NCBI RefSeq assembly: GCF_003116135.1
Contig: NZ_PDOA01000010.1
Coordinates: 62,001 to 126,000, forward strand
Reading direction: 5' to 3'
Length of the DNA stretch: 64,000 bases
Origin: Teichococcus aestuarii
GTDB taxonomy: Bacteria; Pseudomonadota; Alphaproteobacteria; Acetobacterales; Acetobacteraceae
Part shown: positions 1 to 64,000 of the stretch, piece by piece
How the letters are laid out: each line of letters opens with the position of its first letter
Numbering within the stretch: position 1 is the first letter of the stretch
Made by a program: the position numbers and the translations under genes
Notes under the pieces: generated by a model
Seen by the model: only the letters and a program-made list of their open reading frames with translations
Told to the model about the DNA's origin: nothing
Databases searched by the model: none

Positions 1-312
1 CCGGTGGAGATCGTCCGCAACTTCCCGACCCTGCTGCAGGCCAACGGCTTCGCCCGCCGCTATGTGCGCGACAGCATCGAGCGCTGCCGCGCCCCCGGCC
101 TGACGCCGGACGAGGTGCTGGCCGCCTGGTTCGCCTTCGGCGAGGATGCCGAGGTGACGGGCGCCGAGGCGCAGGGCTGGACCAGCGGCGCCGAGATCCG
201 CGACTTCGCCGCCACGCCGAGCCGCGACCCGGAGGAGCGCAACTGGCGCATCCTCGACCCCCGCCGGCTCGAGGATGACGCGGATGCGGGCGAGGAGGGG
301 GAAGAGGGATGA
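1..312 (+). CDS. C-terminal part of an unrecognised protein (runs in from the left edge)
   Basis: An open frame enters from the left edge and stops at 310-312. The visible 103 residues have a basic helical start, an acidic middle and a very acidic tail (EEGEEG). The first in-window start codon is GTG at 4, but the frame is open to the edge, so this is probably only the end of a longer gene. Its stop overlaps the ATG of gltX by 4 bases (ATGA), which suggests co-transcription and coupled translation with gltX. I do not recognise the family. Confidence 0.55.
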   Translation, partial: PVEIVRNFPTLLQANGFARRYVRDSIERCRAPGLTPDEVLAAWFAFGEDAEVTGAEAQGWTSGAEIRDFAATPSRDPEERNWRILDPRRLEDDADAGEEGEEG

Positions 313-1658
313 AGCTCCGCTTCGCGCCCAGCCCCACCGGCTACCTGCATGTCGGCAATGCCCGCGTGGCGGTGGCCAACTGGCTGCTGGCCCGCCGCCA
401 TGGCGGCCGCTTCGTGCTGCGCTTCGACGACACCGACACCGAGCGCAGCAAGCCGGAATATGCCGCCGGCATCGAGGAGGACCTGCGCTGGCTGGGCCTC
501 GACTGGGACGAGAGCTTCCGCCAGTCCGACCGGCTCGACCGCTATGAGTTGGCGGCGGAGAAGCTGAAGAAGAGCGGCCACCTCTACCCCTGCCTGGAGA
601 GCGAGGAGGAGCTGCGCTTCAAGCGCGACCAGCGCCAGAAGCAGGGCCGCCCGCCGGTCTATGACCGCGCCGCACTGAAGATGACGGCCGAGCAGCTGCA
701 ACGCGCGCTGGACAACGGCAAGAAGCCCTACTGGCGCTTCAAGCTGGCCACCCGCACGGTGGAGTGGCAGGACGGCGTGCTGGGCCGCCGCCAGGTGAAG
801 CTGCCGCCCATCTCCGACCCCGTGCTGATCCGCGCCGACGGCTCCTTCCTCTACACCTTCACCTCGGTGGTGGACGACCTGGAGACGGGCGTCACCGACA
901 TCGTGCGCGGCGAGGACCACGTCACCAACACCGGCGTGCAGATCGACATCCTCGAGGCGCTGGGCGGCCGCCCGCAGGGCAGGCCGGGCGCCATCCGCTT
1001 CGCGCACCTGCCGCTGCTGACCGATGCCGATGGAGGGCCGCTCTCCAAGCGGCTGAACTCCATGGGACTGCGGCAATTGCGGCGGGACGGCATCGAGCCG
1101 GTGGCGCTGGTCGGCTATCTCGCGGCGCTCGGCTCCTCGCAGGACCCGGTGGCGGCGCCGCCGGCGGCGCTGGCGCCGGGCTTCGCGCTCGCCAACATGT
1201 CGCGCAGCACGGCGCGCTTCGACCCGACGCAACTGCTGGCGCTGAACCGCCGCCACCTGCACGGGCTGGACTTCGCCACGGTGCGGGACCGCCTGCCTGA
1301 AGGCGCCGACGAGACCTTCTGGCTGGCCATCCGCGGCAATCTCGACCTGCTGGGCGAGGCGCGGGACTGGTGGGAGGTGGCGCGCGGCGAGATCGCGCCG
1401 GCGCCGCAGCCGGAGGAGGCGGAGTTCCTCGGCGCCGCGCTGGAGACGCTGCCGCCCGAGCCCTGGAACGAGGAAAGCTGGAGCGCCTGGACCCGCGCCC
1501 TCGGCGCCGCCACGGGGCGCAAGGGCAAGGCCCTGTTCCTGCCGCTGCGCCGGGCGCTGACGGGTGCCGAGCACGGGCCGGAGCTGAAGCTCTTCCTGCC
1601 GGTGATCGGGCGGGAGCGGGCGGTGGCCCGGCTGCGGGCGGCGCGGGGCGGCGCCTAG
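309..1658 (+). CDS. gltX: Glutamyl-tRNA synthetase (class I)
   Basis: Charges tRNA-Glu with glutamate in the cytoplasm; alphaproteobacteria often carry a paralogue that charges tRNA-Gln for amidation. The 449-residue protein opens with FAPSPTGYLHVGNAR, which contains the HIGH-type motif (HVGN, residues 14-17). It has LRFDDTDTERS near residue 40 and a KMSKS-type loop, LSKRL, at 245-249. The length is slightly below the usual 460-500, with a shortened C-terminal anticodon-binding part. The start is fixed by the ATGA overlap with the upstream gene. Family is certain; which of the two alphaproteobacterial GltX paralogues this is cannot be decided from the sequence alone. Confidence 0.95.
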   Translation: MKLRFAPSPTGYLHVGNARVAVANWLLARRHGGRFVLRFDDTDTERSKPEYAAGIEEDLRWLGLDWDESFRQSDRLDRYELAAEKLKKSGHLYPCLESEEELRFKRDQRQKQGRPPVYDRAALKMTAEQLQRALDNGKKPYWRFKLATRTVEWQDGVLGRRQVKLPPISDPVLIRADGSFLYTFTSVVDDLETGVTDIVRGEDHVTNTGVQIDILEALGGRPQGRPGAIRFAHLPLLTDADGGPLSKRLNSMGLRQLRRDGIEPVALVGYLAALGSSQDPVAAPPAALAPGFALANMSRSTARFDPTQLLALNRRHLHGLDFATVRDRLPEGADETFWLAIRGNLDLLGEARDWWEVARGEIAPAPQPEEAEFLGAALETLPPEPWNEESWSAWTRALGAATGRKGKALFLPLRRALTGAEHGPELKLFLPVIGRERAVARLRAARGGA

Positions 1659-1665
1659 GGCGGAA

Positions 1666-1677
1666 CCCCCGCGGGGG
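1666..1677. terminator. GC palindrome between convergent gltX and porin genes
   Basis: CCCCC and GGGGG arms around GC lie in the 39-base gap between two converging stop codons, with further GC-rich inverted sequence to 1695. This may terminate both genes. No T tract follows, so the call is tentative. Confidence 0.3.
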
Positions 1678-1697
1678 CGCGCGGCGCCCCCCGCCGC

Positions 1698-2864
1698 CTA
1701 CAGCGAGAAGCTCAGGCGCAGGCCGATGGCCTGGAAGCGGCGGTTCTCCTCATCCAGCCGCAGGATGCCGTTCTGGTAGTTCAGCATCACCGCCAGGGTC
1801 TCGGTGGGGTACCAGTTGAGGCCGGCCGTCCAGATGCGCTGGGCGCCGCCGCGCAGCACCGGGCCATTCCGCAGCTCGGCGGCGCTGTAGCGGCCGGCCA
1901 GCTCCCAGGCGCCCCAGGCGCTGTCCGCCTCCGGGGTCGGGCGCTTCCAGGTGCCGTCCTCGGCATCGTGCCGGCGTGGCCGGCCAAGCAGGGTGTAGGC
2001 GCCGGCCAGGTACCAGGCCTGGACCTGCCGGCCGCCGCTCTCCTCCGTCTCGACGCCGATGCGCTGGTATTCCGCCTGGGCGTAGAAGCGGCCGAGGCCG
2101 GCCGAGAAGCTCGGGCCCACCGCCCAGGCATTGCTGGCGCGTACCGCATCCGTGTCCAGCAGCTGCCGCCCGCTCAGCCGCAGCTCCGGGTAGTCGGACA
2201 GGGCGATGCTCTGCGGGTCGCTCTTGTCGCCGGGGCGGAACTGGTAGGCGCCGTTCACGCCGAGCTGCGCCACGAGCCCCTCGGGCGTGGGCAGCAGCGC
2301 CGTCACCCGCCCGACGAGCCCGCGCTGCCCCCAGCTGTTGGGCTGCGAGGCGAGGCCGCCGGTGACGTAGCCGGAGGCGGTCCACCGCTCGCCATTCGCC
2401 TCCAGGCCGATGGCGAGGCGCGTATCGCCCGAGGCCAGGCCGGAGGCGAGGTTGGTGGCGGCGGCGGATTCCATGAACAGCAGGTCGCGCGAGCTGCTGG
2501 CTTCCTCCAGCATGTGGCGCGGCTCGTAGGCACCCACCCGCAGCGTGCCGATGCCGAGCCCCGAATAGCCCACCCAGGCCTCGTAGAGGTCGCTGTGGTC
2601 GTTCGGGTCGCCGCCGAAATCCCAGGCGAAGGCGAAGGTCACATCTTCGCCAACGCTGGCCTCGAAGCCCAGATAGCCGCGCCGCAGATTGGCGCCGGGG
2701 CGGAATCCGCCGGGCCGGTTCTGGCCGAAATAGCTGCCCGCATCGGCGTCGAACTGCAGGGTCGGCGTCAGCCGAACCGCGCCATTGCCAAGGGAATAGG
2801 CCGTCTCCGCCCGCGCGGCGGCCGGCAGGGCGAGGACGAGCAGGGCGAGCAAGGCATGGCGCAT
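1698..2864 (-). CDS. Phosphate-selective porin (OprO/OprP family)
   Basis: Outer-membrane beta-barrel of 388 residues, likely a channel for phosphate or other anions. The start at 2864 gives a clean Sec signal peptide (MRHALLALLVLALPAAARA, cleaved after ARA). The mature part has the OprP-like opening FDADAGSYFGQ, then RRGYLGFEASVGEDVTF and repeated amphipathic strands ending in a terminal LSFSL. An upstream start at 2918 would add a non-signal leader and is rejected. The gene is monocistronic and convergent with gltX. The family is well supported; the ion specificity is not. Confidence 0.8.
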   Translation of the reverse strand: MRHALLALLVLALPAAARAETAYSLGNGAVRLTPTLQFDADAGSYFGQNRPGGFRPGANLRRGYLGFEASVGEDVTFAFAWDFGGDPNDHSDLYEAWVGYSGLGIGTLRVGAYEPRHMLEEASSSRDLLFMESAAATNLASGLASGDTRLAIGLEANGERWTASGYVTGGLASQPNSWGQRGLVGRVTALLPTPEGLVAQLGVNGAYQFRPGDKSDPQSIALSDYPELRLSGRQLLDTDAVRASNAWAVGPSFSAGLGRFYAQAEYQRIGVETEESGGRQVQAWYLAGAYTLLGRPRRHDAEDGTWKRPTPEADSAWGAWELAGRYSAAELRNGPVLRGGAQRIWTAGLNWYPTETLAVMLNYQNGILRLDEENRRFQAIGLRLSFSL

Positions 2865-2925
2865 GGGGCGGATGATCCGGCGCAGGGGCGGGGGCCGCCA
2901 GCCTTGGCGGGTGCCCATGGCGCCG

Positions 2926-4323
2926 TCAATCGGCGCCGGGCGGGAGGGGGTGGGCGGCTGGGCGGCGGGGCAGGGCCAGCAGCAGGGCGCCGAAGGGCAT
3001 CAGCCAGGCGATGCGCGCCTGGTAGCGGTGGTGCGGCTTGGAGAGCGCGCCGGTGGCCAGCGCATTGCCCGAGACCGCGACCAGCAGCACCAGCACGAAG
3101 GCCAGCCGCAGCCGCCGCTCCGCCTCGGGCAGGGGGCCGCCGCGCCGGGCCAGCGCGCGCCAGAAGGCCAGCAGCCCCAGCGCACCCAGCACCAGCACCA
3201 CGCCCTGCGGCCAGAGGAAGGGCGCGGCGAGGCCCTCCAGCCGGTCCTGCGCCTGGGCGGCGGCGTCATGCGCCGCCACCTCGGCGGGCGGGAAGGCCTG
3301 GACGAGGCGCGGGCGGACCGAATCACCCAGTGCGTGGCGGCTCAGCGTGTCTCCCACCCCGGCCTTGAAGAGCTGCGCCGCGCCATTGCCGAGCGCCGCC
3401 CAGCCCACGGCCAGGGGCTCGCGCCGCAGCGTCTCGGCCACGATGATCCGTGCCTCCTCCGCCAGCAGCACGCCGCCGAGGAAGCGGGGGCGGCCCTCGG
3501 CGTCGCGGTTCACCGGGCTGTCGGGGGTCCAGAGGAAGACGTCGCTGTCCGCCGGCAGGCGCCCGGCCCAGGCGCAGAGATACCAGCCCGATTGCGGGCA
3601 GCGTTCGGCGATGGTGCGCGCCGCCGGCCCGTCGCCGATCAGCCGCGCCAGCAGGAAGGTGGAGCCATAGGGCGAGAGGGAGAGCCGCCCATGCCCCACG
3701 GCGTTGCTGCCGAGCAGCAGCAGCACCGCCAGCCCGAGCGGCGCCGCCACCCGCAGAACCGGCCGCAGCGCCCGGGCGTAGAGCGCCGCCAGCACCAGCA
3801 GCGCGAAGGCCAGCGGCAGGTTGGACAGATGCGCCGCGATGGCGAGCGCGCCGAGCAGCAGCAGGTAGAGCGCCTCGCCACGGGACAGCGCGCCGGGTGG
3901 GGCGAAGCCCAGCAGGAACAGCGCCAGCACCGCCAGGGGGGTGAGGATGTCCGGCATCAGCAGCGCCGCCACCCAGGGCAGGGCGGTGAGGGTGGCGAGC
4001 GCGGCGCAGAGCAGCAGGTGCGCGGCCGGCGTGGCGCCCGTGCCCTGCCCGGTGGCGCGCAGCACGCGCTGGGTCAGCCACAGCAGGTGCGAGAGCGCCA
4101 GCCCCTGCGCCAGCAGCGGCGCCCAGAGCGTCTGTTCCCAATGGAACAGGTGCAGCAGCGGGCCGTAGATCCAGGGCTTGTCCCAGATCATCAGCGGCTC
4201 GACCGTCTGCGCCAGGAAGGCGCCGGTGTCGCTGAACAGCAGCGGGTAGCCGTTGAGGAAGGCGGGCCAGACCAGCAGCGGCACCGCCGCGAGGATGGCG
4301 GCGAGGCGCCCGGCCCGGCGCAT
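2926..4323 (-). CDS. Polytopic membrane protein of unknown function
   Basis: The 465 residues contain about ten hydrophobic segments, starting with an N-terminal anchor (LAAILAAVPLLVWPAFL). A roughly 150-residue soluble loop rich in charged and aromatic residues (near residues 215-370, including CPQSGWYLCAWAGRLP) is followed by two to three more helices. The topology and the loop motif 'LNGYPLLFSDTGAF' near the N terminus resemble polyprenyl-phosphate-sugar transferase-type membrane proteins, but I see no catalytic motif that proves it. It follows moaE by 4 bases and reads in the same direction, so it may be the last gene of the moaD-moaE transcript. Confidence 0.75.
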   Translation of the reverse strand: MRRAGRLAAILAAVPLLVWPAFLNGYPLLFSDTGAFLAQTVEPLMIWDKPWIYGPLLHLFHWEQTLWAPLLAQGLALSHLLWLTQRVLRATGQGTGATPAAHLLLCAALATLTALPWVAALLMPDILTPLAVLALFLLGFAPPGALSRGEALYLLLLGALAIAAHLSNLPLAFALLVLAALYARALRPVLRVAAPLGLAVLLLLGSNAVGHGRLSLSPYGSTFLLARLIGDGPAARTIAERCPQSGWYLCAWAGRLPADSDVFLWTPDSPVNRDAEGRPRFLGGVLLAEEARIIVAETLRREPLAVGWAALGNGAAQLFKAGVGDTLSRHALGDSVRPRLVQAFPPAEVAAHDAAAQAQDRLEGLAAPFLWPQGVVLVLGALGLLAFWRALARRGGPLPEAERRLRLAFVLVLLVAVSGNALATGALSKPHHRYQARIAWLMPFGALLLALPRRPAAHPLPPGAD

Positions 4324-4327
4324 GGCG

Positions 4328-4783
4328 CTAGACGGCCTGCCGCCAGCGCTCGGCGGCGGCGTCGTCGCTGGCGCGGGCCTCCACCCAGCGCTCGCGCCCG
4401 TCGGCGAATTCCTCGCGCTTCCAGAAGGGGGCGCCGGTCTTCAGCCAGTCGATGAGGAAGGCGCAGGCCTCCAGCGCGGCGGTGCGGTGGGCGCTGGCGG
4501 CCAGCACCAGCACGATCGGCTCGCCGGGCAGGATGCGCCCCACGCGGTGGATGACGGTGCAGCCGGTGAGCGGCCAGCGCGCCTCCGCCTCGGCGGCAAT
4601 GCCGGCCAGCGCCCGCTCCGTCATGCCGGGGTAGTGCTCCAGCACCAGCGCCGCGATGCCGTCATCGGCGCGGCACAGGCCGGTGAAGGCGGCGATGCCG
4701 CCGACATCGACACGGCCCTCCGCCAGCGCCGCCTGCTCGGCCGCGATGTCGAAGGGTGCTTCCTGCACGCGGACCGTGGCCAT
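4328..4783 (-). CDS. moaE: Molybdopterin synthase large subunit
   Basis: With MoaD-thiocarboxylate this converts precursor Z (cPMP) to molybdopterin in the cytoplasm. The 151 residues have the family landmarks: the GGIAAFTGLCRADDGIAALVLEHYPGM region, the HRVGRILPGEPIVLVLAASAHR core, and the KTGAPFWKRE loop with the catalytic lysines. Its length matches the family. It starts 4 bases after the moaD stop in the same orientation, the usual pairing. Molybdopterin made here would supply the arsenite oxidase encoded near the right end of the window, among other enzymes. Confidence 0.95.
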   Translation of the reverse strand: MATVRVQEAPFDIAAEQAALAEGRVDVGGIAAFTGLCRADDGIAALVLEHYPGMTERALAGIAAEAEARWPLTGCTVIHRVGRILPGEPIVLVLAASAHRTAALEACAFLIDWLKTGAPFWKREEFADGRERWVEARASDDAAAERWRQAV

Positions 4784-4787
4784 GGCC

Positions 4788-5045
4788 TCAGCCGCCCGTC
4801 ACGGGGGGGAAGAAGGCCACCTCGTCGCCCGGCCGCACCGGGTGGTCGGGCGGGCAGAATTCCTGGTTCACCGCGGCGCGGATCTGCCCCGGCTGGGCGA
4901 AGGCCGCCGCATGGCCCGGGCTGCGCGCCGCCAGCCAGCGCATCAGCCCCGCCACGTCCGCCACCTCGGCCGGCGGCTCCAGCGTCTCGGCGCCCTGGCC
5001 GACCTTCTGCCGGACCCAGGCGAAGTAGAGGATTTCCATGGCCAT
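4788..5045 (-). CDS. moaD: Molybdopterin synthase small subunit (sulfur carrier)
   Basis: Ubiquitin-like sulfur carrier of 85 residues, ending in the required Gly-Gly (FFPPVTGG), which is adenylated by MoeB and thiocarboxylated. The N terminus MEILYFAWVRQKVG is typical of MoaD. Two in-frame starts are possible, 5045 and 5039. I chose 5045 because its A overlaps the TGA of the upstream lipoprotein gene (TGATG), a common coupling arrangement. moaE follows 4 bases after the stop. Confidence 0.93.
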   Translation of the reverse strand: MAMEILYFAWVRQKVGQGAETLEPPAEVADVAGLMRWLAARSPGHAAAFAQPGQIRAAVNQEFCPPDHPVRPGDEVAFFPPVTGG

Positions 5046-5641
5046 CAGCGCGGCGTCGGCACCTGGCGCACCGAGCCGTCCTGGCCCAGCAGCGTGGTGG
5101 TGGCCCCCTGCGGGATGGCGACGCCGGAGCCGCCGCCCGGCGAGTTGTAGGTACTGTAGCCCGCCCCCTCCGTGGTGGTGACGGCCGGCCCGGAGGGGGT
5201 GGGGATGACGCGCCCGGCGCGGCGCGGCGGCGGGGCCGGCTCGGCCGGCGGGGGCGGGGCCTGGAAGTCGGCGCGGTTGTCGCGCGGCAGCACGGTGCCG
5301 GGGGTCAGCAGCTCGGGCGGCGTGCTGCTGCCGCGCGGGATCGGCCGGTTCGGCGGCGGCGGGTCGGCCGGGCGGTTGAGGATGTCGGGCGTGCCCAGGG
5401 TGGGGCGCTCGGCCTGGTCCTCCTCGGTGGGCCAGACATTGCCGGGCACCGGCATCAGCGGCTCCGCCTGGGTCGGCATGCCGAGGATGCGCTGGGTGGT
5501 CAGGCTGTCGGCCGGCACGGTGATCGGGTCGCCGGTGAAGGAGGAGGCGCAGGCGCCGAGGCCAAGCAGCAGCGCCAGCCCCGCCGGACGCGCCCAGGGG
5601 CCGGGCCTGCCGGGAGTCTTGCCACGTGAAAGCTGGGCCAT
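5045..5641 (-). CDS. Proline-rich lipoprotein, function unknown
   Basis: 198 residues with a basic N terminus, a hydrophobic stretch (LALLLGLGAC) and a lipobox LGAC with Cys31, so it is probably a lipidated envelope protein. The mature part is disordered-looking, with runs of Pro, Ala and Arg (PPPPNRPIPRG, QAPPPPAEPAPPP). No domain is recognised. It sits between pgsA and moaD, is co-directional, and its stop codon overlaps the moaD start by one base. A structural or spacer role in the envelope is possible, but nothing in the sequence shows a function. Confidence 0.75.
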   Translation of the reverse strand: MAQLSRGKTPGRPGPWARPAGLALLLGLGACASSFTGDPITVPADSLTTQRILGMPTQAEPLMPVPGNVWPTEEDQAERPTLGTPDILNRPADPPPPNRPIPRGSSTPPELLTPGTVLPRDNRADFQAPPPPAEPAPPPRRAGRVIPTPSGPAVTTTEGAGYSTYNSPGGGSGVAIPQGATTTLLGQDGSVRQVPTPR

Positions 5642-5709
5642 CCGCCCCTCCTGAGACTGCGTTGCGGGAAAGATGCGCCCGCCCTGCCGCCCGCTCAAGT
5701 GCGGGGGCC

Positions 5710-6327
5710 TCAAGGGCGGGAGAGTTCCTTGGGGGCGGCGTTGGCGCGGGCGCTGTCCTGCTGCCCGGCATGGCGCAGCCCGGCGCGGAGATAGTCCCAC
5801 CCCGTCAGCAGCGTCAGCGCGGCCGCCAGCCACAGCAGCAGCTCGCCCAGCGCGCCGATCGGCAGCAGGCCGAGGCCGAGGGCCCCGGCGCCGCTGTCGC
5901 CCGCCAGCAGCACGCCGAGGGCGGTCATCTGCACGCCGGTCTTCCACTTGGCCAGCCGCGTCACCGGCAGGCCGACGGCGAGGCCTGCGAGATACTCCCG
6001 CAGGCCCGAGACCAGGATCTCCCGCAGCATGATGACGATGGCCGGCAGCAGCCCGAGCAGCGAGAGCCGCCCGAGGCCGGCCAGCAGCATCAGCGCCGCC
6101 GCCACCAGCAGCTTGTCCGCGATCGGGTCCAGCATGCGGCCGAAGGCGGAGGTGAGCTGCCGCTCGCGGGCGATCTTGCCGTCGAAATAGTCGGTGATGG
6201 CGGCGGCCGAGAACAGCGCGCAGGCCGCCACGTCGCCCCATGGCGTCTGCAGCGCCGCCAGCAGCACCAGCAGCGGCACCGCCACGATGCGGGCGAGGGT
6301 CAACAGGTTCGGCAGGTCGGTCGGCAC
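5710..6327 (-). CDS. pgsA: CDP-diacylglycerol-glycerol-3-phosphate 3-phosphatidyltransferase
   Basis: Makes phosphatidylglycerol phosphate from CDP-diacylglycerol and glycerol-3-phosphate at the inner membrane. It carries the CDP-alcohol phosphotransferase motif: DYFDGKIAR, eight residues, then GRMLDPIAD. There are five to six membrane segments. I place the start at the GTG at 6327, which gives the standard N terminus PTDLPNLLTLARIV and has a purine-rich ribosome site (GGAAGAG) a few bases upstream; a longer frame to 6429 lacks support. The result is 205 residues, normal for PgsA. uvrC lies directly upstream, and this uvrC-pgsA-moaD-moaE order is common in alphaproteobacteria. Confidence 0.93.
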   Translation of the reverse strand: MPTDLPNLLTLARIVAVPLLVLLAALQTPWGDVAACALFSAAAITDYFDGKIARERQLTSAFGRMLDPIADKLLVAAALMLLAGLGRLSLLGLLPAIVIMLREILVSGLREYLAGLAVGLPVTRLAKWKTGVQMTALGVLLAGDSGAGALGLGLLPIGALGELLLWLAAALTLLTGWDYLRAGLRHAGQQDSARANAAPKELSRP

Positions 6328-6346
6328 AGTGTTCTCTTCCCGAGCT

Positions 6347-8623
6347 TTATCCCGCGGGGCGCCCCGGCGGCTTGCCCGATGTGTGCTTTCCCAAATTCGC
6401 CCCGCCCGCGCCAGGGTGGAAATGCTCATGGATGCGCGCCGCCATCGATGGACCGACGCCCGGGCAGTTGCCGAGATCCTCGAGGCCGGCCTGCCGCACC
6501 CCCCGCGCCGAGCCGAAATGGTTGAGCAGCCGCCGCTTCAGCGCGCTGCCCACGCCGGGGATTTCGTCCAGTTCGCTGCGGGTGATCGACTTGGAGCGGC
6601 CGGCCCGGTGGGTGGTGATGGCGAAGCGGTGCGCCTCGTCGCGCAGGCGTTGCAGGTAGTACAGCACCGGGTCGCGCGGCGGCAGCTGGAAGGGGGCGCG
6701 GCCGGCGCTGTGGAACCATTCCCGCCCCGCATCGCGGTCCGGCCCCTTGGCCACCGCGACCATCGGCAGATCCTCCAGCCCCAGCTCCGCCATCACCTCG
6801 CGCGCCGCCGAGAGCTGGCCGGCGCCGCCATCGATCAGCACCAGGTCGGGCCAACCCTCGCCCTGGCGCTCCGGGTCCTCCTTCAGGGCACGGCCGAAGC
6901 GGCGCTCGAACACCTCGCGCATCATGGCGAAGTCGTCGCCGCCGCCGCTGGCCACGCGGCTGCCGCCGCCGGGGCGCCGGTTGGCGGGGCGGGGAGAGGG
7001 GCGGGTCTCGGCCAGGCCGCCCGGCACCTCGGCGGCGATCTCGGGCGGAATCCGCGGCGCCTCGACCGGCGCCTCGACCGGCGCGGCGGCGGGCGGGGAG
7101 GGAGCGCCCGGCGGATCGGCCGGCGCCGGGGCCGGCGGCGGCAGCGGGGACAGGGACGGGGGCGGGGGTGCGCCGTGGCGCAGCGCCGCGGCGCCGGCCA
7201 GGCCGGTGCCGCCCTGGATGGCGTATTTGCGGTAGGCGGTCTTCAGGAAGCCTTCGGGCCCGGCCACCACCATCACGCCATAGGCATGGCTGCCCTGGAT
7301 GTGGCTGTTGTCGTAGATCTCGATGCGGCGCGGCGTCTCGGGCAGGTCGAACAGCGTGGCCACGCCCTCCAGCAGCGCGGCCTGGGCCGTGCCCTCGGCC
7401 AGGCGGCGCTCCAGCGCCTCGCGCGCATTGGTGCTGGCGTGGTCCACCGCCATCCGCTTCTCGCCGCGCTGCGGCGCGTGCAGCTCCACCTTGCGGCCCG
7501 CCTTCAGCGCCAGCGCCTCGGCGATCAGCCCGGCATCCGGCAGGGGATGGGAGAGCAGCACCAGCGGTGGCGGCGGCAGGTCGTCGTAAAGCTGGGTGAG
7601 GAAGGCGGAGAGCACCTCCTCCGGCTCGGCATCGTCCTTCAGGTGGGAGGGGAAGAAGGAGCGGTTGCCGTTGTTCCGCCCGCCGCGGAAGAAGAACACC
7701 TGCACGCAGCTCTGCCCGGCGATCTGGTGCAGCGCCACCACGTCGGCGTCGCCCACCCCCTCCAGGTTGATGGCGTTCTGCCCCTGCACATGGGTGAGGC
7801 CGCGGATACGGTCGCGGAGGGCGGCGGCGCGCTCGAACTCCAGCGCCTCGGCCGCCTGCTCCATCTCGGCCGCCAGCCGCTTCTGGATGGAGGGCGTCTC
7901 GCCGGAGAGGAAGCGTTTGGCGTCGCGCACCAGCCCAGCATACTCCTCCGGGCTGACGCGGCCGACGCAGGGCGCCGAGCAGCGCTTGATCTGGTGCAGC
8001 AGGCAGGGCCGGTCGCGGCTCTCGAACACCGTGTCGCGGCAGGAGCGGAGCAGGAACACCTTCTCCAGCGCGGTGATGGTCTGGTTCACCGCCCAGGCGC
8101 TGGCGAAGGGGCCCCAGTAGCTGGCGCCCTTGCGCTTCTCGCCCCGGTGCTTGCCGATCTGCGGGAAGGGGTGGTCCTCGGTCAGCACCAGCCAGGGGTA
8201 GGACTTGTCGTCCCGCAGGACGATGTTGAAGCGCGGCCGCAGCCGCTTGATGAGGTTGGCCTCCAGCAGCAGGGCCTCGGCCTCGCTGCCGGTGGTGATG
8301 ATCTCCATCCGCCGCGTGCCGTGCACCATACGGCGCAGCCGCTCCGGCAGGCGGGCGAGCTGGGTGTAGGCCACCACGCGCTTCTTCAGGCTGCGCGCCT
8401 TGCCGACATAGAGCGCGTCGCCCTTGGCATCGAGCATGCGGTAGACGCCGGGCGAGAAGGGCATGGTGGCCAGCGCCGCCTCGATCACCGCGACGCCTTC
8501 CAGCACGGGCGCCTCGGAGCCGTCGCCCCCGGTGGCCGCTTCTGCGGGAGCAGGCTCGCCAGGGTCGGGCCTGTGGGGGTCTGGCGCGTCGGCGGCTGGC
8601 TCGTCCGGGCCGGTGTTCTGCAT
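6347..8623 (-). CDS. uvrC: Excinuclease ABC subunit C with a proline-rich insert
   Basis: Makes both incisions in nucleotide excision repair with UvrAB. Order of parts: a GIY-YIG nuclease ([21 protein letters not shown]), the UvrBC domain ([26 protein letters not shown]), the RNase H-like nuclease split between [19 protein letters not shown] and [15 protein letters not shown], and a tandem helix-hairpin-helix end ([25 protein letters not shown]). Between AIQGGTG and DDFAMMREV lies an insert of about 85 residues (roughly 6943-7200) made largely of Pro and Ala, inside the RNase H-like domain. The start at 8623 (MQNTGPDEP) is preferred; the frame is open to 8743 but that stretch reads like non-coding DNA. 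Length is 758 residues. Confidence 0.95.
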
Positions 8624-8922
8624 GGGGCGGATCAACCATGTCGGGCGGGCCGGCTCAAGGGCAGGAGCCGGAGGACTTGCCCACAGAAGCTGTGGAAAAC
8701 CCTGTGGATGAACAGGGGGTGAATGCAGGGAAATGGCTGTCATCTGCGCTTCACACGACGATGCCTAGAGTTTGGGCAAAAAATCAAACTGTTGTTTTTA
8801 AATGATTTATATGAAAATCAGCAGCTTCCGGCCCGTCAAGAGGGAGAATGCCATTGACGCGGCGCCGCAAGCAGCGGGGTGCGCTGGGCGGTGGATGAAA
8901 TCCCGTCCGCAGAGACGGCCAG

Positions 8923-8940
8923 TATCACGGAAGCGTGATA
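8923..8940. promoter_or_regulatory. TATCACG palindrome, possible protein-binding site
   Basis: Arms TATCACG (8923-8929) and CGTGATA (8934-8940) are separated by GAAG and are followed by TATACT at 8941. It lies inside the gene-free region upstream of uvrC. It could be an operator or an origin-associated site; the bound protein is unknown. Confidence 0.3.
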
Positions 8941-9194
8941 TATACTCTTTGTGTTCTGTTTTGCCGGCGTGTCGACACGGAAACTTGTCCACCGCAGCGG
9001 TGGAAAAGCCTGTGGATTACGCCGCTCTCCCTGGAGCGAAACTTTGTCGTAACACGCATTTTCACGAAGTGCCTGAGAAGCGGGCAGAGCTCGGTACGGA
9101 ACGGCAATGTGAAAACCATGCCGGCCGCGCATGGCGGTCATGCCGCACAGCCGCGAATACCGCGGCGCGCTGTTCGCGCGGCCCGCGAGACCCG

Positions 9195-9229
9195 CGAGAG
9201 GGCCGGACACGCCCCGTCCGGCCCTCTCG
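9195..9229 (-). terminator. Strong hairpin downstream of folB
   Basis: Perfect 14-base arms (9195-9208 and 9216-9229, CGAGAGGGCCGGAC and its complement) with a 7-base loop, about 45 bases past the folB stop. Very stable, but without a T tract. It probably ends the folB transcript. Confidence 0.55.
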
Positions 9230-9272
9230 GACGAGGACCGAGGCAGGAAGTGCCCAGCATCTGGGCACGGCT

Positions 9273-9692
9273 TCAGCCGCGCCGCCGTTCCACCGTGACG
9301 CCCACGCCTTCCACATCGGCGATGATGTCCGGCTTCTCCACCGTGACCCTGGCGAGCCGGATGCGGCCGTCGCCCGCCAGCAAGGCGCAGGCGATGCGCT
9401 CGGCCAGCGTCTCGGCCAGACGGGTGTGGCCGGCCAGCGCCAGGCCGCGGGCGGTGTTGGCCACCGCCTCGTAATCCACCACCCGCTCCAGCCGGTCCTC
9501 TCCCACGCCATGGGGGGCGGCGTCGTCGGTCACCAGCAGCTCGATGTCGATCAGCACGCGCTGCGGCGCCGCCTCCTCCTCCGGATAGACGCCAAGGCGC
9601 GCCGCGACGCCGAGGCGGCGGATGAAGACGCGCCGCAGGCCCGGGGCCGCGTCCGGGGTGGCATCGGGGGTGACATCGGGGGCGATGCTCAT
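9273..9692 (-). CDS. folB: Dihydroneopterin aldolase
   Basis: Cleaves 7,8-dihydroneopterin to 6-hydroxymethyl-dihydropterin and glycolaldehyde in folate synthesis. The fold core is seen in RRVFIRRLGVAARLGVYPEE, the conserved VDYEAVANTARGLALA helix and the VEKPDIIADVEGVGVTVER end with the conserved Lys. I chose the start at 9692 (MSIAPDVTPD, 139 residues) because it overlaps the stop of the upstream reductase gene by 4 bases (ATGA). The first 20 residues are a variable Pro/Asp-rich extension. A reductase of the pterin type upstream fits a shared pterin role. Confidence 0.9.
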   Translation of the reverse strand: MSIAPDVTPDATPDAAPGLRRVFIRRLGVAARLGVYPEEEAAPQRVLIDIELLVTDDAAPHGVGEDRLERVVDYEAVANTARGLALAGHTRLAETLAERIACALLAGDGRIRLARVTVEKPDIIADVEGVGVTVERRRG

Positions 9693-10474
9693 GGCGCGGC
9701 CCTCTCGCCGTTCTGGGGCGGCCTCTGGGGCGACCATTGCAGGTGCTGGCCGCCATCGAGGGCGATCATCTGCCCCGTCATCGCCGGCAGGGACAGGATG
9801 GCGAGCACGGCACGCGCCACCTCCTCCGGGCTGGTGCCGCGGCCGAGCGGGGTGCCGGCGCATTGCGCGGCGAAATGCTCGGGCGTCTGCCGCGGGCTCG
9901 GAATGGCGGGGCCAGGGCCGATGCCGTTAACCCGGATGCGCGGCGCCAGCGCCAGGGCGAGGCTCTGCGTCAGCGCCCACAGCCCGGCCTTGGAGACGCT
10001 GTAGCTGACGAAATGCGGGGTGAGGGACCAGACGCGCTGGTCCAGCATGTTCAGCACCAGCCCCTCGGCCCGCTCCGGCAGGGCGGCGGCGAAGGCCTGC
10101 GCCAGCACGAAAGGCGCGCGCAGGTTGGGCTCGATATGCCGGTCCCAGCTCTCGCGTGTGGCGTCGTGCCATTCGTCGCGCTCGAAGGTGGCGGCGTTGT
10201 TCACCAGCACCCCCACCGGGCCGAGCGCCGCCTGCGCGGCGGGCAGCAGCCCCGCCACCTCCGCCTCGCGCTCCAGCGCCGCCTGCAAGGGGAGGGCGCG
10301 GCGGCCGAGGGCGCGGATCTCCGCCGCCGTCGCCTCGGCCGCATCGGCGCTGCCCCGGTAATGCAGGGCGATGTCGAACCCGGCCTCCGCCAGGGCCAGG
10401 GCAATGGCCCGCCCCAGCCGCCGGGCGCCGCCGGTCACCAGCGCGACGCGGGGGATGGTGTCTGGAATCTGCAT
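9689..10474 (-). CDS. Short-chain dehydrogenase/reductase, probably a pteridine (FolM-like) reductase
   Basis: NAD(P)H-dependent Rossmann oxidoreductase of 261 residues. It has the cofactor loop TGGARRLGRAI, the NNAATFERD element, and the catalytic Tyr and Lys in YSVSKAG. The arginine-rich TGGARRLG loop, and ATFERD after the NNA motif, are typical of FolM/PTR1-type dihydrobiopterin or dihydromonapterin reductases. Coupling to folB by a 4-base overlap supports a pterin substrate. The start at 10474 gives MQIPDTIPRVALVTGG; a longer frame upstream is not supported. The substrate assignment is inference. Confidence 0.85.
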   Translation of the reverse strand: MQIPDTIPRVALVTGGARRLGRAIALALAEAGFDIALHYRGSADAAEATAAEIRALGRRALPLQAALEREAEVAGLLPAAQAALGPVGVLVNNAATFERDEWHDATRESWDRHIEPNLRAPFVLAQAFAAALPERAEGLVLNMLDQRVWSLTPHFVSYSVSKAGLWALTQSLALALAPRIRVNGIGPGPAIPSPRQTPEHFAAQCAGTPLGRGTSPEEVARAVLAILSLPAMTGQMIALDGGQHLQWSPQRPPQNGERAAP

Positions 10475-10617
10475 GGCCGCACAGATGGCAAGGCGGCGCG
10501 CCAGCGTCCAGCACCCGGCGTCTGCCGTCCTGCATTGGCCGGGCATGGCCCAGGGGCCGGTCTGGCATTCGGCCCGAGCAGGATGCGCCGCCGCCGGGCA
10601 TTCCCATCTGCGGGAGC

Positions 10618-10827
10618 ATGGAACGCCCCTGCATCAAGGTCTGCGAACTCGACGAGGACACCGGATGGTGCCTCGGCTGCGGCATGACCAAGCCCGAGCG
10701 CAAGGCCTGGAAGCGCATGCCCGGCTATCGCGACGCCATCCTGGAGAACCTCCCGGCGCGGCTGGCGGCGCTGGCCGCCGAGGGGGCGGTGACGGGCGAG
10801 GCGGCGCGGCGGAAGAAGAAAGGCTGA
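10618..10827 (+). CDS. DUF1289 small cysteine-rich protein
   Basis: 69 residues beginning MERPCIKVCELDEDTGWC, with Cys at 5, 9, 18 and 21 in the DUF1289 spacing. It continues with GCGMTKPERKAWKRM and ends in a basic tail (RRKKKG). The cysteines suggest binding of zinc or an iron-sulfur cluster; the function of the family is not established. It stands alone, divergent from the reductase-folB pair and convergent with the ABC ATPase gene. An upstream extension of the frame to 10156 is antisense to the reductase gene and was discarded. Confidence 0.85.
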   Translation: MERPCIKVCELDEDTGWCLGCGMTKPERKAWKRMPGYRDAILENLPARLAALAAEGAVTGEAARRKKKG

Positions 10828-10858
10828 CGCGGCGAAGCGGCGGCTGCCCCCCTTGGGG

Positions 10859-11650
10859 TCAGGCCAGCGCCGCCTTGCGCACCTCCTCGCGGATCTCGGC
10901 CATCAGCCGGGCCTTCAGCGCGGCGAAATCCGGCGTGGTCTTCACCGTCCAGTCGCGCGGATAGGGCAGGGGCACCGGCACCTCCGCCTTCACCCGGCCC
11001 GGACGGGCCGACATGACCAGCACCCGGTTGGCCAGGAACACTGCCTCGTCGATGTCGTGGGTAACGAACAGCACGGTCTTGCGGGTCTCCGGCGTGTCGG
11101 CGCCCCACACCTCCAGCAGCAGCTCCTGCATCAGCTCGCGCGTCTGGTGGTCGAGCGCGCCGAAGGGCTCGTCGAGCAGCAGGATCTCGGGATCGTTGGC
11201 CAGGGCGCGGGCGAGGGCGGTGCGCTGCTGCATGCCGCCCGAGAGCTGGCGCGGCCAGTGCTCCTCGAATCCGCGCAGCCCGGTGCGGGCGATGAATTTC
11301 TCCGTGGTCTCGCGGATCTGCGCCTCGGGAAGGCCCCGCTCGCGCAGGCCGAACGCGATGTTCTGCCGCACCGTCAGCCAGGGGAACAGGGTGTAGGACT
11401 GGAACACCATGCCGCGGTCCGGCCCCGGGCGCGTCACCTGCCGCCCGTTCAGCGTCACATGGCCGCCCGTGGGCCGGTCGAGCCCGGCCACGATGCGCAG
11501 CAGGGTGGACTTGCCGCAGCCCGAGGGGCCGAGGATCGAGACGAACTCGCCCGGCGCCACGTCGAGGTCGGTGGGCTGCAGCGCCAGCGTCGGCGCGGCG
11601 CGGCCCTGGCCGGGGAAGGTGCGGGTGAGGCCGCGGATGGACAGACCCAT
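10859..11650 (-). CDS. ABC importer ATPase, NitT/TauT (SsuB/TauB-like) type
   Basis: Energises uptake through the permease encoded just upstream. Motifs in order: Walker [11 protein letters not shown]-loop QSYTLFPW, signature [14 protein letters not shown], Walker [13 protein letters not shown] and the H-loop [10 protein letters not shown]. These match the nitrate/sulfonate/taurine importer group. The start is at 11650 ([12 protein letters not shown]) or the in-frame ATG at 11665. The permease stop is 33 bases upstream, so they form one operon. The substrate cannot be read from the sequence; a sulfonate, nitrate or pyrimidine-like compound is typical. Confidence 0.88.
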
Positions 11651-11682
11651 GGGAAGGCCCCGCATCGCCTGCGCGCCGCCGC

Positions 11683-12456
11683 TCACAGCGAGGCCCAGCG
11701 GAACAGGCGGCGGTTGAGCGCCTTGAACAGCAGGTCCGTCACCAGCCCGATCAGGCCGATGACGACGATGCCGAAGATCATCTGCCCCGTGTCGAGCAGG
11801 CGCTGGCTGTCCATGATCATGTGGCCGATGCCGCTCTGCGCGCCGATCAGCTCGGCGACGATGACGTAGGTCCAGGCCCAGCCCAGCACGAGTCGCAGCG
11901 CCTCCATCACCTGCGGCGCCGCGGCGGGGATGATGACGCGCCGCAGGATGCCGCCCTGCCGCGCCCCCAGCGTGTAGGCCGCCTCCACCAGATCGATCCG
12001 CGTGGCGCCGGCGATGACGGCGACCATGATGACGATCTGGAAGACGCTGCCGAGGATGATGACGGAGAGCTTCTGCGCCTCGCCCACCCCGGCCCAGAGA
12101 ATCAGCAGCGGGATGAAGGCGGAGGCGGGCAGGTAGCGGGCGAAGGAGATGAAGGGCTCGAAGAAGGCCTCCACCGGCTTGTAGGCGCCCATCATCAGCC
12201 CGAGCGGCACGGCGAAGGCGGCCGCCACCAGGAAGCCGCCCAGCACGCGCCACACCGTCATGCCGATGTCGCCGAGGAAGTTGTATTCGGTGAAGAGGGA
12301 CCAGCCGGCGGCCAGCGCGCGCCCGGGCGAGGCCAGGAAGAGCGGCTGCACATAGCCCCCCAGCGTCACCAGCGCCCAGAGGCCGATGAACAGCGCGAAG
12401 AAGCCGATGCCGAGCAGGACCCGGACGGAGGCGGAAACAGGTTTCAGGGGTTCCAC
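11683..12456 (-). CDS. ABC importer permease, NitT/TauT type
   Basis: Inner-membrane permease of about 257 residues and six helices, partner of the ATPase that follows it. The cytoplasmic coupling helix is clear: EAAYTLGARQGGILRRVIIPAAAPQ, the EAA loop of the SsuC/TauC group. I prefer the GTG start at 12456 because GAGG lies 4-5 bases upstream and the N terminus then reads EPLKPVSASVRVLLG; the frame is open to an ATG at 12546. The likely binding protein is encoded at 13985-14935, beyond an outer-membrane protein gene on the other strand. Confidence 0.87.
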   Translation of the reverse strand: MEPLKPVSASVRVLLGIGFFALFIGLWALVTLGGYVQPLFLASPGRALAAGWSLFTEYNFLGDIGMTVWRVLGGFLVAAAFAVPLGLMMGAYKPVEAFFEPFISFARYLPASAFIPLLILWAGVGEAQKLSVIILGSVFQIVIMVAVIAGATRIDLVEAAYTLGARQGGILRRVIIPAAAPQVMEALRLVLGWAWTYVIVAELIGAQSGIGHMIMDSQRLLDTGQMIFGIVVIGLIGLVTDLLFKALNRRLFRWASL

Positions 12457-12666
12457 GGAGCCTCGTTCATCCAGCGTCAACACAGCGGTGAAGAACTGGT
12501 ATGCAATTGACGGGCCGGCCGCAATGGCATCATTGGCCCAGTTCAAGCTGTGGCATGCAGAACACTATGCTCACGATTTCGTGCTGCCCATTTAAATTGC
12601 GGGAAGATGACAGGCGCAATCTGGGGTAGTGGTGTCGGCCTCGCAATCATTGGCAGTCCCCTCTTC

Positions 12667-13905
12667 ATGCGCTCCAGCCATCTCTCCGCCCTGCTGCTCG
12701 CAACCACCGCCCTGTGCGCCCTGCTCGCGCCCCGCGCCGGCCATGCCGCGGACAATTTCAACCTCGACCTGAATGTCGGCGGCCAGAGCTACAGCCGCAG
12801 CTACAGCACCCTGGACGACCTGCTGAGCGTGCTGGACCCGGGTGGCATCCAGGCCATCGCGCCGAACTACCGCCCCGGCGTGCCGGTCAGCGCCATGGTG
12901 AACCTGCGCGGCGTGCCGGCCCAGGTGGTCTCCACCCCCGGTAGCAGCGCCCTCCGGCTCGTCGTTCCCGGCGCGGGCGTGGAGCGCACCTTCGATGCCG
13001 GCACCCTCGCCGCCTCGCGCCGCGAGCTGGAGAGCTTCGCCAAGGGCGACGCCCCGGGCGCGACCGAGGAGCTGCAGCGAATCGCCAAGGCCGTGGTCTC
13101 CACCACCACCGCCGATCCGGTGGCGGGCAACCCGGGCTCGCTGCTCGGCCAGTCCGTGATGGCCGACTACGCCGTCGCCACCCGCCTGCCCGGCGACCTC
13201 GGCGACATGACGCCGCGCGCCGCCGGCTGGCATTTCGGCGCTGGCGTCAACTTCAACAGCCAGAGCACGCGCGACTTCGACACCAACGTCTACCAGCTGC
13301 CGCTGACCGCCTCCTACGCCTTCCGCCAGGACGGGCCGGAGGTGTTCTTCAACCTGCCGCTCAGCATCACCGAGACGGGCGGCGCCGTGTCCTACATCGG
13401 CTCCGGCTCGCTCGGCGTGCGGCTGCCGGTGGTGACGACGCCGGAGCTGCGCTGGGCGGTGACGCCCGCCGCCCGCTGGGGCGCCGCCGGCTCCGAGGAG
13501 ATCGGCGCCGTCGGCATGGTGTGGGGCGGCTCGATCACCAGCGACCTGCGCATCGGCCTGCCCGGCCAGCTGACCCTCGGCGTCGCCAACGGCTTCGGCT
13601 ACTACATGACGCGGCCGCTGAAGGTCGGCGAGTACGACGTCAAGTACGACCTCAGCAACCCGTACTTCCGCAACGGCGTCTCGCTGACCAAGCCGGTGGG
13701 CGAGGTGTCCGGCCGCCCCGTCACGATCGGCGCCTCCTTCGTCGACACCCGCATGACGGGCAGCGACCTGGCGGTCTCCAACTGGCAGGAATACGGCGTG
13801 ACGGCCACGGTGGGCCGCGTCATGCCGGTGCGCCTCAGCGCCACCTACATCGACGGCGAGCGCGGCTATGAGGGCTTCCGCTTCGGCCTGAGCATGGCCT
13901 TCTGA
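12667..13905 (+). CDS. Predicted outer-membrane beta-barrel protein
   Basis: 412 residues with a Sec signal peptide (MRSSHLSALLLATTALCALLAPRAGHA, cleaved after GHA). The N-terminal part is not repetitive (LDLNVGGQSYSRSYSTLDDLL). The second half reads as alternating amphipathic strands (WHFGAGVNFNSQ, YQLPLTASYAF, GSGSLGVRLPV), ending in the aromatic terminal FRFGLSMAF, which is the C-terminal barrel signature. No specific porin family is recognised. Upstream in-frame ATGs to 12550 would bury the signal peptide and are rejected. It lies between the permease and binding-protein genes of the ABC system, so it could be the outer-membrane route for the same substrate; that is inference. Confidence 0.7.
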   Translation: MRSSHLSALLLATTALCALLAPRAGHAADNFNLDLNVGGQSYSRSYSTLDDLLSVLDPGGIQAIAPNYRPGVPVSAMVNLRGVPAQVVSTPGSSALRLVVPGAGVERTFDAGTLAASRRELESFAKGDAPGATEELQRIAKAVVSTTTADPVAGNPGSLLGQSVMADYAVATRLPGDLGDMTPRAAGWHFGAGVNFNSQSTRDFDTNVYQLPLTASYAFRQDGPEVFFNLPLSITETGGAVSYIGSGSLGVRLPVVTTPELRWAVTPAARWGAAGSEEIGAVGMVWGGSITSDLRIGLPGQLTLGVANGFGYYMTRPLKVGEYDVKYDLSNPYFRNGVSLTKPVGEVSGRPVTIGASFVDTRMTGSDLAVSNWQEYGVTATVGRVMPVRLSATYIDGERGYEGFRFGLSMAF

Positions 13906-13984
13906 GAAAGGCGGCCGGGGGAGGGTGCTCCCCCGGCCAGTGTTCCCCGGCCGGTGTTTCCCCGGCCTGCTGCCCTTCCGGCTC

Positions 13985-14935
13985 TCAGGCCAGGAAGCGG
14001 GTGTCCAGCAGCTTGCCGAGATCGGGGGATTGGCGCACCACCCCGGCCTCCTTCTGCACCTCCAGCGCCTTGGTCATGAACTGCGGCAGGCCATCGGCCA
14101 CATAGGCGCGGTTCTTCGCCGCATCCTGCCACTCGATGAACTGCGCGCTGGCCTTGAAGGCCTCGGCGCTCTGGTTCACCCGCTTGCCCATGATCTCGTA
14201 GGACCTGTCCGGCTCGCGCGCGATCATCGCCAGCGCGTCGTGCCAGCTCTTGACCACCCGCTTCACTGCCTCGGGGTTCTTCGCCACGAAGTCCGGGGTG
14301 AAGGCCAGCGTGTCCACCACGCAGGGGTGCTGGATGGTGGTGGCCAGGATGCGGCCCTTGTCCTCGCCCATCGCCCGCACCTGGGAGAGGTAGGGCTCGT
14401 AGGTGGAGCAGCCGTCGAACTGGCCGGCGACGAAGGCCTGGGCGGCGGGCTGCGGCGCCAGCGTCGCGGTCTGCACGTCCTTGATGGTCATGCCGTTCTC
14501 GCGCAGCATGTAGGCCAGCACGAAATAGGGCGTGGTGCCCGGCCCATCCACGGCGATGGTCTTGCCCTTGAGGCCCGCCCAGCCGCCGACCGAGGGGCGC
14601 ACGGCGATGCCGTCGCCGCCCTTCGAGCGGTCGAGCACCAACACCTGCACCAGCGGCATGGTGCTGCCCCACAGGATCATGGTGTCGACCGTGGTGACGA
14701 CGCAGTTCAGCGCGCCGGCGGCCAGCGCCAGGTTGCGCTCGCGCTGCGGCACGAAGCGCGTCTCGACCTCGATGCCGTTGGCCTTGAACAGCCCGGCCTG
14801 CTCGGCCAGGGTCAGCGGCGCGAAGCCGGTCCAGCCGGACATGCCGATGGTGATCTTGGGCAGGGTCTGCGCCCGCAGCACGGATGGCAGGGCGAGCGCG
14901 CCGGCGGCGGCGCCCAGGAACAGGCGGCGATGCAT
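13985..14935 (-). CDS. ABC substrate-binding protein, NitT/TauT type
   Basis: Periplasmic binding protein of 316 residues. The leader RRLFLGAAAGALALPSVLRAQ is of Tat/Sec type. The fold starts KITIGMSGWTGFAPLTLAEQAGLFK, as in SsuA/TauA/NrtA-like proteins, and continues with KGKTIAVDGPGTTPYFVLAYMLRENG. The start at 14935 places the signal peptide at the N terminus. The gene faces the same way as the ATPase and permease pair at 10859-12456 and most likely serves them. The ligand is unknown; the GWTGFAPL pocket segment is not diagnostic. Confidence 0.88.
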   Translation of the reverse strand: MHRRLFLGAAAGALALPSVLRAQTLPKITIGMSGWTGFAPLTLAEQAGLFKANGIEVETRFVPQRERNLALAAGALNCVVTTVDTMILWGSTMPLVQVLVLDRSKGGDGIAVRPSVGGWAGLKGKTIAVDGPGTTPYFVLAYMLRENGMTIKDVQTATLAPQPAAQAFVAGQFDGCSTYEPYLSQVRAMGEDKGRILATTIQHPCVVDTLAFTPDFVAKNPEAVKRVVKSWHDALAMIAREPDRSYEIMGKRVNQSAEAFKASAQFIEWQDAAKNRAYVADGLPQFMTKALEVQKEAGVVRQSPDLGKLLDTRFLA

Positions 14936-15016
14936 GATGTGGTCTCTCCTCAGGGCCTGGCGGCCTTCCCCCATTGCCGCTGAGGGTAGCGCCGCCGCCG
15001 GGCCGCGGGGAAGGGC

Positions 15017-15706
15017 TCAGCGCCGCCGGTCGAGCAGCAGCGTGGCGGCACTGACCCCGAGGCAGACCAGCAGCAGGATGAAGCCGAGGGCGAGCGCCAG
15101 CGGCAGGTCGCCCTTCTGGGTCTCGAGCGCGATGGCGGTGGTCATGGTGCGCGTCTCGCCCCGGATGTTGCCGCCCACCACCAGGATGGCGCCGACCTCG
15201 GCGATGGCGCGGCCGAAGGCGGCGAGGAACACGGTGGCCAGGGCCGGCCGCGCCATCCGTACCAGCTCCAGCCCGCAGCGGAACGGGCCGGCGCCGTCGA
15301 TGCGCAGCGGGTCGCGCACCTCCTCCCACTGCGGCGCCAGCGCGCGGTGGGCCAGCGCCGTGACGATGGGCAGCGCCAGGACGGTCTGCGCCATCACCAT
15401 GGCCTGGGGGCGGAACAGCCAGCCGAGCGGCCCGAGCAGCCCGCTGCGCGAGAGCAGCAGGTAGCAGACCAGGCCCACCACCACCGGCGGCAGGCCGAGC
15501 GCCGCGTTGGCCAGCACCAGCATCATGCCACGGCTGCGGAAGCGGCCGATGGTGAGCAGCGCCGCCAGCGGCAGGCCGAGCAGGAAGGCGAACAGCGCCG
15601 CGCTGCCCGAGACGCGCAGGGAAAGGCCGACGATGCGCGTCAGCTCCGGGTCGGCGCCGCCGATCAGCCGCAGCGCCAGCAGAAAGGCTTCGGCCAGGTC
15701 AGTCAT
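15017..15706 (-). CDS. Tungstate-type ABC permease (TupB-like), without its partners
   Basis: 229 residues and about five to six helices. The start MTDLAEAFLLALRLIGGADPELTRIVGLSLRVSGSA and the loop GRAIAEVGAILVVGGNIRG match TupB permeases of tungstate importers. The stop lies about 80 bases below the start of the NitT/TauT-like binding protein gene at 14935. No TupA binding protein or TupC ATPase was found beside it. The binding protein next to it belongs to another group, so partners must be elsewhere or shared. Tungstate or molybdate uptake would support the molybdopterin enzymes in this window, but that link is inference. Confidence 0.78.
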   Translation of the reverse strand: MTDLAEAFLLALRLIGGADPELTRIVGLSLRVSGSAALFAFLLGLPLAALLTIGRFRSRGMMLVLANAALGLPPVVVGLVCYLLLSRSGLLGPLGWLFRPQAMVMAQTVLALPIVTALAHRALAPQWEEVRDPLRIDGAGPFRCGLELVRMARPALATVFLAAFGRAIAEVGAILVVGGNIRGETRTMTTAIALETQKGDLPLALALGFILLLVCLGVSAATLLLDRRR

Positions 15707-15898
15707 GGCGGGAGAAGGGCATGGTGCGGCCGGAATGCCCATTGCGGGAGGCGGGGGCAAGCCCGCCCCTGCCGCTCCTTGCCGGCATCTGCCAGGGTGC
15801 CTGCAGAGGCGAAAGCCGGGAGAAACCTGCTCTGCGTCAAGGAATTCTTTGGCGGATCGGGGCCATTCTGGAGTGGCCCGAGTTTGAGGATCCGAGAC

Positions 15899-16408
15899 AT
15901 GCCGCACGATGCCGCCACCCCGCGCCACCTCCTGGTGCTCGATCCGCGCCAGACGGCCTGGGGCGCGCTGCTGGCGGCCGCGGGCGAGGACGTGGCCGTG
16001 CTGGTGCTGGACATGGCGCGGGACGGGCTGGTGCAGGTGGCCGAGGTCGCCGCCGAGCTGGCGCCGCTGGAGAGCATCCGCTTGGTCGGGCCGGGCGGGG
16101 CCGGCCGCGTCACCCTGGGTACGGTGGTGCTGGAGCCGGAGACGGCGGAGGAGCGCGGCTGGGTGCTGGCGGCGCTGGGCGCCACGCTGCTGCCGCAGGG
16201 AAGGCTGGAACTGCTGGAAATGGCCGGCGCCGGCGCCAGCGGGGGCCGGCTGATGGCCATGCTGGGGCGTGCCCTGGGGCGGGACGTGATGACGGAGGAA
16301 AGCCGCTTCGGCGCGCCGGAGATGACGGTGCCCGCCGCTCTGAGCAGCCCGGCCTGGGTGTGGGCGCCGCGCGGCCATGCCACGGCCGAGGCTGCCGCCC
16401 TGCGCTGA
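15899..16408 (+). CDS. Stand-alone DUF4347-like protein
   Basis: 169 residues. The pattern HLLVLDPR, then VAVLVLDMARDGLVQVAEVAAEL, then IRLVGPGGAGRVTLGTVVLE, then GRLELLEMAGAGASGGRLMAMLGRALGRDV follows DUF4347, a domain usually found at the N terminus of giant cadherin- or calx-beta-type adhesins. Here it is the whole protein. The usual SHG is VGPG, and the usual YGC is degenerate (LEMAGAG). No signal peptide is visible. It is divergent from the tupB-like gene and is followed by a bidirectional terminator. Assignment is from memory of the family pattern. Confidence 0.65.
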   Translation: MPHDAATPRHLLVLDPRQTAWGALLAAAGEDVAVLVLDMARDGLVQVAEVAAELAPLESIRLVGPGGAGRVTLGTVVLEPETAEERGWVLAALGATLLPQGRLELLEMAGAGASGGRLMAMLGRALGRDVMTEESRFGAPEMTVPAALSSPAWVWAPRGHATAEAAALR

Positions 16409-16456
16409 AGGCCGCCGCCTCTCCGGTTCCGTGCGCCACGGCAAGGGCACGAGAGA

Positions 16457-16483
16457 AAATGCCCGCCCGAGAGGCGGGCATTT
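16457..16483. terminator. Bidirectional terminator
   Basis: Perfect 11-base arms AAATGCCCGCC (16457-16467) and GGCGGGCATTT (16473-16483) with a 5-base loop. It lies between the convergent DUF4347-like and PRC-barrel genes, with A-rich and T-rich flanks that serve either direction. Confidence 0.8.
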
Positions 16484-16508
16484 CCTTCATGCATCCGCGG
16501 GCCGGGGA

Positions 16509-16901
16509 TCAGTCCTCGTAGCGGAAGCCCTGCATCGCCTTGACCTGGTCGCGGGTCATGGAGAGCGTCATCCGGTCGCGGTTGTTGGCGGCGGGCGTCA
16601 GCTGGGAGACCGGCACGGCCACATACTTGTCGGTGAAGCCCAGGCGGGATTCGACCTCGATGACCGCGAGCACGACCTGGTTCTGGGCGTTGAGGATCAG
16701 GTCCTCAACCTCGCCGATCTCCACATCGTCCGAGCTGTAGACATCGCGGTCGAGCATCGCCTTGGCGCGGGTCTGGCCGGACTCGATGCGCGTCTGCGCG
16801 GCGGCCGGGGCCTGGCCGGTGCTCTGCGCCTGGGCGGGCAACACGACACCGCCCAGCATGAAGGCCGTGGCGGCGCCAGCGAGCAGGATCTTGCGTGTCA
16901 T
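16509..16901 (-). CDS. PRC-barrel domain protein, exported
   Basis: 130 residues with a Sec signal peptide (MTRKILLAGAATAFMLGGVVLPAQAQ). A PRC-barrel follows: LDRDVYSSDDVEIGEVEDLILNAQNQVVLAVIEVESRLGFTDKYVAVPVSQL. PRC-barrels occur in photosynthetic reaction centres, RimM and many exported alphaproteobacterial proteins that appear in stress responses. No partner gene is adjacent, so the role is open. Its transcript probably ends at the hairpin at 16457-16483. Confidence 0.85.
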   Translation of the reverse strand: MTRKILLAGAATAFMLGGVVLPAQAQSTGQAPAAAQTRIESGQTRAKAMLDRDVYSSDDVEIGEVEDLILNAQNQVVLAVIEVESRLGFTDKYVAVPVSQLTPAANNRDRMTLSMTRDQVKAMQGFRYED

Positions 16902-17042
16902 GATGGCGTTCCTTCTTCCGAGTCTGGATACGCCGCTCTAACGCGCACGGGCAGCGCCAGGTTGATGAAGTATCCGCGGCAGAAACAAAGGCGTTCCCCC
17001 CGTCCAGGGTTGGGCTAGATTCCCATAATCCTCGAAATGTCG

Positions 17043-17085
17043 TTGACTCCGGCCGCAGGCAGAGATATTTCGAATTTCATCGAAA
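17043..17085 (+). promoter_or_regulatory. arsR promoter with an ArsR-type operator
   Basis: A -35-like TTGACT (17043-17048) and a weak -10 TATTTC (17066-17071) stand 17 bases apart. The palindrome TTTCGA (17068-17073) and TCGAAA (17080-17085), six bases between arms, overlaps the -10 and ends 13 bases before arsR. Operator overlap with the core promoter fits repression by ArsR, relieved by arsenite. A half-site TCGAAAT lies at 17034. Confidence 0.6.
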
Positions 17086-17098
17086 GGTGAGGGGTGGC

Positions 17099-17452
17099 AT
17101 GGAACCGAAGCAGGCTGTGGCGGCCCTGGGTGCCCTGGCCCATGAGCATCGGCTCGCGGCCTACCGCCTGCTCGTGGAGGCGGGCCCCGAGGGATTGCCC
17201 GCCGGCGTCATCGCCGAGCGGCTGGGCACGCCGTCCTCGACACTGACCTTCCACCTGCAGCAGCTCCTGCAGGCGGGGCTGGTCACGCAGCGCCGCGCCG
17301 GCCGCCAGCTCCTCTACGCCATGGCGCCGGCATCCATGAACGCGCTGGTGGCCTACCTGACCGAGAATTGCTGCGGTGGCGAAGCCGCCTGCGCCCCTGC
17401 CTGCGGGCCGGCGGCCCAGGCCACCCGCCTTCGCAAGACCTCCGCAGCCTGA
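17099..17452 (+). CDS. arsR: ArsR-family arsenite-responsive repressor
   Basis: 117-residue winged-helix repressor that leaves DNA on binding As(III). The recognition region reads LGTPSSTLTFHLQQLLQAGLV. Near the C terminus ENCCGGEAACAPAC holds a Cys pair plus two further Cys, suited to binding a soft metalloid as in C-terminal-site ArsR proteins. The start at 17099 is preceded by GAGGGG. It heads the operon arsR-arsC-arsB-arsO-arsH. A fused homologue, with the same TCCGG cysteine pair, is encoded at 50078-50938. Confidence 0.92.
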   Translation: MEPKQAVAALGALAHEHRLAAYRLLVEAGPEGLPAGVIAERLGTPSSTLTFHLQQLLQAGLVTQRRAGRQLLYAMAPASMNALVAYLTENCCGGEAACAPACGPAAQATRLRKTSAA

Positions 17453-17572
17453 GGGCACGAGGATGCCCGGCAAGACCCGTGAGGCGCCCCGCCAGCGGCC
17501 TCGTCCAGCCGCCTGGCACAGGCCGGGAGGCGGCGCGGCGCCGGGGATGCACACAGCCAGAGGGAAGGCGTC

Positions 17573-17995
17573 GTGACCGTCACCATCTACCACAACCCGG
17601 CCTGCGGGACGTCCCGCAACACCCTGGCCCTCATCCGCAACAGCGGCGAGGAGCCGGAGGTCATCGAGTATCTGAAGACGCCGCCGACGCGGGAGGCGCT
17701 GGCCGGCCTCATCCGGCGCATGGGCGTCCCGGTGCGCGACGTGCTGCGCCAGAAGGGCACGCCCTATGCGGAACTCGGCCTCGGCGATTCCTCGCTGACC
17801 GACGACGAGCTGCTCGACGCCATGATGGCGCACCCGATCCTCATCAATCGGCCGGTCGTGGTGACGCCGCTGGGCGTGAAGCTCTGCCGCCCGTCCGAGG
17901 CGGTGCTCGACATCCTGCCGAACCCGCAGCGGGGCGCCTTCGCCAAGGAGGATGGCGAACAGGTCGTCGACGCACAGGGCCACCGCCTGATCTGA
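17573..17995 (+). CDS. arsC: Arsenate reductase, glutaredoxin-coupled type
   Basis: Reduces arsenate to arsenite using glutathione and glutaredoxin in the cytoplasm. 140 residues; the catalytic Cys11 is in YHNPACGTSRN. Further landmarks are the IEYLKTPPTREAL helix and LINRPVVVTPLGVKLCRPSE, with the conserved Arg triad positions of E. coli ArsC. The start is GTG at 17573 with AGGGAAGG upstream. It is unrelated to the phosphatase-type reductase fused to ArsR at 50078-50938, so the region encodes both arsenate-reductase classes. Confidence 0.95.
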   Translation: MTVTIYHNPACGTSRNTLALIRNSGEEPEVIEYLKTPPTREALAGLIRRMGVPVRDVLRQKGTPYAELGLGDSSLTDDELLDAMMAHPILINRPVVVTPLGVKLCRPSEAVLDILPNPQRGAFAKEDGEQVVDAQGHRLI

Positions 17996-18100
17996 GCCGG
18001 GCGCCCGCGCCTTTCCGTCCCTGAACGCGGCGCGCGGCGCCGCTGCCATCCAAGGCAGCGGATGGGCCGGCGCCGCGCAACGCCCGAGAGAACATGCCCC

Positions 18101-19414
18101 ATGCTGGCCCTCGCCATCTTTGTCCTCACCCTCGTGCTGGTCATCTGGCAGCCACGCGGCCTCGGCATCGGCTGGAGCGCCATGGGCGGCGCCGTGCTGG
18201 CGCTGCTGACCGGCGTCATCGGCTGGGCCGATGTGCCCGTGGTCTGGGGCATCGTGTGGGACGCCACCTTCACCTTCGTGGCGCTCATCATCATCTCGCT
18301 GCTGCTCGACGAGGCGGGCTTCTTCCAGTGGGCCGCGCTGCACGTGGCGCGCTGGGGCGCCGGCCGCGGGCGGCGGCTGTTTCCGCTCATCGTGCTCCTC
18401 GGCGCGCTCATCGCCGCCTTCTTCGCCAATGACGGCGCGGCGCTGCTGCTGACGCCCATCGTCATGGCCATCCTGCTGCGGCTGAATTTCTCCGCGGGCG
18501 CCACGCTGGCCTTCATCGTCGCCTGCGGCTTCGTGGCCGACACCACCAGCCTGCCGCTGGTGATCTCCAACCTCGTCAACATCGTCTCCGCCAACTACTT
18601 CGGCATCGGCTTCGACCGCTACGCCGCCGTCATGGTGCCGGTGAACCTGGTGGCGCTGGCGGCGACGCTCGCCGTGCTCTGGGCCTATTACGGGCGCCAG
18701 ATCCCCGCGCGCTATCCGCTGGCGCAGCTGGAGGCGCCGCGCACCGCCATCCGCGATGCCCTCGTCTTCCGCGCCGCCTTCCCGCTGCTGGCTTTGTTGC
18801 TGCTGGCCTATTTCGTCCTGGCGCCGCTCGGCGTGCCGGTGGCCGTGGTGACCGGCGCCGCGGCCCTCATCCTGCTGGTGCTGGCCGGGCGCTGGCACCG
18901 GGGCGGGCAGGGCGGCGTCATCCCCATCCGCAGGGTGGTGGGCGAGGCGCCGTGGCAGATCGTCGTCTTCTCGCTCGGCATGTACCTCGTGGTCTACGGG
19001 CTGCGGAACGCCGGGCTGACCGGCCATCTGGCCGGGGTGCTGGAATGGCTGGCCGGGCATGGCCTCTGGGCCGCGGCCATCGGCACCGGCTTCGGCGCCG
19101 CGCTGCTCTCCTCGGTGATGAACAACATGCCGGGCGTGCTGGTCGGCGCCCTGGCCATCGAGCAGGCGCAGGGCATCCCGCCCGCCATCCGCGAGGCGAT
19201 GATCTACGCCAACGTCATCGGCTGCGACCTCGGCCCCAAATTCACCCCCATCGGCAGCCTGGCGACGTTGCTGTGGCTGCACGTGCTGGCGCGCAAGGGC
19301 ACCACCATCACCTGGGGGCAGTACATGAGGGTCGGCCTCGTCATCACGCCGCCTGTCCTCCTGGCGGTGCTGGCCGCCCTGGCGCTCTGGCTGCCCGTGG
19401 TGGGCGCGCCATGA
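18101..19414 (+). CDS. arsB: Arsenite efflux permease ArsB
   Basis: Exports As(III) across the inner membrane, by itself as an antiporter or with ArsA. 437 residues and about twelve hydrophobic segments. Landmarks are [24 protein letters not shown] near the N terminus, [14 protein letters not shown] in the centre and [25 protein letters not shown] near the C terminus, all typical of ArsB rather than Acr3. The start at 18101 gives [14 protein letters not shown]. No arsA is present. The stop overlaps the ATG of the next gene by 4 bases. Confidence 0.95.
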
Positions 19415-20481
19415 GCGAGGGCGCCCTGCACGATGTGGTGGTCATCGGCGGCGGGCAGTCCGGGCTCGCCGCCGGATACTTCCTGCGCCGGAGCGGCATT
19501 TCCTTCGCCATCCTGGACGCCCATGACCGGCCGGGCGGCGCCTGGCCCGGGGCATGGGATTCGCTGCGGCTGTTCTCGCCCGCGGCGATGAGTTCGCTGC
19601 CCGGCTGGCCCATGCCGCCCTCGGAGGGGGGCTATCCGGGCCGCGACCATGTCGTGGATTACCTGGCCCGCTACGAGCAGCGATACGGCCTGCCCGTCCG
19701 GCGGCCCGTGCGCGCCGAAAGCGTCCTGCGCATGGAGGGCGGCCTGTCGGTGCGGACCGACCGTGGCACCTGGCGTGCCCGGGCCGTCATCAGCGCGACC
19801 GGCGGCGCCAGCCGGCCCTTCATCCCGCCCTGGCCCGGCGGTGCGCTGTTCCAGGGCAGGCAGATCCATTCCTCCGCCTACCGCTCGCCGCACGTCTTCG
19901 CGGGCCAGCGCGTGCTGGTGGTGGGCGGCGGCAATTCGGGCGCGCAGATCCTGGCCGAGCTTTCCCGGGTCGCCGAGACGACATGGGTCACGCTGGAGCC
20001 GCCCCGCTTCCTGCCGGATGAGGTGGATGGCCGCGTGCTGTTCGCGCGGGCCACCGAGCGGGTGCATGCCCAGATGCAGGGCCGGGAGCCGGCCGCGCCC
20101 GGGGGCGGGCTGGGCGACATCGTCATGGTGCCGCCGGTCCGCGAGGCCCGGGACCGGAACAGGCTCCACGCCGTCCGGCCATTCGCCCGTTTCGTGCCGG
20201 AGGGGGTGGTCTGGCAGGACGGGACGCAAAGCCCCGTGGACGCCGTCATCTGGTGCACGGGCTTCCGCCCGGATCTCGGCCACCTGGCGCCGCTCGGCGT
20301 GCTGGAGGCCGATGGGCGCGTGGCCGTCGAGAACGGCCGCTCCACGCGTGAGCCACGCCTCTGGCTGCTCGGCTACGGCGACTGGACCGGCGCCGCCTCC
20401 GCGACCCTGGCGGGCATCACCCGGTCCGCCCGCGGCACCGTCCATGCCATTCAGCACTTCCTGACAACGGAAAGATCCTGA
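19411..20481 (+). CDS. arsO: Flavin-dependent monooxygenase of arsenic operons
   Basis: 356 residues with two dinucleotide folds: FAD binding in [19 protein letters not shown] at the N terminus, and NADPH binding in [18 protein letters not shown] in the middle. It ends with a typical [11 protein letters not shown] segment. Similar flavoproteins next to arsB and arsH are called ArsO; the reaction is not settled. The start at 19411 ([11 protein letters not shown]) overlaps the arsB stop (ATGA), and the stop overlaps the arsH start by one base (TGATG), so expression is tightly linked to the operon. Confidence 0.85.
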
Positions 20482-21233
20482 TGCCCGCTGACCTCGACCT
20501 CTCATTGCCCAACCTTTCCGAAGACCAGGTTGAGATGCCGGACCGTGGGAAGCTCGGCATTCCCGGCGCCAGCCGGCATCCGCCGCGCATCCTGCTGCTC
20601 TACGGCTCGCTGCGCGAGCGGTCCTACAGCCGCTTCCTGACGCTGGAGGCGGAGCGCCTCCTCCGCCGCTTCGGCGCCGAGACGCGGGTCTTCGATCCCC
20701 GCGACCTGCCCGTTGTGGACAGCGTGCCCGCCGACCATCCCAAGGTGGTGGAACTGCGGGAACTCTCCCTCTGGTCCGAGGGCCAGGTCTGGTGCAGCCC
20801 GGAGCGGCATGGTGCCGTCACGGGAGTCCTGAAGAACCAGATCGACTGGCTGCCGCTGGAAAGCCGGGGCGTCCGGCCGACCCAGGGCAGGACGCTGGCG
20901 GTGATGCAGGTCTCCGGCGGCAGCCAGAGCTTCAACGCGGTCAACACCCTGCGCCTGCTCGGGCGTTGGATGCGGATGGTCACCATCCCCAACCAGTCTT
21001 CCGTGCCCAAGGCCTTCGAGCAGTTCGACGCGGCGGGCCGGATGCTGCCGGGGCCGCTCTACGACCGCGTCGTGGACGTCATGGAGGAGCTGGTGAAGTT
21101 CACCCTGCTCACCCGCGACATCTCGGCCCACCTCACCGACCGCTACAGCGAGCGCAAGGAGCGGGCGGAGAAGCAGGCCAGGGAAGATCTGGCCAGGGAG
21201 GATCTGGCCAGGCTCTCCGGCGCGGCCGGATGA
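20481..21233 (+). CDS. arsH: ArsH, NADPH-dependent FMN oxidoreductase
   Basis: Oxidises trivalent organoarsenicals such as methylarsenite to less toxic pentavalent forms; some members also act as quinone or azo reductases. 250 residues with the FMN phosphate loop [10 protein letters not shown] and [21 protein letters not shown], plus [26 protein letters not shown], all hallmark segments. The C terminus carries a duplicated REDLA motif matching a short tandem repeat in the DNA at 21180-21212. It is the last gene of the operon and is followed by a large hairpin at 21275-21309. Confidence 0.95.
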
Positions 21234-21274
21234 GGGCGCCGCTGCTCATATAACGGCGCGCACTTAGATGGACT

Positions 21275-21309
21275 GCGCACGCCGTAACCCTTTGATCTGC
21301 GGCGTGCGC
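21275..21309 (+). terminator. Hairpin after arsH
   Basis: Perfect 10-base arms GCGCACGCCG (21275-21284) and CGGCGTGCGC (21300-21309) around a 15-base loop, about 40 bases after the arsH stop. A likely operon terminator. The 21234-21614 gap holds nothing else I can name; it may contain the left end of the Tn7-like element. Confidence 0.5.
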
Positions 21310-21614
21310 CTCTGCACGTTCCACGGACAGGCGCACGGCTTTCTTCAGACTCGGAGCCACCGAGTGCGCCAATCCCGAGACCAGAAAATCTGCCAACAAT
21401 GTCAGGGTGTTAATGGCTTGGCGATGGTGAGTTCTTCGAAGCCTGCCGCGCGCGGCAAGTTGTGGTGCCGGACGAGGTAGGAACGCGAGCAGCTGAAGCC
21501 GAAGCATCCACTATGCGGCTAGATACGGGAGTTACCCCGCCTCGCCGGAGGCCGCGATGGCGTGCCGCGAGCAACCTGAGTCTCGGTGTCTGAGTGCCTT
21601 ATCCAAGCTAAGGC

Positions 21615-22637
21615 TCAAGGGCTCCGCGCGTCCAACTCTCGCGCCGCGCGCCTGTAGTCCTTCACTGCCTGCTTGATCGCCCACCCGCCACCGTTGGGCA
21701 GCGGCGTCGCCCAGCGCACGATGCCCTTGGTCACCTTTTGCGTCGCCGTGGTGACGTCCGTGAGATGGAGCCTCCGCATGTTGTCGAGTTCGGCGTGAAA
21801 TCCCGCGGGCCAGTTCCGGACCGCTGCCAAAGAGCGGGCCAGCGCCTCATGCGGCGGCACCTCGACGTCGCCCATGTTCTCGAAGCCGAAGAAATACCGC
21901 CGCGGGCGCGTCGCGGCCGCGTCGAGCCCAAGGCGGACCAGGAACTCGATAACTTGGGCGTGCGCCATGTTACGGAACGGCGGCAGGGCCAGGACGCCGG
22001 TCCCCTCCTCGGTGAACTGAGGATCGCCCAACAATCCCTGGACGCAGGCCGTGGCGTTCGCCTGCTCAGGCGTGACCGGCGCCGCCGGGGCTTTCGTCAG
22101 GTCGCCGCCCTTTCGGCAGCCACACCATGCTAAACCGTTGCCTTTCCACTTGATCGGGTTCTCGCACGCATGACACTTGTCCACGAGGGCTTTGCGGTGG
22201 ACCGGGCATGCTGAGATAAAGGACAGGTCCCAGACGGCTAGGTGCCGTCCGCGTTCAGCCAGACACTCGGGGCACACCTTGCGCCCCTCTTGCAACCCGA
22301 AGTCCAAAGCGCTGCCGGGAAGCTCGTGGTTCCAGAACAGGACAAAGGGGGAGTGCGGGTCGCCGCGCCAGAGCGGCAGCAAGGATTTAAAGGGAACCGA
22401 CGCCTCCAAGGCAAGCCTCTCGACAGAGTTGAGAGACGCACGTGACGCGAGTCCCTTGAAGCCCAATCGCTCACCCAGGGCTTTCGGCGTCTCTGTCCGC
22501 CGCCGATTGGCGAGACGGAAGATGTAGCTTTGGAGGCTTTCGTCCGCGGACGGTGTCAGGCCAAGGCTGTGTGGACGTGGCGCACCCTCTGGCGACAGGT
22601 AGCCTGGCGGGAGGCGCGGCTGTGGCGGTAGCGGCAT
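21615..22637 (-). CDS. TniQ-family protein (second copy, left end of the Tn7-like element)
   Basis: Target-selection factor of the TniQ/TnsD family, 340 residues. The N-terminal TniQ part has SLQSYIFRLANRR. A zinc-binding Cys/His cluster follows, with Cys122, Cys125, Cys144, His147, Cys155, Cys158, Cys172 and Cys174 (CPECL, ISACPVHRKALVDKC, WCGC). It is much shorter than the TniQ in the transposase operon (621 residues) and lies about 5 kb from it at the far end of the cargo. Two TniQ proteins in one element usually mean two targeting routes. The start is ATG at 22637, or GTG at 22649. Confidence 0.82.
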   Translation of the reverse strand: MPLPPQPRLPPGYLSPEGAPRPHSLGLTPSADESLQSYIFRLANRRRTETPKALGERLGFKGLASRASLNSVERLALEASVPFKSLLPLWRGDPHSPFVLFWNHELPGSALDFGLQEGRKVCPECLAERGRHLAVWDLSFISACPVHRKALVDKCHACENPIKWKGNGLAWCGCRKGGDLTKAPAAPVTPEQANATACVQGLLGDPQFTEEGTGVLALPPFRNMAHAQVIEFLVRLGLDAAATRPRRYFFGFENMGDVEVPPHEALARSLAAVRNWPAGFHAELDNMRRLHLTDVTTATQKVTKGIVRWATPLPNGGGWAIKQAVKDYRRAARELDARSP

Positions 22638-22850
22638 GGCGCCGCACACTACAAGGACAGCACGCCTACAGTCGATCGGCAGGCGAGGGCGAACAGTCCC
22701 CTAATCCTACCGCCACACGCTCGACGTCGCCCAACGTAGCCCGACGCAAGCCTTAGGCGACGCAATTCCGATTAGGAAACAAGGATAGGTTTTGGCGTCA
22801 TTTCGGCTGCTGGCGGCCCATCCCGGGCGCGGTCGCGCGCGGGGTCATCG

Positions 22851-23288
22851 ATGGCTGAGCTGAAGATTGGCGACAGGCTGACGTTGCCCCACCAGTACGC
22901 CCTGGACGAGCAGGTCGCCGGGAACCCCATCCGCCAGCTGCTGCACCTGGCCCGGACCGCCACGGTTGCTGCCCGCCGCCTGAACGCCCGGGGTGCGCCA
23001 GACGGCTTCACCCTCGACATCGAGGGGGGCGGGTCCACCCTGCTGCTGGACCGGAAGCCCAGGGGTGACGAAGGATTCGAGCAAGCTCTGGTCTGCAGGC
23101 CCGGGCGCCTGCCTGCCGACCCGGCGGCGCAGTCCGCGGAGCTCGGCGCAGTTTGGACCAAGGTTAGCAAGGGTGCCTCCGAGTGGCAGGCACCGGGAGC
23201 GGCGGCGGAAGCCGCGAGGGTGTCGTGGGCGGATCCTGCAGGGTTTGAGCTGGGACGCCGCCGTCTGGTTCTGCCCTGGTTTCATTGA
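22851..23288 (+). CDS. Hypothetical protein
   Basis: 145 residues, no recognised domain. The composition is ordinary for a folded protein at the start (MAELKIGDRLTLPHQYALDEQV), with an amphipathic stretch RQLLHLARTATVAARRLNARG, and it turns Ala/Gly-rich later. The ribosome site is weak. The opposite strand is also open over the same span (22845-23285), so the coding direction rests on amino-acid composition only. It lies in the transposon cargo, divergent from the short TniQ gene. Confidence 0.4.
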   Translation: MAELKIGDRLTLPHQYALDEQVAGNPIRQLLHLARTATVAARRLNARGAPDGFTLDIEGGGSTLLLDRKPRGDEGFEQALVCRPGRLPADPAAQSAELGAVWTKVSKGASEWQAPGAAAEAARVSWADPAGFELGRRRLVLPWFH

Positions 23289-23351
23289 CGATCACGAGGG
23301 CCGCAAGCGGAAGTCAGCCTAAGCAGTCGCAGCCTGGTCACGTCGACAGGT

Positions 23352-23885
23352 ATGCCTTCCCTTGATAATGCTTCGCCTCTCCATCGAAGGGGAACTGAGT
23401 TGGCGAGTAACGAAGATCCGCGAGCGCGTGGCACAAAGCAAGCGGCGGATGAGGACGGTTCGGCGACGGGCAAGTCTGGCAACGGTGGTTCTGGCGGAGA
23501 GGCCGAAAGCGGATCCGGATCTGGATCCGGTGCTGCCTCCGGTCACCTCAATGCAATGGAGCGTTCGAAACTTCGGCGCCAGGTCAGGGAAGCTATTCTT
23601 AAAGATCTGCAGGCGATGAAATCGCAGGGCACTGGCGATGACACCCGTAACGCAAAACTGAGCAGCGTTCAGAAGCAGACCTTGCTCAACAGCTCGCGGT
23701 GGCCATTCCTCGTTTATCGCCTTGAGCCTCCTGTTCCCTCGGCCTTTGTATTGTTCCTGTACATTCCTGGGGGCGCTCCGCAGCGGATTGGATACTACGC
23801 CACGGACAAGGAAGTCGATGCGGCCATCGAGCGGCAATTATCCGAGACATCATCCGAGCCGGAGCACCGTCCCTTCGGTCGATGA
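23352..23885 (+). CDS. Hypothetical protein with a low-complexity linker
   Basis: 177 residues. A disordered N terminus includes Gly/Ser-rich SGSGSGSGAASG near residue 55. It is followed by a basic helical part (MERSKLRRQVREAILKDLQAM) and a compact region with WPFLVYRLEPPVPSAFVLFLYIPGG. The last part looks folded, so the gene is probably real, but no family is recognised. Its 3' end overlaps the converging gene at 23795-24298 by about 90 bases. Confidence 0.5.
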   Translation: MPSLDNASPLHRRGTELASNEDPRARGTKQAADEDGSATGKSGNGGSGGEAESGSGSGSGAASGHLNAMERSKLRRQVREAILKDLQAMKSQGTGDDTRNAKLSSVQKQTLLNSSRWPFLVYRLEPPVPSAFVLFLYIPGGAPQRIGYYATDKEVDAAIERQLSETSSEPEHRPFGR

Positions 23886-24298
23886 TCGCCACCATCTGAT
23901 CGCAGCCGCTCCGTGAAGGCCATCAGTCGCCTCTGAGTGTCACGGGCGAGCGCACTGTGCGCCAACTGCCTGAGGCCTTCGGGCGTCTCGTACCAACTCA
24001 GGGCGCCGCGAAGATTGTCCATGGTCCAGAACGGATGCGGTGTTGGCTGATCCTTCGGCAGGAGCTGCCCAGAAGCCTTTGCCGCTTCCAACGCGGCGAT
24101 GATGTTCTCAAGCCGCTCCTTCGCCTTTGGCGCCCGGATTCTTTTCAGAATCTCCGCGCGGCTCGGATCTGCCAGACCTTCGGCGATGAGCCAGAAGCTA
24201 CCGCTCTGCACAGCGCCCTCGTAGGCATTGAGAAGGCGAGCTGCGTCGGACGCCCATCTCTGTCGCGGTGCCATCTTCGTGCCTCCAGCTGCATCCAT
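23795..24298 (-). CDS. Hypothetical helical protein
   Basis: 167 residues, largely helical: LLNAYEGAVQSGSFWLIAEGLADPSRAEILKRI, then ERLENIIAALEAAKASGQ and a C-terminal Ser/Asp-rich tail. No domain is recognised. It converges on, and overlaps, the preceding plus-strand gene. The coherent helical composition favours coding, but the last 30 residues could lie past the natural folded end. Confidence 0.5.
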   Translation of the reverse strand: MDAAGGTKMAPRQRWASDAARLLNAYEGAVQSGSFWLIAEGLADPSRAEILKRIRAPKAKERLENIIAALEAAKASGQLLPKDQPTPHPFWTMDNLRGALSWYETPEGLRQLAHSALARDTQRRLMAFTERLRSDGGDHRPKGRCSGSDDVSDNCRSMAASTSLSVA

Positions 24299-24390
24299 TC
24301 GCCTCCCATGATAAGGGAGAGAGGCAGTAAGGGGAGCCCTTTCACCCGCGCCATGGACCTAAATGGCTACTAATCGGCCCTACCGCTCCC

Positions 24391-25326
24391 ATGTCCGAGG
24401 GTGGGAAGCCGGGGACGGGGCTGAAGGGCTTCGGGAGCTACGCTGCAATCGTTGCGGCGCATATCGGGCCGGGTTGTGTCGCCTCAAGCACGCCTCCGGC
24501 AGGGGGCGACGACTCCAGATCCGCCGATTTCGAATTCCGGTTCGGGGCAAACGGCGTCCGCTACTTCCCCGCAGGCGGCCCACCGGCCTACATCAACATC
24601 GGCGGCAGGCGTACGCCGCTCGGCGACTGGCTGGCAGACAATCCCCCCTGGGTCCATTTCGCGAACGGCGCCGTGCTGCTCGATAATGAGCTGTTCTTCC
24701 CGCAAGGCATGACGGGGCGCATCCCGTACCCCCGCGAGCGCATCGCCGCCTGGGATTGGACGGGCACCGCCATCCGCAAGGAGTCGCAGAAGGCGCAGAA
24801 GCGCCCCGACGCGGTGCAGCACAAGGTGATCCGGCACCTGCTCGCGCAGACGGGGAACGAGGCGTTCGACATCGTCTTCGATGACGACGACGCGGGCGAG
24901 GCCGCCGACGTGGTCGCCATCAGGGCCACGCCCGACTGCATCGTCGTGCACCTCTACCACTGCAAGTACTCCGAAGGGGCGAAGCCGGGCGCGAGGCTGG
25001 ACGACCTCTACGTGGTCTGCGGCCAGGCGCAGAAGTGCGTCCGCTGGCGGGACGACGCCGAGGCACTGTTCCGCCACCTTCTGTCACGCGAGGGCAAGCG
25101 CCTGGCGTGGGCGGCCCCGAGCCGGTTCGAGCGGGGCAACTTGGTCGCCCTGCGAAAGCTAGAGAGCATGATCCGCAGCGCCGAGCGGGAGTTCGCCGTC
25201 TTCATCGTGCAGCCGGGCCTGTCGCGTGCAGAGGCCGGGGGCGAGCACCTGGAGCTCCTGGCGGCGACGGAGACCTATTTGATGGAGACGTCAGGGATGT
25301 TGCTGGGCGTCATAGCCAGTCAGTAG
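24391..25326 (+). CDS. Nuclease-like protein resembling the C-terminal part of large defence helicases
   Basis: 311 residues. The segment FDIVFDDDDAGEAADVVAI, followed by IVVHLYHCKYS and LDDLYVVCGQAQKCVRW, matches, from memory, the C-terminal domain of long DEAD/DEAH helicases found in defence islands. Its ADVVAI...HCK arrangement resembles a PD-(D/E)xK nuclease core. Here no helicase part precedes it. The frame is open without a start for about 75 bases upstream and then meets a stop, so the gene is either a free-standing nuclease or the remnant of a truncated larger one. It lies in the Tn7-like cargo. Confidence 0.55.
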   Translation: MSEGGKPGTGLKGFGSYAAIVAAHIGPGCVASSTPPAGGDDSRSADFEFRFGANGVRYFPAGGPPAYINIGGRRTPLGDWLADNPPWVHFANGAVLLDNELFFPQGMTGRIPYPRERIAAWDWTGTAIRKESQKAQKRPDAVQHKVIRHLLAQTGNEAFDIVFDDDDAGEAADVVAIRATPDCIVVHLYHCKYSEGAKPGARLDDLYVVCGQAQKCVRWRDDAEALFRHLLSREGKRLAWAAPSRFERGNLVALRKLESMIRSAEREFAVFIVQPGLSRAEAGGEHLELLAATETYLMETSGMLLGVIASQ

Positions 25327-25344
25327 TGCACCAGGCGCCTTGTC

Positions 25345-25926
25345 TCAGATGGAACCGAGGTGATCCCGGAGTGCCGTGGAGAGTTTCGCCATCCCGAACT
25401 TGGGCCCCGCAAGATAATTGACATACTCCGTGGCATTCATGGGTGTCCTCTTGAGGCTGGCACGGTGTGCCCGGAGGCCCGCGAGGGCCTCCGCCTGCTG
25501 ACTGGCGAGTAGACCGGCGCAGAATGGATCCGGCCTGTGCTTCGCCAGGCGGTAGTGCGCGAGCACGGTTCCATGAAAGTCTTTGATGTTGTGGGTCACG
25601 ATGCTGCCCGCTTCTGCGTTGACCGCGCTGGCGACGACGTGGGCATCCTTGCGCTGCGCGGCGGTTTTGCACATCGCCTGGATGGTGGCCGTCAGAGAAG
25701 CGTCGCCTGGTACATTGGCGGCCGGAAAGGCCCTCTCCATCTCCGCGTGCCGATAATCAATCTTGTCCACCGGGATGCTCATGCTCAGGGCCAAGTTCCT
25801 CTTCCATTCGAGATGAATTTCGTCGGACCAAACCGGCTCGAAAGCTTTTGCCTCGGCGAGGCAGAGCAGGAGATCGGTCAGCTTGCCTTGGAACAGGATG
25901 CAGGCATCTAAGACGGCGACTTCCAT
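25345..25926 (-). CDS. PIN-domain toxin
   Basis: Probable ribonuclease toxin of 193 residues. The PIN acidic residues are visible in order: VAVLDACILF (Asp7), SDEIHLEWKRN, RKDAHVVASAV and VTHNIKDF. That order (Asp, Glu, Asp, Asp/Asn) is what VapC-type enzymes use to bind magnesium. A C-terminal extension of about 60 residues follows the PIN fold. It lies 21 bases after the stop of an HTH protein gene in the same direction, the usual antitoxin-first layout. RNA target unknown. Confidence 0.8.
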   Translation of the reverse strand: MEVAVLDACILFQGKLTDLLLCLAEAKAFEPVWSDEIHLEWKRNLALSMSIPVDKIDYRHAEMERAFPAANVPGDASLTATIQAMCKTAAQRKDAHVVASAVNAEAGSIVTHNIKDFHGTVLAHYRLAKHRPDPFCAGLLASQQAEALAGLRAHRASLKRTPMNATEYVNYLAGPKFGMAKLSTALRDHLGSI

Positions 25927-25947
25927 CTAGCTTCGGACTACCCTCGT

Positions 25948-26400
25948 TCAGAAGTCGTACTCATCCGTCAGTTGAGCGATGCTGTCGAGTGCTTCCCTCT
26001 GAGTTTTAGTGTGGGCCCGTTGGTAAGCCAGCACCTCGGTGCGGGATAGCTTGTTCCGGCTGTGAACCTTGCGCGGATGCAGCAATCCCTTCTCAATCAG
26101 CCTCATGACGGAGGGGCGGGACATCTGCAGGATAGCGGCAGCCTCCTGCGGGCTGATTTCATCGGGGAGGGGTGCCTGCTGCTCCGCCTTCGGGAGCCTG
26201 GACGCCACTGCACCGGCTCCCGCCGGACCCTTGAAGGTCATGCCCTCTAAGACCTTGAGCAGGACGCGCAGGGTGCCGGAATTCACCTCCACCTTCGCGT
26301 TCCCCCGCGCTCGCGCCACGGTCGACCGCAGCGCCCTCACCTCCCGCCTGACGCGGTCAAGTTCCTCCGCACTGGCCTGCATCTCAACCTGGGTCGCCAT
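25948..26400 (-). CDS. HTH (excisionase-type) antitoxin
   Basis: 150 residues. The N-terminal half is a coiled-coil-like helix (ASAEELDRVRREVRALRSTVARARG). The C-terminal half holds a MerR/excisionase-type HTH: ISPQEAAAILQMSRPSVMRLIEKGLLHP. This architecture is common for antitoxins of PIN toxins. The start at 26400 is fixed by a strong GGAGG five bases upstream; the frame extends to 26451 but without a better site. It is likely autoregulated through the palindrome at 26438-26450. Confidence 0.8.
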   Translation of the reverse strand: MATQVEMQASAEELDRVRREVRALRSTVARARGNAKVEVNSGTLRVLLKVLEGMTFKGPAGAGAVASRLPKAEQQAPLPDEISPQEAAAILQMSRPSVMRLIEKGLLHPRKVHSRNKLSRTEVLAYQRAHTKTQREALDSIAQLTDEYDF

Positions 26401-26437
26401 GGCTACCTCCAATTTCGGCTCCAATCTGGAGGTTATC

Positions 26438-26450
26438 TGCATTAATTGCA
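26438..26450 (-). promoter_or_regulatory. Possible operator of the toxin-antitoxin pair
   Basis: TGCATTAATTGCA is a near-palindrome about 40 bases before the antitoxin start. The AT-rich flanks stand out from the surroundings, and a CTCCAATYT direct repeat lies between it and the gene. Typical position for autorepression. Confidence 0.35.
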
Positions 26451-26543
26451 AGGTTTGCAGTAAATGAATGACCGAACGCCTGAGGCGCTAGGCGGGACCA
26501 AGGCGGACTGGACCTTGGAACAGGTGTCCTGAGACGCACCCAC

Positions 26544-26600
26544 TCAGGCATCGTACACAGCCCTCCTCCTGAAGAACGCCTGCCGCCCGCCGTCCACGCG
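26544..26600 (-). pseudogene. Relic of a tniQ 3' end
   Basis: Read on the minus strand this encodes VDGGRQAFFRRRAVYDA and a stop. It resembles VDGGRQAFFRKGLVEDG near the end of the large TniQ (DNA 28048-28095). The DNA matches in 26 of 28 bases over the core. Upstream sequence does not match, so only about 40 bases of a tniQ end remain. Confidence 0.5.
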
Positions 26601-26653
26601 ACCTCTCCATTGCCACGACACGCCGTAACCTGAAGCCCCGCAGGCGAAAGGGT

Positions 26654-27079
26654 ATGGACATGCCGAGGGTGCTGCTGATCGAGGTTTCCTCGACCGAAGC
26701 GTTGCCGCTCGAAGAGTGCTGCGAGGCGGTTCAACTCCCTGCGGACATGGATGATGTCATGGCGGCCGCCCGCAACATGCTCTTGCTGGATGCCTCGCTG
26801 CGTCTCGAGCATCCCAAGCGGGTGAGCGATGGCTACGAAGTTCCGCTTGGTGCCCCCGGATGCACCGCTTGGATTGCCGAGGTCGACGGCAGGACCGCAA
26901 GGTCGTGGCGCAAATTTTGGGACAGTATTGGGAAACAGCGCCCAGAGACGGGGGGCATCGCGCTCCGCCCAGATGACGAGCGCCAGTCGGAAGCGCTGAG
27001 CGAGTTAATGTCTGAAGTCTCGCCTGAGGAAATGCGTTCGTCCCTCCTGGGCTCCTTTTCCCACGCTTCTGGCGGATGA
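26654..27079 (+). CDS. Hypothetical protein
   Basis: 141 residues: an acidic N-terminal half (VSSTEALPLEECCEAVQLPADMDDVMAAARNMLL) and a middle with EVPLGAPGCTAWIAEVDGRTARSWRKFWDSI. It looks folded but matches no family I know. AAAGGG precedes the ATG closely. It is followed 21 bases later by another unknown gene in the same direction, so the two may form a small operon in the transposon cargo. Confidence 0.5.
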   Translation: MDMPRVLLIEVSSTEALPLEECCEAVQLPADMDDVMAAARNMLLLDASLRLEHPKRVSDGYEVPLGAPGCTAWIAEVDGRTARSWRKFWDSIGKQRPETGGIALRPDDERQSEALSELMSEVSPEEMRSSLLGSFSHASGG

Positions 27080-27100
27080 TCGTGTTGAGGGAGAGACGCA

Positions 27101-27520
27101 ATGCATGACATCGAGATAGTCACCGTGCGCGCGGAAACCCACCGCGGGCCCCTCGACTTGGCCGTCCGTCGGGTTCGGCAGTCCTTGGGAGATGCGGGCA
27201 AACTGGGCTTGATTGAACGCGCGCTTGAGGTCGGCGACTCTGACCTTGCCGTTCGGTACCTGAGGGATTGGGCCACTGTGCTCGAGGCTAGTCCGGATAA
27301 CAGTATCATGGACCGCGTCCGGCTGGCCTCGATGAAACTACAAAAGCTCCTGACGCACGAGGTCGTCCATGGTCGTTTCAGCCTGCTCGACCGCACCGCC
27401 CCGGAAATCGTGAGGTATGAACAGGAAATGCGTTGGAGAGGATTGCAGTCACGGTACAGCCCTCACCTGGAATGCATGCGGGGGGAACCGCGTGCAATTT
27501 GTTCAAAGGCCGATGAATAG
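27101..27520 (+). CDS. Hypothetical protein
   Basis: 139 residues, with a good ribosome site (GGGAGAG) before the ATG. Mostly helical: LDLAVRRVRQSLGDAGKLGLIERALEV and VRLASMKLQKLLTHEVVHGRFSLL. No domain is recognised. The last 58 bases overlap, in the opposite direction, a stretch that also reads as protein (27463-27717). It follows the gene at 26654-27079. Confidence 0.5.
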   Translation: MHDIEIVTVRAETHRGPLDLAVRRVRQSLGDAGKLGLIERALEVGDSDLAVRYLRDWATVLEASPDNSIMDRVRLASMKLQKLLTHEVVHGRFSLLDRTAPEIVRYEQEMRWRGLQSRYSPHLECMRGEPRAICSKADE

Positions 27521-27717
27521 TTGGCGGCCGCATCTCGAAAGAGAATGCGGCCTTCTTCAGGCTTGCTAACATCGACAATGATGCACGGTTCGTTGGGTGC
27601 ACCGGCTCCCAGCGAGTAGATTTCCACATCGTAAGGCACGTCCGTTGGATCGATAGCAACTTCGACCGCGAGGTTCTCGGACTGATAGATTTCAAGCGTG
27701 GCCTGCTTTTCATCCGC
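27463..27717 (-). pseudogene. Coding-like frame continuing past an in-frame TAA
   Basis: Directly after the TAA at 27718-27720 the same frame stays open for 84 codons and reads like protein: KQATLEIYQSENLAVEVAI, VPYDVEIYSLGAGAPNEPC, VDVSKPEEGRILFRDAA, then a stop at 27463-27465. There is no ATG in this part and no convincing start near its beginning. It may be the second half of a gene broken by a nonsense mutation, or a separate gene with an unusual start. Confidence 0.45.
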
Positions 27718-27972
27718 TTAGGAGTCCTGGCCGCCCGCACGGAGGTCCGCAATCTCATCCACCTTCGCGTGGATGTCGGTCTCGAACTGGAATACCGCTT
27801 CGTGCGCCTCGTCAAGGGTGCCGCACTTACGTGCCAGAGGGCGGCCAAAGGCAAACGGGATGTATCGCCATCGACCCGAGATCCAGATTACCTGTGCCGA
27901 GGCATCCTCGGGAGGTACATTGTCATAGTCGAGCCACCACGGTAGCTGCCGAGAGGCCATGTTCTTCCCCAA
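27718..27972 (-). CDS. Small hypothetical protein, possibly the first half of a broken gene
   Basis: 84 residues: MASRQLPWWLDYDNVPPEDASAQVIWISGRWRYIPFAFGRP, then a helical ETDIHAKVDEIADLRAG. It looks folded, with many aromatic residues. It ends at a TAA, after which the same frame continues to look coding for another 84 codons. It lies 15 bases below the stop of the large tniQ gene, so it is probably read from the end of the transposase operon. Confidence 0.5.
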   Translation of the reverse strand: MGKNMASRQLPWWLDYDNVPPEDASAQVIWISGRWRYIPFAFGRPLARKCGTLDEAHEAVFQFETDIHAKVDEIADLRAGGQDS

Positions 27973-27987
27973 GTCGAGCGCGCTTTC

Positions 27988-29853
27988 TTAATCCTCGGTG
28001 TCCGGTGCGACAACAGGCTGCTTTAATCCGGTTCCGGACCCATCCTCCACGAGTCCTTTCCTGAAAAACGCTTGCCGCCCGCCGTCCACCCCCGGCCCCG
28101 TCACCGGCAGCACCCCCACAGCCCGCAGGTCTGCCGCCAGCTTCCGCGGCGACGTGCCGCGCTCGCGCGCCAGCTCCGCGCCGGACACGTACGCCGTCCG
28201 GAAGCGGTCGAGCTCGGTGGCCGTGACGGCGCCGCCCTCGGTCCGGAGCAGGCCACGCCGGATCAGGTGGGCCACCACCTCGCGCTTGAGGCCGAGCAAC
28301 GCAGCGGTGGCGTAGGCGCTGAACGGACCCCGCTCGAGAGGGGCCGCCGCCCGACGCACGGCCGCCCGGTCGAACCGCAGGCGCTTGAGGCCGACCGCGG
28401 CATGGTCCAGGGCCGCCACCGGCAGGTTGCCCGAGAGCACCATGCCTACGAAGTCCGCCAGCCCGACGCCGCGCCGCCGCATCGTCTCGGCCGCCACCTC
28501 GAAGCCCACGAGCCCTCGCTCGAGGCCGGTGTCGATCGGGGCGCCCGCCGCCATGCGCCCCGGCAGCCCTTCGATGCTGGCGCGCCGGAACGCCCAGCGG
28601 CCCCAGCCATCGGCCGCTGCCCGGTGCACCGCCTCGAGAACGCCTGCCTCCGCCAGCCGCCGCACCCGTGCCCTGGACACCCCTAGGGCGGCTGAGGCTT
28701 CGTCCAGCGTCAGCGCGTCGCGCAGTTCGGCCGCCAATCCTTCCACCTTCGCGCGGCCGATCACCGCTGGTAGGCCGCGCCCCGTGCCGTCAGGCGTCGG
28801 CAGCAGGCCAGCCTCCGCGAGCCGCTTGGTCGTGGGCAAGGATCTGCCCACCATGCGCGCGACCTCCTTCAAGGCGACGCCGTCACCCTGGACGCCCAGC
28901 AGCAGCGAGCGGTGCATCCGGCGGCCCAGCACTGGGTCGGCGGCAAGGAATTGGCGGGTCGCCTCGGCCAGGGCGTCGCGGAACGGCCCGGCCTCCAGCA
29001 TCGACAGCCAGCCGTAGTAGGCGCCCATGGTTTTGGTGGCGCCGAAGCGTCCGGCACGGGCGGCCTCCACGGCCCGCGTCGCCGCAAGGAATCCGTGAAG
29101 GGGAACAGGCCATGCCTCGACCGCGGCAAGGCCAGCGCCGACGACGCGGGCCACGGCGTCCGGCCCGGACGCGACGAGGGTCTCGATGCGTCTTTCCTTG
29201 TGCCAAGCGGTCAGGAACATGCCGGTGACCATGACCAGGCGCACGAGGTCGGCCGGTCCGACGGCCGACAGGGCAGGGGGCAACCACGGGATCGTCTCGC
29301 CCGTGGCCAGCGCCAGCACGCGGGCGCTCGCCTCTGCCTCGTCGGAGGGGACCGGCATTCCGGCGAGCGCCCGAAGGTCGGTTCCGCAGGCGCAGCGGGT
29401 GACGTCGGCCACATTCCACCCCAGCCCCCGACAGCGAGGTCTGTGGCACCTGTCCACGAAGCGCAGGGCGTGGTGGGAGCAGGCGGTCACCAGGGCGCAG
29501 TCCCAGGCGGCACGCTGGATGGGCGCCGCGACGAGACAGGCTGGGCAGGCGCGCCGCCGTGAGATGTCGATGAACTCGCGGTGGAGCTCACCGCCAAGGA
29601 AACGGTGGTGGGCGAGGCGACCTGTGGGGCGGTAGGTGGCGGCTTCGAGAGCGGCGGGATCGGCGCCGGACAGGGTCGCGAGGCCGCGTATGTCATCCCC
29701 AGAGGTGGCGGAGCCAGGCTGGCGCAGGCCGACATGGATGGCGAGGCGGTCGGCGCCGGGGAAGCGGGCGCGGCCCGCGAAGCGCATCATGAAACCAGGG
29801 ATGCTCTCGCCCGGCACGATGCCCATGCCGAGCGAGAGTGGCTGTATGCCCAT
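27988..29853 (-). CDS. tniQ: TniQ/TnsD-family target selector of the Tn7-like element
   Basis: 621 residues. The TniQ N terminus (PLSLGMGIVPGESIPGFMMRFAGRA) is followed by a zinc cluster with Cys103, 106, 119, 125, 136, 141, 154 and 156 (CPACL, CSHHALRFVDRC, CACG). The long C-terminal part contains repeated HTH units: VALKEVARMVGRSLPTTKR, LTLDEASAALGVSRARVRRL and AYATAALLGLKREVVAHLI. This suggests direct recognition of a DNA site, as TnsD does. It is the last gene of the transposase operon, 4 bases after tnsC. The DNA target is unknown. Confidence 0.88.
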   Translation of the reverse strand: MGIQPLSLGMGIVPGESIPGFMMRFAGRARFPGADRLAIHVGLRQPGSATSGDDIRGLATLSGADPAALEAATYRPTGRLAHHRFLGGELHREFIDISRRRACPACLVAAPIQRAAWDCALVTACSHHALRFVDRCHRPRCRGLGWNVADVTRCACGTDLRALAGMPVPSDEAEASARVLALATGETIPWLPPALSAVGPADLVRLVMVTGMFLTAWHKERRIETLVASGPDAVARVVGAGLAAVEAWPVPLHGFLAATRAVEAARAGRFGATKTMGAYYGWLSMLEAGPFRDALAEATRQFLAADPVLGRRMHRSLLLGVQGDGVALKEVARMVGRSLPTTKRLAEAGLLPTPDGTGRGLPAVIGRAKVEGLAAELRDALTLDEASAALGVSRARVRRLAEAGVLEAVHRAAADGWGRWAFRRASIEGLPGRMAAGAPIDTGLERGLVGFEVAAETMRRRGVGLADFVGMVLSGNLPVAALDHAAVGLKRLRFDRAAVRRAAAPLERGPFSAYATAALLGLKREVVAHLIRRGLLRTEGGAVTATELDRFRTAYVSGAELARERGTSPRKLAADLRAVGVLPVTGPGVDGGRQAFFRKGLVEDGSGTGLKQPVVAPDTED

Positions 29854-29857
29854 GTGC

Positions 29858-30898
29858 TCAGGGCCGGAAGTTATGGTGGCGGTCGCTGCGGCGGGTACGG
29901 CCGCGCAGGCGGGTCTTTTCGGGTCCCGTGTCGATGGTAGGCCCGACTGCCTCGGGGAAGGCGGGGCGCTCCGCCGTCCACACTGCCGACTTGCCGTATG
30001 CTTTCACCAGGTGGGCGTAGGTCAGCCTGTCCGCCTTCCCGGCCGCGACGTCGTAGACGGCCTCCGCAGCGGCGGTCTCGATGAGGGTCGCCATGTCGCC
30101 GAGATATCCCGATGCGGCACGGCACAGCGGATAGGCCATCTTGGCTCCTGCGAGGCCGGACAGCACGCCGAAGACGTTGTCCCGGAGGAACTCATCCCAT
30201 TCCATCAACACGTCCTGCAGGAATTCGCGGCTTTCGGCGATGTCCCAGTCCAGCGGCAGGAGTTCGTGCCGGATGCTCGCCCGCCTTCGGAATTCCGCGT
30301 CGGCCTCCCTGAGCAGTAGGACGGATGCCGTACCGGCGATGATGAGGGACGGTCCGCCCTTGGCGTTCACGATGTACCGGCAGAGACTCGCGATGCGCTT
30401 GATGGCAGCGGTGTCCTTGCCTTCGAGGCACTGGCTGAACTCGTCAGCGACGACGAGCCTGTTCCCCACTTCGCGTCCTACTGCGACAATGTCCTCCTGG
30501 ATGACGAGGCGCTTCCGGCCCCGACCTACGACGTGATCGATGCTCTGGCCGGTCAGCGCGGCGAACCAGACCTCGGCGACGTCCTTCTCGCTTCCGTTCG
30601 GCGCTTTGAAGTACAACACGTCTTTGCGGTCAGCGAATGCGCCATCCGGGCCAGCGATGGCTCGGGGTTGGTCGGGGAACTGGCTGGTGTAGTCCAGGAC
30701 GAGCTTTGACTTGCCGCTGCCTGACCCCCCGACAAGGAGAAGGATGCCAGCCTCGCCAGACGACCCATGGTCGCGGTGGTGGAGGCGACGAATATCTCGC
30801 TGGATTTCGTCCGACTTGTCAGTCGGCAGGTAGAGCTCGCGGAACCTGCCCGAGAGCCTGACGAGACGGTCGATTTCGTTCTGGTCCATGGTGCTCAT
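29858..30898 (-). CDS. tnsC: TnsC/TniB-type AAA+ transposition regulator
   Basis: ATPase that links target selection (TniQ) to the transposase. 346 residues: Walker A GGSGSGKSK at 57-65 and Walker B LVVADEF with Asp152 and Glu153. A sensor-like region LIIAGTASVLLL and an alpha-helical C-terminal domain ending in a basic tail (RLRGRTRRSDRHH) follow. The start at 30898 overlaps the tnsB stop by 4 bases (ATGA). Size and order between tnsB and tniQ fit Tn7-like elements. Confidence 0.9.
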   Translation of the reverse strand: MSTMDQNEIDRLVRLSGRFRELYLPTDKSDEIQRDIRRLHHRDHGSSGEAGILLLVGGSGSGKSKLVLDYTSQFPDQPRAIAGPDGAFADRKDVLYFKAPNGSEKDVAEVWFAALTGQSIDHVVGRGRKRLVIQEDIVAVGREVGNRLVVADEFSQCLEGKDTAAIKRIASLCRYIVNAKGGPSLIIAGTASVLLLREADAEFRRRASIRHELLPLDWDIAESREFLQDVLMEWDEFLRDNVFGVLSGLAGAKMAYPLCRAASGYLGDMATLIETAAAEAVYDVAAGKADRLTYAHLVKAYGKSAVWTAERPAFPEAVGPTIDTGPEKTRLRGRTRRSDRHHNFRP

Positions 30899-33138
30899 TG
30901 CCCTTCGTCGCCGCGCATGCGCTTCGCCTGCCGCCGCGGACGTGCCGCGCGGCCCTCGTCGCTTGTGTTCTCCGACTTCTCGGGCGCCGCCTGCGGCTCG
31001 CTGGCGTCCGGTTGCGGCTGCACGTCGCCGGTGTCGTCGCCGGACGGCTGGTTGCTGTTCATCATCAGGAAGCGGACCAGGGCATTCCGCTTGAGCTTGG
31101 ACAGCGATTTGCCGCTGGCCAGCAGCCGCGTGGCGTCCTCGAGCAGGGCGGCCTTGAGGGCCCGCAATTCGTCGGTGTCGTAGGTCCGCTCCAGGCGCCT
31201 ATTGAATTTGAGAGTGATGTCGTGCTGGTGAAGGGTGAGACCGACCATCAGGCGACGATTGAAGGGTTCGACCTTTGCGATCGCACCCGTGAATGGGTTG
31301 ACGACCCAGGCTTGCGACACATCGTGCTCGTCGAAGAGGACCTGGATTTTCGTGCCTTTGCGGTAGTTCGGGTTGGCGACGATCTGCCGGATGGCCTCGC
31401 CGTGCCACGTGAGACCTTGGGTGGTGACCCTTCCGCGCAGCGGCAGGCACATGTGCCGGTGGGTGAGCAGCACAGTCAGGTCGTGCTCGCTGCGGAGTGC
31501 CCGGGGCGGGTGCCTGTCCGTGTGCTCCTGCCAGCGGCGAAGGGGCACGTCGTCGATCCCAGTGTGCCACGACTTGGCGTAGACCATGGCGACCCAGGTC
31601 CAGAGGCGACGCACGAGGTCGGAGTACCGGATGATGGCATCCGGCTTCTCGGGGTCGTTATCCTCGCGGTGGCTGGGCGGGTTGGGTCCCGCAAGCGGCC
31701 GCTCCGCCTGTTCGCGGAAGTTCCGGATGAAGCGCTCGATGCACGCCTTGAGCTGCGGGTTCTCGCCCTCGGCGTAGTCCATGATCATGTCCAGGACCAG
31801 GGACGCGTTGCGCACGTGGTCATTATTCGTCGCCGCGGCCTGGTCGAAGAAGAACGACATCGGAACGCCGGTCGGGAACTCGTAGTCGAGGTTCGGTACG
31901 AGCTTCTTGAGGAAGCCCTTGGGCGTCATCGTCATCCGCAGGACGCTGAACCCGATGCCGAGGGTCTCGCCCGCGAAATGGACGATCAGCGCGAGCGGCA
32001 TGCGGGTGAAGTGGTCGTAGGCGATGGAGACCCAGGCGCCGCCCATGTCCAGGCCGCTCCGGTCGTCCAGCACCCTGATCCGCCGCAGGCGGAAGTGATC
32101 GACCTCGACACGCTCCAGCGGGAACGTCGTGACCACACCGTTGCCGATGGTGCGGACCTTGTCGAACTCCTTCTTGCCCTTGCGACGGCGGACGGCGACG
32201 TGCTGGTCAACTTCCTCGCGGATATAGCGGGCCACCTGGCTTTCGCTCGGACACCAGAGCTGGTTGTCCGGGTTCGCCGTGTTCCAGTTCGTCACCCGGT
32301 CGTTGAGCGCGCTCCAGACCTTCGACTTGCGGTTTTCCTGCCGCGTGAGCCAGACTAGTGTGATGGTCTCGATCAGCCACTGCTCGACCATAGCGGGCAT
32401 CTTGCGCCCCCGCGGTCCCTGCCTGTCGAAGCGGGGCGCGAGGGCGCGGATGTCCCCGCCTGCCTGCTTCAACGTGTTGAGCCAGCCGTAGAACGTGCTG
32501 ACGCCCGGGGCTTTCTGCCCGGTCGCCTTCGCGACCTGTTTCAGGAAGGCGAGGAGGGTCGCCTTGGAGACGCGGCCGCTGAGGTCGATGCGCTCGGCGA
32601 CGGGGAGGTCCGGCATCCTCTCGCGGTAGAAGCGCTCCGGGTCACGGTACGCCTCCACGAAAACGGCGCTCCACTGCACCTTGGCTTTCATCGAGCTCGG
32701 CAAGCCGTCGAGCGGGACGCGGAGCACTTCCCGGATGCGCTCCGGCAGGTCCGCGTCAGGTGAATCGACGACCCAGCTCTCGCCGCGCCAGCACTCCTCC
32801 TGCCAGGCGATGTTGTTGACGACGGCGGTCTCGTCGGTCTTGACATTCTCCAGGTGGATCAGGCCGCTCTTGAACAGCTTCACGCGCCAGACGCTGCCCT
32901 GGCGGCGGATGTAGGTGCCGCGGACGAGGCGCCGCCGGTCCAGCGGCTCCGGGACGGTTGGCTGGCGCAGGCTGCCGTTCTGCCAGTGCAGGATCCAGGA
33001 GGCGAGGCCCCAGGTCAGGACCTCGCCGGTCATCCGGTTGCGCAGGTCGAGGCCGTCGTTGTCGAGGCGCTCCACCATCCACGGGTGGCCGTCCCAACGG
33101 ACGATCTGGCCCAGTCGGGGCAGGTATCGGTTGCTCAT
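30895..33138 (-). CDS. tnsB: TnsB-type DDE transposase
   Basis: Binds the transposon ends and joins them to target DNA. 747 residues. The catalytic triad is readable: Asp347 in LERVEVDHF, Asp432 in MSFFFDQAA and Glu468 in KACIERF, with 35 residues between the last two, as in the Mu/TnsB group. N-terminal DNA-binding domains precede, including KATLLAFLKQVAKATG, and a disordered basic tail (RPRRQAKRMRG) follows, which in TnsB contacts TnsC. The start at 33138 overlaps the tnsA stop (ATGA); a GTG at 33147 is an alternative. Confidence 0.92.
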   Translation of the reverse strand: MSNRYLPRLGQIVRWDGHPWMVERLDNDGLDLRNRMTGEVLTWGLASWILHWQNGSLRQPTVPEPLDRRRLVRGTYIRRQGSVWRVKLFKSGLIHLENVKTDETAVVNNIAWQEECWRGESWVVDSPDADLPERIREVLRVPLDGLPSSMKAKVQWSAVFVEAYRDPERFYRERMPDLPVAERIDLSGRVSKATLLAFLKQVAKATGQKAPGVSTFYGWLNTLKQAGGDIRALAPRFDRQGPRGRKMPAMVEQWLIETITLVWLTRQENRKSKVWSALNDRVTNWNTANPDNQLWCPSESQVARYIREEVDQHVAVRRRKGKKEFDKVRTIGNGVVTTFPLERVEVDHFRLRRIRVLDDRSGLDMGGAWVSIAYDHFTRMPLALIVHFAGETLGIGFSVLRMTMTPKGFLKKLVPNLDYEFPTGVPMSFFFDQAAATNNDHVRNASLVLDMIMDYAEGENPQLKACIERFIRNFREQAERPLAGPNPPSHREDNDPEKPDAIIRYSDLVRRLWTWVAMVYAKSWHTGIDDVPLRRWQEHTDRHPPRALRSEHDLTVLLTHRHMCLPLRGRVTTQGLTWHGEAIRQIVANPNYRKGTKIQVLFDEHDVSQAWVVNPFTGAIAKVEPFNRRLMVGLTLHQHDITLKFNRRLERTYDTDELRALKAALLEDATRLLASGKSLSKLKRNALVRFLMMNSNQPSGDDTGDVQPQPDASEPQAAPEKSENTSDEGRAARPRRQAKRMRGDEGQ

Positions 33139-33899
33139 GTGCGCCACCCCTTAGTCCGCCAGGCCAACACGGGGGTGTCCGGTCCGAGCCCGGCCGAGAT
33201 GTCGGCAACCACGAACCCGTTCGCGACCATGGACAGCAGTTGATGCCAGGTGGCGAGGCCATCCAGCAGCCGGTGCAACTCCCCAAGGGTGGCAGGGGCG
33301 TGACGCTCGGCCACGGTCGACACCGAGAAGGGCAGGGAGTCCGGCCACTGCCAGTAGCGGTAATAGAACAGGTCCTTGGCACCGGGCAGCGCGACGTCCT
33401 CGGTGACCTCGTCGCGGTTCAGGTGAACGAAGCCAAGACCCTGGCGCTCGCAGGCCGCGCGCATGGCGGCGAGGCGCTTCTTGCGGCGCGCGTCCGGCTT
33501 GGCCAGCGGGTGCAGGATTGTCAGCGCGTAGGAGCGCGTCTCCTCATGCACGATGAAGTCGGGGACGAATTTGAAGTCCTTGCATTCCCAGTGGACTTCG
33601 ATGGCCTCGGCTGTGGAGGTCCAGCCCAGCACCTCGTGCCGGGCGTCCAAGAGGAACGCGGCGTCGCGATGGTGATAACTCCGCAGGTGCTCGTAACGCC
33701 GCTTGCCCTTGGCTGGCGGGTAGTAAGTCGGGACCTGTGTCCGAGCCTTCGGTTGGTCCTGCTCTTCTTCCTTGGGTTCCTCGCCCCCGGCTTCCTTGCT
33801 GACAATCTTGCCTTTGGCCTTCCCCTTGGGGGGCTTGGACGGGAATTTGGGGTTCCAGTTGCCGCGCGTCGGCACTGCCCCCAATGCGAATCTGCGCAT
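33135..33899 (-). CDS. tnsA: TnsA-like endonuclease subunit with degenerate active site
   Basis: In Tn7, TnsA cuts the 5' ends so that transposition is cut-and-paste. This 254-residue protein stands in the tnsA position and shares the RYEHLRSYHHRDAAF and FKFVPDFIVHEE segments (Asp114). The expected second motif, normally ExK or QxK, reads YALTILHPLAK, and the early glutamate is not evident. Catalysis may therefore be lost, or the family is divergent. A basic, disordered N terminus of about 60 residues precedes the domain. The ATG at 33899 is preferred over an in-frame TTG at 33911. Confidence 0.75.
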   Translation of the reverse strand: MRRFALGAVPTRGNWNPKFPSKPPKGKAKGKIVSKEAGGEEPKEEEQDQPKARTQVPTYYPPAKGKRRYEHLRSYHHRDAAFLLDARHEVLGWTSTAEAIEVHWECKDFKFVPDFIVHEETRSYALTILHPLAKPDARRKKRLAAMRAACERQGLGFVHLNRDEVTEDVALPGAKDLFYYRYWQWPDSLPFSVSTVAERHAPATLGELHRLLDGLATWHQLLSMVANGFVVADISAGLGPDTPVLAWRTKGWRT

Positions 33900-33947
33900 C
33901 GTGGCTTCCAATCGTTTGAGCGTTCGGGATGCCGCCGGTGGGCGGCG

Positions 33948-34079
33948 TCAGACGGCGCGAGAACGACGTATCAGGGTGGGGAGCCGGAACTTGGCCCGGA
34001 AGCCTGGAAGGAAGCCGCGCGCGCCACGCGGCGGCGTGCGCCGCGCCGTCGTCGGCGCAAAGGATTTGTGGTGGTGCAT
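33948..34079 (-). CDS. Possible small basic peptide upstream of tnsA
   Basis: 43 residues starting MHHHKSFAPTTARRTPPRG and rich in Arg throughout. GAGGA stands 4 bases before the ATG, a good ribosome site, and the gene precedes tnsA by 48 bases in the same direction. The composition may simply reflect GC-rich DNA. It overlaps another open frame (33971-34276). Weakly supported. Confidence 0.3.
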   Translation of the reverse strand: MHHHKSFAPTTARRTPPRGARGFLPGFRAKFRLPTLIRRSRAV

Positions 34080-34276
34080 GATGTCCTCAGCGGTGAGGCC
34101 AGGAAAGCTGCAGGCGGGCACAGCGACGTGGGCGCCGTGCCGCAAATCCTCAGTCCGTGGCTATTCGCTTCGTGGAGATCATGGCTGCAGAGACGGCTGG
34201 CGCCTGGATTGGTTTCGCGCCCCCTTGCCATTTTCATGGACGGCTCTGGCGAGGCGTCCGGGTCGGGGCCGGTCAT
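33971..34276 (-). CDS. Short frame coupled to the protease gene, possibly truncated by the transposon
   Basis: The ATG at 34276 overlaps the stop of the protease gene (ATGA) and has GGAGG upstream, so translation is likely to start here. The first residues (MTGPDPDASPEPSMKMARG) look natural, but the remainder turns Ser/Arg-rich and low in sense. One reading is that a downstream partner gene was cut when the Tn7-like element landed somewhere between 34000 and 34200. Confidence 0.35.
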   Translation of the reverse strand: MTGPDPDASPEPSMKMARGRETNPGASRLCSHDLHEANSHGLRICGTAPTSLCPPAAFLASPLRTSCTTTNPLRRRRRGARRRVARAASFQASGPSSGSPP

Positions 34277-36489
34277 GGCCGCACCCTCCGGGGGCGGCGA
34301 CCGGCGCCTGGCGGTCGGCAATCCTTCGCGGCCGCCCCGGACGCCGCGACCAGGGCCTCGATCTCGGCGCCCGGCACCGTCTCCTTGGCGACCAGCATGT
34401 CCGCCAGACGGCAGATGGCCAGGCCGTGGTGCCGGACCACCGACCGCGTCTCGGCGTAGGCCGCGTCCAGCATCTCGCCGACCCGGCGCGCGACGTCGGG
34501 CCGCGCCGCCAGCAGCGCGGGGACACCGGCCGCCTCCGGCAAGCCGCGCCAGACCAGGGCGCCACCGCCCTTGTCGAGGCCGAGCGCGGTCACCGCCGCC
34601 GTCGCGAGGCGCGTCGCCGTGGCGAGGTCGCTCTCGGCGCCGCCGCCGCTCCCGCCCGATGCCTCGCCGAGCAGCTCCTCCTCGGCCGCCCGGCCCGCCA
34701 GCGCCTCGCGCAGCAATGTTGACAGGGCCGCACGGGTGACCGTGGCCTGGCCATCCGCAGGCTCCGTCCATAGCACCCGGCCCGCGCGGTCGCCCTGCGC
34801 CAGCACGGTGGCCGAGATCAGGGCACCGGGCCGCCCAAGCGCCGCCACCACCGCGTGCCCGGCCTCGTGGATGGCCACGCGGCGCAGCACCTCCGGAGCC
34901 GGGCGCGACCCCTTGCCGCGCAGCTCCGCCTCCAGGTCGGCCAGGGTCGGCTCGCGCCGGTCGTGCCGCGCCCGCCGTCGCATGCCGCGCACCCAGCGCT
35001 CGGCCTCGGCGCCGGTGGACCCGAGGCCCAGCAGCGCGAGACGCGACAGGTCGGCGCCGGGCAGGTCGCCGCCGAGGTGGTGGCGCAGGATGGCGGCCAG
35101 TGCCGCCTGGTCCGGCAGCGGCACCCCAATCAGGCGCTCCAGGCGGCCCGGCCGCAGGATGGCCGGGTCGATGCGGCTGGCGTCGTTGCAGCAGCCCAGC
35201 ACGACCACGCCCTCGCGCCCGGCGGCGCCGTCCAGTTCCTCGAGGAAGGCGTTGACCACCTGGACCGAGTAGTCGCGGTCGTGGTGGCGGAAGGTGGTGC
35301 GGTTGCCGAAGCTGTCGATCTCGTCCACGAGCAGGATGCAAGGCGCCGCCTTGCGCGCCGCCTCGAAGGTCCCGCGCATGGCGCCGAGGGTCGTGCCGAG
35401 GTGGCCGTCCTTGGCGCCCTGCCACTGGCCCAGCGAGCCGGTCACCAGCGGCACCCCGCATTGCGCCGCCAGCGCCCTGGCGAAGGTCGTCTTGCCGGTG
35501 CCGGTGGGACCGACCAGCACGGCGCCGCGGTCCACGTCGCGCCACGGCAACGCGCCGCGGGCGTAGTCGGTGAGATCCCGCGCGACGTCCTTGCCCCACC
35601 GCGCGGCCTCGTCCATCCCGTGCAGGCCGTCGAGCGTCAGCGGGCGGACGGAGAGCCGCTGCGACGCCAGCTCCGCCAGCCGCCGGAGGTAGTCGTCGGC
35701 ATCCTGGTGGGGCAGCCGGGCCAGCCACAGGTCACCGACGGTGACCAGCCGCGCCACCTCCGGCGGTACGGACGCGGTGACCGGCGCGGCGCCCGTCAAC
35801 ATGGTCGCCGCCTCGGCCAGCGCGGCCGGATCCAGCGGGCCGACGGTCACCGTCGCCGTGGCGGCCCGCAGCAGATCGGATGGCAGGCAGCGGGCGGGCG
35901 CCGGGCTGAAGCCGTAGACCGGGCGCCCGCTGGCGACCATGGTGCGGACGGCGCCGTTGCCGTCCTCGGGGCGGTGCCAGCGGTCGGAGCCGTCGCGGCG
36001 GAACTCGGCCCAGCTCGGCTCAATCTTGCTGATCCGCCGGTATGGCCGGTCCTGGGCGTCGTCGCCGTCGAACGGTACCTCGTCCGTGCCCTGGATCAGC
36101 ATGCGCCAGGTCTCGGCGACGGGGACGACCCACTCGGCGTCCGGCACCTCGACCACGAGGACCGCGCCCGGCTCCCGCGCCCTGCCGTGCAGGGTCGGAT
36201 CGGCCTCGAGCAGGCGCCGGAGCATGGCGTGGGCTGCGGCCTCGGCAGGGTCTTCCAGGCGCACGCGCGATGGCTGGTGGACGGGCGGGGGCGTTGGCTT
36301 CCGCGCCTGCGGCGGAACGGGACCGAGGTGGAACGGCTCGTGGCCGATCTCCTCCTCGACGGCTTCGGCCAGCCCTTCGATAGCGAGGTCCAGCGCGTCG
36401 CCGGTCAGGGCGGCGGCGCCACCCATGCTGCCGGGCGGCAGGGCAGGTGAGGGGGCGGATGCGGAGATGCTGGGGATGGGGTTTGGCAT
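34273..36489 (-). CDS. AAA+ zinc metalloprotease, FtsH-like but without membrane anchors
   Basis: 738 residues. Parts in order: a Pro/Ala-rich N terminus, an accessory region, an AAA+ domain with Walker A VGPTGTGKTT and Walker B ILLVDEIDSFGNRTTF, an arginine-finger-like region AILRPGRLER, and an M41 peptidase with the zinc motif HEAGHAVVAAL. No transmembrane segment is visible, unlike FtsH, so it is presumably soluble. It starts 4 bases after a small gene (36494-36865), forming a two-gene unit. Such soluble proteases recur in accessory regions of related genomes; the substrate is unknown. Confidence 0.85.
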   Translation of the reverse strand: MPNPIPSISASAPSPALPPGSMGGAAALTGDALDLAIEGLAEAVEEEIGHEPFHLGPVPPQARKPTPPPVHQPSRVRLEDPAEAAAHAMLRRLLEADPTLHGRAREPGAVLVVEVPDAEWVVPVAETWRMLIQGTDEVPFDGDDAQDRPYRRISKIEPSWAEFRRDGSDRWHRPEDGNGAVRTMVASGRPVYGFSPAPARCLPSDLLRAATATVTVGPLDPAALAEAATMLTGAAPVTASVPPEVARLVTVGDLWLARLPHQDADDYLRRLAELASQRLSVRPLTLDGLHGMDEAARWGKDVARDLTDYARGALPWRDVDRGAVLVGPTGTGKTTFARALAAQCGVPLVTGSLGQWQGAKDGHLGTTLGAMRGTFEAARKAAPCILLVDEIDSFGNRTTFRHHDRDYSVQVVNAFLEELDGAAGREGVVVLGCCNDASRIDPAILRPGRLERLIGVPLPDQAALAAILRHHLGGDLPGADLSRLALLGLGSTGAEAERWVRGMRRRARHDRREPTLADLEAELRGKGSRPAPEVLRRVAIHEAGHAVVAALGRPGALISATVLAQGDRAGRVLWTEPADGQATVTRAALSTLLREALAGRAAEEELLGEASGGSGGGAESDLATATRLATAAVTALGLDKGGGALVWRGLPEAAGVPALLAARPDVARRVGEMLDAAYAETRSVVRHHGLAICRLADMLVAKETVPGAEIEALVAASGAAAKDCRPPGAGRRPRRVRP

Positions 36490-36493
36490 GGTG

Positions 36494-36865
36494 TCACCGC
36501 AGGCCCAGGGAGCAGGTCCGGTCGGCGGGCGGCGGCACGACCGGCATGGGCGCGCGCGGGGCGCCGAGGCGATAGAGGCGGTTCAACGTTCGCGCCCAGC
36601 CCACGGTCGGCGCGAAGGCCCAAAGGTCTGAGGTCCGGCAGTAGGGGCCGTCCAGCAGCGGATGGCCGGTGACGGCGCCGACAAGGCACATGACCGGGCG
36701 CGAGGTCACGGCCCATCCCTCCAGCAGCGGCGCCTCCGACAGCTCCGCCGCCGACGGCATCCCGGCCGCCGCGAGCCGCCGCAGGTCCGCCGCCAGTGCC
36801 TCCAGCCTGCTGGCTTCCGCCTCGACGTCGCCGCGCACGGTTCCTCGTTCACCGATGATGAGCAT
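36494..36865 (-). CDS. Small protein paired with the protease (DUF6634-like)
   Basis: 123 residues. A helical N terminus (VEAEASRLEALAADLRRLAAAGMPS) is followed by APLLEGWAVTSRPVMCLVGAVTGHPLLDG and GWARTLNRLYRLG. From memory this resembles the DUF6634 family of small accessory-genome proteins; function unknown. The 4-base spacing to the protease start suggests that the two products act together, for example as adaptor and protease. That role is inference. Confidence 0.6.
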   Translation of the reverse strand: MLIIGERGTVRGDVEAEASRLEALAADLRRLAAAGMPSAAELSEAPLLEGWAVTSRPVMCLVGAVTGHPLLDGPYCRTSDLWAFAPTVGWARTLNRLYRLGAPRAPMPVVPPPADRTCSLGLR

Positions 36866-36936
36866 GGTGCCTCCTGTCTCTGATGGGTGGTTGTCGGTGT
36901 GTTGATGGCGGCCCGCGGGAGGGGCCGCCGGGCGCC

Positions 36937-37050
36937 CTATGCGGGCGCGGGGATGACGACCCAGTGCCCGTTTTCGCGCCCGCCGACGTACCCCGCCGGG
37001 CCAGGGGGACCCGGTTCAGTCGCCTCAGGGAAGGGAAGGGCGGTCGTCAT
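36937..37050 (-). CDS. Possible 37-residue peptide
   Basis: MTTALPFPEATEPGPPGPAG followed by YVGGRENGHWVVIPAPA. The end looks like a natural small protein, and it reads in the same direction, 71 bases ahead of the DUF6634-like gene. No clear ribosome site. It could be the first gene of the protease unit or a chance frame. Confidence 0.3.
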   Translation of the reverse strand: MTTALPFPEATEPGPPGPAGYVGGRENGHWVVIPAPA

Positions 37051-37563
37051 GCCCAGAACAGAAGCGGAACATCTCGCCCGGCGCAATAGGCATGCGTCGG
37101 TGTGATTTGCCAGCAAAGGAGGCATCACCAGCTGCCTTGAGACCGGGTGACAATCCCTCCCGCAAGCCGATCTATCGCCCTGAATCCTTGTGGTTTTCCT
37201 TGCAACATTCATGGCGTCGCGGGCCGACACGACGCGTTCGGTGTCGCTGGCGACCGACGGCCATGCCCGAAATCTCGTAGGATCAGATGCCTAGCAGTGG
37301 GCGCCGAGTACGCCATTCCAGAGACCGTGCGCCGACCACCGGCCGGGGCGCAGACTCTCAAAACGGCCCCAAAAGGCATGTACCTGGGCGCCCATCGTCA
37401 TTCGGATGCGGCATGTCGCTCCGCGGATCGTGAACAGCGGCTCATCCAGCGAAAACCGCGGTGCGGCAAAACTCCGATCCGGTGGCGCCCCGCGCCTGTG
37501 GGCAGCAAGGTTGCACATGGGCTGCCACATGGCCTTCTCATGGCGTCGCCGCAGGGTGCCGCC
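37051..37563. other. Gene-free stretch between the protease unit and the SIR2 unit
   Basis: About 500 bases of lower GC content than the neighbours, with an AAGGAGG at 37115. Short frames on both strands lack ribosome sites and coding-like composition. I see no terminator hairpin, RNA gene or repeat array. It probably contains the end of the SIR2 unit transcript and the promoter for the protease unit. Confidence 0.4.
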
Positions 37564-39348
37564 TCAACCACCCTGTCGGCGCAGGTTCGCGTCCAGCTGA
37601 GTGTACCGGGGATCCGTGCTCAGATCCGGATTGGCGTCCAAGACGCGTCTCAGCAGGCGGCGTAGCCCCAGCCCATCCCAGGAGTTCCCCAAGCCATCTG
37701 TAATCGCGTCGAGTAGCTTCAGAACGTCATTTGGGAACCGCTCGGGGAGGTCGTTCTCGGCCAAGTTGTGGACAAGGCGGAAGTGCTGGTTGCACCGGAC
37801 CACCGTGCCCGCGATCAGGTCCACGGCCAGCGGGAAAGCCTCCCCGCTAGCGGCTGCCGCCAGTGCGAGGTTTTCGGAACTGCCCGCGTCGCGCAGGCCG
37901 ACATCCTTGGGCCAGGCTTCGTCGATCCAGGGGCCAAGTCGGGCTTCCCAGAAAGCCGCCGCCTTCGCCGCGTCATCCGGCATCATGCGGTACAACTGGA
38001 ACGCGGCGTGGCGGCGTGCCTCCGGATCTGCCGACCGGAGCAGGGATTGGGCTTCCTTTGCCTCGATGAGACCGGGAACCTCGATGCACGCCATCACCAA
38101 AAGCGACCAGAGCTGCTCCTTCGAGCGGTGCACCTCGCTGTCGTGATGGCGCAGCGTATCCAGGAGATCGTCCTTGAGCGCCGACAAGACCTTGGGGTGA
38201 ATGGAACCCCCGGCGATGAAGCCCTTCCACAGGGCCGCGGCCTCGCGGGGTACCGTCCAGCTGAACTTCGGGACCAAGTGCTGCTGCGCCCAGTCCTGCT
38301 GTGTCATGAACAGGGCGGTCAGGTGGCGCGCCAGGATCACGCGTCCAAGCAGAAAGCCGTCCCCGCCGCCGGACGTCACCTGACGCAGGCGTAGTTCCGC
38401 CTCCGCCGGAATGCCCTGGCCCACTTTCGGTTGGTAGGCAAAGAAGCGGTGCAGGAGCGCCTCGGTCAGGCGCCCCGGCGGCTCGTTGATCGCGGCGTCC
38501 AGGGGGCTGGTATCCGGGCCGAGAGAGACAGGTAGCGCGAAGAAGATCGGAGCCAGCCGGTCCCAGAGCTGCCAGAAAAGGTCGGCCGGATCCGCTGCGG
38601 TTACTCGCGTGGCTCCCGGAAGCCAGTACCCGATGGCCCAGGCGACTTCCCGGTTCTGGAGGAACGAGTCCGGCGCCTGGAGCAGGAGGGGAGCCATTCG
38701 GCGGAACAGGGCGGCCTTGGCACAACCCCGCTTCATCCCGCTGAAGGCAACCAGCGTGGCCTGCCAGGTGTCACCCGGCCAAATCCCCCGGGCCGCGAGC
38801 TGCTCGAGCACCCTCGCAGCCGCCTTTGGCCGTGACGGAACCACCTCGCCCCAGAGCGCCATCAGGGATTCTCGCGTGTCGTCGAAGGCGCGGTGCTGGC
38901 GGACGGCGGGCTCTTGCAGGAGCGAGACGAGCTCCTCCAGCTTCAGCGCGCGCATCTCCCTCTCCGACACGCCCGCGCGATCAGGCACGCCCAGGCGTTC
39001 GAACTCGAACCCGAGCCTCACCGACGACGGCGCTTCCACGGGGCCGTGCGCCGCCTCGTAGGCCGCAAGGAGAGCGGATGCTTCGGGCGGCAGCGGTCTG
39101 TCGCCCGCGTCGCGCATCTCGGCCAGCCTCGAGGCGAGCTGCCACGCCCGCCGGTCGGCATCCTCGACATCTGGTGGACCGGCGACAGCCCTCCCGGCCA
39201 GCCGGGCGGCGCTTTCCTCGGGCAGTTCCCGCCAGAGCCGCCCCAGGAGGCGCATGCTTTCCGGTTCGTGACGCCTTGACCACAGGATGTCGCCGGACAG
39301 CAGGTAGTCGAGACCTGCCGCCAAGCGCGCTTCAGACTGCGTAGGCAT
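37564..39348 (-). CDS. Large helical protein, C-terminal half of a Dsr1-like defence sirtuin
   Basis: 594 residues from the ATG at 39348, with no enzymatic motif. Mostly helical, HEAT-like: LLGRLWRELPEESAARLAGRAVAG, EVAWAIGYWLPGATRV and ADPEARRHAAFQLYRMM. Its start lies inside the end of the SIR2 gene, in the +1 frame. Read across the overlap, SIR2 ...QRMALDAYA runs smoothly into QSEARLAAGLDYLLSGDILW, and the joined length (about 1,250) equals that of single-chain defence sirtuins of the Dsr1 kind. So this is either a naturally separate sensor subunit or the second half of a frameshifted gene. Confidence 0.72.
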   Translation of the reverse strand: MPTQSEARLAAGLDYLLSGDILWSRRHEPESMRLLGRLWRELPEESAARLAGRAVAGPPDVEDADRRAWQLASRLAEMRDAGDRPLPPEASALLAAYEAAHGPVEAPSSVRLGFEFERLGVPDRAGVSEREMRALKLEELVSLLQEPAVRQHRAFDDTRESLMALWGEVVPSRPKAAARVLEQLAARGIWPGDTWQATLVAFSGMKRGCAKAALFRRMAPLLLQAPDSFLQNREVAWAIGYWLPGATRVTAADPADLFWQLWDRLAPIFFALPVSLGPDTSPLDAAINEPPGRLTEALLHRFFAYQPKVGQGIPAEAELRLRQVTSGGGDGFLLGRVILARHLTALFMTQQDWAQQHLVPKFSWTVPREAAALWKGFIAGGSIHPKVLSALKDDLLDTLRHHDSEVHRSKEQLWSLLVMACIEVPGLIEAKEAQSLLRSADPEARRHAAFQLYRMMPDDAAKAAAFWEARLGPWIDEAWPKDVGLRDAGSSENLALAAAASGEAFPLAVDLIAGTVVRCNQHFRLVHNLAENDLPERFPNDVLKLLDAITDGLGNSWDGLGLRRLLRRVLDANPDLSTDPRYTQLDANLRRQGG

Positions 39349-41308
39349 CGAGAGCCATCCTCTGAAACAGGACGTAAGGGAGCGCCCGCCAGCGGAGCAG
39401 AAGGGCATCCGCCGCCTGGGCGTTCGTTTCCCTCAACGCCTCCATCGAATCCCGCGTCACGTCGATCAACCGCGTCCAGTCCTCGTAACCACGGGCCTCG
39501 GGGCCGGGTCGGACCGGGCGGTACATGACAGGGAGCGGATCGCTGGTTTCGCCCGCCTGCCCCACCAGGGCAAACAGGTCGAGCGCGCGCTTCAGCTGGC
39601 TGGTCAGGTCATCCGCCACCGCCGCGAGAAAGGCCGTCCGGCCCCGGACTGCCTCGAGCAGGGATTCGAGCATGTCGCCGCAGGCCAGCTCGATGTCGAT
39701 GGCGACGTGGTCTCCAGCCGTTGGCAGACGGAAGGAGGCGGTTCCTCCAGGAGGCGACACACTCGGCTCGAAAAACGGATGGGTGCGCTTGATCCGTGGG
39801 ATAGGGGCCATCATCCGCGTGAAGTCCTGCCGGGTGACATGGTCGTCCGCCCCGCCCTTGAGGCGCGTCCAGCACGCATGAACGTCCGCGAGGTCCGCCA
39901 TGGGCGCGCGGGCCATAGGATGCGCGACCAGGCGCCAGGCCGCCTCCAACCCGGTGTCGAGATGAGGTTTCTCGTTCGGCTTCGCGACGGCACCCGGCGC
40001 GGCGGCGGGTTCATCCAAGCGGTCCAAGATCGCCGTCTGCAGGGCGGGGTGAGGGCTGCCACCTTTCAGCACCCAGTCGAGCAGCTCCGGCTTGTCCAGG
40101 TGCCGCGTCAGCCAGACCATCAGCTGGAAGTGGGTTGGCGAGACCCAGCGTGCCGCCACGTCCTGGGCGGTCTGGGACACCGACGCACCCGTCGCGGGGA
40201 GGCTTGCGCGCACGCCGAGGAGTTGCCACTCCTCGAGCACCGGCAGCCATTGGATCGGGGCAGGCACCTCGGCCTTGGCGAAGCTGAGAACGGCAGCCGG
40301 TTCCTCCAGCGCCCAGCGCACCGCCTCCACCTCGTGATCGACGGAGTAGGGGGGGACCGGGATGATGTCGGAGGCCCGCTCGGCCGCACGGATGCGTGCC
40401 GTGAGCCCGAACTTCTTCCGCTGCCCCCACTCGGCGAGGGTGTCGTAGAGCAGCGAGTGGTCGTGATTGGGCGCCGCGTACGGGATGGGCTCGACGCCCT
40501 TCGCGCGCCACGCCTCCTCCTCCTGGGCCATGGCCGTCGGATCCTGGTAGGGCGCGAATGCCCAGGCTCGTGGCGACGGTTTGGCTGATGACCCAGCAAG
40601 CTGACGCTCGGCGGCGAAGGCGTCCATCAGGTAGCGCATCACCGGGTCGTCGACGCTGTATCCCACGAACAGCACCGGGTACTTGGTGAACAGGTCGGTG
40701 ACGAACCGACTGGCCCAGCGCTCGGTGAGGTATGCCAGCCCGAAGTCGCCGGTGCTGTAGACCAGTGACTGCACCGACGTGTGCTCGCCCGTGGCGCCGG
40801 GTGCGATCTTGCCGTGAAGGTAGGCGACGCTGCGCCAACGGTGCTGCTTCGGCACGGGCAGCATGGGCGCGACGTCGTTGGTGACCTCGTAGCCCAGGGC
40901 CTTGGCAGCATGGTCGAACTGCGGGTCGAAGTTGGTGGTCACCATGCGGAAGCCGCCGTCCCGCAGCCGGGCCAACTCGAGCACCGCCTTGTGGCGTTCG
41001 AACGGCGCCGTGACCGTCAGCACGTCGACAACCGCCTGCCGCACCCGGTTTCGGCCCAGGCGCTGCTCCAGCAGGTGTAGGGCGCGATCGTACTGGTACC
41101 CCGTGAGGGCAGCCTGCTCCTGGTCATTTAGGACCTGCCGCAGCGCCCCCGTGACGCTGTTCACCAGTTGGCTGAAGGAAGGCATTCCGGCGACGCCGGG
41201 CCCGGTGGACATGGACACACCTGCTCCGCAGAACAGGACCAGTTCCTCGTCCTCCAGGGCGCGCCGGACGGCGTCGGGGATGTCAGGGCCGTCGGCCACG
41301 AAGCGCAT
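39332..41308 (-). CDS. SIR2-domain NADase, anti-phage (Dsr1-like)
   Basis: 658 residues. The SIR2 fold is clear: LVLFCGAGVSMS (28-32), the NAD-binding TTNFD (124-128), YLHG with His165, and VLFVGYSVDDPVMRYLM. SIR2 proteins of this group deplete NAD when phage infection is sensed, so infected cells stop growth. The C-terminal 350 residues are helical and end LLRWRALPYVLFQRMALDAYAV. The gene overlaps the next gene by 17 bases in a different frame. A PIN-domain gene diverges from it upstream. Enzyme type is well supported; defence role is inference from family and context. Confidence 0.85.
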   Translation of the reverse strand: MRFVADGPDIPDAVRRALEDEELVLFCGAGVSMSTGPGVAGMPSFSQLVNSVTGALRQVLNDQEQAALTGYQYDRALHLLEQRLGRNRVRQAVVDVLTVTAPFERHKAVLELARLRDGGFRMVTTNFDPQFDHAAKALGYEVTNDVAPMLPVPKQHRWRSVAYLHGKIAPGATGEHTSVQSLVYSTGDFGLAYLTERWASRFVTDLFTKYPVLFVGYSVDDPVMRYLMDAFAAERQLAGSSAKPSPRAWAFAPYQDPTAMAQEEEAWRAKGVEPIPYAAPNHDHSLLYDTLAEWGQRKKFGLTARIRAAERASDIIPVPPYSVDHEVEAVRWALEEPAAVLSFAKAEVPAPIQWLPVLEEWQLLGVRASLPATGASVSQTAQDVAARWVSPTHFQLMVWLTRHLDKPELLDWVLKGGSPHPALQTAILDRLDEPAAAPGAVAKPNEKPHLDTGLEAAWRLVAHPMARAPMADLADVHACWTRLKGGADDHVTRQDFTRMMAPIPRIKRTHPFFEPSVSPPGGTASFRLPTAGDHVAIDIELACGDMLESLLEAVRGRTAFLAAVADDLTSQLKRALDLFALVGQAGETSDPLPVMYRPVRPGPEARGYEDWTRLIDVTRDSMEALRETNAQAADALLLRWRALPYVLFQRMALDAYAV

Positions 41309-41578
41309 GGTTACATCCGGTCCCGCCGCGCGCGGGCCTGCCCACCGGCGGGCAGCGGCGCCCGGCGGCGTGCTCCGTCAACAATACAACAAGGATTCAA
41401 ACCCGGGAGCCCCCACCATCACGACGTGCGTCGTGGCGGGCGTGGCGCCTTGCTGATCCCGGTGACGAGCCTTCTGAAACGTGAAACACCGGCTGGATCG
41501 CAGCCGAGAAACGAGGCAGATTCCATGGCAGCGCAGTTGCGGCTTCCAGTCGCCGGACGCTGCCGCCGGAGCTCGCCC
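41309..41578. promoter_or_regulatory. Shared divergent promoter region of the SIR2 and PIN genes
   Basis: 270 bases between divergently read genes. The segment 41376-41404 (CAACAATACAACAAGG and neighbours) is locally AT-rich and could hold a promoter. A GATTCAAACCC at 41394 recalls a tRNA T-loop, but the stem does not pair. An upstream in-frame ATG for the PIN gene lies at 41525. Confidence 0.4.
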
Positions 41579-43255
41579 ATGATCGTCTTCCCCGACACCA
41601 ACTTCTTCCTGCACCACCAAGATCCGGCAGCTATCCCGTGGGCGCAGATCACTGGGGACGACCACATCAGACTGGTGATCTGCCGCAACACCGCTCGGGA
41701 ACTTGACAAGAAGAAGTTCGAGCTACAGGGGCGCCCGCAGAAGAGGGCGCGCAAGTACGCGGCTGTCATCGCCGAGGTGGTGGAGACGAAGCAGCCGGTG
41801 GAGCTGCGGGCCGCCGATCCAAGGGTGACCCTTGAGATGGCGCCACCGCGCCCTGGGGCTTGGGCAGTGCCGCCTGACCTGGAGGCTCCCTTCATCCTTG
41901 GGGATGATGCCTTCGTCGCCGATGTCTTGCACTTCCGCGACGTGATCGGCGAGGACTGCACCGTCCTCACCGCCGACAGCGGGCCTCTCGAAAAGGCGGC
42001 GGGCCACGGTCTGCCGGTGGTGCGTACCACGCGACCGGGCTGGCAACTGCCCGACGAGCCGGACACGCGCGACAAGCGGATCAAGGAGCTGGAAAGGCGC
42101 CTGGAGGAGATGGAGGGCGATGGTCCAGCCATCGCGGTCGAGGTGCGCCTGCAAGATGCCCCAGCTAGGGTCGTTCCGCTTGATGTGGTGCGATACCCGG
42201 TCCTGGCCGAGGAACGGGTAGAGGCTCTGCTGGCGGAACTCCAGGCTCGACACCCGCGGGTGGTCGAGTTCCCCAGGCCAACCGAGGCGGACGAAAAGGA
42301 TCCGTTCACACCTGCCGCAGGCCAGCCCTTCGACCTCGCGGAACTCGAGGGACCGTTCGACTGGGTTGGGCCGACGGAGAAGCAGCTCGCCACCTACAAC
42401 ACCGCGTACGACACCTGGCTTGAAGAGGCACGCGCCCTCATCGACAACCTGCCGAAGCAGCGGCAGCGGCCGGAGTTCGACGCATCATTCAAATTCTGCC
42501 TGGAGAACGTCGGTGTCGCTGCCGCAGAAGGTGTTCGGGTATCCCTGGAGGCAACAGCCGGACTGCTTCTCAAGGATCTCGATGATGGTCCCAAGAAGAA
42601 GGCGGCGGGGAAGGCAAATGCTGTTGCGCAGCCTGTTCCGACGTCGCTCCGGCCGCCGCCCAAAGCCCCCGGCTGGCGTAAAATCTACCGAGAGGTGGCC
42701 CAGCCGACCCCGGACACTGTGAAGCCGAACAGGACGATGTCAGTTCTCGAGGCCATGCGCATTGCCGAGGCGGGCGGCGCATACGGATCCGCTTTGGCGG
42801 AGCACGAACGCATGCAGAAGATCATGCGGGATGCCGGTCTTGGGCCCCTGCCGGGAATGCCTGGCTTGCACGGTAGCGAGATGCTCAGCGGCTTGGGCTA
42901 CCGCAGTCCAATGGAGGAGTTGCGAGTTCCCGTGGATTCCTTGTTCCCGCGCCAACCCAAACCGCGGGATCCGGAGGATTTCTACTGGCGAGGTGGAGCG
43001 CCTGTACGCCTGCAGGCGCGATGGGATCTCGAATGCGAGCTTCTCCGCCATCACGTCCAACCGAGGGTATGGACGCAGGCCGTGGTGGCGCGGCTCGACC
43101 GCCTCCCCGGAAACGGCGGCTCGATCCGGGTTGAGGTGCATGCACGGAACCTGAAGCGGCCATTTACGAGGGACGTGCCGGTGCGCATCTCAGTGCGCGA
43201 TGAGGACACCGAGGCTCTGGTACGCGCAGCGCTTTTCGGCCCTTCAACTGGGTGA
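41579..43255 (+). CDS. PIN-domain protein with a long C-terminal region
   Basis: 558 residues. The N-terminal PIN nuclease reads MIVFPDTNFFLHHQ (Asp6), CRNTARELDKKKFE, GDDAFVADVLHFRD and DCTVLTADSGPLEKA, giving the full set of acidic metal ligands. The middle and C-terminal parts are unassigned: a coiled coil KRIKELERRLEEMEG, then AFDLAELEGPFDWVGPTEKQL-like acidic sequence and a beta-rich end with IRVEVHARNLKRPFTRDVPVRISV. GGAG stands 8 bases before the ATG at 41579. Divergent from the SIR2 gene; a single functional module is possible. The RNA or other target is unknown. Confidence 0.78.
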   Translation: MIVFPDTNFFLHHQDPAAIPWAQITGDDHIRLVICRNTARELDKKKFELQGRPQKRARKYAAVIAEVVETKQPVELRAADPRVTLEMAPPRPGAWAVPPDLEAPFILGDDAFVADVLHFRDVIGEDCTVLTADSGPLEKAAGHGLPVVRTTRPGWQLPDEPDTRDKRIKELERRLEEMEGDGPAIAVEVRLQDAPARVVPLDVVRYPVLAEERVEALLAELQARHPRVVEFPRPTEADEKDPFTPAAGQPFDLAELEGPFDWVGPTEKQLATYNTAYDTWLEEARALIDNLPKQRQRPEFDASFKFCLENVGVAAAEGVRVSLEATAGLLLKDLDDGPKKKAAGKANAVAQPVPTSLRPPPKAPGWRKIYREVAQPTPDTVKPNRTMSVLEAMRIAEAGGAYGSALAEHERMQKIMRDAGLGPLPGMPGLHGSEMLSGLGYRSPMEELRVPVDSLFPRQPKPRDPEDFYWRGGAPVRLQARWDLECELLRHHVQPRVWTQAVVARLDRLPGNGGSIRVEVHARNLKRPFTRDVPVRISVRDEDTEALVRAALFGPSTG

Positions 43256-43295
43256 AGGGGCGGCTTCCCTAGAGGTGCCGCTTCCTAGCCTCCAA

Positions 43296-43622
43296 TCACC
43301 AACCGCGTTCGTAGCGCGGGCCATAACCTTGCTGGTGCCGCCACGCCCGGCGTTGCTCGCGTTCCTGCTCGATGCGCCAGGCTTCGCGCCGCGCGGCCTC
43401 GGCGATGAGGGCCTCGTCCCGCTCCCGGCGCCACTCCCGCCACTGCTGGCGCCGCTCCCAGTTGCCGTCGTACGGCCGCTGGTCCCAGTACTGCACGGTC
43501 TGGGCAGCGGCTGGCGGGGCAGCCAGGATGCTGGCGGCAGGGGCCGCGGACGCGTTGTGCGCCGCCAGCGTGAGCAGACTCGCTGTCATTGCGGCTGCTG
43601 CCGCCACTACGATCCGACGCAT
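43296..43622 (-). CDS. Small secreted protein
   Basis: 108 residues with a Sec signal peptide (MRRIVVAAAAAMTASLLTLAAHNASA). The mature part is rich in Arg, Trp, Gln and Tyr: YWDQRPYDGNWERRQQWREW, then EREQRRAWRHQQGYGPRYERGW. GGAGG precedes the start, so the gene is probably real. Proteins of this composition are common and unassigned in related bacteria. It lies between the PIN gene and the CoiA-like gene, pointing the other way. Confidence 0.7.
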   Translation of the reverse strand: MRRIVVAAAAAMTASLLTLAAHNASAAPAASILAAPPAAAQTVQYWDQRPYDGNWERRQQWREWRRERDEALIAEAARREAWRIEQEREQRRAWRHQQGYGPRYERGW

Positions 43623-43805
43623 CTGAACCTCCACGGTGGGATGCCGAGGCTGGCAAAGTCGCAGGACAGCTTGTCGGCTGTTGGGCTGAACGATGGCCTC
43701 CGCGGGGCAGCCAAAGCCATCGCGGGGGCCGACCTGCTCGTCCGGCGGGGCTCCGAACCAGCGAGTTGATGCTATGCTGCCGCCTCCCCGAAGCTCACCG
43801 GCGCC

Positions 43806-45767
43806 ATGGACGGACCAACCAGCTGCCAGCCTCCCGCGATGCATGACTTGGACAGGGACGGCACCCGGCTCCCCTACGGCTTGGCCGAGGATGGCCGCCT
43901 GGCCCACGTGTCGGAGGTGGCCTCGGGGCTGGCGTGCCGGTGCCGCTGCCCAGGCTGCGGCGAGCGGCTGGTGGCCCGCAAGGGTGCCATCAAGGTCCAC
44001 CACTTCGCCCACCACGTGGACCGCGCTTGCGTCGGCGCATGGGAAACCACCCTGCACCGGCTGGCCAAGGAGATCGTGCTGGAAGCCCGCGACATCCTCC
44101 TGCCGGACGCGGTGGCCGAGGTCGACGGCCTGCGCCAGGACGTCGCCTTCGCCACCGTCTTCCCCTACGAGGCGGCGGAGGCCGAGGTCGACATGGGTGG
44201 CCTGCGGCCCGATGCCGTCATCCGCGGCCGGGGCAGGGAGCTGCTCCTCGAGTTCCACGTCCGCCATCCCTGCGGCCCCGAGAAGCTGGCCCTCCTGCGG
44301 GAGCGGAACCTGCCCGCGGTCGAGATAGACCTCTCCCGTGTTCCCCGGCACGCCTCCCGTGCCGAGCACGCCGAGCATGTCCTGCGCGCGGCGCCCCGCC
44401 ACTGGCTGCACAACGCCAAGGTCGCCGTTGAGGAGGAGCGCCTGCGGCGCATCGCGGCGGAGCGGGCGGCAGTCGAGAAGCGGCGCTTGCAGCGGCTCCA
44501 TGGCCGGATCGCCGACGAGATCGCGGGCGCCTGGGTTGAGCCGGTGAGCCCTGGCCACTCCAGCTGGCGCATCAGGGCCGTGGACGCTGGCTTCGGCGGG
44601 TTCGTCGGCCGGGCCGTCCCCGGTGACGGATGCTTCGCGGTAGTCGCCGAGACGTGGCAGGCGGCGTTCCTGGACCATGTCGCCATTGGCGCCGCTGGCC
44701 ACTGGGTGACGGGCGACGCCGCGCTCAGGACCCTCCAGAAGCGGCAGATGCTCAAGGCGCCGTTCCAGATCCGGCGGAACTGGGAGCCGGAGCTGGTCGC
44801 GCACATCCAGGAGCGCGTGCCGGGCTTCCGCCCGCCCCACGAGGTCATCGCCGACTACGCCGACTGGCTGGCGGAGCGCGGCCTGCTGATGCGCGTCCGC
44901 CAGGGCTGGGTGGCCGCCCAGACCGTCGGGTGGGAAGCCAGGCAGCGGATGGAGGCGGCGAGTGAGGCGAGGCGCCGCCAAGGTGAACTCCAGGACAAGC
45001 TGGGCACCATGCTGAAGGCGGCTGGGCTGCCCTGGGCGGACACGGCAGGCTGGCTGGAGAGGGCTGTCCCCGAGTTCGGTGCGGTGCCTCGTGTGCTGGC
45101 CGAGGAGGGCGGCGAGGGCTTCGGGCGCCTCATGCGAAGGCTCGATGAGCTCGAGAGGATGGTCCAGCCGCAAGCCAGTCCGTACGAGGGCGGCTTGCTG
45201 GGCCTGCCGCTGGATGCGGTGCGGCTGAGGCGCCGGGACGAGGCGCGTGCCCGGCAGGAGGCCGCACGCCTCGAGCGCGAGGAGTTCGCGCGGCAGGCTG
45301 CGGAACGCCGCCGCCAAGAGTCAGGGGACTTCGTGGGCACCCTGATGACACGAGCCGTCGCCTTGATGGGTCAACATGCGGGCACGACCTGGGTCTGTGA
45401 TGCGGTCAGCGCCGCAACCGGGCTGCCCCTCGACGAGGGGCAGTTCGCCCTGGACTGGCAGGCGAGGAACCGCATCAGCGAGGCGATGGCGGGCGAGCGG
45501 GACCGCATCATGGCGACCCGGGAAGCCGAGAGGCGCCGCCTCGACAAGGAGGCGGAGGCTGCCGCCGTTGTGGCAGGCTGCCGGAGCAGGCTGGAGGCGG
45601 AGGTGATGGCCCGCTTCCCCGGTCAGCCGGACTGGGCGCACATGTGGCTACGCGGCAAGCACCCCGCATTGGGCCGGTCGCCCTGGGAACAGTGCGTCGA
45701 CGAACGGACGCTCGAACGCTGCAGGAGCCTGCTCGATGCGGCGCGGCCTAAGGGCAGGCGGCGGTAA
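43806..45767 (+). CDS. CoiA-like protein with zinc-ribbon and nuclease-like core
   Basis: 653 residues. The N-terminal motif CRCPGCGERLVARKGAIKVHHFAHHVDRAC is the zinc/HFAH signature of the CoiA family, followed by HRLAKEIVLEA and LRPDAVIRGRGRELLLEFHVRHP, a PD-(D/E)xK-like core (Asp, then ExH in place of ExK). The rest is a long helical, Arg/Glu-rich region. CoiA is known from competence, but homologues also occur in accessory regions where their role is unclear. The start is uncertain (43806 or 43839); neither has a clear ribosome site. Confidence 0.7.
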   Translation: MDGPTSCQPPAMHDLDRDGTRLPYGLAEDGRLAHVSEVASGLACRCRCPGCGERLVARKGAIKVHHFAHHVDRACVGAWETTLHRLAKEIVLEARDILLPDAVAEVDGLRQDVAFATVFPYEAAEAEVDMGGLRPDAVIRGRGRELLLEFHVRHPCGPEKLALLRERNLPAVEIDLSRVPRHASRAEHAEHVLRAAPRHWLHNAKVAVEEERLRRIAAERAAVEKRRLQRLHGRIADEIAGAWVEPVSPGHSSWRIRAVDAGFGGFVGRAVPGDGCFAVVAETWQAAFLDHVAIGAAGHWVTGDAALRTLQKRQMLKAPFQIRRNWEPELVAHIQERVPGFRPPHEVIADYADWLAERGLLMRVRQGWVAAQTVGWEARQRMEAASEARRRQGELQDKLGTMLKAAGLPWADTAGWLERAVPEFGAVPRVLAEEGGEGFGRLMRRLDELERMVQPQASPYEGGLLGLPLDAVRLRRRDEARARQEAARLEREEFARQAAERRRQESGDFVGTLMTRAVALMGQHAGTTWVCDAVSAATGLPLDEGQFALDWQARNRISEAMAGERDRIMATREAERRRLDKEAEAAAVVAGCRSRLEAEVMARFPGQPDWAHMWLRGKHPALGRSPWEQCVDERTLERCRSLLDAARPKGRRR

Positions 45768-45868
45768 GGTGATCGGCACGGGCCGATAGCTTGGAGGGCT
45801 CCATTTCCAGCCCCCATGACCGAACATGGGGCACGCTGCTCCGTTGTGGCAGGTCAGGAGGACAACCG

Positions 45869-46096
45869 ATGATCGATCCCACATCCGAGATGGCTCGCCT
45901 CGTGGAGAGGGCGAGGCCGTACGTTCCGCAGAGGATTACGCTGGGAACTATCGTGCTTGAGGGTGCCGCACCTCGCCTCGCTTGCGTCTCAGTCGAGCAG
46001 CATCCCGATCAGGACGGGGACCACGTGCGGCGGCAAGATGATGTCGAAGGTGCCGCCTTCATGAAGCCGTCCAGAGACGAGGACGAGATCGTTTGA
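45869..46096 (+). CDS. Possible small protein
   Basis: 75 residues, starting MIDPTSEMARLVERARPYVPQ and then RITLGTIVLEGAAPRLA. A very good AGGAGG lies 9 bases before the ATG. The second half overlaps a converging gene (45989-46477) and turns Asp/Gln/Arg-rich, so only the first 40 residues look natural. It may be the remnant of a longer gene. Confidence 0.35.
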   Translation: MIDPTSEMARLVERARPYVPQRITLGTIVLEGAAPRLACVSVEQHPDQDGDHVRRQDDVEGAAFMKPSRDEDEIV

Positions 46097-46477
46097 AGTC
46101 GGCGAGGCGCTCACCTCGGCGACCATCGACCGGGTCGCGTAGTCATTGATGTTCCCGGCATTGGCGGCCGATCCCATGCCGCTGGACGCCTGCTGGAATG
46201 CAGCCATCCCCGCATCGAAAGCGGCCATGTCCGAGCCCGCCACCCGGGTCACCAGGTGCCCGACAGGTGCGGAGCCGAGCGCATCGATGAGCTGATCGCG
46301 TCCCCTCGATGTGAACGCGAGCGTCCTGTCCGAGAGGGGAGGATGCCGGAAGGTGATGGCGTAGCAGGGCTCTCGAGCAGTCTCCGTGATGTGCGCGAGG
46401 GCGACCCTTGCGCCGATCACGACGCCGGGCCGGTAGGTTCCAGGCTTTGCCGGGGTTTCAATGCTGTCGTCGGCCAT
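45989..46477 (-). CDS. Hypothetical protein
   Basis: 162 residues from MADDSIETP; an ATG 9 bases further upstream is possible. It has beta-rich segments (YRPGVVIGARVALAHITETA, CYAITFRHPPLSDRTLAFTS), an Ala/Gly/Met-rich helix and a C-terminal strand region (VLVSGRLHEGGTFDIILPPHVVPVLIGMLLD). It looks folded, without a known domain. It stands alone between the CoiA-like gene and another unknown gene. Confidence 0.55.
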   Translation of the reverse strand: MADDSIETPAKPGTYRPGVVIGARVALAHITETAREPCYAITFRHPPLSDRTLAFTSRGRDQLIDALGSAPVGHLVTRVAGSDMAAFDAGMAAFQQASSGMGSAANAGNINDYATRSMVAEVSASPTSNDLVLVSGRLHEGGTFDIILPPHVVPVLIGMLLD

Positions 46478-46604
46478 GGATGCCATCCGCGAATTCCCGG
46501 CAGCCTATAGTCGCTTGGCTCGGGCGGCGACAGGCGAATGTCACAGAGGGTTATGCCGATTTGGCTGTGGCCCGCCGCGTCTCGACGCGACCGCCTATCG
46601 GCTC

Positions 46605-46904
46605 TCATGATCCGATGATGCCAAGGATTCCTGCGCCCAGCTTCCCGGCGTCCTCCTCGCGCAGAACGACGGTGACCGGCTGGAGCACATGACCGGCCGG
46701 ATGCCGCAGCACCGCTTGGCCGGTCACGCGGACGATGCCGCCGACCCGCTCGTAGGCGAAAGCGAACGCGCCCTCGGGGCCCCGCGACAGCTCCAGCATC
46801 CAGGACCCGTCGGCGCCCTGCACCACCGGCGGCTGTCCCTCCGGGCGTGCCAGCGGGGCAGGGGTGTGGCCGATGAACGTCGTGTCCTTGCCGGGCATGC
46901 GCAT
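46605..46904 (-). CDS. Hypothetical protein
   Basis: 99 residues: PGKDTTFIGHTPAPLARPEG, then SWMLELSRGPEGAFAFAYERVGGIVRVTG and a Gly-rich end (KLGAGILGIIGS). Predicted beta-sandwich-like; no family recognised. Starts at 46904 or 46898; GAAGGA lies just upstream of the first. It reads in the same direction as the ribbon-helix-helix genes, 160 bases beyond them. Confidence 0.5.
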   Translation of the reverse strand: MRMPGKDTTFIGHTPAPLARPEGQPPVVQGADGSWMLELSRGPEGAFAFAYERVGGIVRVTGQAVLRHPAGHVLQPVTVVLREEDAGKLGAGILGIIGS

Positions 46905-47066
46905 TCCTTCTGCTTCCGCGCACGCCGTCCTTGGTGACCAACGACCAAGCCTTGCTGGCGTGCGGCGGCGAAGGTGGCGCCGACGCGATCGCCGGTCCAA
47001 TCACAGGAACGGCGCCGCGCGGCGGGACGGAGGCGACGGCCGCGCGACGGCCCGCATGACCGGGCG

Positions 47067-47618
47067 TCAATCCTTCGCGGACGCCTTGCCGCCGGACGCC
47101 TCCATGACGACACGGACCATCATCTCGACGGCCGCCGACCGGCTGCCCAGCCCGTTGTAACTGGCCAGCGTGTCCAGCCATCCGGCAGTCTCGGCGTCTA
47201 TTCGGATGGTGCGGAAATCCTCTGCCCGGCGCACCTCGTCACGCAGCTTCGCCAGCAGCCGCGCCCGCGTGGCCACGGCGAACTTCTCGGTCACCAGCAA
47301 GTCGGGCGAGTGCGGATTCAGCACGTGCCGGGTCAGCCAATCCGCCTGCGCGGCGCCACGTGCTGCGCGCCACGCCGTGCGGCGCACCGGGAATGAATCT
47401 GCGAGCGCGTTGTGCTCTTCGTCGGTCGCCTCGGGCGGGAAGGCCAGGATGGGTTCCGGCCCCCCAGCCTCCCGGTACTGCCCGACGCGCCTCAGCACGC
47501 CCGGGTGCCGCATCGCCACGCCAGCTTTGGCCAGCCACGCGAAGCAATCGTCGCCGACCTCCTGCTGGAGCAGCATGGCGGCCATCCTCTCACGCCTCGG
47601 CGTCGTGCGGCGGCCCAT
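47067..47618 (-). CDS. Ribbon-helix-helix-like protein, paralogue 1
   Basis: 183 residues. The C-terminal 50 residues read FRTIRIDAETAGWLDTLASYNGLGSRSAAVEMMVRVVM, a ribbon-helix-helix pattern: a short strand with alternating residues, then two helices. The middle part DWLTRHVLNPHSPDLLVTEKFAVATRARLLAKLRDEVRRAE aligns with the next gene upstream, so the two are tandem duplicates. AAGGA precedes the ATG at 47618. Probably a DNA-binding regulator; its target may be the palindromes at 48256-48308. Confidence 0.6.
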   Translation of the reverse strand: MGRRTTPRRERMAAMLLQQEVGDDCFAWLAKAGVAMRHPGVLRRVGQYREAGGPEPILAFPPEATDEEHNALADSFPVRRTAWRAARGAAQADWLTRHVLNPHSPDLLVTEKFAVATRARLLAKLRDEVRRAEDFRTIRIDAETAGWLDTLASYNGLGSRSAAVEMMVRVVMEASGGKASAKD

Positions 47619-47662
47619 GGTGGTTGTCCTTTCCCCGACGGCGTGGCGGCGGGCAGCCCCGG

Positions 47663-48196
47663 TTACCCGGCGCCCGACCCATCCCGTTTTCCTTCTGATG
47701 ACCTCAGGTGCGTGGTCGCGACCCGGGCCATCGCCTTCACCGTCTCCGAGCGGCTCGTGCACCCGAACAGCCTGCGGCCGATCTCGTCCAGCCCGAGGGC
47801 CGTCTCCTCGGAAACGCGGACCGTCAGGACAGGGCCACGGGCGATCCGCGCCCGGTCGCGGAGCTTGGCCAGCAGCCGGGCGCGCAGCGCTTTCGCCCGG
47901 TCCGGAGGAAGCAGGCAGTCAGGGGAAACCGGGTCCAGCACGTGGCGCAGCAGCCAATCGTCCTCGTGGCGCTGGCGCGACCGGAGAAATCTTTGCCTGG
48001 CGGCCTCGCCTATCGGCTCCGACCCGCCGCTGGCCGCGACGGGGCCGCGCGAGTACGCGTGCAGGACGCTCCTGAGAGCGTCCGAGTACAGCTTGGCGCC
48101 GTGCGCCCGCAGCCAGCCTTCGAGGTCGAACCCGAACTCGGACCGCAGCAGCCGCAGCAGTTCCTTGTCGCGTTCTGCTATCGGTGGCGTGCCCAT
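47663..48196 (-). CDS. Ribbon-helix-helix-like protein, paralogue 2
   Basis: 177 residues. DWLLRHVLDPVSPDCLLPPDRAKALRARLLAKLRD and the C-terminal VLTVRVSEETALGLDEIGRRLFGCTSRSETVKAMARV match paralogue 1 in order and spacing. The latter is a good ribbon-helix-helix. The N-terminal parts differ (here AERDKELLRLLRSEFGFDLEGWLRAHG), so ligands or partners may differ. The gene starts at 48196, about 60 bases below two perfect palindromes, which suits autoregulation. The next gene starts 45 bases after its stop. Confidence 0.6.
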   Translation of the reverse strand: MGTPPIAERDKELLRLLRSEFGFDLEGWLRAHGAKLYSDALRSVLHAYSRGPVAASGGSEPIGEAARQRFLRSRQRHEDDWLLRHVLDPVSPDCLLPPDRAKALRARLLAKLRDRARIARGPVLTVRVSEETALGLDEIGRRLFGCTSRSETVKAMARVATTHLRSSEGKRDGSGAG

Positions 48197-48255
48197 GCAG
48201 CGCCCAATCCTTGTTTCTCGGCGGACCTCGACGGTGCCAAGGGGCAACGCGAATA

Positions 48256-48308
48256 CCGTGGAACTCCACGGCCAGCAAGCGCCGCCCCACAGGGCGTGGA
48301 GCTCCACG
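48256..48308 (-). promoter_or_regulatory. Two GTGGA-TCCAC palindromes upstream of the ribbon-helix-helix genes
   Basis: CCGTGGA and TCCACGG around AC (48256-48271), and CGTGGAGCTCCACG (48295-48308). Centres are about 38 bases apart. Both lie just upstream of the gene starting at 48196. Repeated short palindromes are typical ribbon-helix-helix operators. Confidence 0.5.
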
Positions 48309-48380
48309 GTAAATGCGCAGGGTCAATCGGCCACCGGCGCCGCCGCGTCGGCGTCACTGCGTCCAGGGAAGCCATTCCGG

Positions 48381-48414
48381 CGCGATCCGTAGTGAAGTTC
48401 CGCGCGATCCGTAG
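48381..48414. repeat. Tandem 22-base repeat
   Basis: CGCGATCCGTAG occurs at 48381-48392 and again at 48403-48414, with similar bases following each copy (GTGAAGTTC, GGGAAGAGC type). The unit is 22 bases, about two helical turns, so protein binding is plausible. It lies in the gap between the two divergent units. Confidence 0.5.
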
Positions 48415-48436
48415 GGGAAGAGCCCCGTAACCGACT

Positions 48437-48454
48437 GATTCCGCGAGCGGAATC
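48437..48454. repeat. Palindrome GATTCCGC/GCGGAATC
   Basis: Eight-base arms with two bases between them, followed at 48461-48477 by a looser GAATC/GATTC pair. It sits in the 620-base gap between the ribbon-helix-helix genes and the PstS-like gene. Function unknown. Confidence 0.4.
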
Positions 48455-48770
48455 GGCTCCGAATCTTGAATAGATTCCAGGGGGACCGCGCGCCGCCGGT
48501 TCGGCATGCCTTAGTCGGCCAGCGACGAGGTGCGGCGGCAGGCCGAGAAACAGGGTTGACCGCTCTGGGTTCCGCGCACGTCGTTGGCTGCGCGGAGGCT
48601 CCCATCCGGCTTCCGCCAGGCGCGGGCAGGACGGCTGGCAGCCCGCCAGGGCTTCGCTGATGCGCCGTACGCCCGCCATCAACTGGCATCAAATGCCCCT
48701 CCCCCGACGGGGAGAGTTCACGGAACTGAAACAGACAGCTTCTTGGCGAGATGATACGACGTTTCCACAA

Positions 48771-48792
48771 ATATCGAACCGACGTTCGATAT
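48771..48792 (+). promoter_or_regulatory. ArsR-type operator of the second arsenic operon
   Basis: Perfect 9-base arms ATATCGAAC (48771-48779) and GTTCGATAT (48784-48792), separated by four bases, 24 bases before the PstS-like gene. The TCGAA core matches the arsR operator at 17068-17085. Probably bound by the ArsR-ArsC fusion and/or ArsR. Confidence 0.6.
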
Positions 48793-48815
48793 GCGCGAAG
48801 CAGGAGTTCACGGCG

Positions 48816-49940
48816 ATGTCGTCGAAGCCGACGTCCGGCGCCACAGCGGCCGGGACCACGAAGCCAAACCGGGCAGGGGCCTTGGTGCCGCGGGCGGGTA
48901 GGCTGCTCGCGCTGGCGGGGACCGCGGCGGCTTTCCTCGGGGTGGCCGCGCCCGCGCAGGCCGAGACCCGAGAGGTCACCCAGGTCACCGGCAGCTCCAC
49001 GGTGGCCCCGTTCAGCCGGGCCGTCGCCGAGGCGGTCGGTAAGGCAGCGGGCGGGGAGCGGGTCCGGGTGGCCAGCACCGGCACGGTGCACGGCTTCGCC
49101 CAGTTCTGCCGCAGCAACGGCCTCGGCAACCCGGACGTGCAGGACGCCTCGCGCCGCATCAACGCGGGCGAGTTCGCCCTGTGCGTGCGGAACGGCGTCA
49201 ACGAGATCATGGAGATCCCCATCGGCTACGACGGCATCGTCGTCGCCCACCGGAAGGGCCTCGCCTCGCCGAACTTCACGCTGGCTCAGCTCTGGCTCGG
49301 CGTTGCCAAGCAGGTGCCGCGGGACGGGCGGCTCGTGCCGAACCCCTACACCTCGTGGCGCCAGATCTCGCCGGAGCTGCCGGACTGGCCGATCCGCGTC
49401 ATCGGCCCGCCGCCGACCTCGGGCACGCGCGACAGCTTCACCGAACTGGCGATGATCCCCGCGTGCCGCACGGCACCGGAGGTCCAGGCCATCGAGGAAG
49501 CCGCCGAGCGGACCCGGGTCTGCTCCACGGTGCGCGAGGACGGCCGCTGGACCGACGCCGGTGAGGACGATCATGCCATCGTGGCCAAAATCGCGAACGG
49601 CGCCGACGGCACCCTGGGCATCTTCGGGTTCAGCTTCCTGGAGGCCGCCCGCGACCGCATCGAGGGTTCGATGGTCGGCGGGGTCGACGACACGGTGGAG
49701 ACCATCGCCTCTGGCCAGTACCCGCTCTCCCGCCCGCTGTTCCTGTACGTGAAGCGGCCGAACATCGACCGCGTGCCCGGCCTCAAGGAATTCCTCGCCG
49801 AGTACGCCTCTGATCACGCCCTGGGCCGGGAAGGCTACCTGGCCCGCATCGGGCTCGTGCCGTTACCGGCGGAGCGGCTCCGCGCCATCCAGGACGCGGT
49901 GCGCAACCGCGTCATCATGGACCGGCGCCCGGCGGGCTAA
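48816..49940 (+). CDS. PstS-like phosphate/arsenate-binding protein
   Basis: Periplasmic binding protein of 374 residues. A long N-terminal signal region (RAGRLLALAGTAAAFLGVAAPAQA) is followed by the PstS phosphate loop ITGSSTVAPFSRAVAEAVG-like sequence (VTGSSTVAPFSR) and PPPTSGTRDSFTE. Its place as the first gene of an arsenic operon suggests handling of phosphate against arsenate. AGGAG precedes the ATG at 48816. The operator at 48771-48792 implies arsenic-dependent expression. No Pst permease genes follow. Confidence 0.85.
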   Translation: MSSKPTSGATAAGTTKPNRAGALVPRAGRLLALAGTAAAFLGVAAPAQAETREVTQVTGSSTVAPFSRAVAEAVGKAAGGERVRVASTGTVHGFAQFCRSNGLGNPDVQDASRRINAGEFALCVRNGVNEIMEIPIGYDGIVVAHRKGLASPNFTLAQLWLGVAKQVPRDGRLVPNPYTSWRQISPELPDWPIRVIGPPPTSGTRDSFTELAMIPACRTAPEVQAIEEAAERTRVCSTVREDGRWTDAGEDDHAIVAKIANGADGTLGIFGFSFLEAARDRIEGSMVGGVDDTVETIASGQYPLSRPLFLYVKRPNIDRVPGLKEFLAEYASDHALGREGYLARIGLVPLPAERLRAIQDAVRNRVIMDRRPAG

Positions 49941-50077
49941 GGGCGATGCGCGGCCGTGACCCCCGAGACCTCGACCCGCCTGCCGCTGGTCGGCGCCCGT
50001 CGGCCGCCGGTGGCGGTGGCTGCGCCGGGCCGCGGCCCGCGGGGGACACGGCCGCGCCGTTCGACTATGGCGACAGC

Positions 50078-50938
50078 ATGGAAGCCACCGAAGCCGCGTC
50101 CGTGTTCTCCGCCCTCGGCCAGGGTTCCCGCCTCGACCTGCTCCGCACCCTGCTGGACGCCGGGCCGGACGGGTTGCCAGCGGGCGTCCTGGCGGAGCGG
50201 CTCGGCATCGTCCCGTCCACGCTGTCCTTCCACCTCAGGGGCCTGGAGCAGGTCGGGCTGATCCGCTCCACGCGGCAGGGGCGCAGCCTCATCTACGCCG
50301 CCCAGATCGACCGGCTGCGGCACGTCGTCACCTTCCTGACCGAGACCTGCTGCGGTGGCCGCCCGGAACTGTGCGGCAGCCTGACTCCGGCACCGGCGGC
50401 AGCACCCCTGCGGGACGGCCCCATGGTCGCCGCCTTCAACGTGCTGTTCCTGTGCACCCGGAACTCGGCCCGCTCGGTCATGGCCGAGGCCATCCTGAAC
50501 AAGCTCGGCGGCGGCCGCTTCCGCGCCTACTCGGCGGGCTCCGATCCGGCGGCGCGGCCAATGGCGGAAGTCCTGCGCAAGCTGGAGAGCCTCGGCCACG
50601 ACGTCTCCGCGGTGCGCAGCAAGTCCTACCGCGAGTTCCAGGGGCCGGACGCGCCGAGGATGGATTTCGTCATCACCCTCTGCGACGAGCTCCAGGGCCA
50701 GCACTGCCCCGACTTCGGCGGGCAGGCCATCACGGCGTCATGGCCGCTGCCCGGCCCCGGCCGCTACGAGGCCGGGTCTCCGGACCGCCAGCTGATGGTC
50801 AACGAGCTCTACGCCAGCCTGCACCGTCGCCTCGGCATCCTCACCAATCTCAAGGTGGACGCGCTCGACCGGCTGTCCCTGCGCCACCGCGTGGACGACC
50901 TCGGCGAATCCCCTCTCACCGTCGCAAGGGAGCGCTGA
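50078..50938 (+). CDS. ArsR-ArsC fusion: repressor joined to a phosphatase-type arsenate reductase
   Basis: 286 residues. Residues 1-100 are an ArsR winged helix ([19 protein letters not shown]) with Cys91, Cys92 and Cys99. Residues from about 118 form a low-molecular-weight phosphatase-type Ars[18 protein letters not shown], with the C-x5-R loop (Cys126 to Arg132) and a redox pair Cys202 and Cys210 ([10 protein letters not shown]), as in thioredoxin-coupled enzymes. One chain thus combines sensor and enzyme. The ATG at 50078 starts the ArsR domain; the frame is open upstream without coding character. The GAPDH gene starts one base after the stop. Confidence 0.9.
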
Positions 50939-50939
50939 C

Positions 50940-51989
50940 ATGCGCGTCGGCATCAACGGCATGGGCCGCATCGGCCGTCTGGCCTTCCGTGCCGCCATGG
51001 GCGGCGTCCACCGCGAGACGGACGACCCCCGCGCGGGCAACCGGCTGGACGTCGTCCACGTCAACGAGCTGAAGGGCGGCGTCGAGGCGACGGCGCACCT
51101 GCTGGAGTTCGACACCATCCACGGCCGCTGGCGCGAGCGGATCGCGGCGGAGGGCGGCGAGGCGTTGCGCCTCGGCGACCGGCGCGTCGGCTTCAGCGCC
51201 GCGGCGGCGCCGGGCGACCTCCCCTGGGGAGACCTCGGCTGCGATGTCGTCCTGGAGTGCACTGGCAAGTTCCTGAAGCAGGAGCAGCTCCAGCAGTACT
51301 TCGACCGCGGCGTGAAGCGCGTCATCGTGGCGGCGCCGGTGAAGGACCCGGCCGCGGCGGCCCTGAACATCGTGGTGGGCGTCAACGACCACGAGTACGA
51401 CCCGGCCCGGCACCGGCTTCTGACGGCGGCGTCCTGCACGACGAACTGCCTGGCGCCGGTGGTGAAGGTCGTCCACGAGGCCATCGGCATCCGCCACGGC
51501 CAGATCACCACCATCCACGACCCGACGAACACCAACGTCGTGGTGGACGCCCCCCACAAGGATCTGCGGCGCGCCCGGTCGGCCATGCTGTCCCTGCAGC
51601 CGACGACCACCGGCAGCGCCACCGCCATCGCGCTCATCTACCCGGAACTCCAGGGCCGCCTGAACGGCCACGCCGTCCGGGCGCCGGTGCTGAACGCCTC
51701 GCTGACGGACGCCGTCTTCGAGCTGCGGCGGGAGACCACGGCGGAGGAGGTGAACGCCCTGTTCCGCGACGCCGCCGCCGGGCCGCTGGCGGGCATCCTC
51801 GGCTACGAGGAGCGCCCGCTGGTCTCCGCCGACTACGCCAACGACACCCGCAGCGCCATCGTCGACGCGCCCAGCACGCTGGTGACCGACGGCACCATGC
51901 TCAAGGTCTACGCCTGGTACGACAACGAGATGGGCTACGCCTGCCGGATGGTCGACCTCGCCTGCATCGTCGGGGAGCGCGGCGTCTGA
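50940..51989 (+). CDS. Glyceraldehyde-3-phosphate dehydrogenase of the arsenate-efflux pair
   Basis: Uses arsenate in place of phosphate to form 1-arseno-3-phosphoglycerate, which ArsJ then exports; the pair is a known arsenate-resistance route. 349 residues: NAD-binding [15 protein letters not shown], catalytic Cys166 in SCTTNC, and [15 protein letters not shown] at the end. It contains the small variations typical of ars-linked GAPDH copies. The start lies one base after the ArsR-ArsC fusion stop, and the stop overlaps the arsJ ATG (TGATG). Confidence 0.92.
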
Positions 51990-53215
51990 TGTCGGCCGTC
52001 CGCAACTACATCATCGTGACCGGCGCCTACTGGGGCTTCACGCTCACCGATGGGGCGTTGCGGATGCTGGTGCTGCTGCACTTCTACCAGCTCGGCTACA
52101 CCCCCTTCACACTGGCCTTCCTGTTCCTGCTCTACGAGGCGGCGGGCATCTTCGCCAACCTCGGGGGCGGGTGGCTGGCCGCGAAGTTCGGCATCCCGCG
52201 GATGCTGGCCATTGGCCTGACGCTGCAGATCGGCGGCCTGCTGATGCTGTCGGCGCTCGACCCGGCCTGGAGCGCCGCGGCATCTGTGGCTTGGGTCGTT
52301 TGCGCCCAGGGCATCTCCGGCGTGGCCAAGGACCTGACCAAGACGGCCTCGAAGTCGGCCATCAAGGCGTCCTCGCAGCAGGGCGCCGGTCAGTTGTTCC
52401 GCTGGGTCGCCTGGTTCACCGGCTCCAAGAACGCCATGAAGGGCTTCGGCTTCTTCCTTGGGGGCTTCCTGCTCCAGGCCGCGGGCTTCCGTCCGGCGCT
52501 CTGGGCGCTGGTGGCGTTGCTGGTGGTGGCCCTGGTGGGCGTGCTGCTGTCGCTCCCCCGGGAGCTGGGCAGGGCCAAGGCGTCCAGGAGCTTCAGGGAA
52601 CTCTTCGCCAAGAACCGCGGCGTCAACCTGCTCGCGGCTGCCCGCGTCTTCATGTTCGGCTCCCGCGACGTCTGGTTCGTCGTGGGCCTGCCGGTGTTCC
52701 TGTATGGCCAGGGCTGGAACTACGTCGGCGTCTCGACCTTCCTGGCCGCCTGGACGATCGGCTACGGCGGCGTGCAGGGCCTGGCGCCGCAGGTGGTCCG
52801 CCGCAGCCCGGACGGGCTATCCCGCGAGGTGCCGGAGGCGCGGCTCTGGGGGACGGCGCTCGCGGCCATCCCCGTCGTGCTCGGCATCGTGCTGGCGACG
52901 GGCGCGGTCGGGCGCCCCGACCTCGTGGTGGTCGCCGGATTGGCCATCTTCGGCTTCGCCTTCGCTGTGAATTCCTCACTGCACTCCTACCTGATCCTGG
53001 CTTACGCCGGGTCCGAGAAGGCCGCCGAGGACGTCGGCTTCTACTACGCTGCCAACGCGGCCGGACGGCTGGGCGGGATCCTGCTGTCGGGCGTGCTGAC
53101 GCAGTACGCCGGTCTGGAAGGATGCCTCTGGGGGTCGGCCGCGATGCTCGCCGCCTGCGCCCTCCTGACCTTCCTGCTCCCCAAGAGCCTCGTGGCACGT
53201 CACGCCCCCGTCTGA
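51989..53215 (+). CDS. arsJ: ArsJ, exporter of 1-arseno-3-phosphoglycerate
   Basis: Major-facilitator transporter of 408 residues and about eleven to twelve helices. Landmarks are ALRMLVLLHFYQLGYTPFTLAFLFLLYEAAG near the N terminus, GVAKDLTKTASKSAIK and GSKNAMKGFGFFLGG, which are characteristic of ArsJ. Works with the GAPDH encoded immediately before it: GAPDH makes the labile organoarsenical and ArsJ extrudes it. The TGATG overlap couples the two. Confidence 0.93.
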   Translation: MSAVRNYIIVTGAYWGFTLTDGALRMLVLLHFYQLGYTPFTLAFLFLLYEAAGIFANLGGGWLAAKFGIPRMLAIGLTLQIGGLLMLSALDPAWSAAASVAWVVCAQGISGVAKDLTKTASKSAIKASSQQGAGQLFRWVAWFTGSKNAMKGFGFFLGGFLLQAAGFRPALWALVALLVVALVGVLLSLPRELGRAKASRSFRELFAKNRGVNLLAAARVFMFGSRDVWFVVGLPVFLYGQGWNYVGVSTFLAAWTIGYGGVQGLAPQVVRRSPDGLSREVPEARLWGTALAAIPVVLGIVLATGAVGRPDLVVVAGLAIFGFAFAVNSSLHSYLILAYAGSEKAAEDVGFYYAANAAGRLGGILLSGVLTQYAGLEGCLWGSAAMLAACALLTFLLPKSLVARHAPV

Positions 53216-53312
53216 CGCCCCGCTCGCAAAGCACGTGACAATCCGGCGAAAGGAGCGCCGAATGCAGGGCTGCAGGTAGAACCCGTAAGTGGGTCGCCTG
53301 GGGGTGGAACGA

Positions 53313-54176
53313 ATGGCTCCAGCGTGCCCCGCAGGCCGAAGGGCCGTCCTGGCCGCCGTGGCCCTGGCCGGGCCGCGCAGGGCCCGTGCGACCTCTCTGG
53401 CCCCGGTCCGCTTCGGCCTCACCCCAGTCTTCCTCGAATCCGACCTTGCCCTGCTGCGGGCGCTGTCCAGCCAGATGGCGGCGGCGCTCGGTACCCCTGT
53501 TGAGCTCGTGAAGCGCCGGACCTACCAGGAGGTTGTCGCGCTCCTTCTCACGGGGCAGCTCGACGCCGCCTGGATCTGCGGCTTCCCCTACGTGCGGCAC
53601 GCCGACAGGCTGTCGGTTCTCGCCGTGCCGGTGCACCGCGGGCGCCCACTCTACCAGTCCTACCTCATCGCGGACCCCAGCCTGCGGGCGAGGTCGCTCG
53701 CGGACCTCCGGGGCCGCAGCCACGCCTTCTCCGACCCGGACAGCAACTCCGGGTGCCTGACAACCCGTTGGCTCCTCGCGGGCGAGCACCAGTCCCCGGC
53801 GACGTTTTTTGGCGCCACCTTCTTCGCCTACGGCCACCGGAACGTGGTCCGGGCCGTGAGCAGCGGCCTGGCGGAAAGCGGGTCCGTCGACGGCTACGTC
53901 TGGGAGACCATGGCCGAGACGGAGCCTGGGCTCACCTCGACGACTGACGTTGTCGCCCGCTCCGCATGGCAGGGCTTCCCGCCGGTCTGCTGCCTCACCG
54001 TGTCGCGGCAGGGCGCCGCGGCTCGCGGCATCGAGGCGGCCCTGCTGGCGATGGCGGGTTCCCCGGCGGGCACCGAGATCCTCCGCGCGCTCCGCCTGGA
54101 CGGCTTCATGCCCGGGAGCCCCGGCCTCTACGACGGCATCCGCGCGATGTCCCAAGACCTGGAGAGCCGGGCATGA
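53313..54176 (+). CDS. aioX: AioX, periplasmic arsenite-binding protein
   Basis: PhnD-like binding protein that senses As(III) and signals to AioS. 288 residues counted from 53313; a GTG at 53289 is an alternative start. An arginine-rich leader (PAGRRAVLAAVALAGPRRARA) directs export. The fold starts VRFGLTPVFLESDLALLRAL. Cysteines at 89 (WICGFPY) and 148 (SNSGC) are candidates for the arsenite ligand; the family is known to depend on one conserved Cys. Its stop overlaps the aioS ATG (ATGA). Confidence 0.88.
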   Translation: MAPACPAGRRAVLAAVALAGPRRARATSLAPVRFGLTPVFLESDLALLRALSSQMAAALGTPVELVKRRTYQEVVALLLTGQLDAAWICGFPYVRHADRLSVLAVPVHRGRPLYQSYLIADPSLRARSLADLRGRSHAFSDPDSNSGCLTTRWLLAGEHQSPATFFGATFFAYGHRNVVRAVSSGLAESGSVDGYVWETMAETEPGLTSTTDVVARSAWQGFPPVCCLTVSRQGAAARGIEAALLAMAGSPAGTEILRALRLDGFMPGSPGLYDGIRAMSQDLESRA

Positions 54177-55654
54177 GGCGTGCGGGACCGCGGCGGCTCC
54201 GGGCTCAGCTGGACCCACGACGTTGGCCGCTGCTGCTCACCGTTCCCTTGACGGTGGCGGCATTGGTGGCTGGCGTGGCCACCGTCACCGGGCAGGCGGT
54301 GCTGGCGCGTATGGAGGCGGACCAGGGGCGCCACCTGGCGGCCCTGGGGGCGGCCTTCCTCGACGGGCTGGCGACAGCTGTCCAGCCAGCCGCCGTGCGG
54401 GCCGACGTCTGGGAGGCGTTCGACGCCCTGGACCGTGCCAGCGGGCAGTACGAAGCCCTCCGGCCCACCCTGTCGGTTGTGGTCCTGCCAGACGGCTCGG
54501 TCCTGGCATCCTCGAGCCCGCGGGTGCTGCGTACCGGCGCCGCGCTGCCGCGGTCTCTGTCTGGCCCGGCTGACCAGGCCATCGCCTCGGGGTCGCCCGC
54601 CATCGACGAGCGGGCCGGGCGGGCTGTCGTGGCGCGGGTCCTGCTGGAAGGTGGCGTGCCGGTCGGTCGGCTGGTGGCCAAGGCCGACATCGGTGCGCTG
54701 CTGGCGGAGCGGGACGCGGTGGTCAGGGCGCTGGTCCTGGCGAACATCGGCATCGCGGCGCTGTTCGCCGCCGCAGGCGCGCTACTGGTCCGGCGCATCC
54801 TCCTGCCGACCGAGCGGCTCCGCCATCGGCTCCTCGAGGCCGCCCAGGGGAGGCGCCCCGAGCCCCTGGATGCGCAGGCGGGCTCCGGCCCTGAGCATCT
54901 GGCCCTGGTGAACGCGTGGAACGGCGCCGTGGCCGCCATCGCGGAGCGGGACCTCATGGCCGGGCGGCTGGCCCGGGAGGAGGGCCGCGCCCAGCTTGGG
55001 CGCCTGACGGCGGCCATGGCCCACGAGGTGAACAACCCGCTCGGCGGCCTGATGACGGCGGTGGACACCCTCTCCGAGTACGGCGACAGGCGCGACATCC
55101 GCGAGGAGGCCGTCGGCCTGCTCAGGCGGGGCCTGGACGACATACGCAAGGTGGTCCGCGCAGGGCTGTCATCCTGGAAGACGGGGCCGGGCGAGGCACC
55201 ACTCGCGGCTCAGGACTTCGAGGACCTGCGGCTGCTCATCCGCCACGAGGTGTCACGCCGTGGCCTGACCCTCGACTGGCGCAACGACCTGCCGGACGGC
55301 GTGCGCGTCGACCGGACGCTGGCCCGGCAGATCGCGCTGAACCTGCTCCTCAACGCGGCCGCCGCCTCGCCGCCGCAAGGCGTCCTCGGCTTCCGCGCGC
55401 AGGGACTCAGCCAGGGCGGCGCGGTCATCGAGGTGGGCGATGTCGGCACCGGCCTACCCGCCGAAGCCGAAAGCCTCCTCGCGGACCCGGACGGCCCACC
55501 ACCTTCTGGTGGCGGGCTCGGCCTCTGGACCGCCGCCCGGCTGGCGCGCAGCCAGGGGGGACGGATCACGCGCGAGCCGACACCGCGGGGAACGCGGCTG
55601 GTCGCCGAGCTGCCGGTCCCCTCCCACGCCAAGGAGGTCGCCCATGCCAGCTGA
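54173..55654 (+). CDS. aioS: AioS sensor histidine kinase
   Basis: Membrane sensor kinase of 493 residues for arsenite oxidation. Two membrane segments (WPLLLTVPLTVAALVAGVA near the N terminus and ALVLANIGIAALFAAAGALL near residue 190) flank a periplasmic domain that would contact AioX. HAMP-like sequence follows, then the H-box MAHEVNNPLGG with His284, and the ATPase motifs NLLLNAAAASP and GGGLGLWTAARLA. It overlaps aioX by 4 bases and aioR by 11. Confidence 0.92.
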   Translation: MRRAGPRRLRAQLDPRRWPLLLTVPLTVAALVAGVATVTGQAVLARMEADQGRHLAALGAAFLDGLATAVQPAAVRADVWEAFDALDRASGQYEALRPTLSVVVLPDGSVLASSSPRVLRTGAALPRSLSGPADQAIASGSPAIDERAGRAVVARVLLEGGVPVGRLVAKADIGALLAERDAVVRALVLANIGIAALFAAAGALLVRRILLPTERLRHRLLEAAQGRRPEPLDAQAGSGPEHLALVNAWNGAVAAIAERDLMAGRLAREEGRAQLGRLTAAMAHEVNNPLGGLMTAVDTLSEYGDRRDIREEAVGLLRRGLDDIRKVVRAGLSSWKTGPGEAPLAAQDFEDLRLLIRHEVSRRGLTLDWRNDLPDGVRVDRTLARQIALNLLLNAAAASPPQGVLGFRAQGLSQGGAVIEVGDVGTGLPAEAESLLADPDGPPPSGGGLGLWTAARLARSQGGRITREPTPRGTRLVAELPVPSHAKEVAHAS

Positions 55655-56960
55655 ACGAGGCCAGATCCTCCTCGTCGAGGACGACCCGACGACGGCGGGC
55701 ACCATGGCCCAGCGCCTGCGCATCGAGGGGTACGGCGTCGAGGTCGCGACCGGCGCCGTCGAGGCCGCTGCCTCGCTGGAGCGGCGGGTGCCCGACCTGC
55801 TGCTGTCCGACCTGCACCTGCCGGACGGCTCCGGGGAGGAGCTCTTCCTGTCCCAACGCAGCCGTCTCGCCGGGACGCCCGTGCTGGTGATGACGGCCTA
55901 CGCTGGCGTCGACCAGGCCATCCGGCTCATGAAGGCGGGCGCCGACGACTTCCTGGTGAAGCCCGTCGAGATCCAGGACCTCCTCGGCCGCGTTGGTGCC
56001 CTGATGGCCCGGCGCGTGGTGCCCGCGGCAGACGCTACCCTGGGCGTCTCGGCCGCCATCCGCCGGATCGAGGCGACGGTGCGCCGGGCGGCGCCCAGCG
56101 ACTGCCCGGTCCTGCTGCTCGGCGAGACCGGCACCGGCAAGGAGGTGGCGGCCAAGCTCCTGCACCGCCTGTCCCCACGTGCGGCGGCGCCCTTCGTCGC
56201 GGTGAACTGCGCGGCCATCCCGGCCGAGCTGGCGGAGAGCGAAGTCTTTGGCCACGAGCGCGGTGCCTTCACCGGCGCCGCCATGCGACGGATCGGCTGC
56301 GCCGAAAGGGCAGGGGCAGGCACGCTGTTCCTGGACGAGGTCGCCGAGCTGGCGCCCGGGCTGCAGGCCAAGCTCCTGCGGTTGCTCGAAGGGCGCGAGT
56401 ACACCCGCGTGGGCGGCTCCGGCACGCTGGCGTTCCACGCGCGCGTCGTCGCGGCGACCAACGCCGACCTGGACCAGCTTGTGCGCGACGGCCGCTTCCG
56501 CGAGGATTTGCTCTACCGGCTCGACGTGATCCGCATCGAGATCCCGCCGCTCCGCATGCGCCGCGACGACATCGTGCCGCTGGCGCGCCAATTCCTTGCC
56601 AACGCATCCCTGGCTTCGGCCCGCGGCATCCGGGGCTTGGACAGCCGGGCGGAGCGCGCCTTGGAGGAAGCGGACTGGCGCGGCAACGCCCGCGAGCTCC
56701 GCAACAGGGTTGAGCGGGCCGCCGCCTTGGCGGACGGGCCCTGGGTCGGTGTCGACGACCTCCTGGGGGGCACCGCGTCCAACGGCGCCAGCCCCGTGGC
56801 GGCGGTCGGGACGCTGGCCGAGGCGGTCACGGACGCCGAGCGGCGGGCGGTCTCCGCCGCGCTCGCCGCCGCGTCCGGCGAGGTGGAGGTCGCGGCGGGC
56901 ATCCTCGGCGTCGGCCGCTCGACGCTGTTCGAGAAGATCCGGAAGCTGGGTTTGCGGTGA
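55644..56960 (+). CDS. aioR: AioR sigma-54-dependent response regulator
   Basis: Activates the arsenite oxidase operon with sigma-54 RNA polymerase. 438 residues: receiver domain with Asp56 (LLLSDLHLPDG) and Lys106 (VKP), AAA+ domain with GETGTGKE (160-167) and the sigma-54 contact loop GAFTGA (207-212), and a Fis-type HTH at the end (VEVAAGILGVGRSTLFEKIRKLG). The sigma-54 promoter at 58227-58242 before aioB is the obvious target. Its start lies within the aioS end. Confidence 0.94.
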   Translation: MPAERGQILLVEDDPTTAGTMAQRLRIEGYGVEVATGAVEAAASLERRVPDLLLSDLHLPDGSGEELFLSQRSRLAGTPVLVMTAYAGVDQAIRLMKAGADDFLVKPVEIQDLLGRVGALMARRVVPAADATLGVSAAIRRIEATVRRAAPSDCPVLLLGETGTGKEVAAKLLHRLSPRAAAPFVAVNCAAIPAELAESEVFGHERGAFTGAAMRRIGCAERAGAGTLFLDEVAELAPGLQAKLLRLLEGREYTRVGGSGTLAFHARVVAATNADLDQLVRDGRFREDLLYRLDVIRIEIPPLRMRRDDIVPLARQFLANASLASARGIRGLDSRAERALEEADWRGNARELRNRVERAAALADGPWVGVDDLLGGTASNGASPVAAVGTLAEAVTDAERRAVSAALAAASGEVEVAAGILGVGRSTLFEKIRKLGLR

Positions 56961-57008
56961 TCGGATGAAGCCTGAGCGGACGGTGGTTCGCCCAAACTGA
57001 CAGGCAGC

Positions 57009-57039
57009 AGCGCTTACACCAGGCTCCGAAACAAGCGCT
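57009..57039 (+). terminator. Inverted repeat after aioR
   Basis: Seven-base arms AGCGCTT (57009-57015) and AAGCGCT (57033-57039) in the 84-base gap between the converging aioR and DUF4365 genes. Possible terminator; no T tract. Confidence 0.35.
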
Positions 57040-57044
57040 CAGGG

Positions 57045-57965
57045 CTAATCACGTTCCATGGCTCGTCTGAACGCCCATTCATTGTAGTCTTCTTCGTCGC
57101 ACTCGTCTTCGTCATCCCTCTCCGGTTCCTCTGGCGGCTCAGGATCATCTGGATCCTCGAAGAAGGCTTCCACGGCGAGGAACTGCTTCGCCGCCTCGTT
57201 CAGTTCCACCTGCACGATGTGGGTCTCGATCTCGTTGGACTGTTCTTCCGCAGGGATGAGCTTGGCGTACTGGTAGGTGAGCCACGGGAAGAAGTGGTTC
57301 ATGACTCCGTGAGGCGTGTGAGTTGTACCCCAGACACCAATTTGGGAATCCGGTTGGCTCTTTTCATAACTCCCGTAGTAAACGTCTATCTTGCGAAGAC
57401 CCAGGGTCTTGTTGACCCAGAAGTCGAAACTGAAGAAGACTTCCTTGTCTCGGTATTCCTCCATGTCTGCTTTGTCGGCCGCGAAGCGATAACGCTTGAT
57501 CGACGCACGGTCCGTGCCGATCCCGCTGGCGAGGGCGGGCTTCGCCTTCTCATCCAGCACGTTCCGAGAAGGGATGTGGATGGCCCAGCCCTTCTTTGTC
57601 TGCCTTGTCAGATGGCGTTCAACACGTTGCCAGAGGGTGAGGCCGGTTTCTGGATTGTGGAGGATCAGAAACACTGGGAGGGAGTGCCGCAGCCAGTACT
57701 CGAGGTGGCGAGGCTCACCGTAGAACGTGTACCCCTCTGCATCCTTGTGCTGGAAGAAAGAGGTGCCCGACTTAACCTGAAGCGCAATCAGCTGTCCCGT
57801 TGGCTCTCCCTCTTCGTCAACAATCTCGACTTCCGCATCGACACCAAAGTCGCTGATCGTCTGCTCGCGGAAGAACCACTTCAGGCGCTTGGTGAAGATG
57901 AGGTTCACTTCCTGAACGCCGACGCGCTCTGTCAGTGCCGTTGATGTTCTGGCCATGGGATGCAT
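57045..57965 (-). CDS. DUF4365-domain protein inserted in the aio cluster
   Basis: 306 residues (start 57965, or 57956). The N-terminal DUF4365 part reads VNLIFTKRLKWFFREQTISDFGVDAEVEIVDEEG with GQLIALQVKSG, a restriction-endonuclease-like Asp...QxK core. It is followed by helical and beta segments and a very acidic C terminus (DPDDPEPPEEPERDDEDECDEED, given in part). The DNA is visibly less GC-rich than the genes around it. It points against aioR and aioB and splits the regulatory from the oxidase genes. DUF4365 proteins often occur in defence regions; the role here is unknown. Confidence 0.8.
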   Translation of the reverse strand: MHPMARTSTALTERVGVQEVNLIFTKRLKWFFREQTISDFGVDAEVEIVDEEGEPTGQLIALQVKSGTSFFQHKDAEGYTFYGEPRHLEYWLRHSLPVFLILHNPETGLTLWQRVERHLTRQTKKGWAIHIPSRNVLDEKAKPALASGIGTDRASIKRYRFAADKADMEEYRDKEVFFSFDFWVNKTLGLRKIDVYYGSYEKSQPDSQIGVWGTTHTPHGVMNHFFPWLTYQYAKLIPAEEQSNEIETHIVQVELNEAAKQFLAVEAFFEDPDDPEPPEEPERDDEDECDEEDYNEWAFRRAMERD

Positions 57966-58096
57966 CACTGATAGCAGAAGGGGCGCAATACTACACACGA
58001 CGTGCGGCGTCGGGCGAGGCCCCGACCACGATGTCACGTAGGCGCCGCAACGGTCCAGGATGCCTTTCGTTCTTGCCTTGCGAGCGGGGGCGCAAA

Positions 58097-58142
58097 GTCC
58101 AGCCTTCTGGACCCGGACGGCGCCAAGTCCAGCTTCCTGGAC
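58097..58142 (+). promoter_or_regulatory. Two 30-base-spaced palindromes, candidate AioR enhancer sites
   Basis: GTCCAG, CCTT, CTGGAC at 58097-58112 and GTCCAG, CTTC, CTGGAC at 58127-58142. The spacing is exactly 30 bases, close to three helical turns. They lie 85-130 bases upstream of the sigma-54 promoter, the usual place for an activator of the AioR type. Confidence 0.6.
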
Positions 58143-58226
58143 TCCGGTGACGGTCCGGTGACAGCAATCCTCCGTCAACATCCTGATTTCCAAGGCACCG
58201 TAAGCCACCGCCGTCACGGGCGCCGT

Positions 58227-58242
58227 TGGCACGCCCGCTGCA
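58227..58242 (+). promoter_or_regulatory. Sigma-54 promoter of the aioBA operon
   Basis: TGGCACGCCCGCTGCA matches the -24/-12 consensus TGGCACG-N4-TTGCA at all but one position. The start of transcription would fall near 58254, with aioB beginning at 58276 behind GGGGAGA. It fits AioR being a GAFTGA-type activator. Confidence 0.82.
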
Positions 58243-58275
58243 ATGCTGTCGTCGCCTGAGAGCGGGGAGACGGAA

Positions 58276-58803
58276 ATGTCGGGTTGCAACAAGCTTACGG
58301 AGAGCGGCCGCCGCTTCTTCCTGGGACGGGGGGCGCTGGCGGTGGCTGGCGCGGCGGCGGCCTCCACGGTGCCGCAGGCGCCCGCCAAGGCGACACCGGC
58401 CCTGGCGCGCGTGGCGTACCCGGTCAGCAGGCTGGGCAACATGCGCGACCTGAAGGTCAACGAGCCCATGGACATCAGCTACCCGGACGCCGACAGCACG
58501 GGCGTGCTCATCAAGCTCGGCACGCGGGTCGAAGGTGGCGTCGGCCCGGACGGCGACGTCGTCGCCTTCTCGAACCTCTGCCCACACAAGGGCTACCCCA
58601 TGTTCTACCAGGCCGACGACCGCACCCTGAACTGCCCCGGCCACTACAGCCGCTTCGACTGCGAGAAGGGCGGCCTGCAGGTCTGGGGCCACGCGACCCA
58701 GAACCTGGCCCAGTTCCGCCTGCGCGTGGACGCGGGTGGCGACATCCACGCCGAGGGCGTGGACGAGCTGCTGTACGGCCGCCACTCCAACGTGCTGGCC
58801 TGA
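58276..58803 (+). CDS. aioB: Arsenite oxidase Rieske subunit
   Basis: Small subunit of the periplasmic arsenite oxidase, carrying a 2Fe-2S Rieske cluster that passes electrons onward. 175 residues with a twin-arginine leader (SGRRFFLGRGALAVAGAAAA). Cluster ligands are Cys102 and His104 (CPHKGYP) and Cys120 and His123 (CPGHYS). The two cysteines that form a disulfide in most Rieske proteins are replaced by Tyr107 and Gly122, as reported for some arsenite oxidases such as that of Rhizobium NT-26. The start at 58276 gives the Tat leader. Confidence 0.95.
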   Translation: MSGCNKLTESGRRFFLGRGALAVAGAAAASTVPQAPAKATPALARVAYPVSRLGNMRDLKVNEPMDISYPDADSTGVLIKLGTRVEGGVGPDGDVVAFSNLCPHKGYPMFYQADDRTLNCPGHYSRFDCEKGGLQVWGHATQNLAQFRLRVDAGGDIHAEGVDELLYGRHSNVLA

Positions 58804-58816
58804 GGAGGGCGGGAAC

Positions 58817-61441
58817 ATGGCTTACAAGCGCAACATCGACCGCCTGCCGATCCCGCCGCGGGACGCCAAGGTCAACAACGTCGTCTGCCACTACTGCATC
58901 GTGGGCTGCGGCTACAAAGCCTACTCCTGGCCCGTGAACCGCCAGGGCGGCCCGGCGCCGGACGACAACGCCTACGGCGAGGACATGCGGGGCCAGCTCG
59001 GCGCCGACAGCGCCGCCTGGGCGGCGCCGTCCATGTACAACGTCGTCCGGCACAACGGGCAGGACGTCCACATCGTCATCAAGCCCGACCACGACTGCGT
59101 GGTGAACTCCGGCCTCGGTTCCATCCGCGGCGCCCGCATGGCCGAGATGTCCTACTCCACCGTCACCGGGACGCAGCAGGCGCGCCTGACCGACCCGCTG
59201 GTCTGGCGCTACGGCACCATGTCGCCCGCCTCCTGGGACGACAGCGTCGCGCTGGTCGCCGAGGTCACGCGCCGGGTCATCGAGGAGCAGGGCGAGGACG
59301 GCCTGCTGGTCTCCGCCTACGACCACGGCGGAGCGGGCGGCGGCTACGAGAACACCTGGGCGACCGGAAAGCTCTACTTCCAGAGCATGAAGGTGAAGAA
59401 CATCCGGATCCACAACCGTCCGGCCTACAACTCCGAGGTGCACGGCTCCCGCGACATGGGCGTGGGTGAGCTGAACAACTGCTACGAGGACGCCGAGCTC
59501 GCGGACACCCTGTTCATCGCGGGCGCCAATTCCCTCGAGACCCAGACCAACTACTTCCTGAACCACTGGGTGCCGAACCTGCGCGGCTCGACGCTGGACA
59601 AGAAGCAGAGCCAGCTGCCGAACGAGCCGCACGCCGCCGCCCGCATCATCGTGGTGGACCCCCGCCGGACGGTGACCATCGCGGCCTGCGAGGCCGAGGC
59701 GGGAAAGGAGAACGTGCTCCACCTGCGCATCAACAGCGGCACCGACCTCGTGCTGTTCAACGCGCTGTTCACCGAGATCGCGACCAAGGGCTGGGCCGAT
59801 AAGGCGTTCATCGCCACCAGCACCAGCAACTACGACGCCGCGATCGGCGCCAACCGCACCACGGTGGAGGAGGCGGCCCGGCTCACCGGTGTGTCGGCGG
59901 AGGACATCCGCAAGGCGGCGGCCTGGATCGCGGAGCCCAAGCAGGGTGGCGCCCGGCGCCGCACGATGCTCGCATACGAGAAGGGCATCATCTGGGGCAA
60001 CGACAACTACCGCACCAACCAGTCTCTGGTGAACATCGCCCTGGCGACGGGCAACATCGGTCGCCCCGGCGGCGGCTGCGTCCGCCTCGGCGGTCACCAG
60101 GAAGGCTATGCCCGCCCCTCCGACGCCCATGTCGGCAAGCCCGCCCAGAACGTCGACGAGCTCCTCATCGGCGGCAAGGGCGGCATCCACCACGTCTGGG
60201 GCTGCGACCACTTCAAGACGACCCTGAACGCCTCCGAGTTCAAGCGCGCCTACCAGCGCCGGACCAACATGGTGAAGGAGGCGATGGACTCCGTCCCCGC
60301 CGGTGACCGCGCCGCCCAGGTGGAGGCCATCATGAAGGCCATCCGCGCGGGCGGCCTGTTCAGCGTGGACGTGGACATCGTGCCGACCCAGATCGGCTCC
60401 TGCGCGCACGTGGTCCTCCCGGCGGCGACCTCGGGGGAGATGAACCTGACCTCCATGAACGGCGAGCGCCGCATGCGCCTGACCGAGCGCTACATGGACC
60501 CGCCGGGCAACGCGATGCCGGACTGCCTCATCGTCGCGCGCCTGGCGCAGGCCCTGGAGCGCTCCTTCCGCACGGCCGGGAACGCCGCCGTGGCCGACCG
60601 CTTCCGGGGTTACGACTGGAAGACGGAGGAGGACGCGTTCATGGATGGCTACCACCAGCACGAGAAGGGCGGCGAGTTCGTCACCTACGCCCGGCTTCGC
60701 GCCATGGGCACCAACGGGTTCCAAGAGCCCGCAGTCGGGCTGGAGACCACCGGCGCGGTGGCTGGTGGCACGACCACCGGCGCCTCGCCCGGCATGGTGG
60801 TGCAGGGGCCCGGCATAGAGGGCGCCCGCGGCCGCGAACCCGTCCAGCAGGCGGCGCCGGGCGCCGGTGCGACCGGCACACCGGCGGCGACCACCGGCGG
60901 CAGCGAGCGAATCCTTGGGACCAAGCGCCTCTACGCCGACGGCAAGTTCAACCGCCCGGACGGCAAGGCGGTATTCGCCGCCACCCCATGGCGGGGGCTG
61001 CAGGCCCAGGGCAAGCAGGCAGAGAAGGACTCGCAACGCTTCCTGGTGAACAACGGCCGCGCGAACCACGTCTGGCAGTCGGCCTACCTCGACCAGCACA
61101 ACGACTTTGTTCGCGACCGCTTCCCGTACCCCTACATCGGCATGAACCCGGATGACATGGGCGAGCTGGCGCTAAAGCCGGGCGACCTCGTCGAGGTCTT
61201 CAACGGCAACGGCGCCACCCAGGCGGTCGCATGGCCGGAGGGGGGCCTCGGCCGCAACCAGACCTTCATGCTGTTCGGCTACCCGACGGGCGTGCAGGGC
61301 AACGTGGTCAGCAAGGCGACCAACGAGTTGGTCATACCAAACTACAAGCAGACCTGGGCGAACATCCGGAAGCTCAGCGACGCCCCCGAAGCCGTCCGCC
61401 ACCTGTCTTGGAAGACCCAGGAGTACCGGGCCCAGACTTGA
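58817..61441 (+). CDS. aioA: Arsenite oxidase molybdopterin subunit
   Basis: Oxidises arsenite to arsenate at a bis-MGD molybdenum centre in the periplasm; it is carried out by the Tat leader of AioB. 874 residues. The 3Fe-4S motif C-x2-C-x3-C is VCHYCIVGC (Cys24, Cys27, Cys31). Typical segments are RPAYNSEVHGSRDMGVGELNN and NNGRANHVWQSAYLDQHNDF. It is 30-50 residues longer than most AioA because of a Gly/Ala/Thr/Pro-rich stretch at about residues 640-695 (DNA about 60745-60900). Starts 13 bases after aioB behind GAGGAGGG. Confidence 0.96.
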   Translation: MAYKRNIDRLPIPPRDAKVNNVVCHYCIVGCGYKAYSWPVNRQGGPAPDDNAYGEDMRGQLGADSAAWAAPSMYNVVRHNGQDVHIVIKPDHDCVVNSGLGSIRGARMAEMSYSTVTGTQQARLTDPLVWRYGTMSPASWDDSVALVAEVTRRVIEEQGEDGLLVSAYDHGGAGGGYENTWATGKLYFQSMKVKNIRIHNRPAYNSEVHGSRDMGVGELNNCYEDAELADTLFIAGANSLETQTNYFLNHWVPNLRGSTLDKKQSQLPNEPHAAARIIVVDPRRTVTIAACEAEAGKENVLHLRINSGTDLVLFNALFTEIATKGWADKAFIATSTSNYDAAIGANRTTVEEAARLTGVSAEDIRKAAAWIAEPKQGGARRRTMLAYEKGIIWGNDNYRTNQSLVNIALATGNIGRPGGGCVRLGGHQEGYARPSDAHVGKPAQNVDELLIGGKGGIHHVWGCDHFKTTLNASEFKRAYQRRTNMVKEAMDSVPAGDRAAQVEAIMKAIRAGGLFSVDVDIVPTQIGSCAHVVLPAATSGEMNLTSMNGERRMRLTERYMDPPGNAMPDCLIVARLAQALERSFRTAGNAAVADRFRGYDWKTEEDAFMDGYHQHEKGGEFVTYARLRAMGTNGFQEPAVGLETTGAVAGGTTTGASPGMVVQGPGIEGARGREPVQQAAPGAGATGTPAATTGGSERILGTKRLYADGKFNRPDGKAVFAATPWRGLQAQGKQAEKDSQRFLVNNGRANHVWQSAYLDQHNDFVRDRFPYPYIGMNPDDMGELALKPGDLVEVFNGNGATQAVAWPEGGLGRNQTFMLFGYPTGVQGNVVSKATNELVIPNYKQTWANIRKLSDAPEAVRHLSWKTQEYRAQT

Positions 61442-61507
61442 GATCGGGCACCCTGCGACGCGGCCGCCCGGCTGCGTCGTCACGCTCCCCCTGCCATTGG
61501 AGACCCC

Positions 61508-61885
61508 ATGCGAGTCCTTGCCTCGGCCCTGCTCTGCGTGCCGCTCCTCGCCTTCCCGGCTCTCGCCCAGACCGTCCCGTCGGGCGAGCAACTGTTCCGC
61601 AGCCAGTGCGGCGCCTGCCACGGCGTGGACAGCCGCAACCGCGTCGGCCCCGGCCTCGCCGGAGTGCTGGGCCGCCGCGCGGCAGCCGTCGAGAGCTTCC
61701 GCTACTCGAACGCCATGCGCACAAGGGCGGCGGAAGGACTGACCTGGGACGAGGCGACGCTGCACGCCTACTTGCAGGCCCCCAAGCAGGTCGTGCCCGG
61801 AGGCAGCATGTCCTATGTTGGCATGAAGGACGAGGCACGCCTGAACGCTTTGCTGGCCTATCTCAAGGAGAATGCGGGGTCGTGA
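61508..61885 (+). CDS. Cytochrome c, electron acceptor of arsenite oxidase
   Basis: 125-residue class I cytochrome c with a Sec signal peptide (MRVLASALLCVPLLAFPALA). The heme motif CGACH is at 34-38, GPGLAGVLGR follows, and the axial Met lies in GGSMSYVGM. Gene order aioB-aioA-cytC is the usual one, so it most likely takes electrons from AioB and passes them to a terminal oxidase. Its last codons overlap the GTG start of moeA. Confidence 0.9.
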   Translation: MRVLASALLCVPLLAFPALAQTVPSGEQLFRSQCGACHGVDSRNRVGPGLAGVLGRRAAAVESFRYSNAMRTRAAEGLTWDEATLHAYLQAPKQVVPGGSMSYVGMKDEARLNALLAYLKENAGS

Positions 61886-63045
61886 CCACCAGCCTCGCGC
61901 CCCGCCCCGCATGCTCCGATTGCGACCTGCAAGCGGGCCTTGTGGACGTCGAGATCGCGCGCGCACGGCTTCTCGCCGACGTCCATCCGGTGCGGGGCGT
62001 CGAGCTCGTTTCATTGTCGGCGGCGGCCCGGCGGGTGCTGGCGAATCCTGTACTGGCGACATCGGACATGCCGCCGTTCGACCGCGCCGCCGTGGACGGC
62101 TATGGCGTCGGCGGGCCGGGGCCCGGCCCCTTCCAGGTCGTCGGCTACCTTCCGGCGGGCGCGGGTGGCCTGCCGCGTGTGGGCGCCGGTGAGGCGGTGC
62201 GCCTGCTGACCGGCGCCGCCGTCCCCGAGGGCGTCTGGGCGGTCGCGATGCAGGAGGGCTGCCGGGTGGACCCGCACTCCGGTGTCGCGTCGCCGACGCT
62301 CCTGCAGGATGCCAACATCCGCCGCCGGGGTGAGGATTTCCAAGCGGGCGAGGCGGTGCTGGAGGCGGGCACCCGGCTCGACCCGCGCCACCTCGCGTTG
62401 CTGGCTGCGGTTGGGGTGGGCGACGTCGCGGTCCGGCGCAGGCCGCGGGTCGCCGTGCCCTCCGCCGGTGACAAGCTGCTCGAGCCGGGCATGCCGCACG
62501 CGCCGGGCGCCATCCACGACAGCAACCGCCCCATGCTGGCCGCCTTGCTGCGGGGCATGGGCGTCGAAATCCTTGGCCTGGGCCTGCTGCCTGACCGGCG
62601 ATCCGACATCGCGGCCGCCCTGGAGCGGGCGTCCGGGTGCGACGCCATCGTCGCCTCGGGCGGCGTGTCCGGCAGCGAGGCCGACCACTTGCTGGGCGCC
62701 CTGCATGACGCCGGTGGCCACGGCTCCTGGTGCGCCGTGGCGCTGAAGCCGGGCAAGCCACTGGTGTTCGGCGGCATCGGCACGGCGCGCTGCCTGTTCC
62801 TGCCCGGCAACCTGGTGGCCGCGCTGGTTAGCGGCATCCTGTTCGGGCGCCCGCTGGTAGCTCGGCTTACCGGGGCTGTGGACGGCGGCCTGAAATCCTT
62901 GCCAGCGCGCCTGGCGTCCGGCTGGGACCGGAAGCCGGGGAGGGAAGAGTTCGCCCCCGCGATGGTCGGGCCGGACCTCGTGGTCGAGCACATCAGCAAG
63001 CCAGGGTCGGCGCGACTCATGCCGCTGGTAGCGGCCGATGGCTAG
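61882..63045 (+). CDS. moeA: Molybdopterin molybdenumtransferase
   Basis: Inserts molybdenum into adenylated molybdopterin for enzymes such as AioA. 387 residues with MPPFDRAAVDGYGV (the MoeA N-terminal motif), LTGAAVPEGVWAV, the PSAGDKLLEPG loop and ASGGVSGSEADHLLGAL. The start is GTG at 61882, overlapping the cytochrome stop (GTGA). A moeA copy as last gene of an aio operon ties cofactor maturation to enzyme production. Confidence 0.92.
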   Translation: MTTSLAPRPACSDCDLQAGLVDVEIARARLLADVHPVRGVELVSLSAAARRVLANPVLATSDMPPFDRAAVDGYGVGGPGPGPFQVVGYLPAGAGGLPRVGAGEAVRLLTGAAVPEGVWAVAMQEGCRVDPHSGVASPTLLQDANIRRRGEDFQAGEAVLEAGTRLDPRHLALLAAVGVGDVAVRRRPRVAVPSAGDKLLEPGMPHAPGAIHDSNRPMLAALLRGMGVEILGLGLLPDRRSDIAAALERASGCDAIVASGGVSGSEADHLLGALHDAGGHGSWCAVALKPGKPLVFGGIGTARCLFLPGNLVAALVSGILFGRPLVARLTGAVDGGLKSLPARLASGWDRKPGREEFAPAMVGPDLVVEHISKPGSARLMPLVAADG

Positions 63046-63354
63046 GTCAGGGTAGGTCGAGACGTCGGGATGCTGCGGGCCGGGGACGCGGTCGCGTTTC
63101 TATCCCTAGCGGGAATCCTAAACGGGTAGGATGGCGCCCGTGCTCCTTCGTTGCCGCGGCGGTTTCGCCAGGTTTCGGAGGGCAGGGACTCCGGTGTTGC
63201 GTTCGGGTGTTTGGCAGCCTCTGGTCGATAGCCGCCTATCCGCTTCGGAAGGTGAGGCAGGGCAAAGCGGACCCTCCCTGCTGAAGGTCTCGCGATGGAT
63301 GCCCTGCCGATGGCATGCGCCCCCAGTAAGTCCGCGGGCGCCGCACAAACACCA
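63046..63354. other. Gene-free gap with a small inverted repeat
   Basis: Holds ATCCTA (63115-63120) and TAGGAT (63127-63132) six bases apart, near a second partial repeat ATCCCTAGCGGGAAT (63102-63116). It may include the end of the aio transcript and of the DUF305 gene. Open frames here read as non-coding sequence. Confidence 0.4.
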
Positions 63355-63840
63355 TCAGCGCGCGGGCTGCAGCACCGGCGCAGAGGGTGCCGGAGGGTTG
63401 GCCTCCAGTTCGGCAATCAACTGCTTCATCTCGCCGATCTCCCGCACCTGGGCCGCGATGATGCTGTCGGCCAGTTGCCGGACGTGCGGGTCCCGGATCC
63501 GCGCCCTCTCGCTGGTCATGATGGCGATGGAGTGGTGCGGGATCATCGCCTTCATGTAGGCCACGTCGCCCACCGTCTGCTGGCTCCTGACCAGCCACAG
63601 CGACCCTGCGAACACCAGGACGCTGGCGCCGAGGATGGCCATGTTGGCGGTCCGGTTCCGGTACATGCCGAGCATAAACAGCAGCATGATGACGGCCATG
63701 GTCGCCCCCATCACGAGGGCCATCCAGGTCCGGGTCTGGCTGTAGAAGACGTGCTCCAGGGCATAGGTGTTCAGGTACATCAGGCCGAACATGACCACGG
63801 TCGACACCAGGATCATCAAACCGAAACGTGCGTAGCTCAT
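63355..63840 (-). CDS. DUF305-family membrane protein
   Basis: 161 residues. Three hydrophobic segments (FGLMILVSTVVMFGLMYL, WMALVMGATMAVIMLLFML and MAILGASVLVFAGSLWLV) precede the DUF305 part: VAYMKAMIPHHSIAIMTSERARIRDPHVRQLADSIIAAQVREI. The HH pair in IPHHS suggests metal binding. DUF305 proteins often accompany metal or metalloid resistance genes; function is not established. The frame starts at MSYARFG; the end is Pro-rich. Confidence 0.87.
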   Translation of the reverse strand: MSYARFGLMILVSTVVMFGLMYLNTYALEHVFYSQTRTWMALVMGATMAVIMLLFMLGMYRNRTANMAILGASVLVFAGSLWLVRSQQTVGDVAYMKAMIPHHSIAIMTSERARIRDPHVRQLADSIIAAQVREIGEMKQLIAELEANPPAPSAPVLQPAR

Positions 63841-64000
63841 GGCGAAGCCCTTTCTGGCCGCTGGCCGGGATGGCCCGGCTTCAGCGACAGGTCTCGATTG
63901 GCAGGAGCGCGACCAGTGCCCGCAGGCACCGGTCGCATTGGAGGCGGTGAGCCTGGCTAGACAGCCCCCGCTTGAACTCAGGCGATCGGGCCGCCGCTCT
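63841..64000. other. Right edge, no gene recognised
   Basis: The 160 bases upstream of the DUF305 gene hold its probable promoter, with a small GC-rich inverted stretch near 63855-63875. No coding frame of conviction was seen. Confidence 0.3.

What the first reader, a model, noticed from the sequence alone, without database searches (positions are those of the whole stretch)
37564..41308. Dsr1-like defence sirtuin split into two overlapping genes by a +1 shift
Seen: an intact SIR2 gene (39332-41308) ends inside the start of a 594-residue helical gene (start 39348), 17 bases of overlap, second frame +1 to the first. Dropping one base at about 39345 would give one chain of about 1,250 residues, QRMALDAYA running into QSEARLAAG. 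Known: single-chain SIR2 defence proteins of the Dsr1 kind have this size and an NADase followed by a helical sensor. Inference: either a real two-subunit version, a programmed +1 shift, or a fresh indel.
Basis: partly seen in the sequence, partly recalled or inferred. Interest (0 to 1): 0.72.

Follow-up and report, generated by a model that had tools for sequence, protein, structure and literature searches.

The report
Two-gene version of a defence sirtuin
A large bacterial anti-virus enzyme that is normally made as one protein is encoded here as two slightly overlapping genes, and some distant relatives are cut in the same way, so it looks like a real two-part system rather than a broken gene.

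Summary
Confirmed: a 658-residue SIR2 gene (39332-41308, minus) overlaps a 594-residue helical gene (37564-39348) by 17 bases in the +1 frame. Together they cover Dsr1 end to end; 47 non-redundant relatives carry this stretch in one open frame. The cut falls in a predicted loop between two helices.

I read it as a translationally coupled two-gene Dsr1. The junction is letter-identical in two other species' genomes. The downstream ATG has a strong ribosome-binding site (about 0.002 by chance among comparable out-of-frame stops). The downstream product keeps family-conserved residues better than the helical part upstream. Other Dsr1-like loci are cut too, with a start codon at the stop: one from another class at the same loop, others elsewhere, and a related group holding five two-gene loci. 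Trees need seven label changes for eight split rows. Frames differ (+1, -1, 0), which argues against programmed frameshifting.

Against: the three window-type copies are near-identical, hence one event of unknown age; the start-codon control weakens (p 0.0035 to about 0.05) when two ambiguous loci are reclassified; no expression or phage data exist. New variant of a known kind; a 2024 paper calls DSR1 a single-gene system.

The parts
39332..41308 (-). Gene 1: SIR2 NADase domain (about residues 1-300) plus the first part of the helical array, 658 aa
   Evidence: Pfam SIR2_2 E 3.5e-21; NF041818 1-359 and 410-680; GAGVS at 28, TTNFD at 124, LHG at 164, of which N126 and H165 are invariant in an 11-row alignment
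37564..39348 (-). Gene 2: rest of the helical array, 594 aa
   Evidence: NF041818 692-1262 E 2.7e-76; AlphaFold2 model mean pLDDT 84.8, pTM 0.71, an all-alpha solenoid
39332..39348 (-). 17-base overlap: ATG of gene 2 to TGA of gene 1
   Evidence: identical in G012 and G193
39349..39364 (-). Shine-Dalgarno-like AGAGGA about 9 bases upstream of the gene 2 ATG, inside gene 1 codons
   Evidence: sequence; duplex energy -8.1 with a recalled anti-SD; one of only 2 AGG among 50 Arg codons of gene 1

Best explanation
A Dsr1-type anti-phage NADase made as two subunits from two translationally coupled genes. Gene 1 makes the SIR2 NADase with the proximal helical array; ribosomes ending gene 1 (or binding the SD inside its end) start gene 2, which makes the distal helical array. 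The cut lies in a loop between two helices, so the two products probably stack back into one Dsr1-like solenoid; a phage trigger sensed by the helical part would then open the NADase, as the C-terminal domain does in DSR2. Shown: gene structure, homology, position of the cut, recurrence of such cuts. Inferred: expression of both products, their assembly, the trigger, NAD+ loss.
For: Complementary Dsr1 matches. 47 non-redundant single-chain relatives cover this stretch in one open frame; alignment through the junction. Same junction in 3 genomes of 17 of the genus, the only three that carry the gene. Gene 2 ATG with SD -8.1; ATG plus SD of -8 or better lies near 0.16% (weighted) of 2266 out-of-frame stops of the same frame in single-chain relatives. 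Gene 2 keeps 76 of 135 family-conserved residues against 40 of 108 in the helical part before the cut, the highest after/before ratio of 30 rows. Other splits with a start at the stop: L175B at the same loop by ATGA, L175C with GAGGAG and ATG just after a TAG, L108, L109, L087, and the two-gene group L088, L089, L188, L189, L190. Shifted splits: 7 of 7 have ATG/GTG near the stop, joint chance 3.4e-4, or 1.3e-3 with L089 left out for shared ancestry; 4 of 7 with SD -5 or better, 1.8e-4, or 3 of 6, 2.4e-3. Eight split rows need 7 label changes in both trees, of which well-supported branches force 5 and 6.
Against: The three window-type copies are 99.6-99.9% identical: one event, and too few substitutions to measure selection (G193: 4 synonymous, 6 non-synonymous over both genes, against about 30% synonymous expected with no selection). 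The window stands alone on a long branch, so the age of its split is unknown. Start codons near breaks also occur in decayed loci (2 of 8 breaks); Fisher p is 0.0035, but 0.024 if L158 (one in-frame stop, no start) is counted as a split, and about 0.05 by my own arithmetic if L061 (a break near the N-terminus, no start nearby) is counted as well. SD is weak (-2.6 to -3.0) in L175B, L108 and L109. The 17-base overlap is longer than the commonest 4 or 1. No transcript, protein or phage data.
Confidence: 0.7

Rival explanations
1. A single-chain Dsr1 gene recently broken by a small indel; gene 1 alone is made and the rest is dying sequence, spread by one mobile block.
For: Window-type copies are one near-identical event. 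Other Dsr1-like loci are plainly decayed: L035 three pieces, L115 four pieces, L090 two in-frame stops. The window is 2-3 residues shorter than relatives at the loop (my count on the alignment).
Against: Gene 2 is intact over 594 codons and better conserved than the upstream helical part. The ATG plus strong SD at the break is rare by chance. The same state persists in three species' genomes. Similar coupled splits occur elsewhere, one at the same loop.
Confidence: 0.2
2. Programmed +1 frameshifting makes a single chain as well as the short gene 1 product.
For: The frames overlap openly for about 77 bases (39332-39408) and homologues are single chains.
Against: Other split loci need +1, -1 or no shift, so there is no shared shift site; L175C is cut by an in-frame stop followed by an SD and ATG. 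No classical shift motif was recognised at the junction by eye (motifs recalled; not tested by a call).
Confidence: 0.07
3. Gene 1 and gene 2 are used separately, with gene 2 a free sensor or regulator rather than part of one complex.
For: Gene 2 is predicted to fold on its own.
Against: Colinearity with single-chain Dsr1 right across the loop; overlapping genes often encode subunits of one complex (abstract of PMC10666635).
Confidence: 0.03

Closest known systems
Dsr1 (NCBIfam NF041818; PADLOC Dsr1), single-chain anti-phage sirtuin
   Same: Full-length homology across both products; SIR2 domain with conserved catalytic motifs, then a long helical region
   Different: Two overlapping genes instead of one; 441 and 257 bits against a curated cut-off of 1400; about 24-33% identity to single chains over most of the length
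DSR2
   Same: SIR2 NADase controlled by a helical C-terminal domain that senses a phage protein (passages of PMC10973363)
   Different: One chain; its C-terminal region has little sequence homology to DSR1 (same paper); no PDB chain of DSR2 was among the listed matches of my models or of the sequence searches
Thoeris and SPARSA (APAZ-SIR2/Ago)
   Same: SIR2 effector encoded in a two-gene operon (PMC10973363)
   Different: Their second gene is not a continuation of the same solenoid
Two-gene Dsr1-like group found here: L088, L089, L188, L189, L190
   Same: SIR2 gene followed by a coupled helical gene
   Different: Cut directly after the SIR2 domain (about model position 354), not in the middle of the helical array

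Membership tests
Dsr1 | N-terminal SIR2 domain with catalytic Asn and His | tested here: met
   Pfam SIR2_2; N126 and H165 invariant in 11 rows
Dsr1 | Homology over the whole Dsr1 length, in order | tested here: met
   NF041818 1-359, 410-680, 692-1262
Dsr1 | Score above the NCBIfam equivalog cut-off (1400 bits) | tested here: not met
   441 and 257 bits; so it is filed as Dsr1-related, not as Dsr1
Dsr1 | One gene, one chain | tested here: not met
   two overlapping open frames
Dsr1 | Anti-phage activity and NADase | not testable with these tools
   needs bench work
Programmed frameshift genes | Conserved shift site and direction among homologues | tested here: not met
   directions +1, -1 and 0 among split loci
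Translationally coupled gene pairs | Start of the second gene at or near the stop of the first | tested here: met
   17-base overlap with ATG and SD -8.1
Translationally coupled gene pairs | Second product made and dependent on translation of the first | not testable with these tools
   needs reporter or profiling data
Pseudogene | Loss of constraint after the break | tested here: not met
   conserved residues kept 76 of 135 after, 40 of 108 before the cut; substitutions among the three copies too few to test selection directly

The most novel reading that the evidence does not exclude
The Dsr1 helical solenoid can be cut at many of its inter-helix loops and re-formed from separately made halves, and lineages repeatedly evolve and keep such two-gene versions because separate subunits bring an advantage (for example control of effector-to-sensor ratio or exchange of the sensor half under phage pressure).
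Probability: 0.25. Interest if true: 0.75.

Novelty: new variant of a known kind. Interest (0 to 1): 0.52.

Why it matters
Dsr1 is treated as a single-gene system (PMC10973363, passage). Two-gene forms fall below single-chain score cut-offs, so tools that expect one protein may under-count them. Natural cuts at different loops also show which parts of the NADase and the sensor can work as separate pieces, a ready-made dissection of a defence protein for which my sequence search found no solved structure.

Tried and rejected
Selection test on the split copies: too few substitutions. Look for the locus on plasmids and phages: no near DNA match in plasmids for window 28000-50000; no protein match for gene 1 in the phage collection; none with the single protein P0001 in viral contigs, but 26 loci with an alignment query. 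G016 (L035) was first taken for the same split and rejected: it has two breaks, neither at this place. G786 (L086) looked like a gene 2 alone; upstream lies an unrelated open frame, so it is a truncated copy. G1339 (L174) has an 849-residue frame ending near model position 720, but the contig ends 42 bases later: undecided. Fold search of the helical models gives only generic solenoids (importins, condensin, PP2A A subunit), TM-scores at most about 0.5, so no assignment was made.

Rows left out of the 47-gene control and the 55-row trees: near-copies among viral contigs, contig-cut or partial loci, L061, and the decayed loci L035, L115/L152, L090/L081 and L158. Conserved-residue counts used 24 single chains and 6 splits. 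L188-L190 were found after the null test and are not in its counts; they were added to a second, quicker tree: five two-gene loci and two single chains form one group (support 1.0), four of the five form a subgroup (0.87 and 0.91), and the place of L190 against the two single chains is open.

Corrections made while checking: notebook entry 3 calls G1177 a gammaproteobacterium; its class is not named by any search, only that it is of the same phylum and another class. The frame labels are reversed; one search gives them in the right order.

Full report
The observation. Gene 1 (39332-41308, minus, 658 aa) and gene 2 (37564-39348, 594 aa) overlap by 17 bases, gene 2 being +1 to gene 1. Pfam finds SIR2_2 in gene 1 and nothing in gene 2. 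NCBIfam and PADLOC find Dsr1 in both, at complementary positions. Neither product reaches the Dsr1 cut-off of 1400 bits (441 and 257 bits).

Single-chain relatives. By tblastn, plasmid-borne dsr1 genes of Nitrosococcus, Pantoea, Duffyella, Shewanella and others match both products at about 24-33% identity in nearly all cases; in Nitrosococcus halophilus the two matches lie 33 bases apart in one annotated dsr1 gene. Across the genome samples and viral contigs I kept 47 non-redundant single-chain genes whose one open frame covers the family from end to end. The aligned junction reads as one helix end, a short loop and the next helix in relatives; the window stops after the first helix and restarts at the second, 2-3 residues shorter.

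Who carries the window's form. Of 17 genomes of the genus, 3 carry the gene, all with the same junction. The gene region is 99.6-99.9% identical, and a block of tens of kilobases is shared at 98.5-99.8%, so this is one event spread recently. In G193 a contig break lies inside gene 1 (about residue 506), not at the junction. Between the window and G193 the two genes differ by 4 synonymous and 6 non-synonymous codons; with G012 by 1 and 2. That is too few to judge selection.

Is gene 2 alive? At columns conserved in at least 80% of 24 single chains, the window keeps 97 of 136 residues in the SIR2 part, 40 of 108 in the helical part before the cut and 76 of 135 after it. Gene 2 is thus the better kept helical half, and its after/before ratio (1.52) is the highest of the 30 rows. 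Its ATG has a Shine-Dalgarno-like AGAGGA about 9 bases upstream (duplex energy -8.1). As a null I took 3779 out-of-frame stops in the 47 single-chain genes: an ATG with SD -8 or better lies near 0.16% (weighted) of those in the window's frame class, and near none of 231 in genes above 60% GC.

Where the cut lies. An AlphaFold2 model of the second gene of L109 (792 aa, 15-row alignment, mean pLDDT 83.5), which spans this point uncut, shows helix 188-199, loop 200-205, helix 206-222. The window's gene 1 ends at the first helix; the first helix of the gene 2 model (residues 6-17) corresponds to the second. Gene 2 alone is predicted as an all-alpha solenoid, mean pLDDT 84.8, pTM 0.71. Foldseek gives only generic HEAT/ARM-type matches.

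Other cuts. G1177 (L175; same phylum, another class) has three Dsr1 genes in a row: A is a single chain of 1244 aa; B is cut into 647 and 626 aa at the same loop as the window, with an ATGA overlap; C is cut by an in-frame TAG into 707 and 493 aa, with GAGGAG before it and an ATG three bases after it. L108 and L109 (viral contigs) are cut near model position 460, with ATGCTGA and TAATG junctions; L087 near 865-880 with ATGATTGA. G1006, G1015, G1486, G1651 and G1507 carry a SIR2 gene of 406-421 codons (stop to stop) followed by a helical gene of 895-1019 codons (stop to stop); the second gene starts within 20 bases before to 1 base after the stop. L188 and L189 are near relatives (97 and 90% identity), the others about 30-48% in the second gene.

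Statistics. For the seven frame-shifted splits, all have an ATG or GTG near the stop; joint chance 3.4e-4, or 1.3e-3 if L088 and L089 count once. Four of seven have SD -5 or better, chance 1.8e-4, or 2.4e-3 for three of six. In loci classed as decayed, 2 of 8 breaks have such a start; Fisher p 0.0035. That class is my choice: with L158 moved to the splits p is 0.024, and with L061 moved as well it is about 0.05 by my arithmetic. Eight split rows in 55-row trees need 7 label changes in both the SIR2 tree and the C-terminal tree; well-supported branches force at least 5 and 6. The splits are thus mostly independent, and B of G1177 sits beside its own single-chain neighbour A, so the shared loop is convergent. 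The window is alone on a long branch, so its split cannot be dated.

How it probably works. In DSR2 the SIR2 domain alone neither binds the tail tube protein nor cuts NAD+; the helical C-terminal domain binds it and controls the enzyme (PMC10973363, passages). DSR1 is reported to inhibit phage replication without killing the cell (PMC10952713, passages). By analogy, gene 1 is the NADase with the near part of the solenoid and gene 2 the far, sensing part, made together by coupled translation and stacked into one complex. Short overlaps are enriched in genes for subunits of one complex (PMC10666635, abstract), and a start at the upstream stop is the mark used to tell coupling from frameshifting (PMC3711429, passages). 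Expression, assembly and phage protection are inferred here, not shown.

Novelty. Searches of the paper library for Dsr1 with sirtuin, DUF4020, split, gene fission, single-gene and two-gene terms (listings and abstract openings seen) showed no report of a split Dsr1; the library lacks most subscription papers and all bioRxiv preprints. One paper names DSR1 among single-gene systems (PMC10973363). I therefore rate this a new variant of a known kind.

Noticed in passing
window 27988-33911 (minus) and 21615-22649 (minus): Tn7-like transposition genes beside the Dsr1 pair: TniQ (two copies), TniB, a TnsA-like protein (below its cut-off) and by position a TnsB-like protein.
   Followed up: partly
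window 18062-19414 and 48660-61441: Arsenic genes on both sides: ArsB pump, arsenite oxidase large subunit (TIGR02693), ArsR/LMWPc protein, histidine kinase.
   Followed up: no
window 34273-36865 (minus): FtsH-like AAA plus peptidase M41 protein with a DUF6634 gene just upstream, between the transposition genes and the Dsr1 pair.
   Followed up: no
window 41507-45767 (plus): Divergent neighbours: a large protein with a weak PIN_4 match and a CoiA_N protein with a weak Xre/MbcA/ParS C-terminal match.
   Followed up: no
L175 (G1177:C1:19500-34500): Three Dsr1 paralogues in a row in one genome, one single-chain and two split, 40-50% identical to each other.
   Followed up: partly
L088, L089, L188, L189, L190: A Dsr1-like group with a separate SIR2 gene and helical gene, apparently a standing two-gene system.
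   Followed up: partly
L090 (G1095:C3:526500-532500): Dsr1 gene that scores over the family cut-off but holds two in-frame stops.
   Followed up: no
L115 / L152 (IMGVR_UViG_2585427868_000018): Dsr1 on a viral contig in four frame pieces, a decayed copy.
   Followed up: no
window 57045-58475 (minus): DUF4365 protein of 476 aa, E 1.7e-37.
   Followed up: no
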